This document shows positions 1 to 64,000 of a stretch of 64,000 nucleotides of DNA, one piece after another. The notes under the pieces are model-generated. The model saw only the letters and a list, made by a program, of their open reading frames with translations. It was not told where the DNA came from and searched no databases. Each line of letters begins with the position of its first letter. The stretch's first letter is position 1. Position numbers and translations under genes: made by a program. Origin of the DNA: Membranipora membranacea (lineage: Eukaryota; Bryozoa; Gymnolaemata; Cheilostomatida; Membraniporidae); contig OU612067.1 in assembly GCA_914767715.1 (NCBI GenBank), forward strand, positions 26,076,162-26,140,161, in the 5' to 3' direction.

Positions 1-70
1 ACAGCCTCTTCAAAGGTAAGGATTATTGAAGAAATAAAAAACAAAATATGAATTGACTCGACAGCCTCAC

Positions 71-162
71 CACTCAGGTAGCTGTCTGAGATCCAATAAC
101 TCCCTCGGTGCTCTCAGCTCACACAGCCACACAGGTAATGTTTGTAGAGCTTTATTACCTGA
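71..162 (-). pseudogene. LRR exon, donor-side half, cut off by an inserted retroposon
   Basis: Read on the minus strand this encodes the second part of a plant-like LRR module (LPVWLCELRA then QLPEW), followed by a splice donor (GTGAGG). The acceptor-side half is at 3,180-3,222. The two halves share the 6-bp sequence ACCTGA on the plus strand, as expected of a target-site duplication. Compared with intact 141-bp sister exons it also lacks 12 bp, an in-frame loss. It is probably no longer spliced as one exon. Confidence 0.75.
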
Positions 163-862
163 GGATTATGCTGATTGACTTGAATTTTTAGAGCTGCCTA
201 CTCTCTGTGATTTTATTTCTGAGATGTCTAAAACTGTTTTTAACAATATTGCGTCCAATGAAGACCATCCTTTTTTAAGTTGTGTTGTTTTTAACTGTGC
301 AAAGGTATCCTCTTGCCTACATACCATCTATCGCCCACCAAAGTGCAGGACTCAAAAGCCTTTAAAGAGCTTTTTTCCTTACCACATGTCAGCTTTCAAC
401 AAAGTTTAAATTTCTCATTTCATGTACCAATCAAATTTTATCGCCTGTTCATACATGGATTAAAATAATAAACCTAACCTGACCTAACCTAACCTAACCT
501 AACCTAACCTAACCTAACCTAACCTAACCTAACCTAACCTAACCTAACCTAACCTAACCTAACCTAACCTAACCTTACCTAACCTAACCTAACCTAACCT
601 AACCTAACCTAACCTAACCTAACCTAACCTAACCTCTCCTAACCTAACCTAACCTAACCTAACCTAACCTAACCTAACCTAACCTAACCTAACCTAACCT
701 AACCTAACCTAACCTAACCTAACCTAACCTAACCTAACCTAACCTAACCTCTCCTAACCTAACCTAACCTAACCTAACCTAACCTAACCTAACCTAACCT
801 AACCTAACCTAACCTAACCTAACCTTACCTAACCTAACCTAACCTAACCTAACCTAACCTAA
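163..862 (+). mobile_element. Retroposon-like insertion ending in AATAAA and an (AACCT)n tail
   Basis: The sequence interrupts an LRR exon and is flanked by ACCTGA duplications (157-162 and 3,180-3,185). The body holds a short open frame at 224-409 that I do not recognise. It ends with an AATAAA-like signal directly before the pentanucleotide array, which therefore looks like a retroposon tail. Near-identical copies sit at the same place in sister exons at 49,385-50,023 and 63,884-64,000 (cut by the window edge). Confidence 0.6.
471..862. repeat. (AACCT)n array, about 78 units (telomere-like TTAGG on the other strand)
   Basis: About 390 bp of the pentamer AACCT with a handful of variant units (GACCT, TACCT, CTCCT). 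The minus strand reads TTAGG, the arthropod-type telomere repeat, but here it is internal and acts as the tail of the preceding retroposon. The homologous tail at 49,694-49,718 has only about five units. Confidence 0.9.
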
Positions 863-1312
863 TGGCTAGTTCACATTGTCCCGGATGACATTGGGATGCC
901 ATCCCAAATGCTTATCCCAGTGGTCCCAGTCTTATGTTCATATTATGAAATTCATCTCAGACAAGAAGTTAGGTTTTTGTCTGGGATAGTGCTGGGTGGT
1001 GTTCACACTGTTTAGGATTGTCCCAGATAGTCTCAGATCAACCCAGATCATCCAAATGTCTGGTTCACATAGCACCCAGATGTAAAATGAGTCTGGGTCC
1101 GTCTGGGACAGCATCGGGAAAGGTCGACGCTTATGAACTTTCCAGATACTGTCCCAGAAGGACCCAGACAGTCTGGGATTGTGTCATTTTCATGTTCACA
1201 TTGACGAGGATGGCTATCTTGTATGGTCGTCTGGGACAATGTTCACCAGCCATTATGGCTGGTGCACATTGTCCAAGACGACCATCCCAGATATGGACCA
1301 GTCATGGACCAT
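863..1312. mobile_element. Palindrome-rich MITE-like element inserted in the AACCT tail
   Basis: The segment is built of nested inverted repeats. The core at about 1,090-1,170 (GTCTGGGTCCGTCTGGGACA and its inverse) and a hairpin at about 1,225-1,290 (TCTGGGACAATGTTCACCAG against its inverse) dominate. Because of this symmetry both strands read similar short peptides. Related copies are at 2,935-3,175 and 49,720-50,010; the latter two end in AACCT units, so the element sits inside the array. No transposase is present. Confidence 0.65.
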
Positions 1313-2934
1313 TGAGTTGATTTCATTGTTATAGTTTGTGGATTTTGTTTTGAGCTTTCCAGCGCACAAGTAATTGTACAACTGACTGATTTCAACAATA
1401 TGGTCTCAATGATATAAAATACGTTTTCAGCAAAAGAACATTGTTCTGCCTATAGCCTTTTCTGTACCAATCAGAGAGGAACTGCGAGATCACATTAATG
1501 TAATTGAATAAATTACTGACCAATGGGCAGAACATAAATTAGGGCATTGGGACATTTTTTCACACGCCATTTTGCTACTACACATTATTCAAAAGTCGTA
1601 CAGAATTATTCGACCCATATGTCTTGCTGAAGAGATATCTGGTAAACGCTGACAAGGTTATTGGCAAAATCCCTCTTTAAAATGAAGCTTACACCAAATG
1701 TGTACACTGCATGGCCTGACCATGCATGTTGAAGTTTGTTGTACTAATTTTCAAGCATCAACCACCAAACAGTGTAAAGGAAATTAAACTCCTTTTGGGG
1801 TTTGAGGTTATAATTTTTTCTGAGATAATTTCATAATATTCAAGCTTTATCAAACTTTGGAATTGTTCCCTCTTGTAAAGAGGAGAGACAACAGCTTGAA
1901 ATCAGAAAGGCAATTCGTGAAGACCAATGAGCATGAACATTAATAATTCCATTGAAGAATCTGTCCTATCAAATAAGGGTGGCTATTTATTGTAGGCTAT
2001 ACTTACATAACTTGTCATCAAACTCACATTGCAGAGAGATGATTAATGCATGCCTTCTTGTTTACAAGAAAAGGCAATGCTGTCATCTATTTCTATGAGA
2101 ATTGTTCCACATGCACACTGTACTCGCTGTCTACCGGGGTCCCTCGCGTTCTTTGCCAGCTTCACTAGGAATAAGGCTAAAGATCTGCCCACTCTCCTCT
2201 AGAACTCACACTGTATTGGTGAAACTAATACTGATTAAATGCAAAATATTATTTACAATAATTCATTATTGTGGGGATATGGCTTAGTGGGAAAATCACT
2301 TGCTAGGATGACGGGAGGTGGGAAAATGTCATTGAGAAGTTTTCCTATACTATATACTAACTACAAATGCAGGGGTGTATACTAAGAGATGTAATAGAGG
2401 TGTAAATATAATCTGGCTTCACCGGGATTCGAACTCAGGCCTCTCGTGCAAAGCCATCTAATCCAGGTGTTTAAATATAATGATGTAGTGGGTGTAAGTA
2501 GTAATAAATAGAAAAGTTGACCTCATAGTGGTGGTGTAACTCCTCCTTTGTCACTATGGTCTAAGAACCAATTTGGCTTCACCAAGAATTCACCAAGTAC
2601 CAATTGAGGATTGCAAATATCTTGTGTCAGTGACAATGCTGTAGTAAATAATAGAGTGAGATTGAGAGATACAGACTCACTGTCTAACAACTAGCTATGA
2701 TGGAATGACTTTTCTACACTTGATTACTACATTAGTTATCAATGGAGGATTATAATTTTATATTTGAATCCAAAAATCCTAAATTCAGACATATGTTTGG
2801 CAAATTCCAATGTGAAAGCTAACTTATTGGAATGTAGAAATAAAAGATAATATAGTTATTGTTATCAACCTTAGACATTATTCTTAAACTTGGCAGATTT
2901 CTCAAGTCTGAATCCTTTTGATAATGTATCGCTG
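1313..2934. repeat. Segmentally duplicated non-coding block, copy 1
   Basis: From GAGTTGATTTCATTGTTATA onward this is closely related to 3,611-5,250 and to 50,461-51,032; its right part (about 1,885-2,600) matches 61,165-62,200. The junction at about 1,880 preserves the empty target site of the 10.1-kb element found at 51,033. The stretch at 2,420-2,460 resembles tRNA-derived repeat sequence on the minus strand. No coding exon is recognisable. Confidence 0.65.
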
Positions 2935-3175
2935 GTATGTCTGGTTCACATAGCACCAAGATGCAAAATGAGTCTGGGCCCGTCTGGGACAGCATCGGGA
3001 AAGTTTGATGCTTACAAACTTTCCAGATACTGTCCCAGACGGACCCAGACAGTCTGGGATTGTGTCATTTTCATGTTCACATTGACTGGGATGGCTATCT
3101 GGGATGGTCGTCTGGGACAATGTTCACCAGCCATTATGGCTGGTGCACATTGTCCCAGACGACCATCCCAGATAA
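2935..3175. mobile_element. Second partial copy of the palindromic MITE-like element
   Basis: It shares the GTCTGGG...CCCAGAC core with 863-1,312 and carries the cleanest hairpin. At about 3,102-3,172 a 35-bp arm beginning TGGGATGGTCGTCTGGGACA is followed by its inverse with one mismatch and almost no loop. It ends in AACCT units at the right border of the insertion that splits the LRR exon. Confidence 0.65.
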
Positions 3176-3179
3176 CCTA

Positions 3180-3222
3180 ACCTGATACATTTAATACCTC
3201 CAGCTGAGTCAGTGAACTGATG
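3180..3222 (-). pseudogene. LRR exon, acceptor-side half with a destroyed splice acceptor
   Basis: The minus strand reads SSLTQLEVL then NVSG, the first LRR strand of the module interrupted at 71-162. Where the sister copy at 50,066 has TTACAG before the exon, this copy has TTACAA (position 3,223), so the acceptor is lost. The fragment runs straight into the MITE and AACCT sequence. Confidence 0.75.
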
Positions 3223-3299
3223 TTGTAATAAATATACATGTATATTAATACATCATGTGAGATGAGGAACCAGATCCGCCTCATTTCTTCTATCTCATT

Positions 3300-3545
3300 T
3301 TCGCTCCAGGCCGTTATCCCACCTCCCGTTATCCCATGAAGCCATTTCCCCCCTGGATGAGTAACCATGCTGCCATTTTCCTGCTTGGACAATTTCTCAC
3401 CAATCCATTTTCCACCAAGACATTTTTAGTTTGGGCTGTTTTCCGGACAAGCCATTTTTCCTCCAAGAAAAATTCCAAATGGACTGTTTTCCCACCAAGA
3501 CCATTTATCACACCATGCAGTTTTTCCCGGCATAGCATTTTTTAA
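3300..3545. repeat. Degenerate minisatellite-like block
   Basis: Diverged repeats of a CCATTTTNCCACCAAGACA-like motif alternating with GTTTTCC. A copy is at 50,157-50,395. The open frames across it on both strands are artefacts of the repetition. Confidence 0.5.
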
Positions 3546-3610
3546 CATACATTTTCAGTTTTCACGTCCAGCCAACGCTGTAAAAAGCAGTTTGGGTAAT
3601 GGACCTGTGA

Positions 3611-5300
3611 GTTGATTTCATTGTTATAGTTTGTGGATTTTGTTTTGAGTTTCCAGCGCACAAGTTATTGTACAACTGACTGATTTCAACAAAATGGTAT
3701 CAATGTTATAAAATACTTTTTCAGCAAAAGAACTTTGTTGTGCCTATAGCCTTTACTGTACCAATCAGAGAAGAACTGGGAGATCATATTAATGTAATTG
3801 AATAAATTACTGACCAATGGGCAGTACATAAATTAGGGCTTTGGGACATTTTGTCACACACCATTTTGCTACTACACATTATTCAAAAGTCGTACGTCTT
3901 GCTGAAGAGATATCTGGTAAACGGTGACAAGGTTATTGGCAAAATCCCTCTTTAAAATGAAGCTTACACCATGTGTGTACACTGCATGGCCTGACCATGC
4001 ATGTTAAAGTTTGTTGTACTAATTTTCAAGCTATTATCAATAACCACCAAACAATGTAAGGAAAATTAAACTCCTTCTGGGATTTGAGGCTACAACTTTT
4101 TCCGAGACAATTTCATGATATTATTATTATTATTATATTATTCAAGCTTCATCAAACTTTGAAATTATTTCCCTTTTAAAGAGAAAGGACAACTGCCTAC
4201 AATCCGAAACGTAATTCGTGAGGACCAGAGCATATACATTAATAATTCAATTGAAGAATCTTTGCTATCAAATCAGGGTTATCCTATACGTAGGCCAGAC
4301 ACAGATGATGTCTGGTAATCTATACTTACATAACTTGTCATTGAACTTTGCGAAGAGTTTTCTGAGTGCCAAATGAGAATTTGCAAAAACACAAATTAAT
4401 AAACACCCTTAGAACAAAAAATATCAACCTAATTTTAAGTACTTTGAGGTACATCAGACGACATCTGAAACAGAATCTCATGATGATGAGAGGAGTTAGA
4501 AAATTAGTGTATATATTCAAAGCATCCAATTTTGAGACACACAGCAGAAGCTGATTTAAAACAACTTAGAGGGGTTCAATAACTTGCAGTGACAGGTAAT
4601 CTAAAGGTGAATCTTAGTTACCATAAGACTCTTTGTTTTCAAAAGACAAAATTTACAAAAAAAAGGATAAGGAGGTAGTTACAGAGGGATGATTAATGCA
4701 TGTCTACTTTTTATTAAAGAAAAGGCAAAGCTGTGATCCATTTCCATTAGAATTGTTCCACATGCACACTGTACTCGCTGTCTACCGGGAGACCTTGGGC
4801 TCTTAGCCAGCTTTACTGAAAATTTGGCCGTAGGTCTCCAACTTTCCTCTAGAACTCAGTCTTTGTTGGTGATATTAATATTGATTGAATGCAGAATATT
4901 ATTTAGAGTGGCTTGGCTTCAGAAAACTACAGCGAAATGATTAAAAATAAACATTTTTATAATCCCATTCAATCTACAACAGGAATTGGCGAAACAAAAT
5001 ATGAATTTTAGATCACATTGGTGTTAAAAATACAAATTGGCATGTGTGTGCATTTTTTTCAACACAAAAACCATAAAAAAAAGAGTATATGTTTATGACA
5101 AAAATGCACGTATACCATTGACAACAGTTCCTTAGGCATGAACACAACTAAAACCAACTATGCGTCATTACAATGAATTGTACACACAAAAAGTAATGAT
5201 AAATACTGAATTATTGTGGGGATATGACTAGGTGGGAAATTGACTTGCTGGGATGACGGGAGGTGGGAAAATGGCTTGGTTGGAAAATGACATTGAGAAA
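3611..5300. repeat. Segmentally duplicated non-coding block, copy 2
   Basis: Copy of 1,313-2,300 with an additional segment at 4,280-4,680 shared with 61,280-61,640. A second empty target site for the 10.1-kb element is at about 4,165-4,185 (CCCTTTTAAAGAG). No gene is recognisable here. Confidence 0.6.
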
Positions 5301-5927
5301 TTGTTGGAATACTGAGGAGCCTTGCAAATGAATTATATCGTATATCAGTAGCATATGCTAATGAGCTACCCAAAGTTATACTCATCTGTGAAGCGGTTGA
5401 AGTTGAATATTTAAGAACTTATCAATAATTATGGGACAACCAAAATTGAAACTTCAGCCTTTTTATACATTTAAACAGAAATAAATGGACAGTATTAAAC
5501 TACTGCTGCCACTCATGCAAATTTGTGCTCATTGAATTCTGCATAGCTCCAAGATAATTAATTGAGACTCAAATCTCATAATTGTCACCTAATGTGCAAA
5601 TAATTTGCACAAACTGATCTTCAAAATCAGGGCATGAAATCTACGCACCAGCTTGTGACGTGTTCAGTATGCACTAGTAAAAAACGGGAACTACGTCACC
5701 CGTGCTGGTAGATAATTAATTTCATACCCTAATTTTGACGATCAGTTTGTGCAAATTATTTGCTCATAGGTGACAATGCTGAGATTGCAGCCTCATTTAA
5801 TTAGTTTTGAGCTATACAGAATTTTATAAGCACAAATTTGGCTGTGAGGCAGCAGTGGTTTATGATCTTTCATAAAAAATAAAATCTATATTCACCATCA
5901 GACTGAGAATAGCAGGTACAGACTCAC

Positions 5928-7160
5928 CACTCAGGTAGCTGTTTGAGACCACATCTGATCACACGTAACTCTCTCAGTGATCTCAGCTCACACAGCCCCT
6001 CAGGTAATGTGTGTAGAGCTCTATTACCTGATACATCTAATACCTCCAGCTTAGTCAGTGATCTAATACTGTAATATACATATAGCTGATTGTATGAATA
6101 TTAGTTTAATATTTCATTATCCTGACAAAAAATGGGATCAGAGGACGATATCATCTATCAGGGTGTCTGTTACATCGTCATACTATCTGACCAGGATAAT
6201 GACTTCTGTCTGGAGGTCAATTATGATAATGAAATTCAAATTCATAATGATATCTATACAATCTGGGTTATCTCTAACCCAAAAGCTTTAACCTTGGCAA
6301 ATTGTCAGAAAATCAGTTTACAAGACGGTGTAATTTTGCCTTTTTCTAGAGAAATACAGGCATATCAAAAAGCAGAGTTGTCTCCACTCTCCACAATGAT
6401 ACCATAACTCACTTCTGTAGCTGATCACTGTTTGGTATGTCTTCCAGTTTGATCTCTCTCAGGTTAGCGGCTATCTTATCTAGGTTAGGTGGGCTATTAC
6501 CCTTAATGTACATGTGTGTGATCTCCAGTCCTTGTGTAGCTGCTGATAACTCATCAGGTGTATATGATGTGAGAACACTATCACTTATATAGGGGATGGA
6601 ATCGATGTCTCGCTCTGAGGTATGACGGTACCAGATCTTATACTTAGAACCTGTAAAATTGAATCAATATATCACTGATTGGGATAGCAAGACTACAAAT
6701 AATTCATACAATGAAACATTTCAAAATTAAAATTTCTGCCAAGCGATCTGTTGGTTATCTCCACATCAACCACGGAGAGACAACTAACAATATTGATTTT
6801 AGGATGAGCATAAAAATCTAAATTAAAATCAATATCAGAGCAGGGAGTTTGGGACCAAACTCCCTGATCAGAGCCACCTGATGTTTCTCTTCTTGTAGTT
6901 GCGCCTTCAAACAGTTGCGAGTATGTGGTATCCGTTAGCAAAGTTTGATTATGTGATACCACAAATTTGTACTCCCAACAGTGTGGGCAGTAGTGGCAGT
7001 AGTTTCACTAGTGATTATTATAATCCAGCATTATAATCAATCAAATATACAGCAGACTTCATAGGCTATTATCACACTCACCAGTGGCCGGTAGTCCTAG
7101 TCCGGCTCTACTGTCAACAAGATCTCCTCTCTGGTTATGTGTTCCAAAATAATTCTCCAT
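5928..7160 (-). CDS. 5' end of an LRR protein gene, continuing off the left edge
   Basis: Three exons join in frame. Exon 1 is 7,082-7,160, with ATG at 7,158-7,160 and first residues MENYFGTHNQRGDLVD; exon 2 is 6,413-6,650; exon 3 is 5,928-6,068. Exon 2 encodes about 78 residues of an N-terminal domain I do not recognise (SKYKIWYRHTSERD early, then an LRR-like LDKIAANLREIKL). Exon 3 is a 141-bp LRR module (SLTKLEVLDVSGN, then GLCELRSLRELRV) with the same phase at both ends. Junctions have GTGAGT donors and CAG acceptors. The next exon to the left (3,180-3,222 plus 71-162) is broken. Exon 3 is nearly the same as LRR exons of the ROC-COR-caspase gene at 37-64 kb, so this is probably a paralog and may carry the same downstream domains outside the window. 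The start codon is the first ATG of the frame; no promoter was recognised. Confidence 0.75.
6841..6866. repeat. Short near-perfect palindrome in intron 1 of the left LRR gene
   Basis: CAGGGAGTTTGG is followed after two bases by its exact inverse complement. It lies inside a minus-strand open frame (6,693-6,962) that I could not connect to the gene by splice sites. Confidence 0.7.
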
Positions 7161-9465
7161 AATACCTCAATCTGTCAATCTAATAGCATCTAATAATTGT
7201 GGCTATCTGATTGTGACAGTGAGCGTCAGATAAATTCTTAAATCTGCAAATTAGAACATTTCATCTGTTTTTAAAATGCATTAAATCTGAGTGATGATAA
7301 AAGCAATGACTAATGAATAGGATTAGTAAAATTAGTAAACCAGCCAAACACTTCCTATTTGAATCATGAATAGGTTGGAAGTTATAAGTGAAATGTCAGG
7401 CAAATACTTATGTTATCATATTTAGATGAGGCCCAGGAGACGGACTCTCAATAGACCACAGACCGTCATTCAGGGGTGTCATCCTCCCTACTCTACACAC
7501 TTCTCACAAATGATTAACAAAAGGCACCTATATTGATCATGATCATGAAAATTGCAATTGAAATAAAAAGTGAAAAAACGAGAAAAACTCTGCATTTGTT
7601 AATGTCTCATTAACCCGAAGGGGTTCTGTATCAGGCGGAATCTAGAGCAGAGTATGGGTTAGGCCCGGTGGTATTGTGGCATTGTGGTATTGTAAAATAC
7701 TGTTCATAAAACACTTAGATCTTGTAGTTCACAAGCCAAGCAAATTTATGAGGGTCAGAGCCTTGTAATCGGTGTGACTTGATTTGTTGACACAGTAGAA
7801 GGCATCCAAATAACAGAGAATCTAGGAAATGAATCAGGCTAATGAGAAGCCACCTTGGTAATGCGCTCCTATCAAGCTAAGCAGATAGCCAACTCCTCAT
7901 CATATTTTTTTGATATGAATAAGATATGAGAAATGTGGATAGTCCAATGGGATCATGCCAAGATATGACTGGGCCTTAGATATCACACTATCATAGATAT
8001 TATATAAAATAGAAATGAACCAAATTTTTAAAGAGGAGGTAGCGCTGACTTTAGAGGTAGGTAATCAGTGTTTAAGGCCAGGCAAGGGACACTTTCTGTT
8101 ATAATTCCTAACCTCAATAATCTGTCAGCCAGATTTACTCTCCCCAGCTGCTACAACTATGGATAAAAATAAGAGCATAGGTAGGATATGTTATCATCAT
8201 TGCACCATACGTATGATATGTGTAATATTAACATAGGCCTACTGATAACAGAATGTCACAAAAGTGTTCTATTCATTGACAAGCTGAGTAGTAAATTTAT
8301 TTGACGTTGAAAGATGGATTGGAAAAAGTGGATACCAAATAGGTCTTTGCATATAAAGCATCCAGATACGAATTTGACAGAGGCGGGTGGGTTTCTAACA
8401 GAAGAGGATGGGTTGTAGATGTTGTGCTAAAAATGTGTCTGGTAATTGACCATCTGAAACTGATGGCCAGTACACACTGACATATGGGTATTTGTCATAA
8501 GGGGATGGCCCTTCCGGATGGTGTTCCGACTCACTACACTACACTACTAGACTTGATACACCCTGATAGTGACAGTCTAAGGACTACAAGTGGCTGAGCA
8601 GCCCCTGTACAGGAAATTCGTTGTGTTCCTTTCAAACTAAACAAATGACCTACTCAGACTATACCGGCAACAGTAAACACTGAATCATAGTGATGCTAAC
8701 TTTGTGTTTGCCTGCAAATGTGAGGATTCAATATCACAAGACAAGCTTTAAACACTCATATATGAGCATCAACAGGCCCCATCTCTAATATTTTCAGTAG
8801 TCTGGTGCACAGGATAATTTCTGTTATTGATTGGAAAGCACTTCAGCACACTGCCACTGCCTCAGCTTGTACCAGTTTATGTGACATAACTTCTCTTGTG
8901 GTGTCAGATTTACAGTATATCTATGTGTTAGTAGTCAATCCTAGTCCCAACAAACTGAGGTGGCAACGCAATGATGTTCACCCAACTGCTAACACTATAA
9001 TGGTTTATATCGAAACTTCACGGACCTGTCAATGCTGTCAAAATTTGATTATCCGCCTCTTAGGCTAAAGTAAATACTGATAACAAATCGTTATGTACTA
9101 ACCACAGTTTCAATGCTCAAACTTTGCAAGGGTAGGATTAAGTGACATTCCATAACCAACCATGCTTAAATGGATGATCATGTTTATTTCCCTCACGCTT
9201 TGATACTTATATTGTAGACATGTTAGGCAAGAGGCAATGAAATCATGTAATTTCAATGTGAGAAAGAGGGATACCCTTGTTGAGCAAAGTATTAGCAGGA
9301 TATAAACACAGAGTACTCAGTGATATAAAGTTCACCTTCTCAAACTAACTTGAAATAGAGCAATTTATTGCCTGCCAATATATGATCTCCCATCGTTACT
9401 ACAGCCAATATTTGGTGCTAGCCAACATAAAGTCACCCCCAATCTATAACTGTAACTAATATTTA
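7161..9465. other. Non-coding stretch, nothing recognised
   Basis: Upstream flank of the left LRR gene. I see no exon with family similarity, RNA gene or clear repeat. The promoter of the LRR gene should lie in the first part, but no unambiguous TATA or initiator element stands out. Confidence 0.5.
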
Positions 9466-9850
9466 CAGGGCCGGATTCTGCTATAAGGCCAGACCAGCCT
9501 GGCCAGAGCCCTTTTAAATGGAGAAAAAAAATCGAAATTTCGACCACAACTTCTTGTATTATTGAAGAAATAAAGATAAAACAAATTTCTCTTAAAATCT
9601 ACATGGGCGGCCATTTTTGTTTATGTTGCTATGGAAATTCACACATTGTCACGCGAAAAAGGAGACTTTCCGTGAGAATTTAGATACGCTAATAATTAAT
9701 TTTAACAATATTGTGTACAAATGGGGTTCACTAAAACGCGGAAATGCGGAATTTCTCTTGAAAGTACGCGTTAGCACGCGTGTTTCTCAGTTTTACGATG
9801 AATTGACTAAAATGCGGAAATTTGGAAAACACATTCTAATTGGTTAATTG
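9466..9850. mobile_element. DNA-transposon remnants: CAGGGCCGG end and TTTCCGC motif
   Basis: At 9,466 the sequence CAGGGCCGGATTCTG resembles the terminus of hAT-type transposons, but no partner end was found. At 9,730-9,830 inverted copies of the TTTCCGCATTTTAGT motif occur (for example ACTAAAACGCGGAAA and ACTAAAATGCGGAAA), related to the hairpin cluster at 16,518-16,710. Confidence 0.4.
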
Positions 9851-10171
9851 AATCCCACCAAGCCAATCAGGGGTAGTCATCTCATTTTCTGCCTAATCCA
9901 AAACATGGTCAGGATTTTGGTTGATGCCTGGTGTTGTTCTTCGTGAAGAAGCTCTGTAAAGCTGCATACTCTACTCTGCTAATGAAGACTATACTGCTTT
10001 AGTGTTTTCCTTTCCAGTCCCAGAAAGTTTCAGGTAACAGTTTCCATCCTTGTATAGTAGTAGCACTCACTAATTTAGCTAAATATTTCCCATGTTGTAA
10101 TGTATGTATGTATAGATAATAATAATCATCATCATTACTTCACTAACTAATCACTTCTTTTTCTACTTTAC

Positions 10172-10745
10172 TCATGGGTCCCAGGGGCCCATGCCTTTAC
10201 CATAGGCCCTATAGGCATCTGGAGTTACAAGCATGTCCAGTATGGTTGATACTGGACATGCTTGTAACTCCAGATGCCTATGGCCTATACCTTGCTTGGA
10301 AAGGACTAGGATGGGTGACCAATGTCCATGATCATGATCATGGACATTGGCAAAGTATACATGATTGTATTGTAACTCCAGATGCCTATGACTTTACTGT
10401 AGGTAGTACTATTACTACTACTTACTCAGCTTACTAGTTACAAGTCTAGTAGCCTTCCCACTCACTGATCTAAACCAATACTCTGCTGTTATATACCAAC
10501 ACATTACACTTACTCAAGTCAGTGCTGTATTGTGTGATGATCAGTGACTGTGTGGAGGTTATAAGCATGTATACTTTGCCATAGCCTATCTTGACAAGCT
10601 TTTTTCGGCGCCCACCCTCAAACAAACTCAAAGCTTTTCAAGACAGGCTAACTTTGCCGATGGACATCGGATTGGCGAAGTATACAATTGCATGCTTGTA
10701 AGTTCTCCAGATGCCGATAGTCCCATGGTGCCCCTGGCCTGGGAC
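10172..10745. mobile_element. Foldback element with two long perfect palindromes
   Basis: Outer ends are roughly inverse (GGTCCCAGGGGCCCATG on the left, the inverse of GTCCCAGGCCAGGGGC on the right). Inside, a perfect stem of about 33 bp containing GGCATCTGGAGTTACAAGCA has a 5-base loop (about 10,211-10,281). A 32-bp perfect palindrome at 10,319-10,350 starts CCAATGTCCATGATCA. Further copies of the same motifs run to 10,745, and fragments recur at 20,430-20,520. No protein is encoded. Confidence 0.6.
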
Positions 10746-13600
10746 TTACTTGCAAGCCTTATTTTACATTATATATATAAGCCTAGGTAGGAACTCAAGT
10801 CCATAATCTTGTCAAGGTCTTGGTTGGTTTGGTGCGCTCAAACTAAACTTTTAACTTCAACTTGATCCAACCCCCTGCGTCACATGGCGCACAACATATT
10901 AACCCTGGGTTGTGATGAGTTGTGTGTGGATGTTACGGCCCTTGGGACATGGGACCTGCGTGTGGTTGCATTATACTCACTCACCGTACAACAGCACAAC
11001 AATGAGTGACTTTAATTAATATTAATTCGATATAAAATTGCCATTTATTTGTACTCTTTTGAAACAACATGTGCTGTGCTTCAAAGGCTTCCTTGGTCAG
11101 TAGATCGCCTAACGCTCAGTTAATTCCTCTTACATTGGTTGTTGGGGAATCAATGGGGACATATCCTTAAGCATTGTCCGTGTCGTAATTGATTTTGTAC
11201 TCGACCACAGAAATATCAATGGTCGATGGAATTCTCAAAATTCGTTTGCTCCTGTAATTGCTATAGCTATGTATGGGCATAATAACACTACACTACTGTT
11301 GCCAGCTACAAAATACCGATGTTTTTCCACTAGCTTACTTGCTGGTTTGATCAAGCACAGTTGCTGTAGCCTACATTAGAATGTGTGATAAAAAAGTTTT
11401 TGTTATGATATGCATACAAATACACTTCATATCACACCAAAATTGAGCTTTGGTTTGTTTATGCCATATGGCTAAATGAAAAAAAAAAGATTTTTCAAGC
11501 TAACTTAATCATATACTATACACCCCTCCTTCTTATGATCTCCACTTTAGAAAGCTGAAAGTAGTGAGGCTTGGTGGTTCTTAGAAATGTACATGTAGTT
11601 GTATTCAGATTACTAGAAATTTGTCAATTTATCCATAGTATTGCTTCTGAATGTATTACTTCTGAAGATCATAACCCACATTGCATTGAAAGAATATGCA
11701 GAAAAAACAATGTACAGTATGGATATTACCTGGGCCTGTAAGTGCATGATATTTGCTTGTTGCAGGAAAAAAGGTTTTTTCTCTTACTGGCGATGGTTTT
11801 ACTGTGAGAAGAGCGATTGGTGGTCTTCATACTCATTTCTATTCATTGAGAACTGCGACTGAGACAAAGATCAGTGTGAGTAGGCTACCTCTAGTCTTTT
11901 AGGAAAATCAAGTCTAGATGACAAAGATGTCTGTGGGCTTTTTATTTTTCCCATAAGATTACTTCATCATATTTCAGACCCTGTGTAGAAATATGCTTTA
12001 GATGATTTGTTTGCTGAGTTGTCTGCTCACACTTATTGAGTAGGTAACTTTTAACGGAATTTAACGCTAGCTATGTGTGAGCAGTGAGAGTGCAGGCAGG
12101 GTGAGGGTGGTGCGAGCCCTTTCGCCTATAGATAGGTCATGAGGTTGTAAGCACACCCATTTAGACCTGACTTAATTGTGCTCCACATCATTCAGATGCT
12201 ATTACTAAGTTTCATAGACCAGCACGCTAGACAGTGCACTGTTTGGAATATAAATGAAACTTGGGCCATATGCCTACACTGAACAGCTTAGTGTTAATGT
12301 ACTTACCGCCTCTTTCATCATTAAAGCTGATGAATTTGTCATGGAGATCCTAGGTCTCTGGTTTTGGCTCACAGAATTATTTATTAGACAGCTTATAGTG
12401 CATTAATCCCAATAGTCATTTTTTTTAAATGGATAACCATTAAGTGAAATACTTGCACTACAAAAAAAAGCGGCATCATCGCTGCTCTTTGCCTTGAAAA
12501 TATAAAATTATCTCTAAACATATTGCTGCGAAGTAGCATATTTAGTTGCACTGCTTGTCCATGTACAATTGAATTTGGCATCAGTAATTAAGTGAAATGA
12601 AGGTGAAGACCACTTGCCATTTTAGATGTGCGGTAGCGAAGATGTCAGATGTTCACTGGTTACTCACAGGCAATGCCACTGTTTCGTCTGCAGTACTCAA
12701 CACTATACAGTGTGCCTGTCTAACCAATGAGGGAGTTCATTGGTCTAACAAGCAAAAGCCATTGTAAGTTGACCTAGTCATAAAACTTAAAAAATTGCCG
12801 AATAATGTGAAGAAAGCTTGAGTTGTTTGGTGGTAAGGTAATTAGTGTCATATTATGTGAAAAATCAGCAGTTTTTCATTTTTTTTCCCCATTGAGCTCC
12901 CTTAATTCAATTTGATTCATCAATTGCGAAACAACTAATATATCTGTATCCTCATCATTGATCAGTTTGTCCAACGATGTTTAATTGTTTGTATCTTGCC
13001 TCAAAAATCCATCGCAGGCGTTTTTTGATGTAGCTTGGCACTGATTTTGTTTGTTATTGGTACTTGTAGAACTGAGTGTCACTAAAAGTTAATTCAGTCT
13101 GTGAGTGAATACAGGTCGATTACTCTCATCATACCATGCAAGGACAATCCTGCATGCATGATCATGACTATCCAAAGAGTGGGAAACATGGGAAACAGAC
13201 TTTATGTTGAGGTAATTTTGATAATTTTTGGCATTACGTGCTGCGAGTGATATGTTCTAGACCTATCTCAGTTGCCTCATAATCCCTGAATGATCACATG
13301 GTGGGAGTAGGTGTTCATCATAGCTCTTGCCCCATGATCAAGACTTTTCTGACAACATAATTAGTCTGATACAGAGGGTTGACAACAGGTAGTTTATAAC
13401 AGCAATTGTCCAAAATACCTCAAATAAGTGAGTGCCCTACCCACCGGTCCATGACTTCTGAAAATCTGTTGTGTCGATTGCATAGCCTGAAATACGGAGC
13501 ACATTACATAGTGTGTGTGCTATTATGAAAAGGATTGATACTGGTAATTAGCAAGTTTGATAAGCCCCACACACAGTTGTATGTGGAGTAATTTTACAGA
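10746..13600. other. Non-coding stretch, nothing recognised
   Basis: AT-rich sequence with only short chance reading frames. I recognised no exon, RNA gene or repeat family. Confidence 0.5.
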
Positions 13601-13671
13601 CTACTTACAGTAAATCCATCTGATTTATACCCTCCCCACCCACACAAGTCCCTTTCATTGTTGGGTTGGCG

Positions 13672-14690
13672 TAAACAAACCACTAACGGTAACAATGGTT
13701 CCTACATATTTTATATTTCAGGTTGTTCCCAGATTTCCAGTTCAGGTTGAAGTTATAAGTGTGCTGATGTTATGATGCATGTTTATGTGTTATGGCGATG
13801 AATAACATTCAGGTAAGAAATACCCGTCAGAAAGAAGTATAATGTGAAACTTAACTTATCCCGTGGCCGCATGTGTGAAATCCAACCATCGTTCAGTACT
13901 TCAAACTCAAACTACCTTATAACCCATAAAATATTAGCTTTTGAAGACAAGCTAAAAAAACAGTACGATCTCATAATGTCACTTCGCGCAACGCCTAAGT
14001 TTTGAAAATTGATTTGTGTACATCCTTCATAAATAACCCAAGAGAAGTAAATAAAAATGCTAGTTAGGAGGTGACTTTATGTTAGCACACCCCAATTTCC
14101 ACAAAGCCATTTTATTAAAACTCCTCTTGGGTAGTTCAAAAGAAGCTATCCTCTTCAAACACGGTTTTTTTGTGCTCTTGGGTAGAGAGGATATACACCC
14201 CTAAGAAGTAAGGTGCTAGAAATGCTCTTCAATGTGACTAAAAATCCAGCTTCAGTAGTACTCATTGCATGGCCTGAAAATTTGTTTTGAGTAACGTAAC
14301 GGACTATCACATGTACCCTCCCTGCTGCCACAAAATTACCCTTCCTTACATTCTAGGGTTTGAGTAAACAAACTATTAATGTGTTTAACAGGCAGTAACA
14401 ATGGTTCCCCATATTATAGAAGAGGTATACACCCGAGGGTGCTGGGGGCTGGAACAATCAACCTTGAAAGCTCCCCCAACGGGATTTGAACTCACTAATC
14501 CTGCGGCACCAATCACCTGGCAGTGAATAGCAAGCGCGCTGACCGATCGCACCATCTCACAGTCCCCACAAATTTTATATTTCTTTTTTTTTTCAGATGA
14601 TTTCCAGACTCCTTGGTCACGTTTGCAGTATTTAGTATACTGATGTTATGCAGCATGTTTATTTATAATGGTGAAGAACTGTGTACAATA
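13672..14690. repeat. Pair of diverged direct repeats, the second carrying a SINE
   Basis: 13,672-13,802 and 14,355-14,680 share GTAAACAAAC, AACAATGGTTCC, TTTTATATTTC and the CTGATGTTATG...CATGTTTAT block. The second copy is opened by about 160 bp of SINE, so the first copy shows the empty site. Confidence 0.6.
14417..14561 (-). mobile_element. tRNA-derived SINE, family 1, minus orientation
   Basis: The minus strand reads a tRNA-like head with an A-box-like GGTGCGATCGGTCAGCGCGC and a B-box-like GAGTTCAAATCCC, then a tail CCAGCCCCCAGCACCCTCGG. The same head and tail occur in plus orientation at 26,141-26,285. It sits inside one member of a direct-repeat pair, with flanking TCCCCAYA sequence. 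Confidence 0.7.
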
Positions 14691-14699
14691 AGGTCAGTG

Positions 14700-16490
14700 A
14701 TATATATATATTGAGACATATGTTGAATCAAACCACATCATTGTTCAATACTTCAGAATCCCACTTTCAAATTTTTGTCATACTACTGCTGGTCAGTTAG
14801 CAGTTAGCAGTTAGATTTAATACCAAGGATGGTCTGTGTGTATCTAAAGCAAAACCTTATGTCATATGATACTGTGACAGGATGATTTGTCCGATTGGAG
14901 GCATATGCCCTAGTTGTAGGTAAAAGATATGAAATAAATTCTGAAACATTAGACCTTTAGAGACCCGCACAATGATCAACCATCAGCTTTTAGCTAGGGG
15001 GTGGTCAAAGCATTTTCAATATCATTAGGGAAGAAGCTGCGGTCTGTTTGTTTCTGTCTCATCATGGAGTCTCTTTTTCGGCAGGGAGGACGGGTGGGAT
15101 ACCCTCCCTGTTCCCTGCTTTTTTCACTTCAAATTGAGACAAATCATAGAGTTGTTCTCTCTTTGACATGTATGTTCAATGAGGGGACAACCGGTGATAA
15201 GTTGCCCCCAGACTGCTCAGCTGACAGTTGGCATTTTTATATATTCTTCTAGGGATGCATCTACGGAGTTCTGTGATTGCTGAGAATAACTCTTGCTATG
15301 GACTGAAGCTGCCTCATGATCGATAGATTCTAGTCCATCTTGTTCAGAAGGTCACAACAGACTCTCCAATCAACATAAATTGTGTCTTTGAGCCGAAAGA
15401 CACAGCCATCAAAGCTGGTACCTTCGTAGAAACGATAGAGAGCTTTTCAAAGGAAATGTAGTCTATCGATAAAGTTCAGATTGTGAAATGTCAAACTTTT
15501 CCTCCTGCCAAAATTCAACTCATCTAATGTAGGTCAGTTTTATTTCATAAACACCACAGTGAATCAAGGTTTAATCTTGCTAAATACAAAGTTACAGATG
15601 TATGTATGCTTATAAACTACCCCTGGTTTTAGTAAAACATTGGCTGATATTATGCGTCTACACTATCAATACCTGAAACAATGAATTGTTTTATAAATAT
15701 CTACCAACTACATTGTTGGACTCACTTGTGCTTTTATACAGGCTGATCAATATGATTATTGTGTGGCTTATGAAAATAAATATTATAATTACTCAGTCTC
15801 ATCACGTAATCTTGACTATGTGCTTAGATATTATAAGTTATAATTAGTTCATTTGCACTTCAATAGAGCAGAAAGAAAAACCAAAAACACTCCTATGAAT
15901 TGTTGTGACAAGGACCACCCTGCCTTTCCCGAAAAATGATCTTTGGTGTCAAAGTGGGTGGCTATGCTCTATTGTATACGGTTCCGCTACGAAGGACTTG
16001 ATCACCAATAGACTGATCTACATGTTTTCACAGATGTCTTCCTATGTTCTCCGATGACTTTTTTGCTACTACAATGATAATCACCTAACGTCACCACTTG
16101 TAAGATATCAGGTTAACTATCGATGTGTAAACACCCGGGTTGCTAATTGCATATATTATCTAGCTTCACTCTCAATGTATACTAGTGTCCTATAGCTTCA
16201 CTCTCAATGTATAATATGTCCATAAAAGCATTTCTGCTCAATAAAACTTGCCTCTATCAAAATCTGCATTTCAGAAATAGTAACTATCATGGGAATTTTG
16301 TTTGTCAAATCATCATATTAGAGTTATCTTCCCCTGAATACTCATGTACATATTTCACTGTGAATTCCGCTTTACATAAATAGTGCTACAGCTGTACTAT
16401 AACACATAATTTCTAACCCAGATTGCCCATACACATGGCCTATGAGATGTTTTCATAGAACACATATCAATTTTATACTTATAGGCCACA
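14700..16490. other. No recognisable gene
   Basis: Short plus-strand frames at 15,001-15,252 and about 15,336-15,460 are open, but neither has family similarity I can name or convincing splice sites. No repeat family was seen. Confidence 0.4.
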
Positions 16491-16517
16491 TTCAGTGGTA
16501 AAAAAAACTAAATATGA

Positions 16518-16710
16518 AATTTCCGCATTTTAGTCAATTTTGACTAAAATGCGGAAAAATGCGTTTCAAGGTCACAAGTAGGTCACAAGGTGATTTCCGC
16601 ATTTTAGTCAATCCCACACAGGATTGACTAAAATGCGGAAATACGCACTAATTCCCGCAACACGCACGTGAATTTGCGTGATCACGGATTTCCGCATTTT
16701 AGTGAACCCG
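16518..16710. repeat. Cluster of TTTCCGCATTTTAGT hairpins
   Basis: Three forward copies of TTTCCGCATTTTAGT and two inverse copies form two perfect hairpins (about 16,519-16,556 and 16,593-16,642) followed by a single copy at 16,689. The same motif occurs inverted at 9,730-9,830. It resembles a non-autonomous foldback element. No coding capacity. Confidence 0.65.
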
Positions 16711-16742
16711 TGTACAAATAGACATCAATGAATGATGACCCC

Positions 16743-17180
16743 GATGAACTAAACCTAGGTTTAGTTCATTGATGACCTTGCATTGGATTACATCAGTAAA
16801 TATGCATAACAGTGATCTCAGCCATTTAATTTGGCAGCAGTTATGACTGGAAAAAATAGAAATATTTAGATTTTTATTTCACAATCACAATTGACAAAAA
16901 AAAGGAAGACAGATACTGGGTGAGTTTTGATTCTTATTTACCACAACTTTGGCACAGTTTTATCAGCAGACCACATCACTCAGTTCAGTACTCACAGTGA
17001 CAGCCAGAGTCACACTTGTGGTGTGTGAGTTGTCCACAGGCCTGACCAGAGACTTGGATTGGATTTTATGTTTTGGGGATTTCGGTTGGGGTGGGGTGGG
17101 TCCAAGTCAAACTGTTTGGAGTGGGTGGTGGCAATGAACTAAACCTTTAGTTAATTGGTGGTTTAGTTCATTGGTGGTGG
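16743..17180. repeat. Segment bounded by AATGAACTAAACC palindromes
   Basis: A perfect 24-bp palindrome TGAACTAAACCTAGGTTTAG... at about 16,745-16,768 and an inverted pair of the same motif at 17,134-17,180 bracket about 370 bp. This may be a small inverted-repeat element. The open frame at 16,949-17,137 inside it is not recognisable. Confidence 0.4.
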
Positions 17181-17982
17181 GGGGGGGGGGGTGCTGTGGT
17201 GGATTTTCCTCCACAGCTGAACGTTCAAAAATAAATTCATGAATCATGAGTTGTCTTCCCCTTTCATCATTTTTATAACTTTTCTAATTTTAATAATAAT
17301 ATGCTTTTAATAAGTGAATTTAACTATTACAGTCCATCTAAAATATTTTATCAGCCAGTATTATGATAATGCTTTTAATAACTGATTTTAACTCTTACAC
17401 ACCCATCTAGAATGTTCCCTGTTTCCTGCTCTTTCATCAGCCAGTATCATATTACATTATGCTTTTTATAACTGAACATCAGAAGAGTCTAGTCAGTTAG
17501 TACAGGGAGAATTCTCCCTGGTTAGTATGTAGCAGCTGAAGCAACAAGACCTTATATTTTCAAACTAGTAAACAGATCATCAAATAAAGTGCCCTACTGA
17601 ACACAACTTATTGAAGTAAGTTTCTTGAGTTCTGCCTGCTGGCAGACCTCCCTGCCTTGACATAATGTTGCCTTGTTTGTACTCTGTTGTTACACTGTAG
17701 CCTCCCTTGGGTAGTAGGTAGAGGCCAAGTGAAAACCACCACTGCATCCATTGACCTGATTGCCAGTCCAGTTCCAGTCCAGTTCAATCTAGTCCAGTTC
17801 CAGTCTAGCCCAGTCAAGCAATCTCGCAAAGATAGTTGTAAACCCAGAGCCATTCCCTCCCCCCCATTTGGTTATTTATTTTATCTATACCCCTTCCCTC
17901 CCATTGATTATATTGTCCAACCCTCTTCCCCTGGCCCATTTGCTTCCTTTTGTCTCGCCCGAAGTATAAGTAATAATAATAT

Positions 17983-18150
17983 TTTGTCCATATCCCTTCC
18001 CTCCCCAATTTCTTTTGCCTGATAAAAATGTTTATAGTTTGTCCATATCCCTTCCCTCCCCAATTTATTTTGCCTGATAAATATGTTAATAGTTTGTCCA
18101 TATCCCTTCCCTCCCAAATTAATCTTGCCAGATAAATAAGCCTACTATCT
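17983..18150. repeat. 55-bp tandem repeat, three copies
   Basis: The unit starts TTTGTCCATATCCCTTCCCT and contains TTTTGCCTGATAAA. The third copy is diverged. Long open frames on both strands here come from this repetition. Confidence 0.8.
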
Positions 18151-18211
18151 TTGTCCACATATTCCCCCCCCCCCCAAAGTCAGGTCAATTATATTCCCAG
18201 CCCAGATAGAG

Positions 18212-18620
18212 TCGTCGTACTCGTTACCCCCCCCCCCCTCAGGTAGAGTCGTCGTACTCGTTACCCCCCCCCCCTCAGTTAGAGTCGTCGTACTCGTCAC
18301 CCCCACCCCCCTCAGTTAGAGTCGTTGTACTCACCCCCCCCTCAGTTCAGTTAGAGTCGTCGTACTCGTCACCCCCCCCCTCAGTTAGGATCGTCGTACT
18401 CGTCACCCCCCCTCATTAAGAGTCGTCGTACTCATCACCCCCCCCCCCCCTCAGTTAGAGTCGTCGTACTCGTCACCCCCCCCTCAGTTAGAGTCGTCGT
18501 ACTCGTCACCCCCCTCATTAAGAGTCGCCGTACTCGTCACCCCCCCCCCCTCAGTTAGAGTCGTCGTACTCGGTATATTTCCAGGCAGATAGTTAGAGTC
18601 GGCGTACTCGATTTAGAGAG
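18212..18620. repeat. GTCGTCGTACTCG minisatellite with poly-C spacers
   Basis: About a dozen units of AGTCGTCGTACTCGT separated by poly-C runs of variable length and TCAGTTAG. The unit varies from about 27 to 37 bp because the C tract changes length. It lies just upstream of a zinc-finger exon. Confidence 0.85.
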
Positions 18621-18762
18621 TCGGCGTACTAGTAGGCAGTAGGGCCACTACTGGTAGTAACACCATTAGGTGACTGATATTAGTACTAGTAGTAGTATTG
18701 CAACTACTAGTACTAGTAATATAGTATGGTACTTTGACTAAGACTATTTTTAATACACACAG

Positions 18763-18942
18763 ATGCTGATTATAAGAAACATGATCCTCCAGCTCACTTC
18801 AACTTCCCGTATAGAGAGTACGGTGCATCGAAGCGAAAAAAGAAATTAAGCCACTCATTTTTCATTTCACACCCATGGATTCACTATGATCAAAGCCGGG
18901 ATGTTCTATTTTGTGATTCATGTTTGATGGCAGCAAAAAAAC
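18763..18942 (+). CDS. TTF-type zinc-finger exon (hAT-transposase/ZMYM-like), isolated
   Basis: An exon between CAG and a GTAAGT donor reads DYKKHDPPAHFNFP, then HSFFISHPWIHYD, then DVLFCDSCLMAAKK. The pattern F-hP-W-hxY-D-...-hFCxxC is that of the TTF-type zinc finger at the N-terminus of hAT-derived proteins (ZMYM1, P52rIPK-like). In that family it binds DNA and is followed by a DUF4371/hAT catalytic region. I found no such downstream exon within the window, so this is either the start of a long-intron gene or an isolated relic. A basic stretch (KRKKK) between the two parts could act as nuclear targeting. Confidence 0.6.
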
Positions 18943-20727
18943 GTAAGTTTTTTCTCTGGTCCTGTTGTAAGATTTATAAGTAAGATACCCTGTTTGCGCG
19001 TCCCTTCAGAGAATGTTTTGTGCTTACTTTTCTCCCTTCTTGTGTATTATTACTCAGTATTAAGCTAGGAAGCAAACATGATTTATGGTGCTATCCATAT
19101 TTTGACAATCAGTTGACTATGCTTATTCTCTAGATATTTACCTGTTTTGACTTGGTCTCTTTCTTAGTCATTGAATAACAATAAAATTTCTGAAATTATC
19201 TGGTTCACAATATTATGTCTTTGTCTTGATATGCCTAAAAGTTTACTCAGATTGCACAAAAATCCATATTTCATGGTGTTTAACCAAACAAAAAACTTCA
19301 CTGTCAGGTTGTGAAAACCCTGTCCTAATTTAATGGCAGATTTACTTATCAAGTATTTGTTGATGCAGACACCAATCTAATCTACAGCATAAGTGTCATC
19401 CTAAGACATCCCAGAAAATATTCTCCAGGCATCATTCTAATAGTTTGCAGCGATTGCTGCAGACTTTGCATAAGTGGCAGATGTACTATAAGGCCTGGTT
19501 TATAGAATTTTCTATTTTGAGCATTAACTTAACGCCACCTTCTTCAATATATAATGACCTGAGCTCCAGAGCGATTGACAATATGACAATGGTGAGAAGA
19601 TTCAAGTAGTAACATATCACATACAGCACACCGTCTCTGATCACTACTGGTACCTGTACATCACGCTCACAACTACTATCGTCACATTTAATAATAAAAG
19701 CAAGAGAAGACACTACAAATTATCAACAACTACAATGACATTGATACAACACTAATATCATCAAAGTGAAACTGCCTGCCAAAGCTGCATCATGTAAACA
19801 CCAAAGCGCATCAATGAGTATATGCTAGAGCTTGAGTCAGTGGAATTTAGACTGCCAAGAAGTACAGTAGCAGCATCAGGATCATCGTTCTGTCAAGTAG
19901 TGTTTTGAACGACGAAGCAGAGAACATCCACAGCATCAGAGCTAACATAGAGAGCATAATGATAACGATCAAGAGCCTATCTATGACTAAAGGAATTTAC
20001 ATTCTTGGTAATGCAGGGGTTAGATCCTTATAAATGAAAGCACAACAGGCAAGTAATTAAGTTTGAGGTTTCACAATTAATTTCTTCATTGAACATGAAA
20101 AATTATAAAGGTATTGACACAATATACCGTCCAAGAAATCTGAGGAATATGTATAAACCGAAGACTTAATAATAATAAGAATTATAAAAGTGATAAGCTT
20201 ATTATTATTGAATCTATTATACAAACCAATAATATTCAATAGTTTCTGAATATATGGGAATCAAAATTAAAATTGTAATACAAAGCGGGGACCGGGGACA
20301 AGGTCAAACTGAAGAAATATTCAAACCAAAGTAATATATTGGAGGCTGCAAGATACACATGCATATGTATGTGCGTATGAATACATCAACAGGACTGAAA
20401 GAGAGAATGCAATGATTCAGAAGATCTAAAGCATATGTAAAGTTAGCATTTATCTTGACAAGCCCCTACCGAACAAAGCTTGTCAAGACATGTAAAGTAT
20501 ATCTGCAAAGTTGACATCCATACTAAAATTGTGAAGATACTAGGAGTGTGATTTTGTTTTTAACATGTTTGTGTTTTTCAAATTCACAATTCATGACCTG
20601 AGAAATGACAGCCACGGGTGAGTGAATGAATAAGGTAATGTTAATCCAGTGGAAAATCAGCCCCAAGTTTCTATGTGTGGGAATTGTTTTGTGCGGGATT
20701 ACCTTCCCCATTTCACAGAACAAGAGA
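18943..20727. other. No recognisable gene
   Basis: A plus-strand open stretch at about 19,903-20,031 is not identifiable. 20,430-20,520 repeats CTTGACAAGC...GCTTGTCAAG sequence related to the foldback element at 10.2-10.7 kb. No continuation of the zinc-finger gene was seen. Confidence 0.4.
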
Positions 20728-20733
20728 TTTATT
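20728..20733 (-). terminator. Polyadenylation signal AATAAA of the ANKLE1-like gene
   Basis: On the minus strand the stop codon TGA (20,733-20,735) runs directly into AATAAA, sharing its last base. An extremely short 3' untranslated region is implied. Confidence 0.55.
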
Positions 20734-23700
20734 CAGACTAAAAAGCTTGGGAGTTCTGATTCGTCTCTGATGTCAGCAGGTTTAATTTGTCTCTCCCCTT
20801 CTATTAATAAAATACTGTAAGCTTTTCTCAGTAGGTCAGAGCCGACGAGTCTCTTCTTCTTAATATCCCATGTGGAGGCGACTCCATAATAATTACATTG
20901 CGCAATGTTAGCCAGATTCTTTAAACCTACAACAAATGCATGTACAGTTTTAAAATTTGTGTTCGTGATTGTTAAATGGGGCGGAGGTTTTGTATGGGAA
21001 AAATACTCATTTGGGAGGTTTTGTCATGGCTTATACAACTACAATACAAATAATATCCGCTGCTTTGGTATTTGGTAGCGTGTAACATTGTGTCTGTGCT
21101 GGAAAAAGGGGTGCGATCATAGAGTTAATAATAAGCCTAAACAGGACACTATATACAGCTGAAGTGAGGCGCCTGATTGTGGGGCGATGTAACGCTCTGG
21201 TGAACAGCATATGCGGATCAAATTAGTATATAGTTATATCACCCCTTTATCTGACATGGGATGATGACACAAATATTTATAAGCTTAGGATCTTCACAAT
21301 TCATCCCAGTCCCATGCTGGATATGGGATGCATCCTGGAAGAGTCCCTAAATAAATCTATAACTCTCACACCTTGTTTTGTAAACTATAGTGCTACACAG
21401 ATGGATGGTGTACATGGAAAATCATGAAGTTTGTAGAATAGCTCAAGATTAATTTCCAAAGCTATCTTTGTTGTTACCATGAAAGCTATTATCACAACAG
21501 CCAATACTTACATCAGACACATCAGACTGAAATAACGTTACGTTGTGACAAGTCATGTGACAAGTCATGTGACCTGCAGGGAGCCATCAAAACAAGCAAA
21601 TTAACAAAATCAAGAGGAGGTTTTTTATCTGGCTGCATCCTTACTCACAACTTTACAATATGTAATTTGAGACATTGGTGGACATAATGTGAAAGTAAGA
21701 AGGTCATTGACCAATAAGCCCAGAAGTTATGAGTGAAAAACCATGCAGAGAAGCATGATGGTTCTACGGTAGATATAATACCTCCCTTACCATGATAGCA
21801 TCTATGAAGTGCTGATATGGACGAGTTTTCTTCCCTTTACCAATATAGAATATCGAGGAGAGGAAAACTCTGAATGCTTCTCCATTGTTCTCAGTGTCTA
21901 AAACAATACAATTTGTTTCATTATTATATGTTAGCAACGATCCAGTAGTAGCTCTGGTATAATCTTAGTGATGTGATACACAACACTCATAAATGTGCTT
22001 AGGCTACGTCACAATTACCCGGGGGGAGGAGGGGGGTGTTACAATTAAAAACAGCCAAAATCGCAATTTGATCGTTCACTCAATGAATGAGTGATGCCCG
22101 CTAGGGTCTCGATCAGAAAAAACTCACTCATTGATGGAGCTATATAATTTCTGAGTGAGAGATTTTGGAGTGATTTCGTCTAATTGAAAGACCAAGTGAG
22201 TGAAAAGTTTGAGCAAAGTGATGTGATCACTTGCTATAGTAAAGCATTGCTCTTTCTAATTGGAAGACCCCCAGACTGATACGCGTAATTCTATTGTGTG
22301 GCATGAAAGTTGGCAAAAGTTTAATACCACCTGCTACAGCGGTTATAATAAGTAGAAGACTTGCTAGATTGAATGCCATCGTTTGCCGGTGATTGCGTAG
22401 GCTTATTACACACAGTTTTAGGGTTTCCTCTATATACATCACAATTTAATCAAAAGATAAAATTAGTCCTGTCATCAAGTAAACACACCACTCACCTAAC
22501 AGATGGTGTCTAGCTGGCAGATTTTTAGTAGTTCGTGGATCGAGTAATAAATAAGTAAATGACATTTTAGAGTTGCCTTCTCTCCATTTCCGTCCACCAG
22601 CCTCAAAGTGAGAGACCATGTCGTCTTGTAACTGAGCAATACTTTGATGTGAGACACTGCCTTTCATAAACTGCTGAAGCTCTCGAGAAAAAGCTACAAA
22701 TCATTAAGATATGAGTATTGTGTCATGTTTAACATATGCTGAAATAATGGTTATAATAGAACATCTGAAAATTCTCAGACATTAACAGCTAGTGACAGCT
22801 TTCGGTGTTGTGAACCTTCATCCAGCAAGGCCCTAGCTTTGCTTCAAAATGAATATATCCAGAGTTTGTTCACTGTACTTCTAACAAAAAACATGACCTC
22901 CTTACCTTTACAAATAACAAACTGAAGCGCGGTGAACACATACCCAAAAGGATAAAAATATTCCCCAATTTGCACAGGCTGGATGGAAATCTTACAGGGG
23001 AGCTAACATTAACTTGACCACACCACCCAGACTTAGCCTTGTCACCCAGCTACTAAGCTAACCTAAGCTTGCAATGATTGATGTAAGCTAAAATTAAGTC
23101 ATCTATTGACAAGCCAAAATTAACTCTAGATAATATTCACTCCTTTTGGGTTTTATGTTTTTCACATATTAGTGATACAACTTTAACTTGTAATAAGCCT
23201 TCTCACTTACAGCATTGCTGACTGGGGGTGCAGAGATCTGGATTTTCTCTCAGCTTGAGTAGTCTAAGCTGATATACTCGACGTGTAGCTGAAGTAATCG
23301 GCCCAGGAACATCTCCTAACTGCTCTGTATGTAGCTCAACATCAGACAGGTATAAAATCTCTATCGGTATCACTACTTGGGCTATACTGAAAACATTTAC
23401 AAAGCTTGCAGTTACTGGTTTATGCTGGTTAACCCAATATGTCTGTTATCAGAACCATGCAAATATCTGCTGCTGGCAGGTTCGTTTGATTAAAACAAAT
23501 CCTCTATGACTTGGCAAGATATCTTGGTATACACTAATTTTTCTTAGTTTGCAACGCTACTTACGTAATATTATTTAAATGATTAAAAGCGAGGACAAAC
23601 ATTAGCCTAGGACCTAAGTTTGCCGAGTCTCTCCCATACTATATTAAATATAACTCACCTTGTATCTTTATCATCACTGCACGTGGAGAGTTGACTGAAT

Positions 23701-26700
23701 GATTTCCAGTCTATAGAGCGCCTGCTGGAGTTGTCAGATAATGACAGGTCTGTACAGGTGATTGGATATCTCGTCTCACATAGAGTTATATCAGTCTCTA
23801 GATCTGTATGTAAGTATTCTACTACCGAACCATCTCCGGCGCATATCAGAGACTCACGTACCGATACACTGTAAAGTAGTATAAATATTACAGAGTGTCA
23901 AATATCAACTCAGCACAGACCATATAGGGTGAAAACTGAATGTTGAGATGTAACAGGGAATATCAATCCAGCCGTTTAGCATTCATTATGCGATTAGGCT
24001 CAACTGCTACATGCGGTCTTTTTATCTGGATAAGTAAAAATTGGATCTACTGTAAATTTGGAGCATGTTGGTTCTGGCGTAATAGTGGATTTAAATATAT
24101 ATGAAGATTTTGTTAACAGTAACAAATAATGTATCATTTCAATGTTTAAAATGTTAAGTCGTACCCCACTCCACTGGAGAATCACATGTGATACGAGCGA
24201 TCATAAGTGAGCCAAGTTATTGTTTTTTGGAGAGGGGGAATTAGAAGGCTAGAAGACATTGACCAGGACCTGATGTGCCAATAAAACTAAAAGATGATAG
24301 ATGTAGCATCTTCACTGTAAGATTATGATATAGCACTTATTGGCCTATCTCACATACTGTTTACATATAAAACACAACTGGATCATCACATATCTTCACA
24401 CTGTGATGTTGAAAACTCATTACCTTGCAAAATTAATTATGTCAATGACTTGCACAATTTTTACACAATACATATTCTTGGCAATAACACCATGGGGGGG
24501 GGGGGGGGTACATGGAGTAATTGAAAATTGTACTGTCAAGTGTCAGTTCTAGTTGTACTGTCAAATGGTTTCCGGGCGTTAAGCCCTCCCCACTATGACT
24601 TAGCATAATATGACCAGGCTATCCTTGTTTATAACCATATGAGAAACACAATATGAATCATAAGTTAAGATTATCTGTGTACCATCAACTACACACATAA
24701 GCTAAACAGTTTAAAAAATATACATCAGTAAGGTCTGGTCTGGACTAGGCCTACTAATTAGGAGCAAAAGTGTGACATCATTCTCAACAGCAGCAAACGG
24801 TAAGAACAGAGACTATAGATAATAGGTATATCTATAGTCCCCTGTAAGAACCTTTACTACCATTATCTCACAAGCGAGCAACCTCTTCAGCTGAGGGGAA
24901 CATTTTCTGTGACGACTGTAGTAATTTTGTGAATTAAGAAGATAGATTTGAAAGTCTGGCACCCGGCTGTCTCAGGCTTGCCTCCTACGGTTCCATAATC
25001 CCTTTCCGACTTGAATTTGAGAGGCTAATTTTTAGAGACATTTATTTTTAGAAACATTATGGATATTTGTCTTTATATATTTACACATCACAATAGTCAC
25101 TTCAGTAGTGATTCTGAGCCCGTTACAACTATCAAAATCATACGCTTGTTTTATGTCTACAAACTAAGAAACCTTTATTGGACCAAAAACGGTGAAGTCT
25201 GATTCTAGTGAGTTCTCTTCGGGAAATTTGATGACTATGGAAATGTTTATTTTTAGAAAAGACCAATGTCAGCACAGGCAGCCTTAGAAGAAGTTATCCT
25301 ACTACATAACAGAGAAGTTTCTTCTACACAACATGATGTAACATCACATAACAATGATACTGATACAGTCAACACAGCGGCACACCGACAGCCTTACAGT
25401 ATATATGATACTGCTGGGATACTTATAGCTATTACGGCTCTATGTTTATCACATCATATTAAACTATGGTAGACTCAGAGACTAGACAGAGACTGGTTGG
25501 ATACTAGCCAGATAATATAGATATCTATTGTCTCTGGGAGAGCTATGACAATGCCATGCATGGAGAATTGTGGACTAAACTGTCAGTGACTACATCTCTG
25601 TCGCTTAGGGTCAATAGCTCTTGGTGCTCTAGATTGCAGTGCTTTTCTAAATGGCACCTAAATGAGATCATAACCCCTTCTATCTATGAAGTTGGAACCA
25701 TTTAGTTTACATCAACCATTGCATATTGCTGATGGCAACTTAGTAACAAGATCTCATAAGACATTGTTGGCATCACTAGAAATCATTAGATGTTTTTTTC
25801 ATAATGACAGCGTTTCATACTATTCAGTGCTGCGTAATACTGTTTCCTTCCGATCTTTTACACTCAAAAAATATAACCGGCGTTTTTCAGTACGGTTCTC
25901 CAGTTAGCTATGAATATCTTCTGACACAGAAATTCCATTTAGAAGTCGGAAGAGACACATATATATATATTAACTCTAATTCCATATCGCCATGTAAGGC
26001 CAATAACCCTAACACGTACGCTGTGTTTCATAGGGTGGCAATGGTGGATTGGAATGTGCTGTGGGATGAGAGAACACGACTCCGAGTAGTGAATAGCGGG
26101 CTATCTAATTAGCGCCATCGACCCATTCTTTTTTGGGGATGGTGAGATGGCGTAATCGGTTAGCACGCTTGCTATTCACTGACAGGCGATTAGTGCCGCA
26201 GGAGTTGTGGGTTCGAGTCCCACTGGGGGAGCTTTCATTGATGATTGTTCCAGCCCCCAGCATCCTCGGTTGTATACCTCTCCTACCATAACAAGATGAT
26301 ATACAGGAACACAAACAAATAATACAGGCCATGATAGTAAGGTGCTGTTCTATATTACAAGGCATGATGGTAAGGTGCTGTTCTATATTACAAGGCATGA
26401 TGGTAAGGTGCTGTTATATATTACAAGGCATGATGGTAAGGTGCTGCCTTATAATACAAGTAATGAGGGTGGGATACCGCTGTATACTATAAACCAGTCA
26501 TACCTGAGTAGTGTGTTAGCAGCCGGCTGTGTAGATCTTAGACTAGCACATGTATGGAATGATTCATCACTATCACTGCTGTGACGAGGACCAGCAGATT
26601 TCTTATTCACTGATGATGTCATGTTGCTCTCAATTCCCGAGTCTTTACTAACGCTCTGTCTAGCAGCCTAAAATCAATCATCAAGTAAAAAAATATGTGA

Positions 26701-27573
26701 GGAAAATCAACTCTACAACTAAGAAATCTCAAACAGCGGCTTTACCTTACCACTGAATTTCTTCCTGACTATACAAGTGCATTTTTTGGTATGATGAAGC
26801 ACATAGCTATTTGAAGAGGGTGGTAGTTATCAAGATAACCCTCTTTCAGCTGGTTTTTCCTATGCGGTATGGATTAAAAGTACCAAACTGGAGAGAGGAC
26901 AACTCCGAATTGAGGCATAAATCAGAGCTCAGATACCTGTATATTACCAGTCAAAACCAGTATTACGATTATCGAGTTAGCCTGACAACTGTAAATGAAA
27001 TGAAAGGTATCTGATAAGTCATTACCTCATCTTTCTTGGTGGGATCTCCACCGTTGCGCAGTAAAAGCTGTTAAACTTTGGCATTCCCTCTAATTACAGC
27101 TACATGTGTGGGTGTTAGCTTTTCTTCATCCCTGTAAAATATCAACTAATCACTGACATACAGACATATCTCATTGTACCAAAACATTCACTAAATAAAG
27201 CATTATCTGACATAACCTAAAGAGATGAGGGAGGCAACGTATTAGAGCTCAATTTGCCTTTGATTGACTCTCTATTGGGCTCTTTGGAATTGGACACCAT
27301 CAAATTTGACAGGCCCTAGCATGGAGTTATTATATAATAACTCTTTAGGCTCTAGTCACTCAAATTGGTACATTAGCTTAGGCCCCAGGCCTACTCATTT
27401 ATACAAGGTAATTTAATACTCACTCAACATTAGGATCGCCTCCATCCTGCAGTAAAACTTTGGTGAGCTTGAGAGCATTACTTATGTGCATACTGACTAC
27501 GATATGCATAGCAGAGGCTCCATCTTCTAGACTGTTAGGTGATGCTCCGCTTACACATATCGTCTCCACTAAC
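20733..27573 (-). CDS. ANKLE1: ANKLE1-like ankyrin/LEM/GIY-YIG endonuclease, with an in-frame stop in the ankyrin exon
   Basis: Exons read on the minus strand: 27,424-27,573; 27,026-27,131; 26,504-26,667; 23,659-23,868; 23,211-23,386; 22,496-22,693; 21,791-21,897; 20,733-20,926. Phases agree at the junctions up to 21,791. The order is two ankyrin repeats, an acidic/serine-rich linker, a LEM domain and a GIY-YIG nuclease. The last exon ends ...LLIEGERQIKPADI before TGA, as in animal ANKLE1/LEM-3. Family role: cleaving branched or bridging DNA, with LEM linking to chromatin and envelope proteins. Oddities: codon 27,071-27,073 is TAA within the second ankyrin repeat. The exon(s) between 21,791 and 20,926, expected to carry the catalytic glutamate, were not found. 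No convincing first exon was found; an ATG frame at 27,810 with a possible donor would create TAG at the junction. It may be a pseudogene or contain sequence errors. Confidence 0.85.
21791..22693 (-). CDS. ANKLE1: ANKLE1 GIY-YIG nuclease exons
   Basis: Exon 22,496-22,693 ends with MSFTYLLLDPRTTKNLPARH, the first strand of the GIY-YIG fold in this family. Exon 21,791-21,897 continues with FLSSIFYIGKGKKTRPYQHF, containing the YIG motif, the following Lys/Gly and the conserved Arg. The junction is phase 1 (GAC split G|AC). Donors are GTGAGT and GTAAGG. This combination is specific to ANKLE1/LEM-3 among animal GIY-YIG proteins. Confidence 0.9.
23211..23386 (-). CDS. ANKLE1: ANKLE1 LEM-domain exon
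   Basis: The 176-bp exon reads YLSDVELHTEQLGDVPGPIT followed by SATRRVYQLRLLKLRE. The LSDVEL...LG...PGPIT..TRR.Y...L pattern is a LEM domain, about 40 residues, which in other proteins binds BAF or DNA. Splice sites are CAG and GTAAGT, and the phase matches both neighbours. Confidence 0.9.
25266..25472 (+). CDS. Possible small tail-anchored protein or terminal exon in an ANKLE1 intron
   Basis: A plus-strand frame of 68 residues from MSAQAALEEVILLHNREV to a hydrophobic end TAGILIAITALCLSHHIKLW and a stop. The frame stays open upstream to an acceptor-like TATTTTTAG. The layout would suit a tail-anchored membrane protein. No family recognised and no companion exons found; it may be chance. Confidence 0.2.
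   Translation: MSAQAALEEVILLHNREVSSTQHDVTSHNNDTDTVNTAAHRQPYSIYDTAGILIAITALCLSHHIKLW
26141..26285 (+). mobile_element. tRNA-derived SINE, family 1, plus orientation
   Basis: A tRNA-like head with an A box in TGGCGTAATCGGTTAGCACG and a B box GGTTCGAGTCCC, preceded by a long variable-arm-like part (GGCGATTAGTGCCGC), then CCAGCCCCCAGCATCCTCGG. It matches the minus-strand copy at 14,417-14,561. It lies in an intron of the ANKLE1-like gene, opposite in orientation. Confidence 0.75.
26327..26460. repeat. 33-bp tandem repeat, about four copies
   Basis: Unit GGCATGATGGTAAGGTGCTG plus TTCTATATTACAA. Because 33 is a multiple of three, a plus-strand frame (26,342-26,584) reads an 11-residue repeat, but it runs antisense through an ANKLE1 exon and is not considered a gene. 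Confidence 0.85.
27026..27573 (-). CDS. ANKLE1: ANKLE1 ankyrin-repeat exons, the second with an in-frame TAA
   Basis: Exon 27,424-27,573 reads ...SPNSLEDGASAMHIVV and LLQDGGDPNVE; exon 27,026-27,131 reads DEEKLTPTHVAVIRGNAKV, then TAA (27,071-27,073), then QLLLRNGGDP. The stop falls at a hydrophobic position of the ankyrin helix, and homology continues in the same frame on both sides. It is therefore a point change, not a frameshift or missed intron. Splice signals (GTGAGT, GTAATG donors) are intact. Confidence 0.85.
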
Positions 27574-28265
27574 CTGATAATAAATCGGTATGAGTATCAG
27601 AGAGAGATTCATCAACTGTTTACTGGACAACTGAATATACCTATGGGAGGTCATGAACCCTAACCCTATGCAAGTTGATCCTTTAACATTGGTAGTATCC
27701 AAATTGTAAGGCTAAATAACTTTTAATTTTTGGGGTTTTTTTCAATTTGGATGAGCGATGCTTTACTAAAGCAAATTGTCACTATCACATCTCTCAAAAT
27801 TATCGCTCATGTGGTGTTTTAATTTGACAAATTCGTTAAGATTATTCCCAAAATGTAAGTCACTGTAGATAGAGAAATAACTCTCTGCCTAAGCATGGCC
27901 TGTTCAGAAACCTCTCATTGGTTATATGGATGGTGGCTCGTGTAATTCTCACATGATTCTCATTTCCACAACATTGAAAATGTTTTACATGTGTTACACT
28001 CTATGTGTATCTCTATGAGTCACAAATTAGCGAACAGGAGTAACGTAGCCTATGGCCCATTAGCTATCCCTTCCACCATTATTCCTCTGAAACCCGACGC
28101 ATACAGATACAGTCCCCGTTGCAGTGATGGGAGGCCACAACAGGTAGTGTGGGCCTCACTAGGTTACTCCATCCCATCTCTTACCATTAACCCATCTAGT
28201 ACATCAATATCACATGATGGGTTACTCTCCATAGGTCTCATAACAGATATAACTGTGCTTATTTA

Positions 28266-33698
<5,433 letters not shown>

Positions 33699-36600
33699 AA
33701 ACCAAAAGGTTTCGAAATTGTGGACAAAGTTTCACCAGCTGAGTGTGGATTACTAAAAAATTCCGGTCTGTTAGGTTACAAGTGAGAATTGAATCTAACG
33801 AGATTTATGATCACGCATGCGTGAACTCATATAGTCTATAAGGGCTATGGCGGGTAGGCCCCCATAATAAATGTGTAAGAACTCATTCTAAATAAAAATG
33901 CTTATTCCAGGTCAAAATGATAAGAATCGGTCAATGATTAGTGTGATGTACTATCAAATGATTTTAATTGGCTAAGTCTTCAAAGTACATAAAATGTAAC
34001 TTCGGTTTAAACGTAACACACGGGCTTCAAAATGTGATTCAGAGAACAAAGTGAGGGTAACTCCTAGAAATATATTCAAGCAAGGAGTCGCTTGTAATAC
34101 CAAGGAAGGAGGTAGGCATAACCTATGCTCCCTGTACCAGCCATTTCTGTCTACGGCCATATTTTGGCAGCTTTTCTCAAGATAAACAAAGTGTGCGCTG
34201 CACTTATGAACAGCTAGTACCTGTCATGTAACCTGTAATCTGTAGTGAGGAACGGAAATAGAAATTATGATAAAGGTGGGTAAGGGAAGTTACTCTGAAT
34301 AACTCCAAGTTCCAACACGTAATTTAATGAATTTAGTTATCTTTGTGTATTCAATTTGGAGTTGTTTGCTCCTTCTATAAAATCTATGAATGAATAATAT
34401 ATCGATGACGTAATTCAGGTTCTATGTGTGTGTGTATGTGTAAATTTGGTAGCACTCAATAAACCACATGTGTCAATTAACCTTGGCAAAATTTCAAGAG
34501 ACGAACAGCTGGCTTCCCTTTCCAGGTTTAGAGAAACCCTTAGAATTGTTTATAAGTCTGACCACTCTTGAACTAAGGAGAAGTTGGCTCCTTAGTCATT
34601 CAAAGGGCAGCTCCTGCCAATAAACCGCAGGTATCCCTAAATTGGGCTAGCAGAAAGCTTGTTATAAGCTTGAGACAATACTCATGCACCACAAAGCGAT
34701 TGATAACTGTATGTGGTTTATGAACTCGTGGCTATAATAAATATTAGCCTGTGGTTCGTAGTTTGATATATATATTGCGTAGTTATCTATAAATAATCTC
34801 ACTTATTTGTGGAGATTTAAATTCCAACAAGGCTGTTGGACTTTGTTTAGTGCCTGGAAGTCCAATTAGGTGACACCGGCAGTTGTATTAGAATCACAGG
34901 CCTTGTAACCAATTGATAGGTTACAGACTTCAATTCACTTCTCTGTCTGGAATGAGAATAGCTCTAGGTCGCTTCAAATTTAGCTTTAATTTTAGCTCGA
35001 TGCTTTAATTGACCTATCACAATTCTATTTCAAAGTATCTTTGACTACTCAAAGATAATAAAATTATTGATGCTTATAGAGTGATAATTTTACAAGGTCA
35101 AAGACTGCGCTAAAGACTCTTGATGATATATTCGACTTTCACAATTCTAGTTCAAAGTATCTTTGACTACTCAAAGATAATAAAATTCTTGGCGCTTTAT
35201 AAAAACGATAATTTTGCAAGGTCAAAGACTGGGTTAATGACTCTTGAATCCTGATACTCGGTGGTTGTTTTAATTTAATCAAGCGGATGCTTAGTTGAGG
35301 TCAATACAACTATTTATTTTGTTCTAAATTTAGAAGTGAATACAAAAATGTCAATTTAAAAATGTAGAAGTATAAAATTATTAATAAAAAAAATGATAAT
35401 AATCCTTTTCAAAATAAAATATAATTACCAATGTATCCTTGTCGTCCTCTTGTTATAATATATCCAGTCTCCAAAGTGTGAATAATCCAGAGTAAAAATA
35501 ATTCATGGTAAAATTAATTCTTAAAATATTTATCTGAATTAAAATCAGATTTATATAAAAAATATGAAATGCTCTTCTACATGTTTTCTACTACTATAAT
35601 ATGGTTTTGTATCCGGTGAGCACTTGTCTTTTTTTCTTGAATTTTCCTCCTTTTATACTCTCCGGTGGTGCTCGCTGAATTCTTGCATCATTCCCACGAC
35701 TGTTATTTTTCATCTCTGTGCTGTTTCATCGCGGGTGTGGTGCTGTTTTCCCTGTAAAAAGATGTTTTGCTCTCAGTCTTTCTTACATAATTGATTGCAG
35801 GATTGCACCTTATGTGGAAATTGTACATAAGATAATCTCATTGGCTTAAGCCCTATGACATATAGTCTATTTTAAGCCAAAGCATCATTTGCTTAAAATA
35901 ATAATGATACGCAGTCTATTTTAAGCCAAACATTCTCATTTGCTGTCTTCACTTTGAGACAGTGGAATTTCCAGTGTCCTATAATAATACGTGATCCAGT
36001 AAAGTCAGGAGTTATCCTGCATTATAAAAGGGGAAGACAACTTGAGAAACAGCAGTTAATGGAACTGATATCTAGCTTGTACTGCTGCTGTCATAATAGC
36101 TAATAGTGAATGAATATGTGATGCAACATTCAGGGTCAATTATAAAGAGCAATTATTTGCCATTAACCATGGATGTCATTTGTAAAGGCTGTTCTATATT
36201 CTAGCTGAGCTAATGGCATCTGCGGTAACCAAGTGTGGCTGTCATTGGTTATCATGATTATATAGTTTGATGTCAAAACAAAAAGGAAAAAGGAAGGGTG
36301 TGAGGTTAACGTTTATTAATGTGATAATGATATATATATATTATGTAATTATAGGTGGATGAAGTTCGCTCCTATATTGGACTGAACTGGCTTTGATTGT
36401 CAAAAGAACATTAATTATCAATTGTATTCACATATTTTATAACGAAATATATGTAGAGAAAATCAAAGAAAGCGTAATGTTTATAATAATTAGAGCTGGG
36501 CTAAGCTTGGAGCTGTTTTACTTTTTTCTGTGCTGACACTAGTCTTGGAAGCTGTTTTACCTCATTGTTTTGCATGGAACTCAGCATTAGATCCAGAACT

Positions 36601-37354
36601 TGATACTGTAGCGTAGACTGAACTCATGACCAGAGTTTGATACATGTCTAGCTCAAATCTCATATATATATCTTATATGCTAATGACTTAGTCACTGATC
36701 TCTTCTAGAGCTCATCGAGGTTAATTTCAATGCAATCGTAAACATAATATGTGATTTATTTTCTGAAGATTGGCATAAAATTATAGCAGTCAGATTGAAA
36801 TAAGTCGTAAGTGAAAAAAAACCTAGTCTGCATCTGCAAATAAAATTTGATCCTGCAGTTATAATTATCGCATAATTCTGTATCGAATTATTGCATTGCT
36901 GATCTGATAATTAAGATGTATAATGAAAGTTTATATGTAATAAGGTCCATCTCAAAATTGCCATAATATGTGTAAAGATAGATGTACAAAATATCAGCCG
37001 AAGAATTGGTGTGCCATCAGGGATTATATCTATGGTGGAGGGTCGCTGATGCCATAACGTAAACAAGCAAAAAAGTTATTCAGATTTGATATAAATGTAA
37101 AGGTTGAATCTAAACGAGTAAACAGAGAGATATAAACATGGAATCACATGCCAGACCCAAAACAAAGTAACAAAAATGTGATTGAATCATCGTTAATAAT
37201 GCAACTCACTCCGACACAATAAATATAAGAATACCTCAAACCTATTGGTGAGACCAGTCAGATATGAGTCTTGTAGTAACAATGGAATCCGTTGCATGAA
37301 GTAAGTTGCATAACCCAGCATTGGTTGTCTATTTGTACCAGGAGATGTATTTAT
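33699..37354. other. Intergenic region between TENT4 and the caspase gene
   Basis: TENT4 upstream flank and the 3' flank of the caspase gene. Apart from the tandem duplication at 35,018-35,255 I see AT-rich sequence without recognisable exons or RNA genes. Confidence 0.5.
35018..35255. repeat. Tandem duplication of about 122 bp
   Basis: Two copies starting CACAATTCTA and sharing CAAAGTATCTTTGACTACTC, AAAGATAATAAAATT and GGTCAAAGACTG. Each contains the short inverse pair TATCTTTGA...TCAAAGATA. Confidence 0.85.
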
Positions 37355-40300
37355 CTATGGAGTATTTACATGTCTGACTGTCCATTTATAGTACTCATGT
37401 GACTGCACCACCCGATCCCCTTGTTTGATCTGTCTAAACTCTTTCTGCTCATCTACAAATATAACACCAAAATATGATGATTTTATTTCAGGATGGTACA
37501 TTGACAATCAACATGGTATGTCTGGGATGGGTGCAAATTCCTCTCCCATCAAAGTTTATTTATACTGATTACATAGATATTTTATCAAAGCCTTAATTAA
37601 GCTTAAAACGAGACAAACTTAAATATAACTCAAATATGATTGGTAAACAAACCTGGTGATGGTACAATCATGGTGATGGCATGATTCGGCACATTCACAA
37701 ACTTCTGATGACTGCCCTCTATCTTCATACCAGGCAGAAGATAAAGTTTCCTCCGTTTAGTAAAGTTACATACAATTTTAGGCATCTGGGCAACATAATT
37801 GACTTCTGGTTTGGCAGCAGAAGCACCTAACTTCTGTAGCTTTTCTGTTTCTTCAGTACTAAATGTAGACACTGCTTCTCCCGCCTATAAGATACATCCA
37901 GCTATCAACTGTCGACACATATCTACTTAAGACATTATCATGAAATATTTTAAACCATACACTATAACTTGATGTCGAATGTGAGTCAAAATAATATTAT
38001 ACTGTGAGCGAGCAGGGACAGGTAGCTTTTTATGACTTAACCATTCATAATATCATCATCATTTAAAAAAATTGGGATGAATTTACAAATACAAATATAA
38101 TATACTGCCTTACTATTTTAGCTATTGTCTCCACATCATATTTGTGAGAGAGATTGTAGAATGAAATTACAACTGCTCTGATGAGAGTAGAACCAAGTAA
38201 TGGGTGACGCGGAGCTAAAAATGCTGTAAAATAAATCAATAATGCTGTGAGTTATGGTATGGTCAGTAAGAATAGTTTTAAAGCTTCTCTTATTTTCAGA
38301 TACCCACACCAATAGGGTTATTCATTTTCACAGTGTACAGTTATAGCGTCCTTGCGATGCAATGGCTCTTTCGATTTCGGGCCTCCTGTAACTCACTAAC
38401 ATGAAAGTGAGCTGGGGTTCAGGAGTCAGGTGTGGTCAGGAGTGGTCTGATGGTTAAGGGTGCAGACTTGTGATCTGTAAGGTCCAGGTTCAAAACCCGG
38501 CGCCGCAGTCATTCTGGATTCGGTACTGGCGTGCCATTCTTCCTAGCCAGGTCCTTGCGGAACGGGACCAAAAATACCGGAGGTCCACTGTGTGTTTGCA
38601 CACCCCACATGCAGTAAAGAGATCCTCATTGGCCTCAAGGGTATAGGGTGCGGCTTGAGTTCCATGGGCCCTAGTAGCTGCATGGGGACAACCCTCTATG
38701 CAATGAAGACTTAGACCTAGAGCTGGGGTCCTGTTAATTAACTGATACTCACAATCAAAGGTTGGTTGCAGAATTAGGAGATCAGCTACAGATATGTCCT
38801 GATTGCCGCTGTCTACTTCATAGTCACATGACCGATGTGATGTCACATCCTGGTTGCTGTTATCAACCTGATGACTTATACCAGCAGCAGCAGAAGCACC
38901 AGCAGTGGCAGCAGGACTCCCTGTCATGAAGGTTTGGTCACAAAGCATTTCTCGTTTGCCTTCAATAACAGATAGACAGTATGAAACTCGAATTCCATCA
39001 AGTAAATAAATCATCAGTGTTTGTCACACTCCCATTTTCGTTAACTTCCGTCGATTTTGTGGTTGCCTCAGGTAAAGATGATCAGTGAAGTGTGGAATGA
39101 TACATGGAGACGGTGGTATTTTGATCAACATATAACTATATTTCAACTCACCACCAGCACAGGCTTGAACAATGACAATCTTTGGTCTGCCTCTCATGAC
39201 AGGGAAGTTTTTGGGAGACAGTAGATCATAGATATCTGTAAGTCTGATGTAGATTGCATCAGAGCCAATGATACATCCTTCATCTCCGTGACCAGTAAGC
39301 ACAAGTACAAACGCTCCCATATGCCTGTGTACTGATTGACCTGACGAGTCGGTCCTCTGGGTCTCTGTATGGATAGCTTCTACCATTTCCTGTTAGCACA
39401 GAGATGTAGAAGCAGTGTAAACAGGGAAAAAAGGGAAACATTTAGACAAAGTAAAAGTTCATTTATTGCAGTTTTCTGTTGCAAAAATAAAAAGTTATAT
39501 TAATTATACTTACAGCTGCAGTGTAGTTCTTATGATCACCTACAGTCTCAAACTCTAATTTATCCAGCATGACTCTGATATTCTTATAGTCATGCTCAGA
39601 TCCTCTCCTGGTCTCGCCGTGTTTATTTGATACGACCAATGCTCTACCTCTGACCTCTGTCATCTGATAAACTTCCTGCTAAGCATTTCATAAATTAATC
39701 AAATTATTTAGACTGCATTCTATATTGCTGTGACTTGCTGTTAAAAGAAAACGGAAGATCCCAAATATTAATTTAATAATATTAATCAAGTTTGTTGATT
39801 GATGACAGAAGGACGTTCACTGCTTGGAATTGTATATGGTGTCAAATGCTAGCGTTTCAAGTAAATCAGCACCCATAATGATCATTTACATGTTGCTATC
39901 TGATTTGCAAATAGAATAATGACACTACTTGATTTTGAGAGAGACAGTTAGGATCTGCTTTCTGCAGATTCAGCTTTATCTCCCCTTGTCCCAGTTTCAT
40001 CTCATTCACTATATCCTGTACTTCTCTCATCTCTATCCCAGGTGCAGGTGTACCGAGCACAGTTGCTGCTGATGCTGACCCTAATGCCACCACCAATCCA
40101 TCTTTGTCGGCTGTAAAATATAGGGATAAAAGTTCAATACTGATATGGTTTGCTAGTTTGCTAGGGTGTCTCTATCTTATGTGTAGAATTAATGGAAGTG
40201 ACGATGCAGTCTTGACAGTGTAAGAATTACTTGTAGCTTCCAGCCAGAGAATTTTAAATCGTTACAATCATATGGTACACGATTCCGGACTTACTGATGC

Positions 40301-43300
40301 TTGCTGGTAAAGCAGTTCTGCTCATATAATTCTCCAGCTCTTTTATTCCATTATTATCGATTTTCAGGCCTGTTAAAAATGTCAAAAAGATTGTTATATA
40401 AATTTTCTGCGTAAAGATCACAGGTAAGAATGCAGTGTTGGAATAGTAATATGAGGTAATATTTCTGTGTCAGGTGTTCAGAATGACCGGGTCAAACCCA
40501 CTGACTGTGAAAGCTTACACCATGCCAATTGATGGGTCAGCGTTTAACACCATAGGAAATCCATGTGAAAAAGATTAGGCCAACATAAAATTGTACTTGG
40601 CCTTTACCGTATTCTGGAAAAAACTAATAACTTTACGCTCACAAGAAAACACAATCCTACTTACAAGGATATCTGAGGGGTTTTGGTACTGATTCTCTCT
40701 CTACAGGGTCAGTTATGTTTTCACAAGTGCATGTTTCCTCCCCGGAGTAGACAGTTTCAGCAGTGGACACCTCAAGGCTTTCTGGCTGTCGCCGAAAGTG
40801 GTCAAACCAATCAGGATCAACACTTGAAGCTGGGGTTTCCTGGTTTGTCATGAGACAATGAGAGCAGTAGAAGACATGTTCATATCGAACTCCTTTCCAC
40901 ACAGATTCCAGTTCAGTTGTGAGACGCGTTAGGGCATCCAGTTGGCTCTTCCAAGCAGAATCGATCTTCTTAGCAGGTGTTAGTGTAATTAATGACACAC
41001 ACTTCTCTTTGGCATCATGCAGAAGGTACTTTGATATCTGGCCACCTTCTTTGACCTTCGCTCCATTTGCACCGACCTCAGGTTCATTGTACGGATTGAT
41101 AACGTAATCCATCCATGCAGCAGTGATTAGATAATAAATGTAATGCGGTGCTGGCAGCCCATTCAGAAACAGGTCTATCCTTAGTGGGATGACTTTGGAA
41201 TTATCGCCGGGAATCGATATTCTTCCTTTGCAAAAGTATGGGATGATGAACTTTTCGTTGCGATCTTTACCCACTGGTCCACAAAGGAGGTGAAATGTTT
41301 TCAGAAGTGCGACCCCAACATCGATTGGAAGTTGCGTATCTTCCTTCAGCAGATAATGAAGCAAAGCAGACTCAAGAATTCCTGTTGATTTGAACACTTT
41401 CACCATCGCCTCATACTTTCTTTTGTCGATGGTCCTGCTGTTGAAAGTGAATGGTGTAAATCTAGCTGATCTGTCATCCCAAGCTTTGTCCTCTGTATGA
41501 TCATATAGTATCTCAACTACTTCAGCAAGGATTTGAGGTTGGTGAAACACGTACCCATGCAATGTTTCTGTATCTCTGAACCACATGATTTGACTAATAT
41601 CATTCAGATACTGAAGGTTTACATGCTCTGTGTCATTTGGAAATTCTTTTATGACAGTATCCAGATGAATGAACTGCTGCTCAGTCAGAGTTTTAAACCT
41701 TTCAAGCATCTTATACCAACTACCAGGTATTTCAGATATCAGAGAAGAACCGAGAGTGACAAGCATCTGCTGTAAAGCAGCTATACTATCTGACCCTGAT
41801 TTGTCAGAGAAAGTCAGCACATTTCCTATCAGGGGTTTTGTAGTGTCTATGAAATTAATCATCGACCAGAACTTGCTTGAAGGGGATGCGACATTCTTTT
41901 CTGAAGCAATAATCTTCAGACGCAACATCTCAGTACCATCTATTAGCTGCTGTTTTCTCTGAATAAGGCATTCTTTTGTCAGCAGGTCAGAATGAGTTAG
42001 GACTACTAATGGTCGAGGGAGAGAAGGGCACGCTGTATAGAGGTGGGAGAGCCAGGCTATACAGGTATCCTGACAAGCGGCCTCCACTCCGTTTTGTGAA
42101 GCTATCCTATCAAAGTCCGAAATGTTGATCACTAACAGGGGAATGAACTGAGTTTTAAATGTCAGTTGGTACCCAAATTGGTACACCCCCTGACCACCAA
42201 AATCGACAAACATTAGCTTGGTCTTTTCATCAACTTTTGCTTCACACAGTTTGAAAACCTTTGTGGCTTCATCTAACTTCCCTACAGCGGATCTTCGTTC
42301 CGTCAGTACTCTTTTCATTTGCTGAACACTCCTCACTAGACTTGTTTTCCCTGCTTCACTCTTTCCAATAACAGTCACAGGTAGGAATCGCACATTACTA
42401 CTTTTTTCCAATTTTAGGTCTGAATAGTATTTTCTCACAGCAGTCACACCCAGTTTGCAGACAGCATATGGAGGAGATGTTAGTGCAGTACAGCCATCAC
42501 CAACAATATATGTGAGTGTTTTGATGCTGAACAGGCTCTCAGGTAGTGTGGTGAGTGATGAGTTATAACCGATAGCCAGTGTATGAAGGTTACTCAGCTC
42601 TCCTACGCTGCAATAATAAATTATGTTTTTTACTTAACGAGGAAAATCTGAAACTGTTCACGACCTTCACTGTGTATGTATTTTTTACTTGCTGAACGAA
42701 GATCTCCATTTGCATTAGCATCATTCAAACTCTTTTGCTTTTTTGTTCTTTACTTGTCGGATAACCATGTTTGGTTATGGTAGGTAGTAATGAGTCAAAA
42801 AATATATTAAAGACTGTCCGCTATATCTTTAGTCCTTAATTTAGCATATTACCGAATCCTGGTGTCAAGTAGTGTTGGGCGAGTTTGAGTTCAAAACTCG
42901 TTGGGGCGAGTTTGTGTGGGCTCGATTTCGAGTTCAGGCCATTGGGCAAAACATAGAGTTATTATATACTCTAGAGTGGACAATGTGTACAAAAATAGCA
43001 TCAGTTTTTGTCCTACTTAATTATTGCGAAATCCATGACACAACGCAATCTGGTTGTGCATACCTAGTGCCTGCATCATATAACTTATCATTGAGAATAT
43101 ATGTAACGCGCATGGAAATTTAGATTTTTAGAATGCTTATAGCTATTTTTATCGGAAATTTTTTTGTGTCACACTATGTGGATCACTTGCAGGTATTTTC
43201 ACTCGCTGCCAGTGGAATATTTTTCAATGTTTTCCCATTGAAATAAGCCAAAATCTCAACCGCCAACACATCATTGTGATGAAATAGAAATTACCTGACT

Positions 43301-46300
43301 TAGCTCATTTGATATTTGATTAAAAGAGGTACAAGTAGACTGTGTAGAGTGATCGGAAGTGTAAAAATAGTGTATATGATGTTGATGTTTACATTTACAA
43401 ATAAACAACCATCAAATAAAATTACATCACACCCATCTCCTCATCGGTGAGAGAGCGAAATTATATCGGCTTTCTCAGCACTAATATAACCATGTTAATA
43501 TCTGTCTTGTTGGTAGAATTTTCTAAAAGTTGGTAGATCGCAGAGGTGAGTGCAAATAAAAAGATTCGGACCAATGATAAGGTATCATTGGTTAAAAGAT
43601 TTTAATTCACATTGTATACTAATATATGTACCTAAAGATCAAATATTATTAAAGCCTCTAATTACACCCTCTGTACTCTTCTCAACTGAACATTGATGTT
43701 GCAAAGACGAAATATTATGGTGTTCTCTCCATAATTTGCTGCAACTGATAACTGACTGCCATTTTCATATAATCAATCTTGACAGGTATGTATCTTGAGT
43801 TGTCCATTCGACGTTTTCTTGATATTCAGCGACTCAGCAGAAGAGTTTATGCATTTTTTGATGTGTTGGCTTGAATAGTTTCGGCAATAAAAAATCGAGT
43901 GGCCACCCCGGAGAGGGAATTAAGTGCTTTAAACGACATAGCCAAACAAAAACGCGAAATCTTTGGGCAGAAAATTTTTGAACCACGGGTTACTTGCACG
44001 CCTTGTATAATTGGAAGTCATAATACTGGACAGATAAAATGAACTCACTGAGTGTAAAACATTTTAGTAAGAGATACAGGACACAGTTAAACTGGCAGGC
44101 AAGTGGCAGGGGCAAAAACCGGCTAGCCTGGTATTGTGATTTTATCGCTATGATGTGTTGGCGGTTGAGATTTTGGTGTTTTAAGGGGATAACACAAATC
44201 TTTTTATCCCCTTACTGCTAAGAAACCAATTGCAAGTGGTCTTATAGTGTGACATGAAACGTTTACAAATACATTGCTAAAAATGCTCTAAAAGCGATAA
44301 AGGCAAGCAGCAAGCTTTTTCACCTCCAATTGTTTTTCCACAGGCTACTTGTACCACATGTTATCACAAAACAATAGTATCAATCAGTAGCTGGAACTGA
44401 ACAGTTAAAAAAAACCGACTGAGTGTGCAACAGACAGGACACAGTGGCAAGTGGCAGAAACGAGCTAGTCCTGTCATTGCGATTTAGCTGATGTGTTTGC
44501 GGTTGATAGTTGACTTATTTTAATTGGGGAATAGGAAAATTTTTATACTGACTGGAAGAGAGAACACCTGCAGGTGATGTAAATGGTGTTAAATGTGAAA
44601 TTCTCTGATGAAAATGGCTATTAGTGCTCCATAAACTAAATTTGTTTGTCCAATTCTAATATTTTCAATGGTTAAGTCAATGATTTGTCCACTATCCGAT
44701 AGAGATTTTGGCTTATTTTTACGGGAAAAAATAGAAACAATTTTTCCTCTGGCTGCGAGTGAAAATTCATGCAAGTGATCCACATAATGTCAGTTGAAAA
44801 AAATTCCGAAAAAATAGCTATAAAAGCTCATACCCGATATGTATATTCTCAATGATAAGTTATACGATACAGGCACTAGCCATGCACAACCAGATTGCGT
44901 TGTGTCATGGATTTCGCAATATTTAAGGAGGATGTTTTTAGCACGGCATTGTCCACTCTCGAGTATATAATAACTCTATGGGCAAAAATGAGTTGGCAAT
45001 AATAGGAGTTATCATTGCATTGATATTGAGGGAGTAACTCCAAAAAGGATGTTGGCAATAATGGGAGTTATTATCATAGAGTTATTATATACTCTAGAGT
45101 GGACAATGCAGTGCTAAAAACGTCCTACTTAATTATTGCGAAATCCATGACACAACGCAATCTGGTTGTGCATGGCTAGAGCCTGTATCATATAACTTAT
45201 CATTGAGAATTTACGTACTGGGTATGGCAATTTAGATTTTTAGAGCGCTTATAGCCATTTTTTCGGGAAAAAATTTTTGTGACACCATGTGGATCACTTG
45301 CAGGTACTTTCACTTTCAATTTCATGACGCAAAAAAATCTGGTTGTGCGTGGATAGTGCATGAATCGTTGACTTTTTCATTTAAAAGATTAGAATTGGAC
45401 ATACAAATTTAGTTTATGGAGCACTTATAGCCATTTTTTCAGAGAATTTCACATGTAACACCATTTACATTTAGATCACCTGCAGGTATTTCATCTTCCA
45501 GTCAGTATAGAAATTTTCTTATTCGCCCATTAAAATAAGTAAATATCAACTGCAAACACATGAGCTTAAATCGCAATGACAGGGCTTCGACTGTGTCCTG
45601 TCGCTCTAACTAATATGTCGCACACTCAGTCAGTTTATTTTATCTGTTCAGTTCCAGCTACTGAGGATGATTTGTGATAACATGGGGTACAAGTAGCATG
45701 TGGAAAAGCGATTGGAGGTGAAAAAGTTCGCTGCATGCCTTTATCGTCTTTAGATTTTTTTCTTTGTAAAACTTTTCATGTCACACTATTAGATGACTTG
45801 CAAGTGATTTCTTTACTAGTCAGGGGACAAAATGATTTGTGTTATTACTAAAAATCTCAACCGCAAATACATCATCAGGATAAAATCCGAATTATCTGGC
45901 TAGCCGGTTTTTGCCCCTACCACTTGCCTGCCAGTTTGATTGTGTCCTTTCTCTCTAACTAAAATGTTACACACTCAGTGAGTTCATTTTATCCGTCCAG
46001 TATTATAACTTCCAATTATACAATGCGTATAAGTAACCAGTGGTTCAAAAATTTTGAGCTTGAAGATCTCGGGATTTGGTTTGGCTATGTCATTTAACGC
46101 TCTAAATTCCTTCTCCAGAGTGGCCACTCGTGTTTGTATTGCCGAAACTATTCAAGCCAACACAGCAGGTTAAATCAATAAATACATAAACTCTTCTGCT
46201 GAGAATAGCAAAAAACGTCAAACGGAAAACTCGAGATTAATACTTGTCCAGATTGACTCTAGATTTTCTTAAATTCCCTAACTCAGTCTGGAAAATTGTA

Positions 46301-49300
46301 TGAAAATTGCAGTAAGTTATCAGTTGCAACACATTATGTAGAAAACACCATAACATTGTGTCTTTGCAACTCCAATCTTCAATTGAGAAGAGTACAGAGG
46401 GCGTAATGTGAGACTTAAATAATTTATTTCATCTTTAAACCACCTATAATAGTATACAATGTGAATTAAGATCTTTTAACCAAATTAATATATATCATTG
46501 GATCAATTCTTTTTATTTGCACCCACCCTCTGCGTTCTACCAACTTTCAGAAAATTCTACCCACACAACTGATATTAAGATGGTTATATGAGTGCTGAGA
46601 AAGCCAATATAATTTCGCATTCTCACCGATGTGACATTTGGTTTGCAGATATTTCAGATTTTTCACCATACTCAAAAAAAGAGATCATTTGGTTCAGGGG
46701 GGGGGGGGTGGTGTGATGCAATTTTCTCTGATGGTTGTTTATTTGTAAATGTAAAACATCAACATCATATACAATACTTTTACACCTCCGCATCCGATCA
46801 TTCCTACACAGTCTGCTTGTACTTCATTAAATCAAAAATAAAATAAGCCCCTTGAGTGTGTAACATATAAGTAAGAGAGACAGGAAACAGCTAATATGGC
46901 TGGCAAGTGGCAGTGAAAAAAATTAAGCTAGCCCGGTAGTTTCTAGTTCATCACAATGATGTGTTTGCGGTTGAGATTTTGGCTTATTTTAATGGGAAAA
47001 CATAGAAATATTTTCTAATGGCTGCGAGTGAAAATACCTGCAAGTGATCCACATAGTGTCACATAAAATTTTTTCCAAAAAATTGGGTATAAGCGCTCTA
47101 AAAATCTAAATTTCCACGCCCAATACGTACATTCTCAATGATAAGTTATATGATATATGCACTAGCCATGCACAACCAGATTGCGTTGTGTTATGGATTT
47201 CGCAATAATTAAGTAGGACAAAAACTGATGCTATTTTTGTACACATTGTCCACTCTAGAGTATATAATAACTCTATGGTTATTATACACTAATATTGAGG
47301 AAGTAACTCAAAAAAGGATGTTTAACTAAGAAAATGATGTTTCACAACTAATAGACCCAGAGGGTAAAACATTGACCTACTGTATTAATGAATATTTATA
47401 GCACCCAACCAAACTGGTGAACCAACTAGTTGAATGCATATTCACAGTAGACATGGACATACATTAACACGCTGTATCTTGAAAACCGCAATATTTGTAT
47501 GATTATACAGAACTCGAACTCGCTCGAACTCGACTCGAAAATTTCGGTATAAGCTCGACTCGATCGTCATCACTGCTGATTTGCCCATCACTAGTGTCAA
47601 ATTCTCAAACTCCTACTCATTAATGTAAGAACCCAGTTTTGCTGGTAATTGCCAATAAAACCTTCAGGTGGTAGTGGGTAGACAACTAGCGCTAGAACAA
47701 AGAGGATTCTCACTCTCCCCTAAATCCCCTAAATACCCTAAATTCCATTAGATCAGCAGTTGTAAGTTTTATTAACAAAGTCACAAAAAAACCTCCCATT
47801 CCAATATACCTAAATATACTTTAACTTGCAAACAGATGAGATATATATACTCTGCTTCACCACAGAATAACCACATACATTAAATGCAGTCAGAGCCATT
47901 TTGATATTTGATTTGCAATTTAGTAGATGGCTAAATTTTAACTGTGACCAACTAGTAAAAAATTATTATAAAAAAAAAATTTTCTTGATATTAGTATATA
48001 CCAGTTCATCATGTCATGTGAGATGTGATGATGACCATTGTAAATAAATTATATTGTTTATCAAAAACGCAAATCACTCAAAATTACAGTAATTATGTTG
48101 ATGTACTTGCAGTATCTTTTTAATACATTTATCTAAAGTGATGAAATGATATTTCAACCAAAATTTCATTAGCCATAGACTGACTTCCTTGTGATCCAAT
48201 ATACATCTTTCATCAAAAAGATTTGATAGGTAAATGTTAGATTGTTTTGCAGACTCAGATTAAGTATAGGATGTCACACTCACCACTCAGGTAGCTGTTT
48301 GAGATCACATCCGACCACACGTAACTCTCTCAGTGATCTCAGCTCACACAGCCACCCAGGTAATGTGTGTAGAGCTCCATTACCTGATACATCTAATAAC
48401 TCCAGCTGAGTCAGTGACCTGATACTGTAATATATACATGTATATATAATAATACATCATGTGAGATGAGGAGCAGGATCCACCCCATTTCTTCTATCTC
48501 ATTTCGCACCAGGCCGTTAGATAGTCACGGCTGAACAACATTAGTAATTATTCTTGAGACATATAATTTTTAGTCTGCATCCGTACTATGCAGCCTTATA
48601 CAATAAGCCATAGTTGGCAGGAAGGCAACATAATTTTTCATCACCTTATTTTTAAGTTATTTATGTATTTATTTTATGTATTTATTTTATTTTATGTAGT
48701 TATTTTAAGTTATTTAAGCCATTTATGTCACATCATGAAAAACATTAGTAATAATGAATTGTTGCTGACACTAAAAGTATATATTTATATAGAAGTTAAT
48801 ATTTCAAAAAATTGAGGACTACGGATTGCAAATATCTTTTATCAGTGACAATGCCGTAGTAAATAATAGACTGAGATTAAGAGATACAGACTCACTGTCA
48901 AACAACTAGCTATGATGGAATTTTCTACACTTAATTACTACATTAGTTATCAATGGAGGATTTTAATTTTATATTTGAATCCTAAAATCTAAAACTCAGA
49001 CAGAAGTTTGGCAAATTCCAATGTGAAAGCTAATTTATTGGAATGTAGGGATAAAAGATAATATAGTTATCGTTATCAACGTAAGACATTATTCTTACTT
49101 AAACTTGACCGATTTCTCAAGTCTGAATCCTTATAACACAGCCTTTTGATAATGTATCGCTGGTAAAAAGACAACCTGTTTATTCACTTTAGCTTAGTTA
49201 TTTATATTTCACAGCCTCTTCAAAGGTAAGGATTATTGAAGAAATAAAAAACAAAATTTGAATCGACTCGACAGACTCACCACTCAGGTAGCTGTCTGAG

Positions 49301-52300
49301 ATCACAATCTCTAACACTTAATTCCCTCAGTGCTCTCAGCTCACACAGCCACACAGGTAATGTGTGTAGAGCTTTATTACCTGAGGATTATGCTGATTGA
49401 CTTGAATTTTTAGAGCTGCCTACTCTCTGTGATTCTATTTCTGAGATGTCTAAAATTGTTTTTAACAATATTGCGTCCAATGAAGACCATCTTCTTTTTA
49501 GTTGTGTTGTTTTTAACTGTGCAAAGGTATCCTCTTGCCTACATACCATCTATCGCCCACCAAAGTGCAGGACACAAAAGCATTTAAAGAGCTTTTTTCC
49601 TTACCACATGTCAGCTTTCAACAAAGTTAAAACTTCTCATTTTCATGTACCAATCCAATTTTATCGCTTGTTGATACATGGATTAAAATAATAAACCTAA
49701 CCTAACCTAACCTAACCTACTGGCTGGTTCACATTGTCCCAGATGACATTGGGATGCCATCTCAGATGCTTATCCCAGATGGTCCCAGTCTTATGTTCAC
49801 ATTACAAAATTCCTCCCAGACAAGCAGTTAGGTTTTAGTCTGGGATAGTGCTGGGATGAAGTTCACATTCTTTAGGGTCGTCCCAGATAGTCCCAGATCG
49901 ACCCAGATCATCCAAATGTCCGGTTCACATCGCACCCAGATGCAAAATGAGTCTGGGTTCGTCTGGGACAGCATCAAGAAAGTTCGACGCTTGCGACCAT
50001 CCCAGATAACCTAACCTAACCTAACCTGATACATTTAATACCTCCAGCTGAGTCAGTGAACTGATGCTGTAATAAATATACATGTATATTAATACATCAT
50101 GTGAGATGAGGGGCCAGATCCGCCTCATTTCTTCTATCTCATATTCGCACCAGGCCATTATCCCACCTCCCGTTCTCCCATGAAGCCATTTCGTTCCCAC
50201 CCTGGATGAGTTACCATGCTGCCATTTTCCTGCTTGGACAATTTCTCACCAATCCATTTTTCCACCAAGACATTTTCAGTTTGGGCCGTTTTCCGAACAA
50301 GCCATTTTTCCTCCAAGAATAATTCCAAATGGACTGTTTTTCCACCAAGACCATTTATCACACCATGCAGGTTTTCCCGGCATAGTTTTTTTTAACATAT
50401 ATTAACAGCTTCCACGTCCAGCCAACGTTGTAAAAAGCAGTTTGGGTAATGGACCTGTGAGTTGATTTCATTGTTATAGTTTGTGGATTTTATTTTGAGT
50501 TTTCCAGCGCACAAGTAATTGTACAACTGACTGATTTCAACAAAATGGTCTCAATGTTATAAAATACTTTTTCAGCAAAAGAACTTTATTGTGCCTATAG
50601 CCTTTTCTGTACCAATCAGAGAAGAACTGCGAGATCATATTAATGTAATTGAATAACTTACTGACCAATGGGCAGAACATAAATTAGGGCATTGGGACAT
50701 TTTTTCACACGCCATTTTGCTACTACACATTATTCAAAAGTCGTACAGCATTCTTCGATCCATATGTCTTGCTGAAGAGATATTCGGTAAACGCTGACAA
50801 GGTTATTGGCAAATTCCCTCTTTAAAATGAAGCTTACACCATGTGTGTAGACTGCATGGCCTGACCAGGCATGTCAAAGTTTGTTGTACTAATTTCCAAC
50901 CTATTCTCAATAACAAACAAACAATGTAAAGAAAATTAAACTCCTTTTGGGGTTTTGAGGCTACAACTTTTTTCCGAGACAATTTCATGATATTCAAGTT
51001 TTATCAAACTTTGAAATTGTTTCCTCTTGTAATAGTCGGGGATCCCGAGATCAAAATCCATGTTGAAAGTGTAAAAGCTGAGTTTCATACATTATTTAGT
51101 ATAAGTGTTATATTTTTGTATTCCACCCTCAAAACAGTAATCACAAGGGGGGTTTTATGGAATTTCACTCATGTTAATCAGGAGGGACAACTTTTTTCAT
51201 AATCAACTGTTCAGAAGATATATTTAACTTGTGATAAAAGTTTTCAATATTTTGAGCTAATACTCTGGATTTAGTTTCCTGATACCATTAGCTTTGCATA
51301 GGAATTTAACATCATTTACCCAGATTGTTGATGTGCTGCCAATAGCGCAACGTCATGACATTACATTAATTTTTTGTGTTTGTCAACTTGAAAGTTTTAA
51401 ACTGAATCAGCAGAAATTTTTATAAGTGTCTAGAGAATCATAATTGAAAAATTTATTCAGCTATCTCTGATCAGTTGGGAATTATAATGAATTTAACCCG
51501 AGTATGCCCCTTTATGAATGAAGTGAATTGACATAACGCTATACAATCTTGATCGTATTGTGTGTAATTGTTGCAAATTGTTGTGGATTGATCAAAGAAG
51601 ATTCTGTATTGTCTTTGTACATAACCTAGTTAGAGCCAGCTGCTGGATGAATCCTGACGTAACAATATTAACTTTAAATGATAAGTCAGCGGCCAAACAG
51701 ACAAAGTCCTCTATGCCGTAACAAATTACCTGTTTATTCACCCTACACAAGAAAATGTTATATAAAACTTTAATCTTAGAGTTCAACAAATGGCTTGATC
51801 CTTGGCTGCCAGACAGACAAAGTTTTTTATGCCGTAACATTTTTTTTTCCGGTTTCTGTTTATTTGTAATAAAAGGTTCTTCTAAAAAAAAATGATGACA
51901 GCGGAGCGATCAGGTAGTCAGAGACTAGAATGGCGACCGCCCGATTAACAGTATGACCAAGAACTATGTGGCCGAAGACAGCCCAAGGAACCCCGCCCGC
52001 CACGCCTGCTGACTATGCACCACACCCCCACAGGGCCCTGGTCAGCCGACCATGCAGACCAAGGGGCTCACAAACCCTTTCACCAGGAAGGTACCTGTTG
52101 GACCTTACCCCCTGCAGTTTTTGGCTCTTTGAGGGACAACTCCAAATTTACTTCTTCTGAAACTAACATTTGGTGAGCTCACACAGATCTCACAATTTGA
52201 AATTGTTTTTGAATATAATATTAAAAAGCGATATTTAAATAGCATTTGCACCGGCATAATTTTAAGGTGCTCAAAGAATGAAGTTACATGGCCTCGTGGA

Positions 52301-55300
52301 TGAATTTTTAAAATGACACGGAGTGCTGATTTTTGTAAAAGTAAAATTTGGTTTATCTCGCATTCAGCTGCATGGCCCCAGAACTCGACGCCGTGAATTA
52401 AGTGTGGGTAAAAAAATGTGTAGTATAAATTTATCATCATTGGAATATCTAAATATGGTCTTATGGAACGCATGAGCAACAGTATAAAATTGAGCTTTTT
52501 ACAAATTTGTACAATATGAGGTTTAAAAGTTATGTTACTGTCAAGCTCAATCCCTAAGAATTTTGTATTACCAAATTAACTGTTTATTCACTCTACACAA
52601 GAAAATGTTATATAAAACTTTAATCTTAGAGTTCAGCAATTGGCGTGATCTAACTCCACGCCAATTAGGAGTGAAGGTTTCCGTCGTAGAATTATGTTGT
52701 TATCGGACCATTATGATTTTATCGGTCATTTATATATGATTTGTACCTTTTGATTGTGTGTCCATGTAGACCTGGTGTTGTGACCGCTGCCTATATAAAT
52801 GAGAACTTTGATATTCATTGGGAGTCGGTTAGTTGAGTTTTACACTTATAGTTGAGTTTTGACATATACAATTTTAACTGAGTTTTAACTTTGACTTTTA
52901 ATAGACATAAAATAAAGTATTTTAGAGCGTTTTCAATAACTAGACTTGTTTATTGTACATGTTGAGTTAATGGTAAATTTGGATATCTATTGAGTTAGTG
53001 GTAATTATGATACAAAACAGACAGTGAATAATTGATAATTATCCCTTATCTCTAAAAGGGGCTGCTCTGGTAGCGTCTACAAAAGTAGTCGTCATGGACG
53101 GTCACCTGAGTACCACCATGAGGTGAAACCAACACAAATTCTAAGTGTTTAGTTGTCTTAAAAAAGCTCTACATTAACAGAAATCCAAGCTTGAGACATT
53201 CTGAATGATATCATATAATTCTAACTCATTATTCAGACACAATTAACCTGTTTTTTACTATATATCATTATTTATGATTCGTTTTCTATTCGTAACAGAT
53301 GATTATCAACGGTGCATTTACGATGTGTTATGTCCATAGATTTAAAAACAGTTTTTAAATCTATTGTTATGTCTCAAAAACCAATTCAGACAAAATTGTG
53401 CGATCAAGCTATACTTTTATCAATTTTAATCACTGAAATCAAGACAATATCATTTTAAGTTACAGAAAATTGGGGATGCACAGGAAAGATTCCATTCTAT
53501 CGATGAACACAAGCAGATGAATGTGCTGCCACAGATACTATGATTCAATTTTGCTTGCCTTTGGTCTATTCTAATTAACACATTATGTAGGACAGTAAAA
53601 CAGTTAGATTTAAACTTCCGACAAATACACTCAACCTAAACCATGAGTTAATAAAGTTGCTAGCTCTGTTTAGTTACCAGGTTACAAACTCCAGCCTATC
53701 CAGCTTGGACTTGAAGGAACCTATAAAGTCATACTCCATTAATCAGTCCAGGTCAATCCTGTAAATAAATTTGAAAAGCCTAACGATTACTATGGGATGC
53801 ACACTTGGGGGAGGTAGTAGGCAAATATTCATGAGAATGACGCCTTGCTAAAGTGTGCTGGTCTTGAGAGATGTTTTTAATAAGTACTTTAGCATTGTCG
53901 TCGTGGTAATGGCTAACCACTTTGAGTCTGCGGTCACATCTGCGTCCGAGAGCTTGGGAAGTTTTGGAGTTCTAAAGACCAGTGGTGTTTGTTTTTTTGT
54001 TATTTCGTCTCATTATGCAGAAAAGACTTGCAGCCCTCCTTTGCACAGCTTCAAGCCTGTTGGCCAGACCATCATTCACACAGTTTCATGCGGCCAATGC
54101 ACTCCAGCACCGGTCTTACTGGTTGGCTGTACGTGTCTTTTTCACAGCTTTGGAGATGGTCAGAACGTTGCACCTGTTAAACCTTAATGTGCTGTTAGTT
54201 TTGGAAGTGATGTTGATTATCTGAGTTCGCCAGGTTAACTTGCTGTTAAAGGTAACTCCTAGATATTTGACACCTTTGAGCTCTAAGTATTTTAGTGTGG
54301 TGTTGTTACAGTGACGCTGAGTGTGGCCAATGATGCTTTGAGAAAGTCAAGAGTTGCCTTCTCATGTGGTCGATCTCAAAGTCAAACCTTCCAACAAGCT
54401 TGAGAGGGTTTGCAGAACATCCTGCAAGTCCTGGTGGTTTTGGGTTGTATTGTATACCATAATGTCTTCCAGTAGTGTATTCATAGCTTGGGCCAGGGGG
54501 CCATGGTCCTTCCATCCTACCACTACCACCCCATGAATTTTGAAAAAAACTCTTAAAATTGCCATAAGTGTTTTAAATACGCAATGACTCTATTTACGAT
54601 TATCAATAACAGGTGATCAGGGGGCCCCTTGTGATATATGTATGGATAATGAAGCAATAAAGCACCAATGAAGCTGTTTTATAATGGCAAATTTCAGCTT
54701 GCTATGAGGTTTAGAGTTCATCAACACATCAAAACTGATACATGTGAGCTATCCTTCAGCGCCATGGCCGGCCCTAAAACATACTTTGGGCCAAACTTGA
54801 ACAAACAGCTTCTGAACATTGCATGTTCTAAATTGGTTCCACACTATAAAATAAATGTTCACCGATTCTTTTTCAGTTCTAAGTATCGATCACAGTAGAG
54901 ATTAAATGATGTCCCTCCCTGTAACCCTAAGATCCCTGTGGCCAAATTCTTGTCAATTTTCTTCTCAAAAAGGACTGGAATGTCTCAAAACTGCCTCTGA
55001 TTTATGATAGTTTCCTGGGGGAGGTCCCCCTTACCCTCTGGCGGGAAGGCCCTGAAGCACCCCTCCCGCACCCATCCCGCCTGGCCCCACCACTTCAAAA
55101 CCCATGGACACAGCCCTGATGTCATCTGCAAATAAGCGGACTATGCATTTAGTGTTTTCAGGTAAGTCATTGATGTAATACTGGAACAGAGTAGATTCTA
55201 TGACTGATCCTAGGGGTACTACTGATATCACATCGGCCATTGATGATTCATCACTATCACCCAACGCTCTCCGCTTTCTTCCAGACAAGAAGTCTTCTAT

Positions 55301-58300
55301 GAATAAAACAACTTGGAACATTGAACTAGCTTGTCAACCAGAAACCAGCAATCAGAGTTACCTGAATCTGAAAAAGGATTTACCAGGGGTTGCTTGCCCT
55401 CAGGGAAGGTTGTTGAGGGCTGGAGACCTGGCCGCCATTCTTTTGAGAACTCTGGTAGTAATACCATCTTGTACGGGTGCCTATTTGACTTTCAGGGATA
55501 TTAGGTGTTTCTGTACGCCCTAAGGGGCAATGATGTTTTCAGGCATCTTGGAGGCGAGTGTGAGGTATTGCTATGGGATGGGGTCTGAATGATGTGAGAA
55601 TACTGACGTGAATTGTTTATTTTGAACTTCTGCCTTGCCTGCCAGTCAAATATGCCAAAAATATGTTGAGCTATTTCTCTTGACTGGTTATCCTCATCAG
55701 TAAACATTCTGTGGACATACTCCGGATGTTGTTCCCTCATTTTCATTCCTCATTTTTGACCACTTGCCCGCAGGTGATACAATTAACCTTTATTTACTTA
55801 CTTACTTACTTTACTAAATAAGGCCGCTGTGCCTTTTACACCTCTTTTTCAATCTGTTCATCTTCAATCTCATGGAGTTGCTTGTCAATCCAGGGATGCG
55901 AATCTCTGCGTCATTACTGCTTCTGGGGCACATAGATGTCCATGCCTTGAGATTCGTGACAACAAGGGTGTTTTTCTGTCAGGAGGAGAGGCTATAAGAT
56001 GGACTGTGTTAAACCGTAATTGCCAAGTATGTCTCTGAATTTGGTATGTAGGGTTGGTATGTGGAGCCAGATGTAAGTGTCATATTTGACCAATCGAAGC
56101 TATAAACTCGAGTAGGCCATCTTGTTTCTGTTATATTAAAGCATTCTGAAATTGATTCGCCTCAACTCAAGCCTGGTAATGTGAAGGTACGTAATTTTTG
56201 CTACAATATTTGTGGAATTTCTGTGGCGGGGATCCAACATCAGAAGATAAAATATAGTGGTTGTGGTCTGAGAAAACTACCTGGCGTTATTCGGGGCCTT
56301 AGATATCCTATCTTCTCAAATAAACTCCTTTGTGATTATTCGGAACCAACAGTGATGCCATAACCTTTCCATCAGCGGTGTAAGGAAGATGAAAAGATAG
56401 TTGGGACATTAAACTGGAAAGCGAGTCATACATCTATCCATCATTCAGTGAGTGCCCCAGGTTTTTCCATGACCATTCCTTGTGCACAACAGGAATTCTA
56501 AATTTTCGGCAGCAAAAAAACAAATCTTCTTGGTGTAATGAACCCAAAAATGACCAAAAGTGTAATTGATTGAATTTCCTACTTGAGGCCCAGTTCTAGA
56601 CTGATGAAGCTATTATATGGCCAATTTTGATCAAAATGTGGTGCGTTTTTTTTATCCTGTAACTGTATGCCTGATTGTTAATGCAATAGACATGTGCTTT
56701 CCCTCTGTGCAGCCTACGATGAGATTATGAATCAATTAGTCTCCAAATGAACCTCCATCCATCTTGATGACTTGCAATTACTTTTCTAACAGCTTTATTC
56801 CCTGTACAATACGGGACCTGAAACTAACCAAGGACTAAACAAGGCCAATACACCAATGTAGGATGGGTAACGGTTACTGCTCTTAACCTGACGACCCTAC
56901 CCACGTGATGGTAAAACGGAAAAAATGTTATTCTATTAGGTAGGCTAAACCTATGTCCAACAATAAAGGCACGACTTTTCTGCCAGCTAGGTATCTAGAG
57001 TGATGTTGTCTTGATTTCAGTGATTTAAGTTGATGAAAGTAAAGCTTGGTCACAAAATTTTGTCTGAATTGGTTTTTGAGACATAACACGTCTTAAATGT
57101 ACCGTTGAGAATCATATGTTACAAAAGGAGAAGAAAATCTAAATAAATTTGTGGGTAGTAAAAAACAGGTTAATTGTGTCTGAAAATGAGTTAAAATTAT
57201 ATGATAATGTTCAGAGTGTCTCTAGCTCGGATTTCTGTTAATTTAAACCTTTTTTAAAACAGCTAAACACTTAGAATTTGGAACAATGACACACAATACG
57301 ATCATGATCGTATAGCGGTTACGTCAATTCACTCCATTAATAAAGGGGCATACTCTGATTGAATTCATTATAATTCCCAAATGATCAGAGATAGATGAAT
57401 AAATTTTTCAGTTATCATTCTCTAGACACTTATAAAAATTTCTGCTGATTCAGTTTATCTGACAAGCCCATAGATAATTGAAAAAAAACCTTTCAAGATG
57501 ACAAACACAAAAAATTAATGTAATGTCATGACGTTGCGCTATTGGCAGCACATCAACAATCTGGGTAAATGATTTTTAATTCTTATGCAAAGCTAATGGA
57601 ATATATACTTTTTTATTGGCATCAAAAGTCATCTCATTCGAAATGTTTTGCACTCAGTGCCAGAAAACAATTTTTTTTATAACAAAAAAAGAGAAACAGA
57701 AGGGAAATAATATCATCAATGATGTTGGTCAAGTCGATAATATATGGTTGAAAAGTAAAGTTTTGAATGAACTGAACTTTTCTTTAGATCTCAAATGTCA
57801 CGGTAAAGAATTGTATGTAGCAGAAACTTTGTATCTTAGATTGTCTGTATGATATAAAAGTAAATGTTTATCACGAAAATTGAACTTGGTAGTGTTTTTA
57901 AATCCTCTATATATAAATGGAGGTGTTAAAAAATTGTTTATCTCATGCGCAAAAAGTGAAGTGAAATAACAAACAAGCTTAGGAAGAGGTAGGAGTTGTA
58001 ATGATTGTGTAATGGATTCGGTTGAAATGAGATAATACGGGATGTAATGCACATTGGCGATAATGCGTAAAGCCCGTTTTTGCAACAAAAATAATCTATT
58101 GAGGGCTTTATTGCAGGACAAGTTGCCAATGATATGGATACAATATATAAGGTGACAATAGATAAACTGGAAGTAAAATGTGCGGGCACTTGCTATATCC
58201 AAGAAGTATCTCAAATTTTGAAGTAGGTAAACATTCCGTTGTACCTTTTTATATACATACTCTAGAGTCTAGATGATCCTGCCATATAAGCGAGTCATTC

Positions 58301-61300
58301 AACACAAAACCCAGAAGCCTTGTAGTTCTCTGTCTGTTTAGTTTTTCATGCCCTATGTACAGTTCCAGGTCATAAAGCGGATCTGAGATATTAAGTAGCA
58401 TGTAATGAGATTTCTGAACATTTATAACCATCCGGTTACGATTGCACCAATCCAAAATGCCACTTAAATCTTCAGATGCCTTTGCCTTTAGTTTCTGAAG
58501 GTTTTTATTAGATGACAGGAACACTGTATCATCAGCATATGCATATGATGATGAGTCTGATTTTGATGAAGTTAATAAATCATTTATGAAGATGAGAAAC
58601 AAAGTTGGTGCTAGGATTGAACCTTGAGGGACCCCTATTGTGATAGGCAATCTACAAGATTCAATATTATTGAGTTTAACAAACTGCCTTCTGTCTGTCA
58701 GAAAGGTGTCTAGAAGTTTTAACATATTTCCTCCGATGCCGCAAGCCTTCAACTTATTGTGTAGTAAAACATGGGATACACAGTCAAATGCCTTTTTAAA
58801 ATCCAGAAAAAGTAATGTCATAACATTTCCATTAATTTTCTCCACCAAAGAGTCTGAAATAATTTTAAATAAACTGTCTGAACAAGAATGGCCTTTTCTA
58901 AATCCACATTGAAGCTCATGGATGATTTTGTTCTTAGTGAGATATTCTTGCAGATGGTGATTTATGTGTTTCTCAAATATTTTTGAAAGAACAGGCAAGA
59001 CTGAAATTGGCCTATAATTTGATGGGTTATTTATATCCCCAGATTTATGTATTGGTGAAACTCGAGCTAGTTTCCATGTTGAAGGGAACTGTCCTTTGCT
59101 TAAAACCCTGTTAAACATATCGGTGACAATATCCACAATATAAGGCCAATCAAGTTTCAACATCTTCACTGTAATTCTGTCAGGTCCTGTACTTTTACTA
59201 TCAGGAATGTGGAACAATATTCTTGTACATGTGAAAGGGGTGAATTGTGGTATGTCTGTCAAATTATGTTTGGATACGGGAAATGTCATCTCATCTGTTA
59301 CAACAAGGTTCTTTGTGATTGATTTTGCAATGGATGTGAAATGGCTGTTAAATTGGTCTGCACTCAAATTTGTCGCAGGGAAAGTCTCCTTCTTTTTATT
59401 CTTTAATACATCCCAAACAGGTTTTGTATTACCTTTAGACTCTTTAATAGTATTAGAAATAGCTCTTTTCTTCTTTTGTCTGATCATATTAGTGACATAA
59501 TTTCGCTGTTTTTTATATCCTTCCCAATCACCGTTTTGTTTGAGTTGATCTCTGATTTTGATGTTCATTTTTACCTCATCATCCAACCATTTTGGAAGAT
59601 TATGCGTTCTTACAAAAAGAGTCTTCTCAAACACGAGTTTTGATATAAGATGATTCAAATGGCTATAGAACTTCTCAAACATTGAGTCTATTGATCTTTC
59701 ATACAGTAAGTAACCAAAATTTTCCCTTGAGAATGTGTTAAAAATGTTTTGAGGTGTTGCAAATGAATAATCCAAAAATGTTACCTTACATCTTTGTCTA
59801 GATATTTTAACATTTCTATCAATCTCTCTTGAAGCTACTATCATGAAATGATCACTCAGTGAATATTTGATGACACCAGATTTAGCAATATTGTCACTTT
59901 TACTTGAATAGATGTGGTCAATTAGTGTCCTTGATGAATTAGCTATGCGAGTGGGTTCAGATATAAGTTGATTCAACAGTAGTGGAGAGGTAACATTATC
60001 TAACCACCTGTTTTTCGAAGTTGGATTCAGCAAATCAATATTGAAATCACCAAATATTATAATTTCATCGTTCAAACCATAACAACGCTCGACAAACTCT
60101 GAAAAGTCTGTGTTCCATGATGCTTTTGATTGGGGAGGTCTATATAAGTATGTGACCAAAAAACTCTTTTGGCTTCTGGGTCTGACCTTGACTGTTATAC
60201 TCTCATCCATGTAAAGATCTAAATTTTCCAGATGTTCAATGACCAGTGAATCATGGACATAGCAGAGTAATCCCCCACCATTGTTACAGAGCCTATCCCT
60301 TCTTATCATCGTATATCCTGGTACCTCATATAGGCAGCTGTCATCATTATCATTCAAAAATGTTTCAGCCAAACACAGTATACTAAATTTGTGATCACTA
60401 AGAATTAAACGAACCTCTTCCAGTTTGCTTGCCAATCCACGGATATTAAGATATGCGCTATGAAAATTCATTGCCATCATAGAAGTTATTCAAAATGGCA
60501 TTTAAGTTTAAGTGAGTCTAAAATCATGCCTTGACTGAGGACCTTGTTGTATTGGTCCTGAGTGTCAAACTTTACTTCAAAGATGCGCATTTTCTTTTCC
60601 CCTTTGTAAATCTTTATAGCTGAAGAGTTGGGGAAATTCTGTGATATCTCTTTTATTACAAGTTCATCATCAGCATCGATAGGAATGCCTCTCAGCATAC
60701 CAGTGTTGACTTTTGCTGATTCTGGATTGATTGTCTTTCTTACTTGCGAATTTTCAAATAGTGATGTATTCCAAGTGTTTATCAACTTTGTCACTGTCTT
60801 TTCATCGCGAATGGGCAGCATAATTTTTGGAGCTTCTGTCTTGAAGTTGTAGGTCGTTATGTTTTCTATGATTGTTGGGCCGAAAACTATATCCAGAGTA
60901 TATAACAAACTATATCAGGAAACTATATCCAGAGTATTAGCTCTAAATATTGAAAAATTTAATCACAAGTTAAAGATATGTTTTGAAAGGGTGATTATGG
61001 AAAAAGTTGTCCTCCCTGATTAACATGAGTGAAATTCCATAAAACCCCCCTTGTGATTCCTGTTCTGAGGGTGGAATATAAAAATATAACACTTATACTC
61101 AATAATGTGTGAAACTCAGCTTTTCCACTTTTAACATGGATTTTGACCCCGGGATCCCCGACTATAAAGAGAAGAGACAGCCGCTTAAAATCAGAACGGC
61201 AATTCGTGAAGACCAATGAGCATGAACATTGATAATTCCATTGAAGAATCTGTCCTATCAAATAAGGGTGGCCATTTATTGTAGGCCAGACACATATGAT

Positions 61301-62923
61301 GTCTGGTAATCTATACTTACATAACTTGTCATTGAACTTTGCGAAGAGATTTCCGAGTGCCAAATGGGATTTCGGCAAACAAAAATTAATAAACACCTTT
61401 AGAACAAAAAATCGAAAAAGACGAAATCTGAAACTGAATCTCATGAAGATGAGAGGAGTTAAGAAATTTAGTGTATGAATTCAAAGCATCCAATTTTGGG
61501 AGATACAGCAGAAACTCATTTAAAACAACTTAGAGGGGTTCAATTACTTGTAATGACAGGTATTCTAAAAGTGAATCTTAGTGACCATAAAACTCTTTGT
61601 TTTCAAAAGACAACCTTTACAAAAAAGGGATAAAGAGGCACATTGCAGAGAGATGATTAATTCATGCCTTCTTGTTTACAAGAAAAGGCAAAGCTGTCAT
61701 CTATTTCTATGAAAATTGTTCCACATGCGCACTGTACTCGCTGTCTACCGGGGGCCCTTGGGCTCTTCGCCAGCTTCACTAGGATTAAGGCTGAAGATCT
61801 GCCCACTCTCCTCTAGAACTCACATTGTATTGGTGAAATTAATACTGATTGAATGCAAAATATTATTTACAATAATTAATTATTGTGGGGCTATGGCTAA
61901 GTGGGAAAATCACTTGATTGGATGACGGGAGGTGGGAAAATGACATCGAGAAGTTTTCCTAACTATAAACTAACTAGAAATGCAGGGGTGTATACTAAGA
62001 GATGTAATAGAGATATAAATAAAATCTGGCTTCACCGGGATTTGAACTCAGGCCTCTCGCGCAAAGCCATCTAATCCGGGTGTTTAAATATAATGATGTA
62101 GTGGGTATAAGTAGTAATAAATAGAAAAGTTAACCTCATAGTAATGGTGTTACTCCTCCTTTGTCACTATGGTCTAAGAACCAATTTGGCTTCACCAAGA
62201 ATTAACCTTGGGCCTCTTGCGCTGTGATCGAGCGCACTAGCCACTCAGCCACGCCTACCCACTGGAGCTCACAGATTTAAATTGAATATGAATTGGAAAA
62301 GTAAGCTGTTGTGTAATTTTGTTAAAATTTTCTGTTTTTCAAGCTTTTATGGCAGAGATCAGGCAAAAAAAGTGTAAAATATATTATATGCACACCCTCA
62401 CCTGGTTTTACTATAAATTAGTGGTTGAAGACAGGGCTTTGATTTGGCCATTTCTTCTATTTTTTAAAAAACATGTTTTGAAAAAGTGTTATGAGGCACT
62501 GGATATGGGTCTCTTTTATTTTATATACATATACATTTATCATAAACACAAAACTTAAAATTTGTGGACAAGTTACCCAAAGTTGTACTTAACTGTGAAG
62601 TGGTTCAGTTACAAAGTTGAATATTTAGGAGCTAGCCTGCAATAATTATGCAAGAACCAAAATTAAATCTTACAGCCTTCTAATATGAAAATGCAGAAAT
62701 AAATTTACCCTTTTATGATCTTTTTTATGCAAAATAAAATTTATATTGATCATCAGACTGAGAATAGCAGGTACAGACTCACCACTCAGGTAGGTTTTCA
62801 AGACCACAGAACCTCACATGTAACTCTCTCAGTGATCTCAGCTCACACAGCCACTCAGGTAATGTGTGTGGAGATGTATTACCTGATACATCTAATACCT
62901 CCAGCTGAGTCAGTGACCTGATA
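37355..62923 (-). CDS. LRR-ROC-COR-caspase fusion protein gene, 5' end beyond the window
   Basis: Exons on the minus strand: LRR modules 62,783-62,923 and 48,284-48,424 (others in between are decayed); ROC-COR 40,665-42,607; 40,295-40,369; 39,929-40,110; caspase 39,514-39,675, 39,152-39,389, 38,753-38,920, 38,114-38,223, 37,653-37,884; last exon 37,355-37,452 ending TAG. All phases agree from 48,424 to the stop, and every splice site is GT-AG. LRRs would sense a ligand or partner, ROC-COR is a GTPase and dimerisation switch as in LRRK/Roco proteins, and the caspase domain would be the output. Caspase His (TGHGDEG) and Cys (QACAG) are present. No death or CARD domain is seen in the visible part. 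The nearest known layouts are Roco proteins with kinase outputs and caspases with death-fold prodomains; this combination is unusual to my knowledge. A cytosolic role in cell death or immunity is inferred. Confidence 0.85.
37555..37560 (-). terminator. Possible alternative polyadenylation signal of the caspase gene
   Basis: AATAAA on the minus strand lies in the last intron. If the donor at 37,647-37,652 is not used, translation stops at TGA 37,630-37,632 and this signal follows about 70 bases later. A shorter C-terminus is possible. Confidence 0.3.
37653..39675 (-). CDS. Caspase (C14) domain exons of the fusion gene
   Basis: Five exons encode a full caspase fold. The p20 start is EVYQMTEVRGRALVVSNKHG with the pocket Arg in RRGSEHDYKNIRVMLDKLEF. 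The catalytic His is in VLVLTGHGDEG and the catalytic Cys in IVIVQACAG. A linker rich in Asp follows (QVDNSNQDVTSH and CDYEVDSGNQD). The p10 part reads ISVADLLILQPTFD, LAPRHPLLGSTLIRAVV and VAQMPKIVCNFTKRRKLYLL. The usual QACRG is QACAG here. The EVD-S in the linker looks like a caspase self-cleavage site (inference). Length and order match animal caspases, not metacaspases. Confidence 0.85.
38435..38730 (+). mobile_element. tRNA-derived SINE, family 2, in a caspase-gene intron
   Basis: A tRNA-like head with an A box in TGGTCTGATGGTTAAGGGTG and B box GGTTCAAAACCC (38,487-38,498) is followed by an unrelated body of about 220 bp. It is antisense to the host gene, in the intron between exons 38,753-38,920 and 38,114-38,223. 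The minus-strand open frame across it is chance. Confidence 0.7.
40665..42607 (-). CDS. ROC-COR GTPase exon with a terminal LRR
   Basis: One 1,943-bp exon. The first 50 residues close the LRR array (LSNLHTLAIGYNSSLTTLPE). A ROC GTPase follows, with P-loop GKSEAGKT (exon residues 81-88), DFGGQ as switch motif (135-139) and THSD as the G4 motif (204-207). COR follows (for example LRIDLFLNGLPAPHYIYYLI) with a Cys-rich tail (FYCSHCLMTNQE). ROC proteins typically use the THxD form. All nucleotide-binding residues I can identify are present, so the switch looks functional. Confidence 0.9.
42870..47593. mobile_element. 4.7-kb hAT-like foldback element with 8-bp target duplication
   Basis: The ends are TAGTGTTGGGC and, inverted, TAGTGATGGGC. 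The flanks are GTGTCAAG (42,862-42,869) and GTGTCAAA (47,594-47,601). Ends of this kind with an 8-bp duplication indicate the hAT superfamily. Subterminal CGAGTTCGAG-type repeats occur at both ends. The interior is a nest of inverted repeats: about 42,955-43,500 against 46,560-47,285, and about 44,580-44,985 against 45,070-45,480, around a centre near 45,030. No transposase frame is present. It sits in the intron between the ROC-COR exon and the LRR exon at 48,284. Confidence 0.7.
48284..48424 (-). CDS. Intact 141-bp LRR exon of the caspase-fusion gene
   Basis: It reads SLTQLELLDVSGN, then LPGWLCELRSLRELRVVGCD and LKQLPE, two LRRs of about 23 residues. The splice acceptor is TTACAG and the donor GTGAGT. 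Both ends split a codon after its second base, matching the next exon (42,607) and its sister modules. Confidence 0.85.
49281..50066 (-). pseudogene. LRR exon split in two by a retroposon
   Basis: Halves are 49,281-49,384 and 50,024-50,066, each ending in the duplicated ACCTGA. Removing the insertion and one duplicate leaves exactly 141 bp, the size of intact sister exons. Both splice signals (TTACAG, GTGAGT) survive, but the insertion separates them. Since flanking modules have symmetric phases, skipping this exon would keep the protein in frame. Confidence 0.85.
49385..50023 (+). mobile_element. Second copy of the AACCT-tailed retroposon, with nested MITE
   Basis: Homologous to 163-862 plus the palindromic element. 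The body runs to about 49,693 with AATAAA, about five AACCT units follow, then the MITE-like segment (49,720-50,010) and more AACCT units. The target duplication is ACCTGA. Confidence 0.7.
50157..50395. repeat. Degenerate minisatellite-like block, second copy
   Basis: Matches 3,300-3,545. The unit resembles CATTTTTCCACCAAGACATT. It belongs to the segmental duplication that also carries the split LRR exon. Confidence 0.5.
51578..53134. mobile_element. Composite insertion in the left arm, with direct repeats
   Basis: The insertion limits are set by comparison with the uninterrupted right arm. Inside, about 51,722-51,800 and 52,571-52,650 are direct repeats (CTGTTTATTCACYCTACACA, then AGAAAATGTTATATAAAAC). 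52,650-53,133 has a TATATAAATGAG box and repeated GTTGAGTTTTAC-like motifs, suggestive of a long terminal repeat, but termini are not clear. A LINE fragment lies between. Confidence 0.4.
52105..52479 (-). pseudogene. LINE reverse-transcriptase C-terminal fragment
   Basis: The open frame reads NLYYTFFYPHLIHGVEFWGH and ILLLQKSALRVILKIHPRGH, the conserved region just after the RT domain in CR1/L2/Jockey-group LINEs. No RT core accompanies it, so this is a truncated relic. Confidence 0.7.
53760..55330 (-). pseudogene. Degenerate LINE reverse transcriptase with several frameshifts
   Basis: Fragments in order: SSMADVISVVPLGSVIESTL and VRLFADD (about 55,060-55,240, RT motifs with FADD), HQDLQDVLQTLS (about 54,400-54,450), KYLGVTFNSKLTW (about 54,240-54,290), RLEAVQRRAA (about 54,030-54,060). 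They lie in different frames with stops between them. The catalytic box FADD is recognisable, but the element is dead. Confidence 0.65.
57798..58214 (-). pseudogene. ORF2 C-terminal part, out of frame with the main ORF2
   Basis: It reads FYFQFIYCHLIYCIHIIGNL and LFLLQKRALRIIANVHY, the segment that follows the RT core in these LINEs. It continues the upstream ORF2 after a small disruption near 58,240-58,260, where a TATATA run and a CTAGAG duplication occur. Confidence 0.8.
58249..60480 (-). CDS. LINE ORF2: AP endonuclease and reverse transcriptase
   Basis: 743 residues. The AP-endonuclease covers about 1-230, with LNIRGLASKL, LCLAETFL (catalytic Glu), IIIFGDFNIDLL and SDHFMIV. The reverse transcriptase covers about 430-690, with YRPISVLPVLSKIFEKH, LLFLDFKKAFDCVSH, GVPQGSILAPTLFLIFINDL and AYADDTVF (YADD box). 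It nicks target DNA and copies its RNA there. The frame ends prematurely (TAA after SRVCI); the true C-terminus follows in another frame. The start is an internal ATG pair just after ORF1 ends. Confidence 0.9.
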   Translation of the reverse strand: MMAMNFHSAYLNIRGLASKLEEVRLILSDHKFSILCLAETFLNDNDDSCLYEVPGYTMIRRDRLCNNGGGLLCYVHDSLVIEHLENLDLYMDESITVKVRPRSQKSFLVTYLYRPPQSKASWNTDFSEFVERCYGLNDEIIIFGDFNIDLLNPTSKNRWLDNVTSPLLLNQLISEPTRIANSSRTLIDHIYSSKSDNIAKSGVIKYSLSDHFMIVASREIDRNVKISRQRCKVTFLDYSFATPQNIFNTFSRENFGYLLYERSIDSMFEKFYSHLNHLISKLVFEKTLFVRTHNLPKWLDDEVKMNIKIRDQLKQNGDWEGYKKQRNYVTNMIRQKKKRAISNTIKESKGNTKPVWDVLKNKKKETFPATNLSADQFNSHFTSIAKSITKNLVVTDEMTFPVSKHNLTDIPQFTPFTCTRILFHIPDSKSTGPDRITVKMLKLDWPYIVDIVTDMFNRVLSKGQFPSTWKLARVSPIHKSGDINNPSNYRPISVLPVLSKIFEKHINHHLQEYLTKNKIIHELQCGFRKGHSCSDSLFKIISDSLVEKINGNVMTLLFLDFKKAFDCVSHVLLHNKLKACGIGGNMLKLLDTFLTDRRQFVKLNNIESCRLPITIGVPQGSILAPTLFLIFINDLLTSSKSDSSSYAYADDTVFLSSNKNLQKLKAKASEDLSGILDWCNRNRMVINVQKSHYMLLNISDPLYDLELYIGHEKLNRQRTTRLLGFVLNDSLIWQDHLDSRVCI
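60486..60911 (-). pseudogene. LINE ORF1, C-terminal part only
   Basis: About 140 residues in the frame that stops 6 bases before ORF2. It has an RRM-like sequence (MLRGIPIDADDELVIKEI, then MRIFEVKFDTQDQYNKVLSQ) of the kind found in ORF1 RNA-binding proteins of these elements. The 5' end is lost at the insertion border, where ACTATATCCAGAGTAT also occurs twice. Confidence 0.65.
61165..62300. repeat. Segmentally duplicated block, right-hand copy
   Basis: It continues the target sequence after the 10.1-kb element and is closely related to 1,885-2,600 and 4,200-5,250. It contains repeat fragments with tRNA-like parts at 62,030-62,080 and 62,187-62,254. No coding exon. Confidence 0.65.
62187..62254 (-). 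repeat. tRNA-like sequence, probably a SINE head
   Basis: The minus strand reads GCGTGGCTGAGTGGCTAGTG, an A-box region like tRNA-Ser/Leu, then CGCTCGATCACAGCG and a B-box-like GGTTAATTC. The B box is degenerate and acceptor ends do not pair well, so a repeat fragment is more likely than an active tRNA gene. A truncated relative is at about 2,563-2,600. Confidence 0.5.
62783..62923 (-). CDS. Intact 141-bp LRR exon, probably of the caspase-fusion gene
   Basis: It reads SLTQLEVLDVSGNTSPHTLP, then EWLCELRSLRELHVRFCG and LENLPE. Acceptor TTACAG, donor GTGAGT, same symmetric phase as 48,284-48,424 and 5,928-6,068. Flanking sequence to 64,000 repeats that at 48,240-49,500, so it arose by segmental duplication. 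Assignment to the gene at 37-48 kb requires splicing over about 14 kb of mobile DNA. Confidence 0.7.
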
Positions 62924-63801
62924 CTGTAATATATACATGTATATATATAAAAATACATCATGTGAGATGAGGAGCAGGATCCACCCCATTTCTTCTATCT
63001 CATTTTCGCACCAGGCTGTTAGATAGTCACGGCTGAACAACATTAGTAATTATTCTTGAGACATATAATTGTTAGTCTGCATCCGTACTATGCAGCCTTA
63101 CAATAAGTCATAGCTGGCAGGAAGGCAACCTATTTTTTCATCACTTTATTTTTTAAGTTATTTATGTATTTATTTTATGTATTCATTTTATTTTATGTAG
63201 TTATTTTAAGTTATTTATGTGATTATTTAAGTTATTTAAGCCATTTATGTCACATCATGAAAAACATTAGTAATAATGAATTGTTGCTGACACAAAAAGT
63301 ATATATTTATATAGAAGTTAATATTTCAAAAAATTGAGGACTACGGATTGCAAATATCTTTTATCAGTGACAATGCCGTAGTAAATAATAGACTGAGATT
63401 AAGAGATACAGACTCAATGTCAAACAACTAGCTATGATGGAATTTTCTACACTTGATTACTACATCAGTTATCAATGGAGGATTTTAATTTTATATTTGA
63501 ATCCTAAAATCTAAAACTCAGACGGAAGTTTGGCAAATTCCAATGTGAAAGCTAATTTATTGGAATGTAGGGATAAAAGATAATATAGTTATCGTTATCA
63601 ACGTAAGACATTATTCTTACTTAAACTTGACCGATTTCTCAAGTCTGAATCCTTATAACACAGCCTTTTGATAATGTATCGCTGGTAAAAGAAAACCTGT
63701 TTATTCACTTTAGCTTAGTTATTTATATTTCACAGCCTCTTCAAAGGTAAGGATTATTGAAGAAAAACAAAATATGAATTGACGCGACGTGACAGCCTCA
63801 C

Positions 63802-63883
63802 CACTCAGGTAGCTGTCTGAGATCCTCGGTGCTCTCAGCTCACACAGCCACACAGGTGATGTGTGTAGAGCTTTATTACCTGA
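63802..63883 (-). pseudogene. Third split LRR exon half, with a frame-shifting deletion
   Basis: Homologous to 49,281-49,384 but lacks 22 bp in the second LRR, which destroys the frame. It ends at the same ACCTGA insertion point. Confidence 0.75.
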
Positions 63884-64000
63884 GGATTATGCTAATTGAC
63901 TTGAAATTTTAGAGCTGCCTACTCTATGTGATTTTATTTCTGAGATGTCTAAAACTGTTTTTAACAATATTGCGTCCAATGAAGACCATCCTCTTTTTAG
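63884..64000 (+). mobile_element. Third copy of the AACCT-tailed retroposon, cut by the window edge
   Basis: GGATTATGCTAATTGACTTG onward matches 163-280 and 49,385-49,500. The tail lies beyond the window. Confidence 0.7.

What the first reader, a model, noticed from the sequence alone, without database searches (positions are those of the whole stretch)
37355..48424. LRR-ROC-COR-caspase fusion: a one-protein sensor, GTPase switch and protease
Seen: eleven phase-compatible exons in one direction encode LRRs, a ROC GTPase with P-loop, DFGGQ and THSD, a COR region and a caspase domain with His and Cys. Known: Roco proteins usually carry kinase outputs and caspases usually carry death-fold prodomains. 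Inference: a direct link of a GTPase switch to a caspase would bypass adaptor assembly, which would be a distinct kind of cell-death or immune receptor.
Basis: partly seen in the sequence, partly recalled or inferred. Interest (0 to 1): 0.88.

Follow-up and report, generated by a model that had tools for sequence, protein, structure and literature searches.

The report
Leucine-rich-repeat GTPase fused to caspase
An animal gene, probably from a sponge, appears to encode in one protein a recognition surface, a GTP switch of the Parkinson's LRRK2 kind and a caspase; bacteria have this layout, but I found no report of it in an animal.

Summary
On the minus strand, ten exons (48424 to 37355) join by nine GT-AG introns into one 1,128-codon frame: LRR, ROC, COR, an 85-residue linker and a complete p20/p10 caspase (Pfam E 1.6e-22) with its His, Cys and two pocket arginines. 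A fold of the ROC-COR exon (pLDDT 81) matches LRRK2, LRRK1 and bacterial Roco.

Against 'two genes': of 23 relatives of the ROC-COR exon, 20 reach its end, and 18 of these continue as a splice donor at the same place would read, so the gene seems not to stop after COR. No transcript and no second genome could be checked.

Between two recent duplicates one LRR exon has changed faster than its introns (87% against 96% identity, p 5e-5), as in a receptor with variable targets.

Not categorically new: bacterial LRR-ROC-COR proteins with caspase effectors and amphioxus LRR-caspase fusions are in print. The animal GTPase-caspase link is the new variant.

The parts
62783..62923 (-). intact LRR exon (two 23-residue repeats), phase 2-2; likely upstream exon of this gene or of a neighbouring copy
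   Evidence: tblastn 76% identity of 62922-62785 to exon 1; splice borders
50026..50066 (-). first part of a split LRR exon
   Evidence: joins to the second part across a 645-bp insert at AG|GT, giving an intact two-repeat frame
49281..49380 (-). second part of the split LRR exon
48284..48424 (-). LRR exon (exon 1 of the model; not the gene start)
   Evidence: acceptor and donor, phase 2; LRR_8 in Pfam
40665..42607 (-). exon 2: last LRRs, ROC GTPase, COR, Cys/His-rich tail
   Evidence: model pLDDT 80.7, matches CtRoco, LRRK1, LRRK2
42340..42366 (-). ROC P-loop (GKSEAGKTS)
   Evidence: Lys at 42348-42346; P-loop pattern in 22 of 23 relatives, the miss (P0021) starting after it
40295..40369 (-). 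exon 3: linker
   Evidence: phase 1-1, coding score just under the 95th percentile; skipping it keeps the frame
39929..40110 (-). exon 4: linker up to the p20 border
   Evidence: coding score above the 99th percentile; skipping it breaks the frame
39514..39675 (-). exon 5: start of caspase p20, pocket arginine (39609-39607)
39152..39389 (-). exon 6: p20 with catalytic His and Cys
   Evidence: GHG and QACAG aligned to CED-3
38753..38959 (-). exon 7: p20/p10 linker with candidate cleavage site YEVD/S (Asp 38813-38811)
   Evidence: cleavage is inference
38114..38223 (-). exon 8: p10 with pocket arginine (38209-38207)
   Evidence: coding score -0.7
37653..37884 (-). exon 9: end of p10 and a tail
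37355..37452 (-). exon 10: C-terminal tail and stop
   Evidence: AATAAA after the stop at 36760

Best explanation
One animal gene encodes an intracellular LRR-ROC-COR-caspase receptor. Shown by sequence and fold: the LRR, the ROC-COR GTPase module, a caspase with its catalytic pair and Asp pocket, and a continuous spliceable frame. Inferred: the LRR concave face binds a foreign or danger ligand; this alters the ROC nucleotide state; ROC-COR, which in a bacterial Roco changes between dimer and monomer with nucleotide, brings two caspase domains together (or keeps them apart at rest); paired caspases activate by proximity and cut their own p20/p10 linker, probably at YEVD/S; freed caspase then cuts cell proteins, giving death or an immune output without a CARD or death-domain adaptor. 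Which nucleotide state is 'on' is not known. The confidence given is for the one-gene architecture; for this mechanism I would say about 0.4.
Against: No RNA and no second genome: the genome search did not complete in 13 attempts. No relative could be followed past its COR exon, so the caspase link rests on this locus alone. A search with exons 3-10 found no relative among the 7,996 candidates scored. The donor argument is read from protein letters; of the other two relatives one (P0004) has R, which fits only a GTAGG-like donor, and one (P0025) ends at the Cys. Exon 3 is short and only mildly coding-like, and holds an AATAAA (40347) that could end a ROC-COR-only transcript; in-frame ATGs in exons 3-5 could start a caspase-only one. 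Donor of intron 4 (GTAGTG) departs from consensus. LRR: the other LRR piece in the duplicated block (49380-49283) is 97.4% identical, like the flanks, though with 22 gap columns against a damaged copy; replacement against silent alone is not significant (p 0.16), and the other five cassette pairs give dN/dS 0.86 to 1.5. The p10 arginine lacks the usual Trp beside it.
Confidence: 0.72

Rival explanations
1. Two neighbouring genes: an LRR-ROC-COR gene whose last exons are elsewhere or small, and a short-prodomain caspase gene starting in exon 3, 4 or 5.
For: Only 295-989 bp separate the parts; sponge-like genomes can be compact (recalled). In-frame ATGs in exons 3-5; AATAAA at 40347 and ATTAAA at 39777. 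Exon 2 read through its donor meets a stop at once (PCK*).
Against: The end of the COR exon reads like a donor in 18 of 20 informative relatives, so COR seems not to be the end; exons 3 and 4 are frame-compatible and lead in phase to the caspase.
Confidence: 0.2
2. One locus, several products: the full LRR-ROC-COR-caspase and also shorter ROC-COR-only or caspase-only isoforms. This overlaps with the best explanation rather than excluding it.
For: Exon 3 is symmetric (phase 1-1) and can be skipped in frame; the poly(A)-like and ATG signals named above; brown-algal ROCO genes splice LRR exons alternatively (PMC11378527, passages).
Against: No direct evidence for any isoform here.
Confidence: 0.3
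3. The caspase part is a regulator without activity, or the locus is decaying.
For: Trp beside the p10 arginine replaced by Pro; damaged LRR copies nearby (63883-63824, 162-73).
Against: No stop or frameshift in ten exons; catalytic pair and both pocket arginines kept.
Confidence: 0.1
4. Assembly or bacterial origin artefact (a misjoin, or a bacterial LRR-ROC-COR-caspase gene).
For: Duplicated blocks at 1-5 kb, 48-51 kb and 61-64 kb could trouble assembly; the same domain order is known in bacteria.
Against: Nine spliceosomal-type introns, no N in the window; the caspase is CED-3/caspase-2-like; the window holds a LINE-type reverse transcriptase and a LEM-3-like exon. These duplicated blocks lie outside exons 2-10.
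Confidence: 0.04

Closest known systems
Bacterial AP-GTPase (LRR-ROC-COR) conflict proteins with C-terminal caspase effector (Kaur et al. 2021, PMC8195603, section 15 read)
   Same: Order LRR, GTPase, COR, then an effector that may be a caspase; fast-evolving LRRs; proposed counter-invader role.
   Different: Here an animal gene with introns and a CED-3-like p20/p10 caspase; no bacterial caspase fusion was fetched or compared here.
LRRK1/LRRK2 and Chlorobium tepidum Roco
   Same: LRR-ROC-COR fold.
   Different: A caspase sits where LRRKs have a kinase; CtRoco has no such enzyme (recalled).
Amphioxus LRRs-caspase and TNFR-caspase hybrid proteins (PMC2575513, passages)
   Same: Sensor joined directly to a caspase with an intact QACXG site, bypassing adaptors.
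   Different: No GTPase switch is mentioned; the words ROC, COR and GTPase do not occur in the main text. Supplements not seen.
CED-3 / caspase-2 (C14A)
   Same: p20/p10 plan, catalytic His and Cys, pocket arginines.
   Different: LRR-ROC-COR instead of a CARD prodomain (prodomain types recalled).
Brown-algal LRR-ROCO genes (PMC11378527, passages)
   Same: LRRs in phase-2 exons that duplicate and diversify before ROC-COR.
   Different: One repeat per 72-bp exon there, two per 141-bp exon here; the word caspase does not occur in that paper.
Aplysia ROC-COR proteins with TIR or Death domains (PMC9334734, passages); Trichoplax ROCO figure whose legend lists CARD and TIR (PMC4104024)
   Same: Animal ROC-COR joined to immune or death modules.
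   Different: Adaptor-type modules, not a protease.

Membership tests
Roco (ROC-COR) GTPases | ROC GTPase with P-loop, DxGGQ, THxD | tested here: met
   Motifs; Roc profile E 4.4e-5, below gathering; matched at E 0.01 by 23 of 24 family members; fold match
Roco (ROC-COR) GTPases | COR immediately after ROC | tested here: met
   COR-A E 3.5e-4, below gathering, matched by 17 of 24 members, COR-B by 1 of 24; near full-length fold match to CtRoco, LRRK1, LRRK2
Roco (ROC-COR) GTPases | GTP binding and nucleotide-dependent dimer/monomer change | not testable with these tools
   Needs protein
Caspases (C14A) | p20 and p10 with His/Cys pair | tested here: met
Caspases (C14A) | Asp specificity pocket (two arginines) | tested here: met
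   Aligned to CED-3; neighbouring Trp absent; which residues form the pocket is recalled
Caspases (C14A) | protease activity and self-cleavage | not testable with these tools
   Needs protein
CARD/DED initiator caspases | death-fold prodomain before p20 | tested here: inconclusive
   No death-fold family listed at E up to 10 in the 85-residue linker, but the filters drop weak matches and no fold of the linker was made
Bacterial-type AP-GTPase conflict proteins | order LRR, GTPase, COR, C-terminal effector | tested here: met
Bacterial-type AP-GTPase conflict proteins | effector differs among paralogues | not tested
   No relative could be followed past its COR exon
Bacterial-type AP-GTPase conflict proteins | common descent with the bacterial caspase fusions | not tested
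   No bacterial fusion was fetched; the genome search did not complete

The most novel reading that the evidence does not exclude
An animal family of LRR-ROC-COR receptors ends COR at one fixed phase-1 splice donor, and downstream effector exons, here a caspase, are swapped at that border, while upstream phase-2 LRR cassettes duplicate and diversify. This would be an animal counterpart of bacterial one-protein sensor-GTPase-effector defence proteins, exchangeable at both ends by exon shuffling.
Probability: 0.3. Interest if true: 0.85.

Novelty: new variant of a known kind. Interest (0 to 1): 0.6.

Why it matters
Animal death receptors and inflammasomes are thought to need adaptors to bring sensor and caspase together. 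A GTPase-gated caspase in one chain would test whether a Roco switch can set caspase pairing directly, and would give a simple read-out for what the ROC-COR nucleotide cycle does, an open question for LRRK2. It would also link animal cell death to bacterial one-protein defence systems.

Tried and rejected
Paralogues and relatives with DNA context: the genome search 'own' for PF00656 did not complete in 13 attempts. The search with exons 3-10 gave none among the 7,996 candidates scored. So whether relatives also carry a caspase is unknown.

Death-fold prodomain in the linker: none listed in Pfam up to E 10; the weak hits there (GhoS 0.029, BET 0.14), the C-terminal tail's AstE_AspA hit (0.008, below cut-off) and the Cys/His tail's XendoU hit (0.13) were judged chance.

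The first AlphaFold model (9 sequences) was poor, pLDDT 53; its fold search already pointed to Roco, but I rely on the second model (24 sequences). The folded translation leaves out the split codon at each end of the exon. Of the 36 proteins found by two searches (each scored only 7,997 candidates), 23 serve as relatives; P0009, P0011 and P0029 were aligned once and left out of the model; ten weak hits (P0010, P0012, P0013, P0030-P0036) were not used.

Literature: ten searches of open-licence PMC papers, at most 20 listed per search (six searches had more hits than were listed), and ten papers opened, mostly by passages. None of what I saw names an animal ROC-COR-caspase. Subscription papers were not searchable. 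The Dysidea avara figure legend lists caspase and COR among domains of NLR-type proteins (PMC12909245, section read); the figure is not held, so whether both occur in one protein is not known.

Full report
Gene model. On the minus strand ten exons between 48424 and 37355 join through nine GT-AG introns of phases 2,1,1,0,0,1,1,0,1. The joined frame has 1,128 codons from the first LRR exon to the stop; an AATAAA follows at 36760. It is a splice acceptor. Tblastn of the product against the window finds more LRR exons on the same strand: one split in two (50066-50026 and 49380-49281), one intact (62923-62783) and a damaged copy at 63883-63824; others at 6067-5930, 3221-3180 and 162-73 lie 3' of this gene and may belong to a next gene. 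The true 5' end was not found.

Caspase. The nearest solved sequence to exons 3-10 is CED-3 (E 2.3e-14), then caspase-2. The alignment places the catalytic His (GHG), Cys (QACAG) and the two arginines of the Asp pocket (in TRRGSEHD and APRH); which residues form the pocket is recalled from caspase-3. The p10 Trp beside the second arginine is Pro. The p20/p10 linker holds YEVD followed by Ser, a candidate self-cleavage site (inference).

One gene or two. Direct proof needs RNA. Four points favour one gene. First, 23 relatives of exon 2 (42-54% identical) were found in metagenome and genome proteins. Of these, 20 reach the conserved end PxP[L/F]xxPC; in 18 of 20 the next residue is E or K, and after it the sequences diverge except between close pairs such as P0001/P0002 and P0005/P0014. 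TGT followed by GAG or AAG is what a donor T|GTRAG reads as. One (P0004) has R, a poorer fit (GTAGG), and one (P0025) ends at the Cys. This is inferred from protein letters; their DNA was not seen. So the gene seems not to end at COR. Second, in the window exons 3 and 4 are in-phase: exon 4 scores 15.0 bits against 4.1 at the 99th percentile of segments from this gene's introns, exon 3 scores 2.8 against 2.9 at the 95th. The measure is weak for short exons: exon 8, a sure caspase exon, scores -0.7. Third, skipping exon 4, or 3 and 4, hits a stop; skipping exon 3 does not. Fourth, EVYQM at the start of exon 5 resembles the stretch before p20 in other caspases (recalled), which suggests an upstream exon. 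Against: AATAAA inside exon 3, in-frame ATGs in exons 3-5, and a weak donor for intron 4. I put about 0.8 on the existence of a transcript that spans ROC and caspase.

LRR cassettes. Each LRR exon holds two 23-residue repeats with phase-2 borders, so exons can be added or lost in frame. The blocks 49501-48255 and 64000-62753 are recent duplicates. Their flanks are 96.1% identical (969 of 1008, gaps aside), but the LRR exon 48423-48286 only 87.0% (120 of 138), p 4.8e-5. Replacement changes exceed the flank rate (about 16 of 103 against 39 of 1008, p 1.4e-5), silent ones do not (p 0.64). Ten of the eleven changed residues sit at positions marked x in a repeat register that I set by eye. Against: the other LRR piece of the block is 97.4% identical (74 of 76, with 22 gap columns, its partner being damaged); replacement against silent alone gives p 0.16; the other five cassette pairs give dN/dS of 0.86 to 1.5. 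Diversifying selection is likely, not proven; gene conversion could also matter. Brown-algal ROCO genes show the same kind of phase-2 LRR exon shuffling (PMC11378527, passages).

Mechanism. CtRoco is mainly monomeric with GTP and dimeric without nucleotide (PMC6337361, passages; PMC11052575, abstract and outline). Initiator caspases are activated by pairing (established, recalled). The simplest reading is that ligand on the LRR changes the ROC state and hence whether two caspase domains meet. The direction is open.

Prior art and novelty. Kaur et al. 2021 describe bacterial LRR-AP-GTPase-COR proteins whose C-terminal place is taken by at least 24 domains, caspase among them (PMC8195603, section 15). 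Amphioxus has LRRs-caspase and TNFR-caspase hybrids, the latter shown by cDNA (PMC2575513, passages). Aplysia joins ROC-COR to TIR and Death domains (PMC9334734, passages). In ten searches of open papers I saw no animal ROC-COR-caspase (limits under Tried and rejected). I therefore call it a new variant of a known kind. The caspase is CED-3-like, so a separate animal origin of the fusion seems likelier than transfer from bacteria, but this was not tested with a tree.

Organism. The caspase type, introns, LINE and a LEM-3-like exon say animal. Sponge is my guess from the style of the genome and of the metagenome relatives; no call names it.

Noticed in passing
50066-49281 (-): A 645-bp insert (50025-49381) splits an LRR exon exactly at AG|GT, begins with TTAGG-type repeats (GTTAGGTTAGG) and ends CCTCAG, so that splicing it out would restore the exon: looks like a recent intron gain.
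   Followed up: partly
471-862: About 78 copies of AACCT, a TTAGG telomere-type repeat; the same repeat stands at 49694-49719 inside the LRR-exon insert.
   Followed up: no
49501-48255 and 64000-62753 (-): Recent duplicates in which one LRR exon differs about three times more than its flanks.
   Followed up: yes
1-4905, 48255-51032, 61165-64000: Blocks with LRR exons recur in three places, 82-94% identical, suggesting an array of such genes.
   Followed up: partly
43442-46631: A 3.2-kb fold-back (inverted repeat, 77%) fills much of intron 1.
   Followed up: no
58252-60489 (-): Open LINE-type frame with endonuclease and reverse transcriptase, among the upstream LRR exons.
   Followed up: partly
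20736-21023 (-): Reading frame matching a LEM-3-like GIY-YIG nuclease (E 2.2e-13).
   Followed up: no
32847-33152 (-): Reading frame resembling a poly(A) polymerase palm domain (MTPAP-like, E 3e-4, below cut-off).
   Followed up: no
40890-40665 (-): A Cys/His-rich tail after COR (YCSHC ... C ... PxPLxxPC) is kept in the family; the first motif is in 21 of 23 relatives, the two misses ending before it. Perhaps a zinc site.
   Followed up: partly
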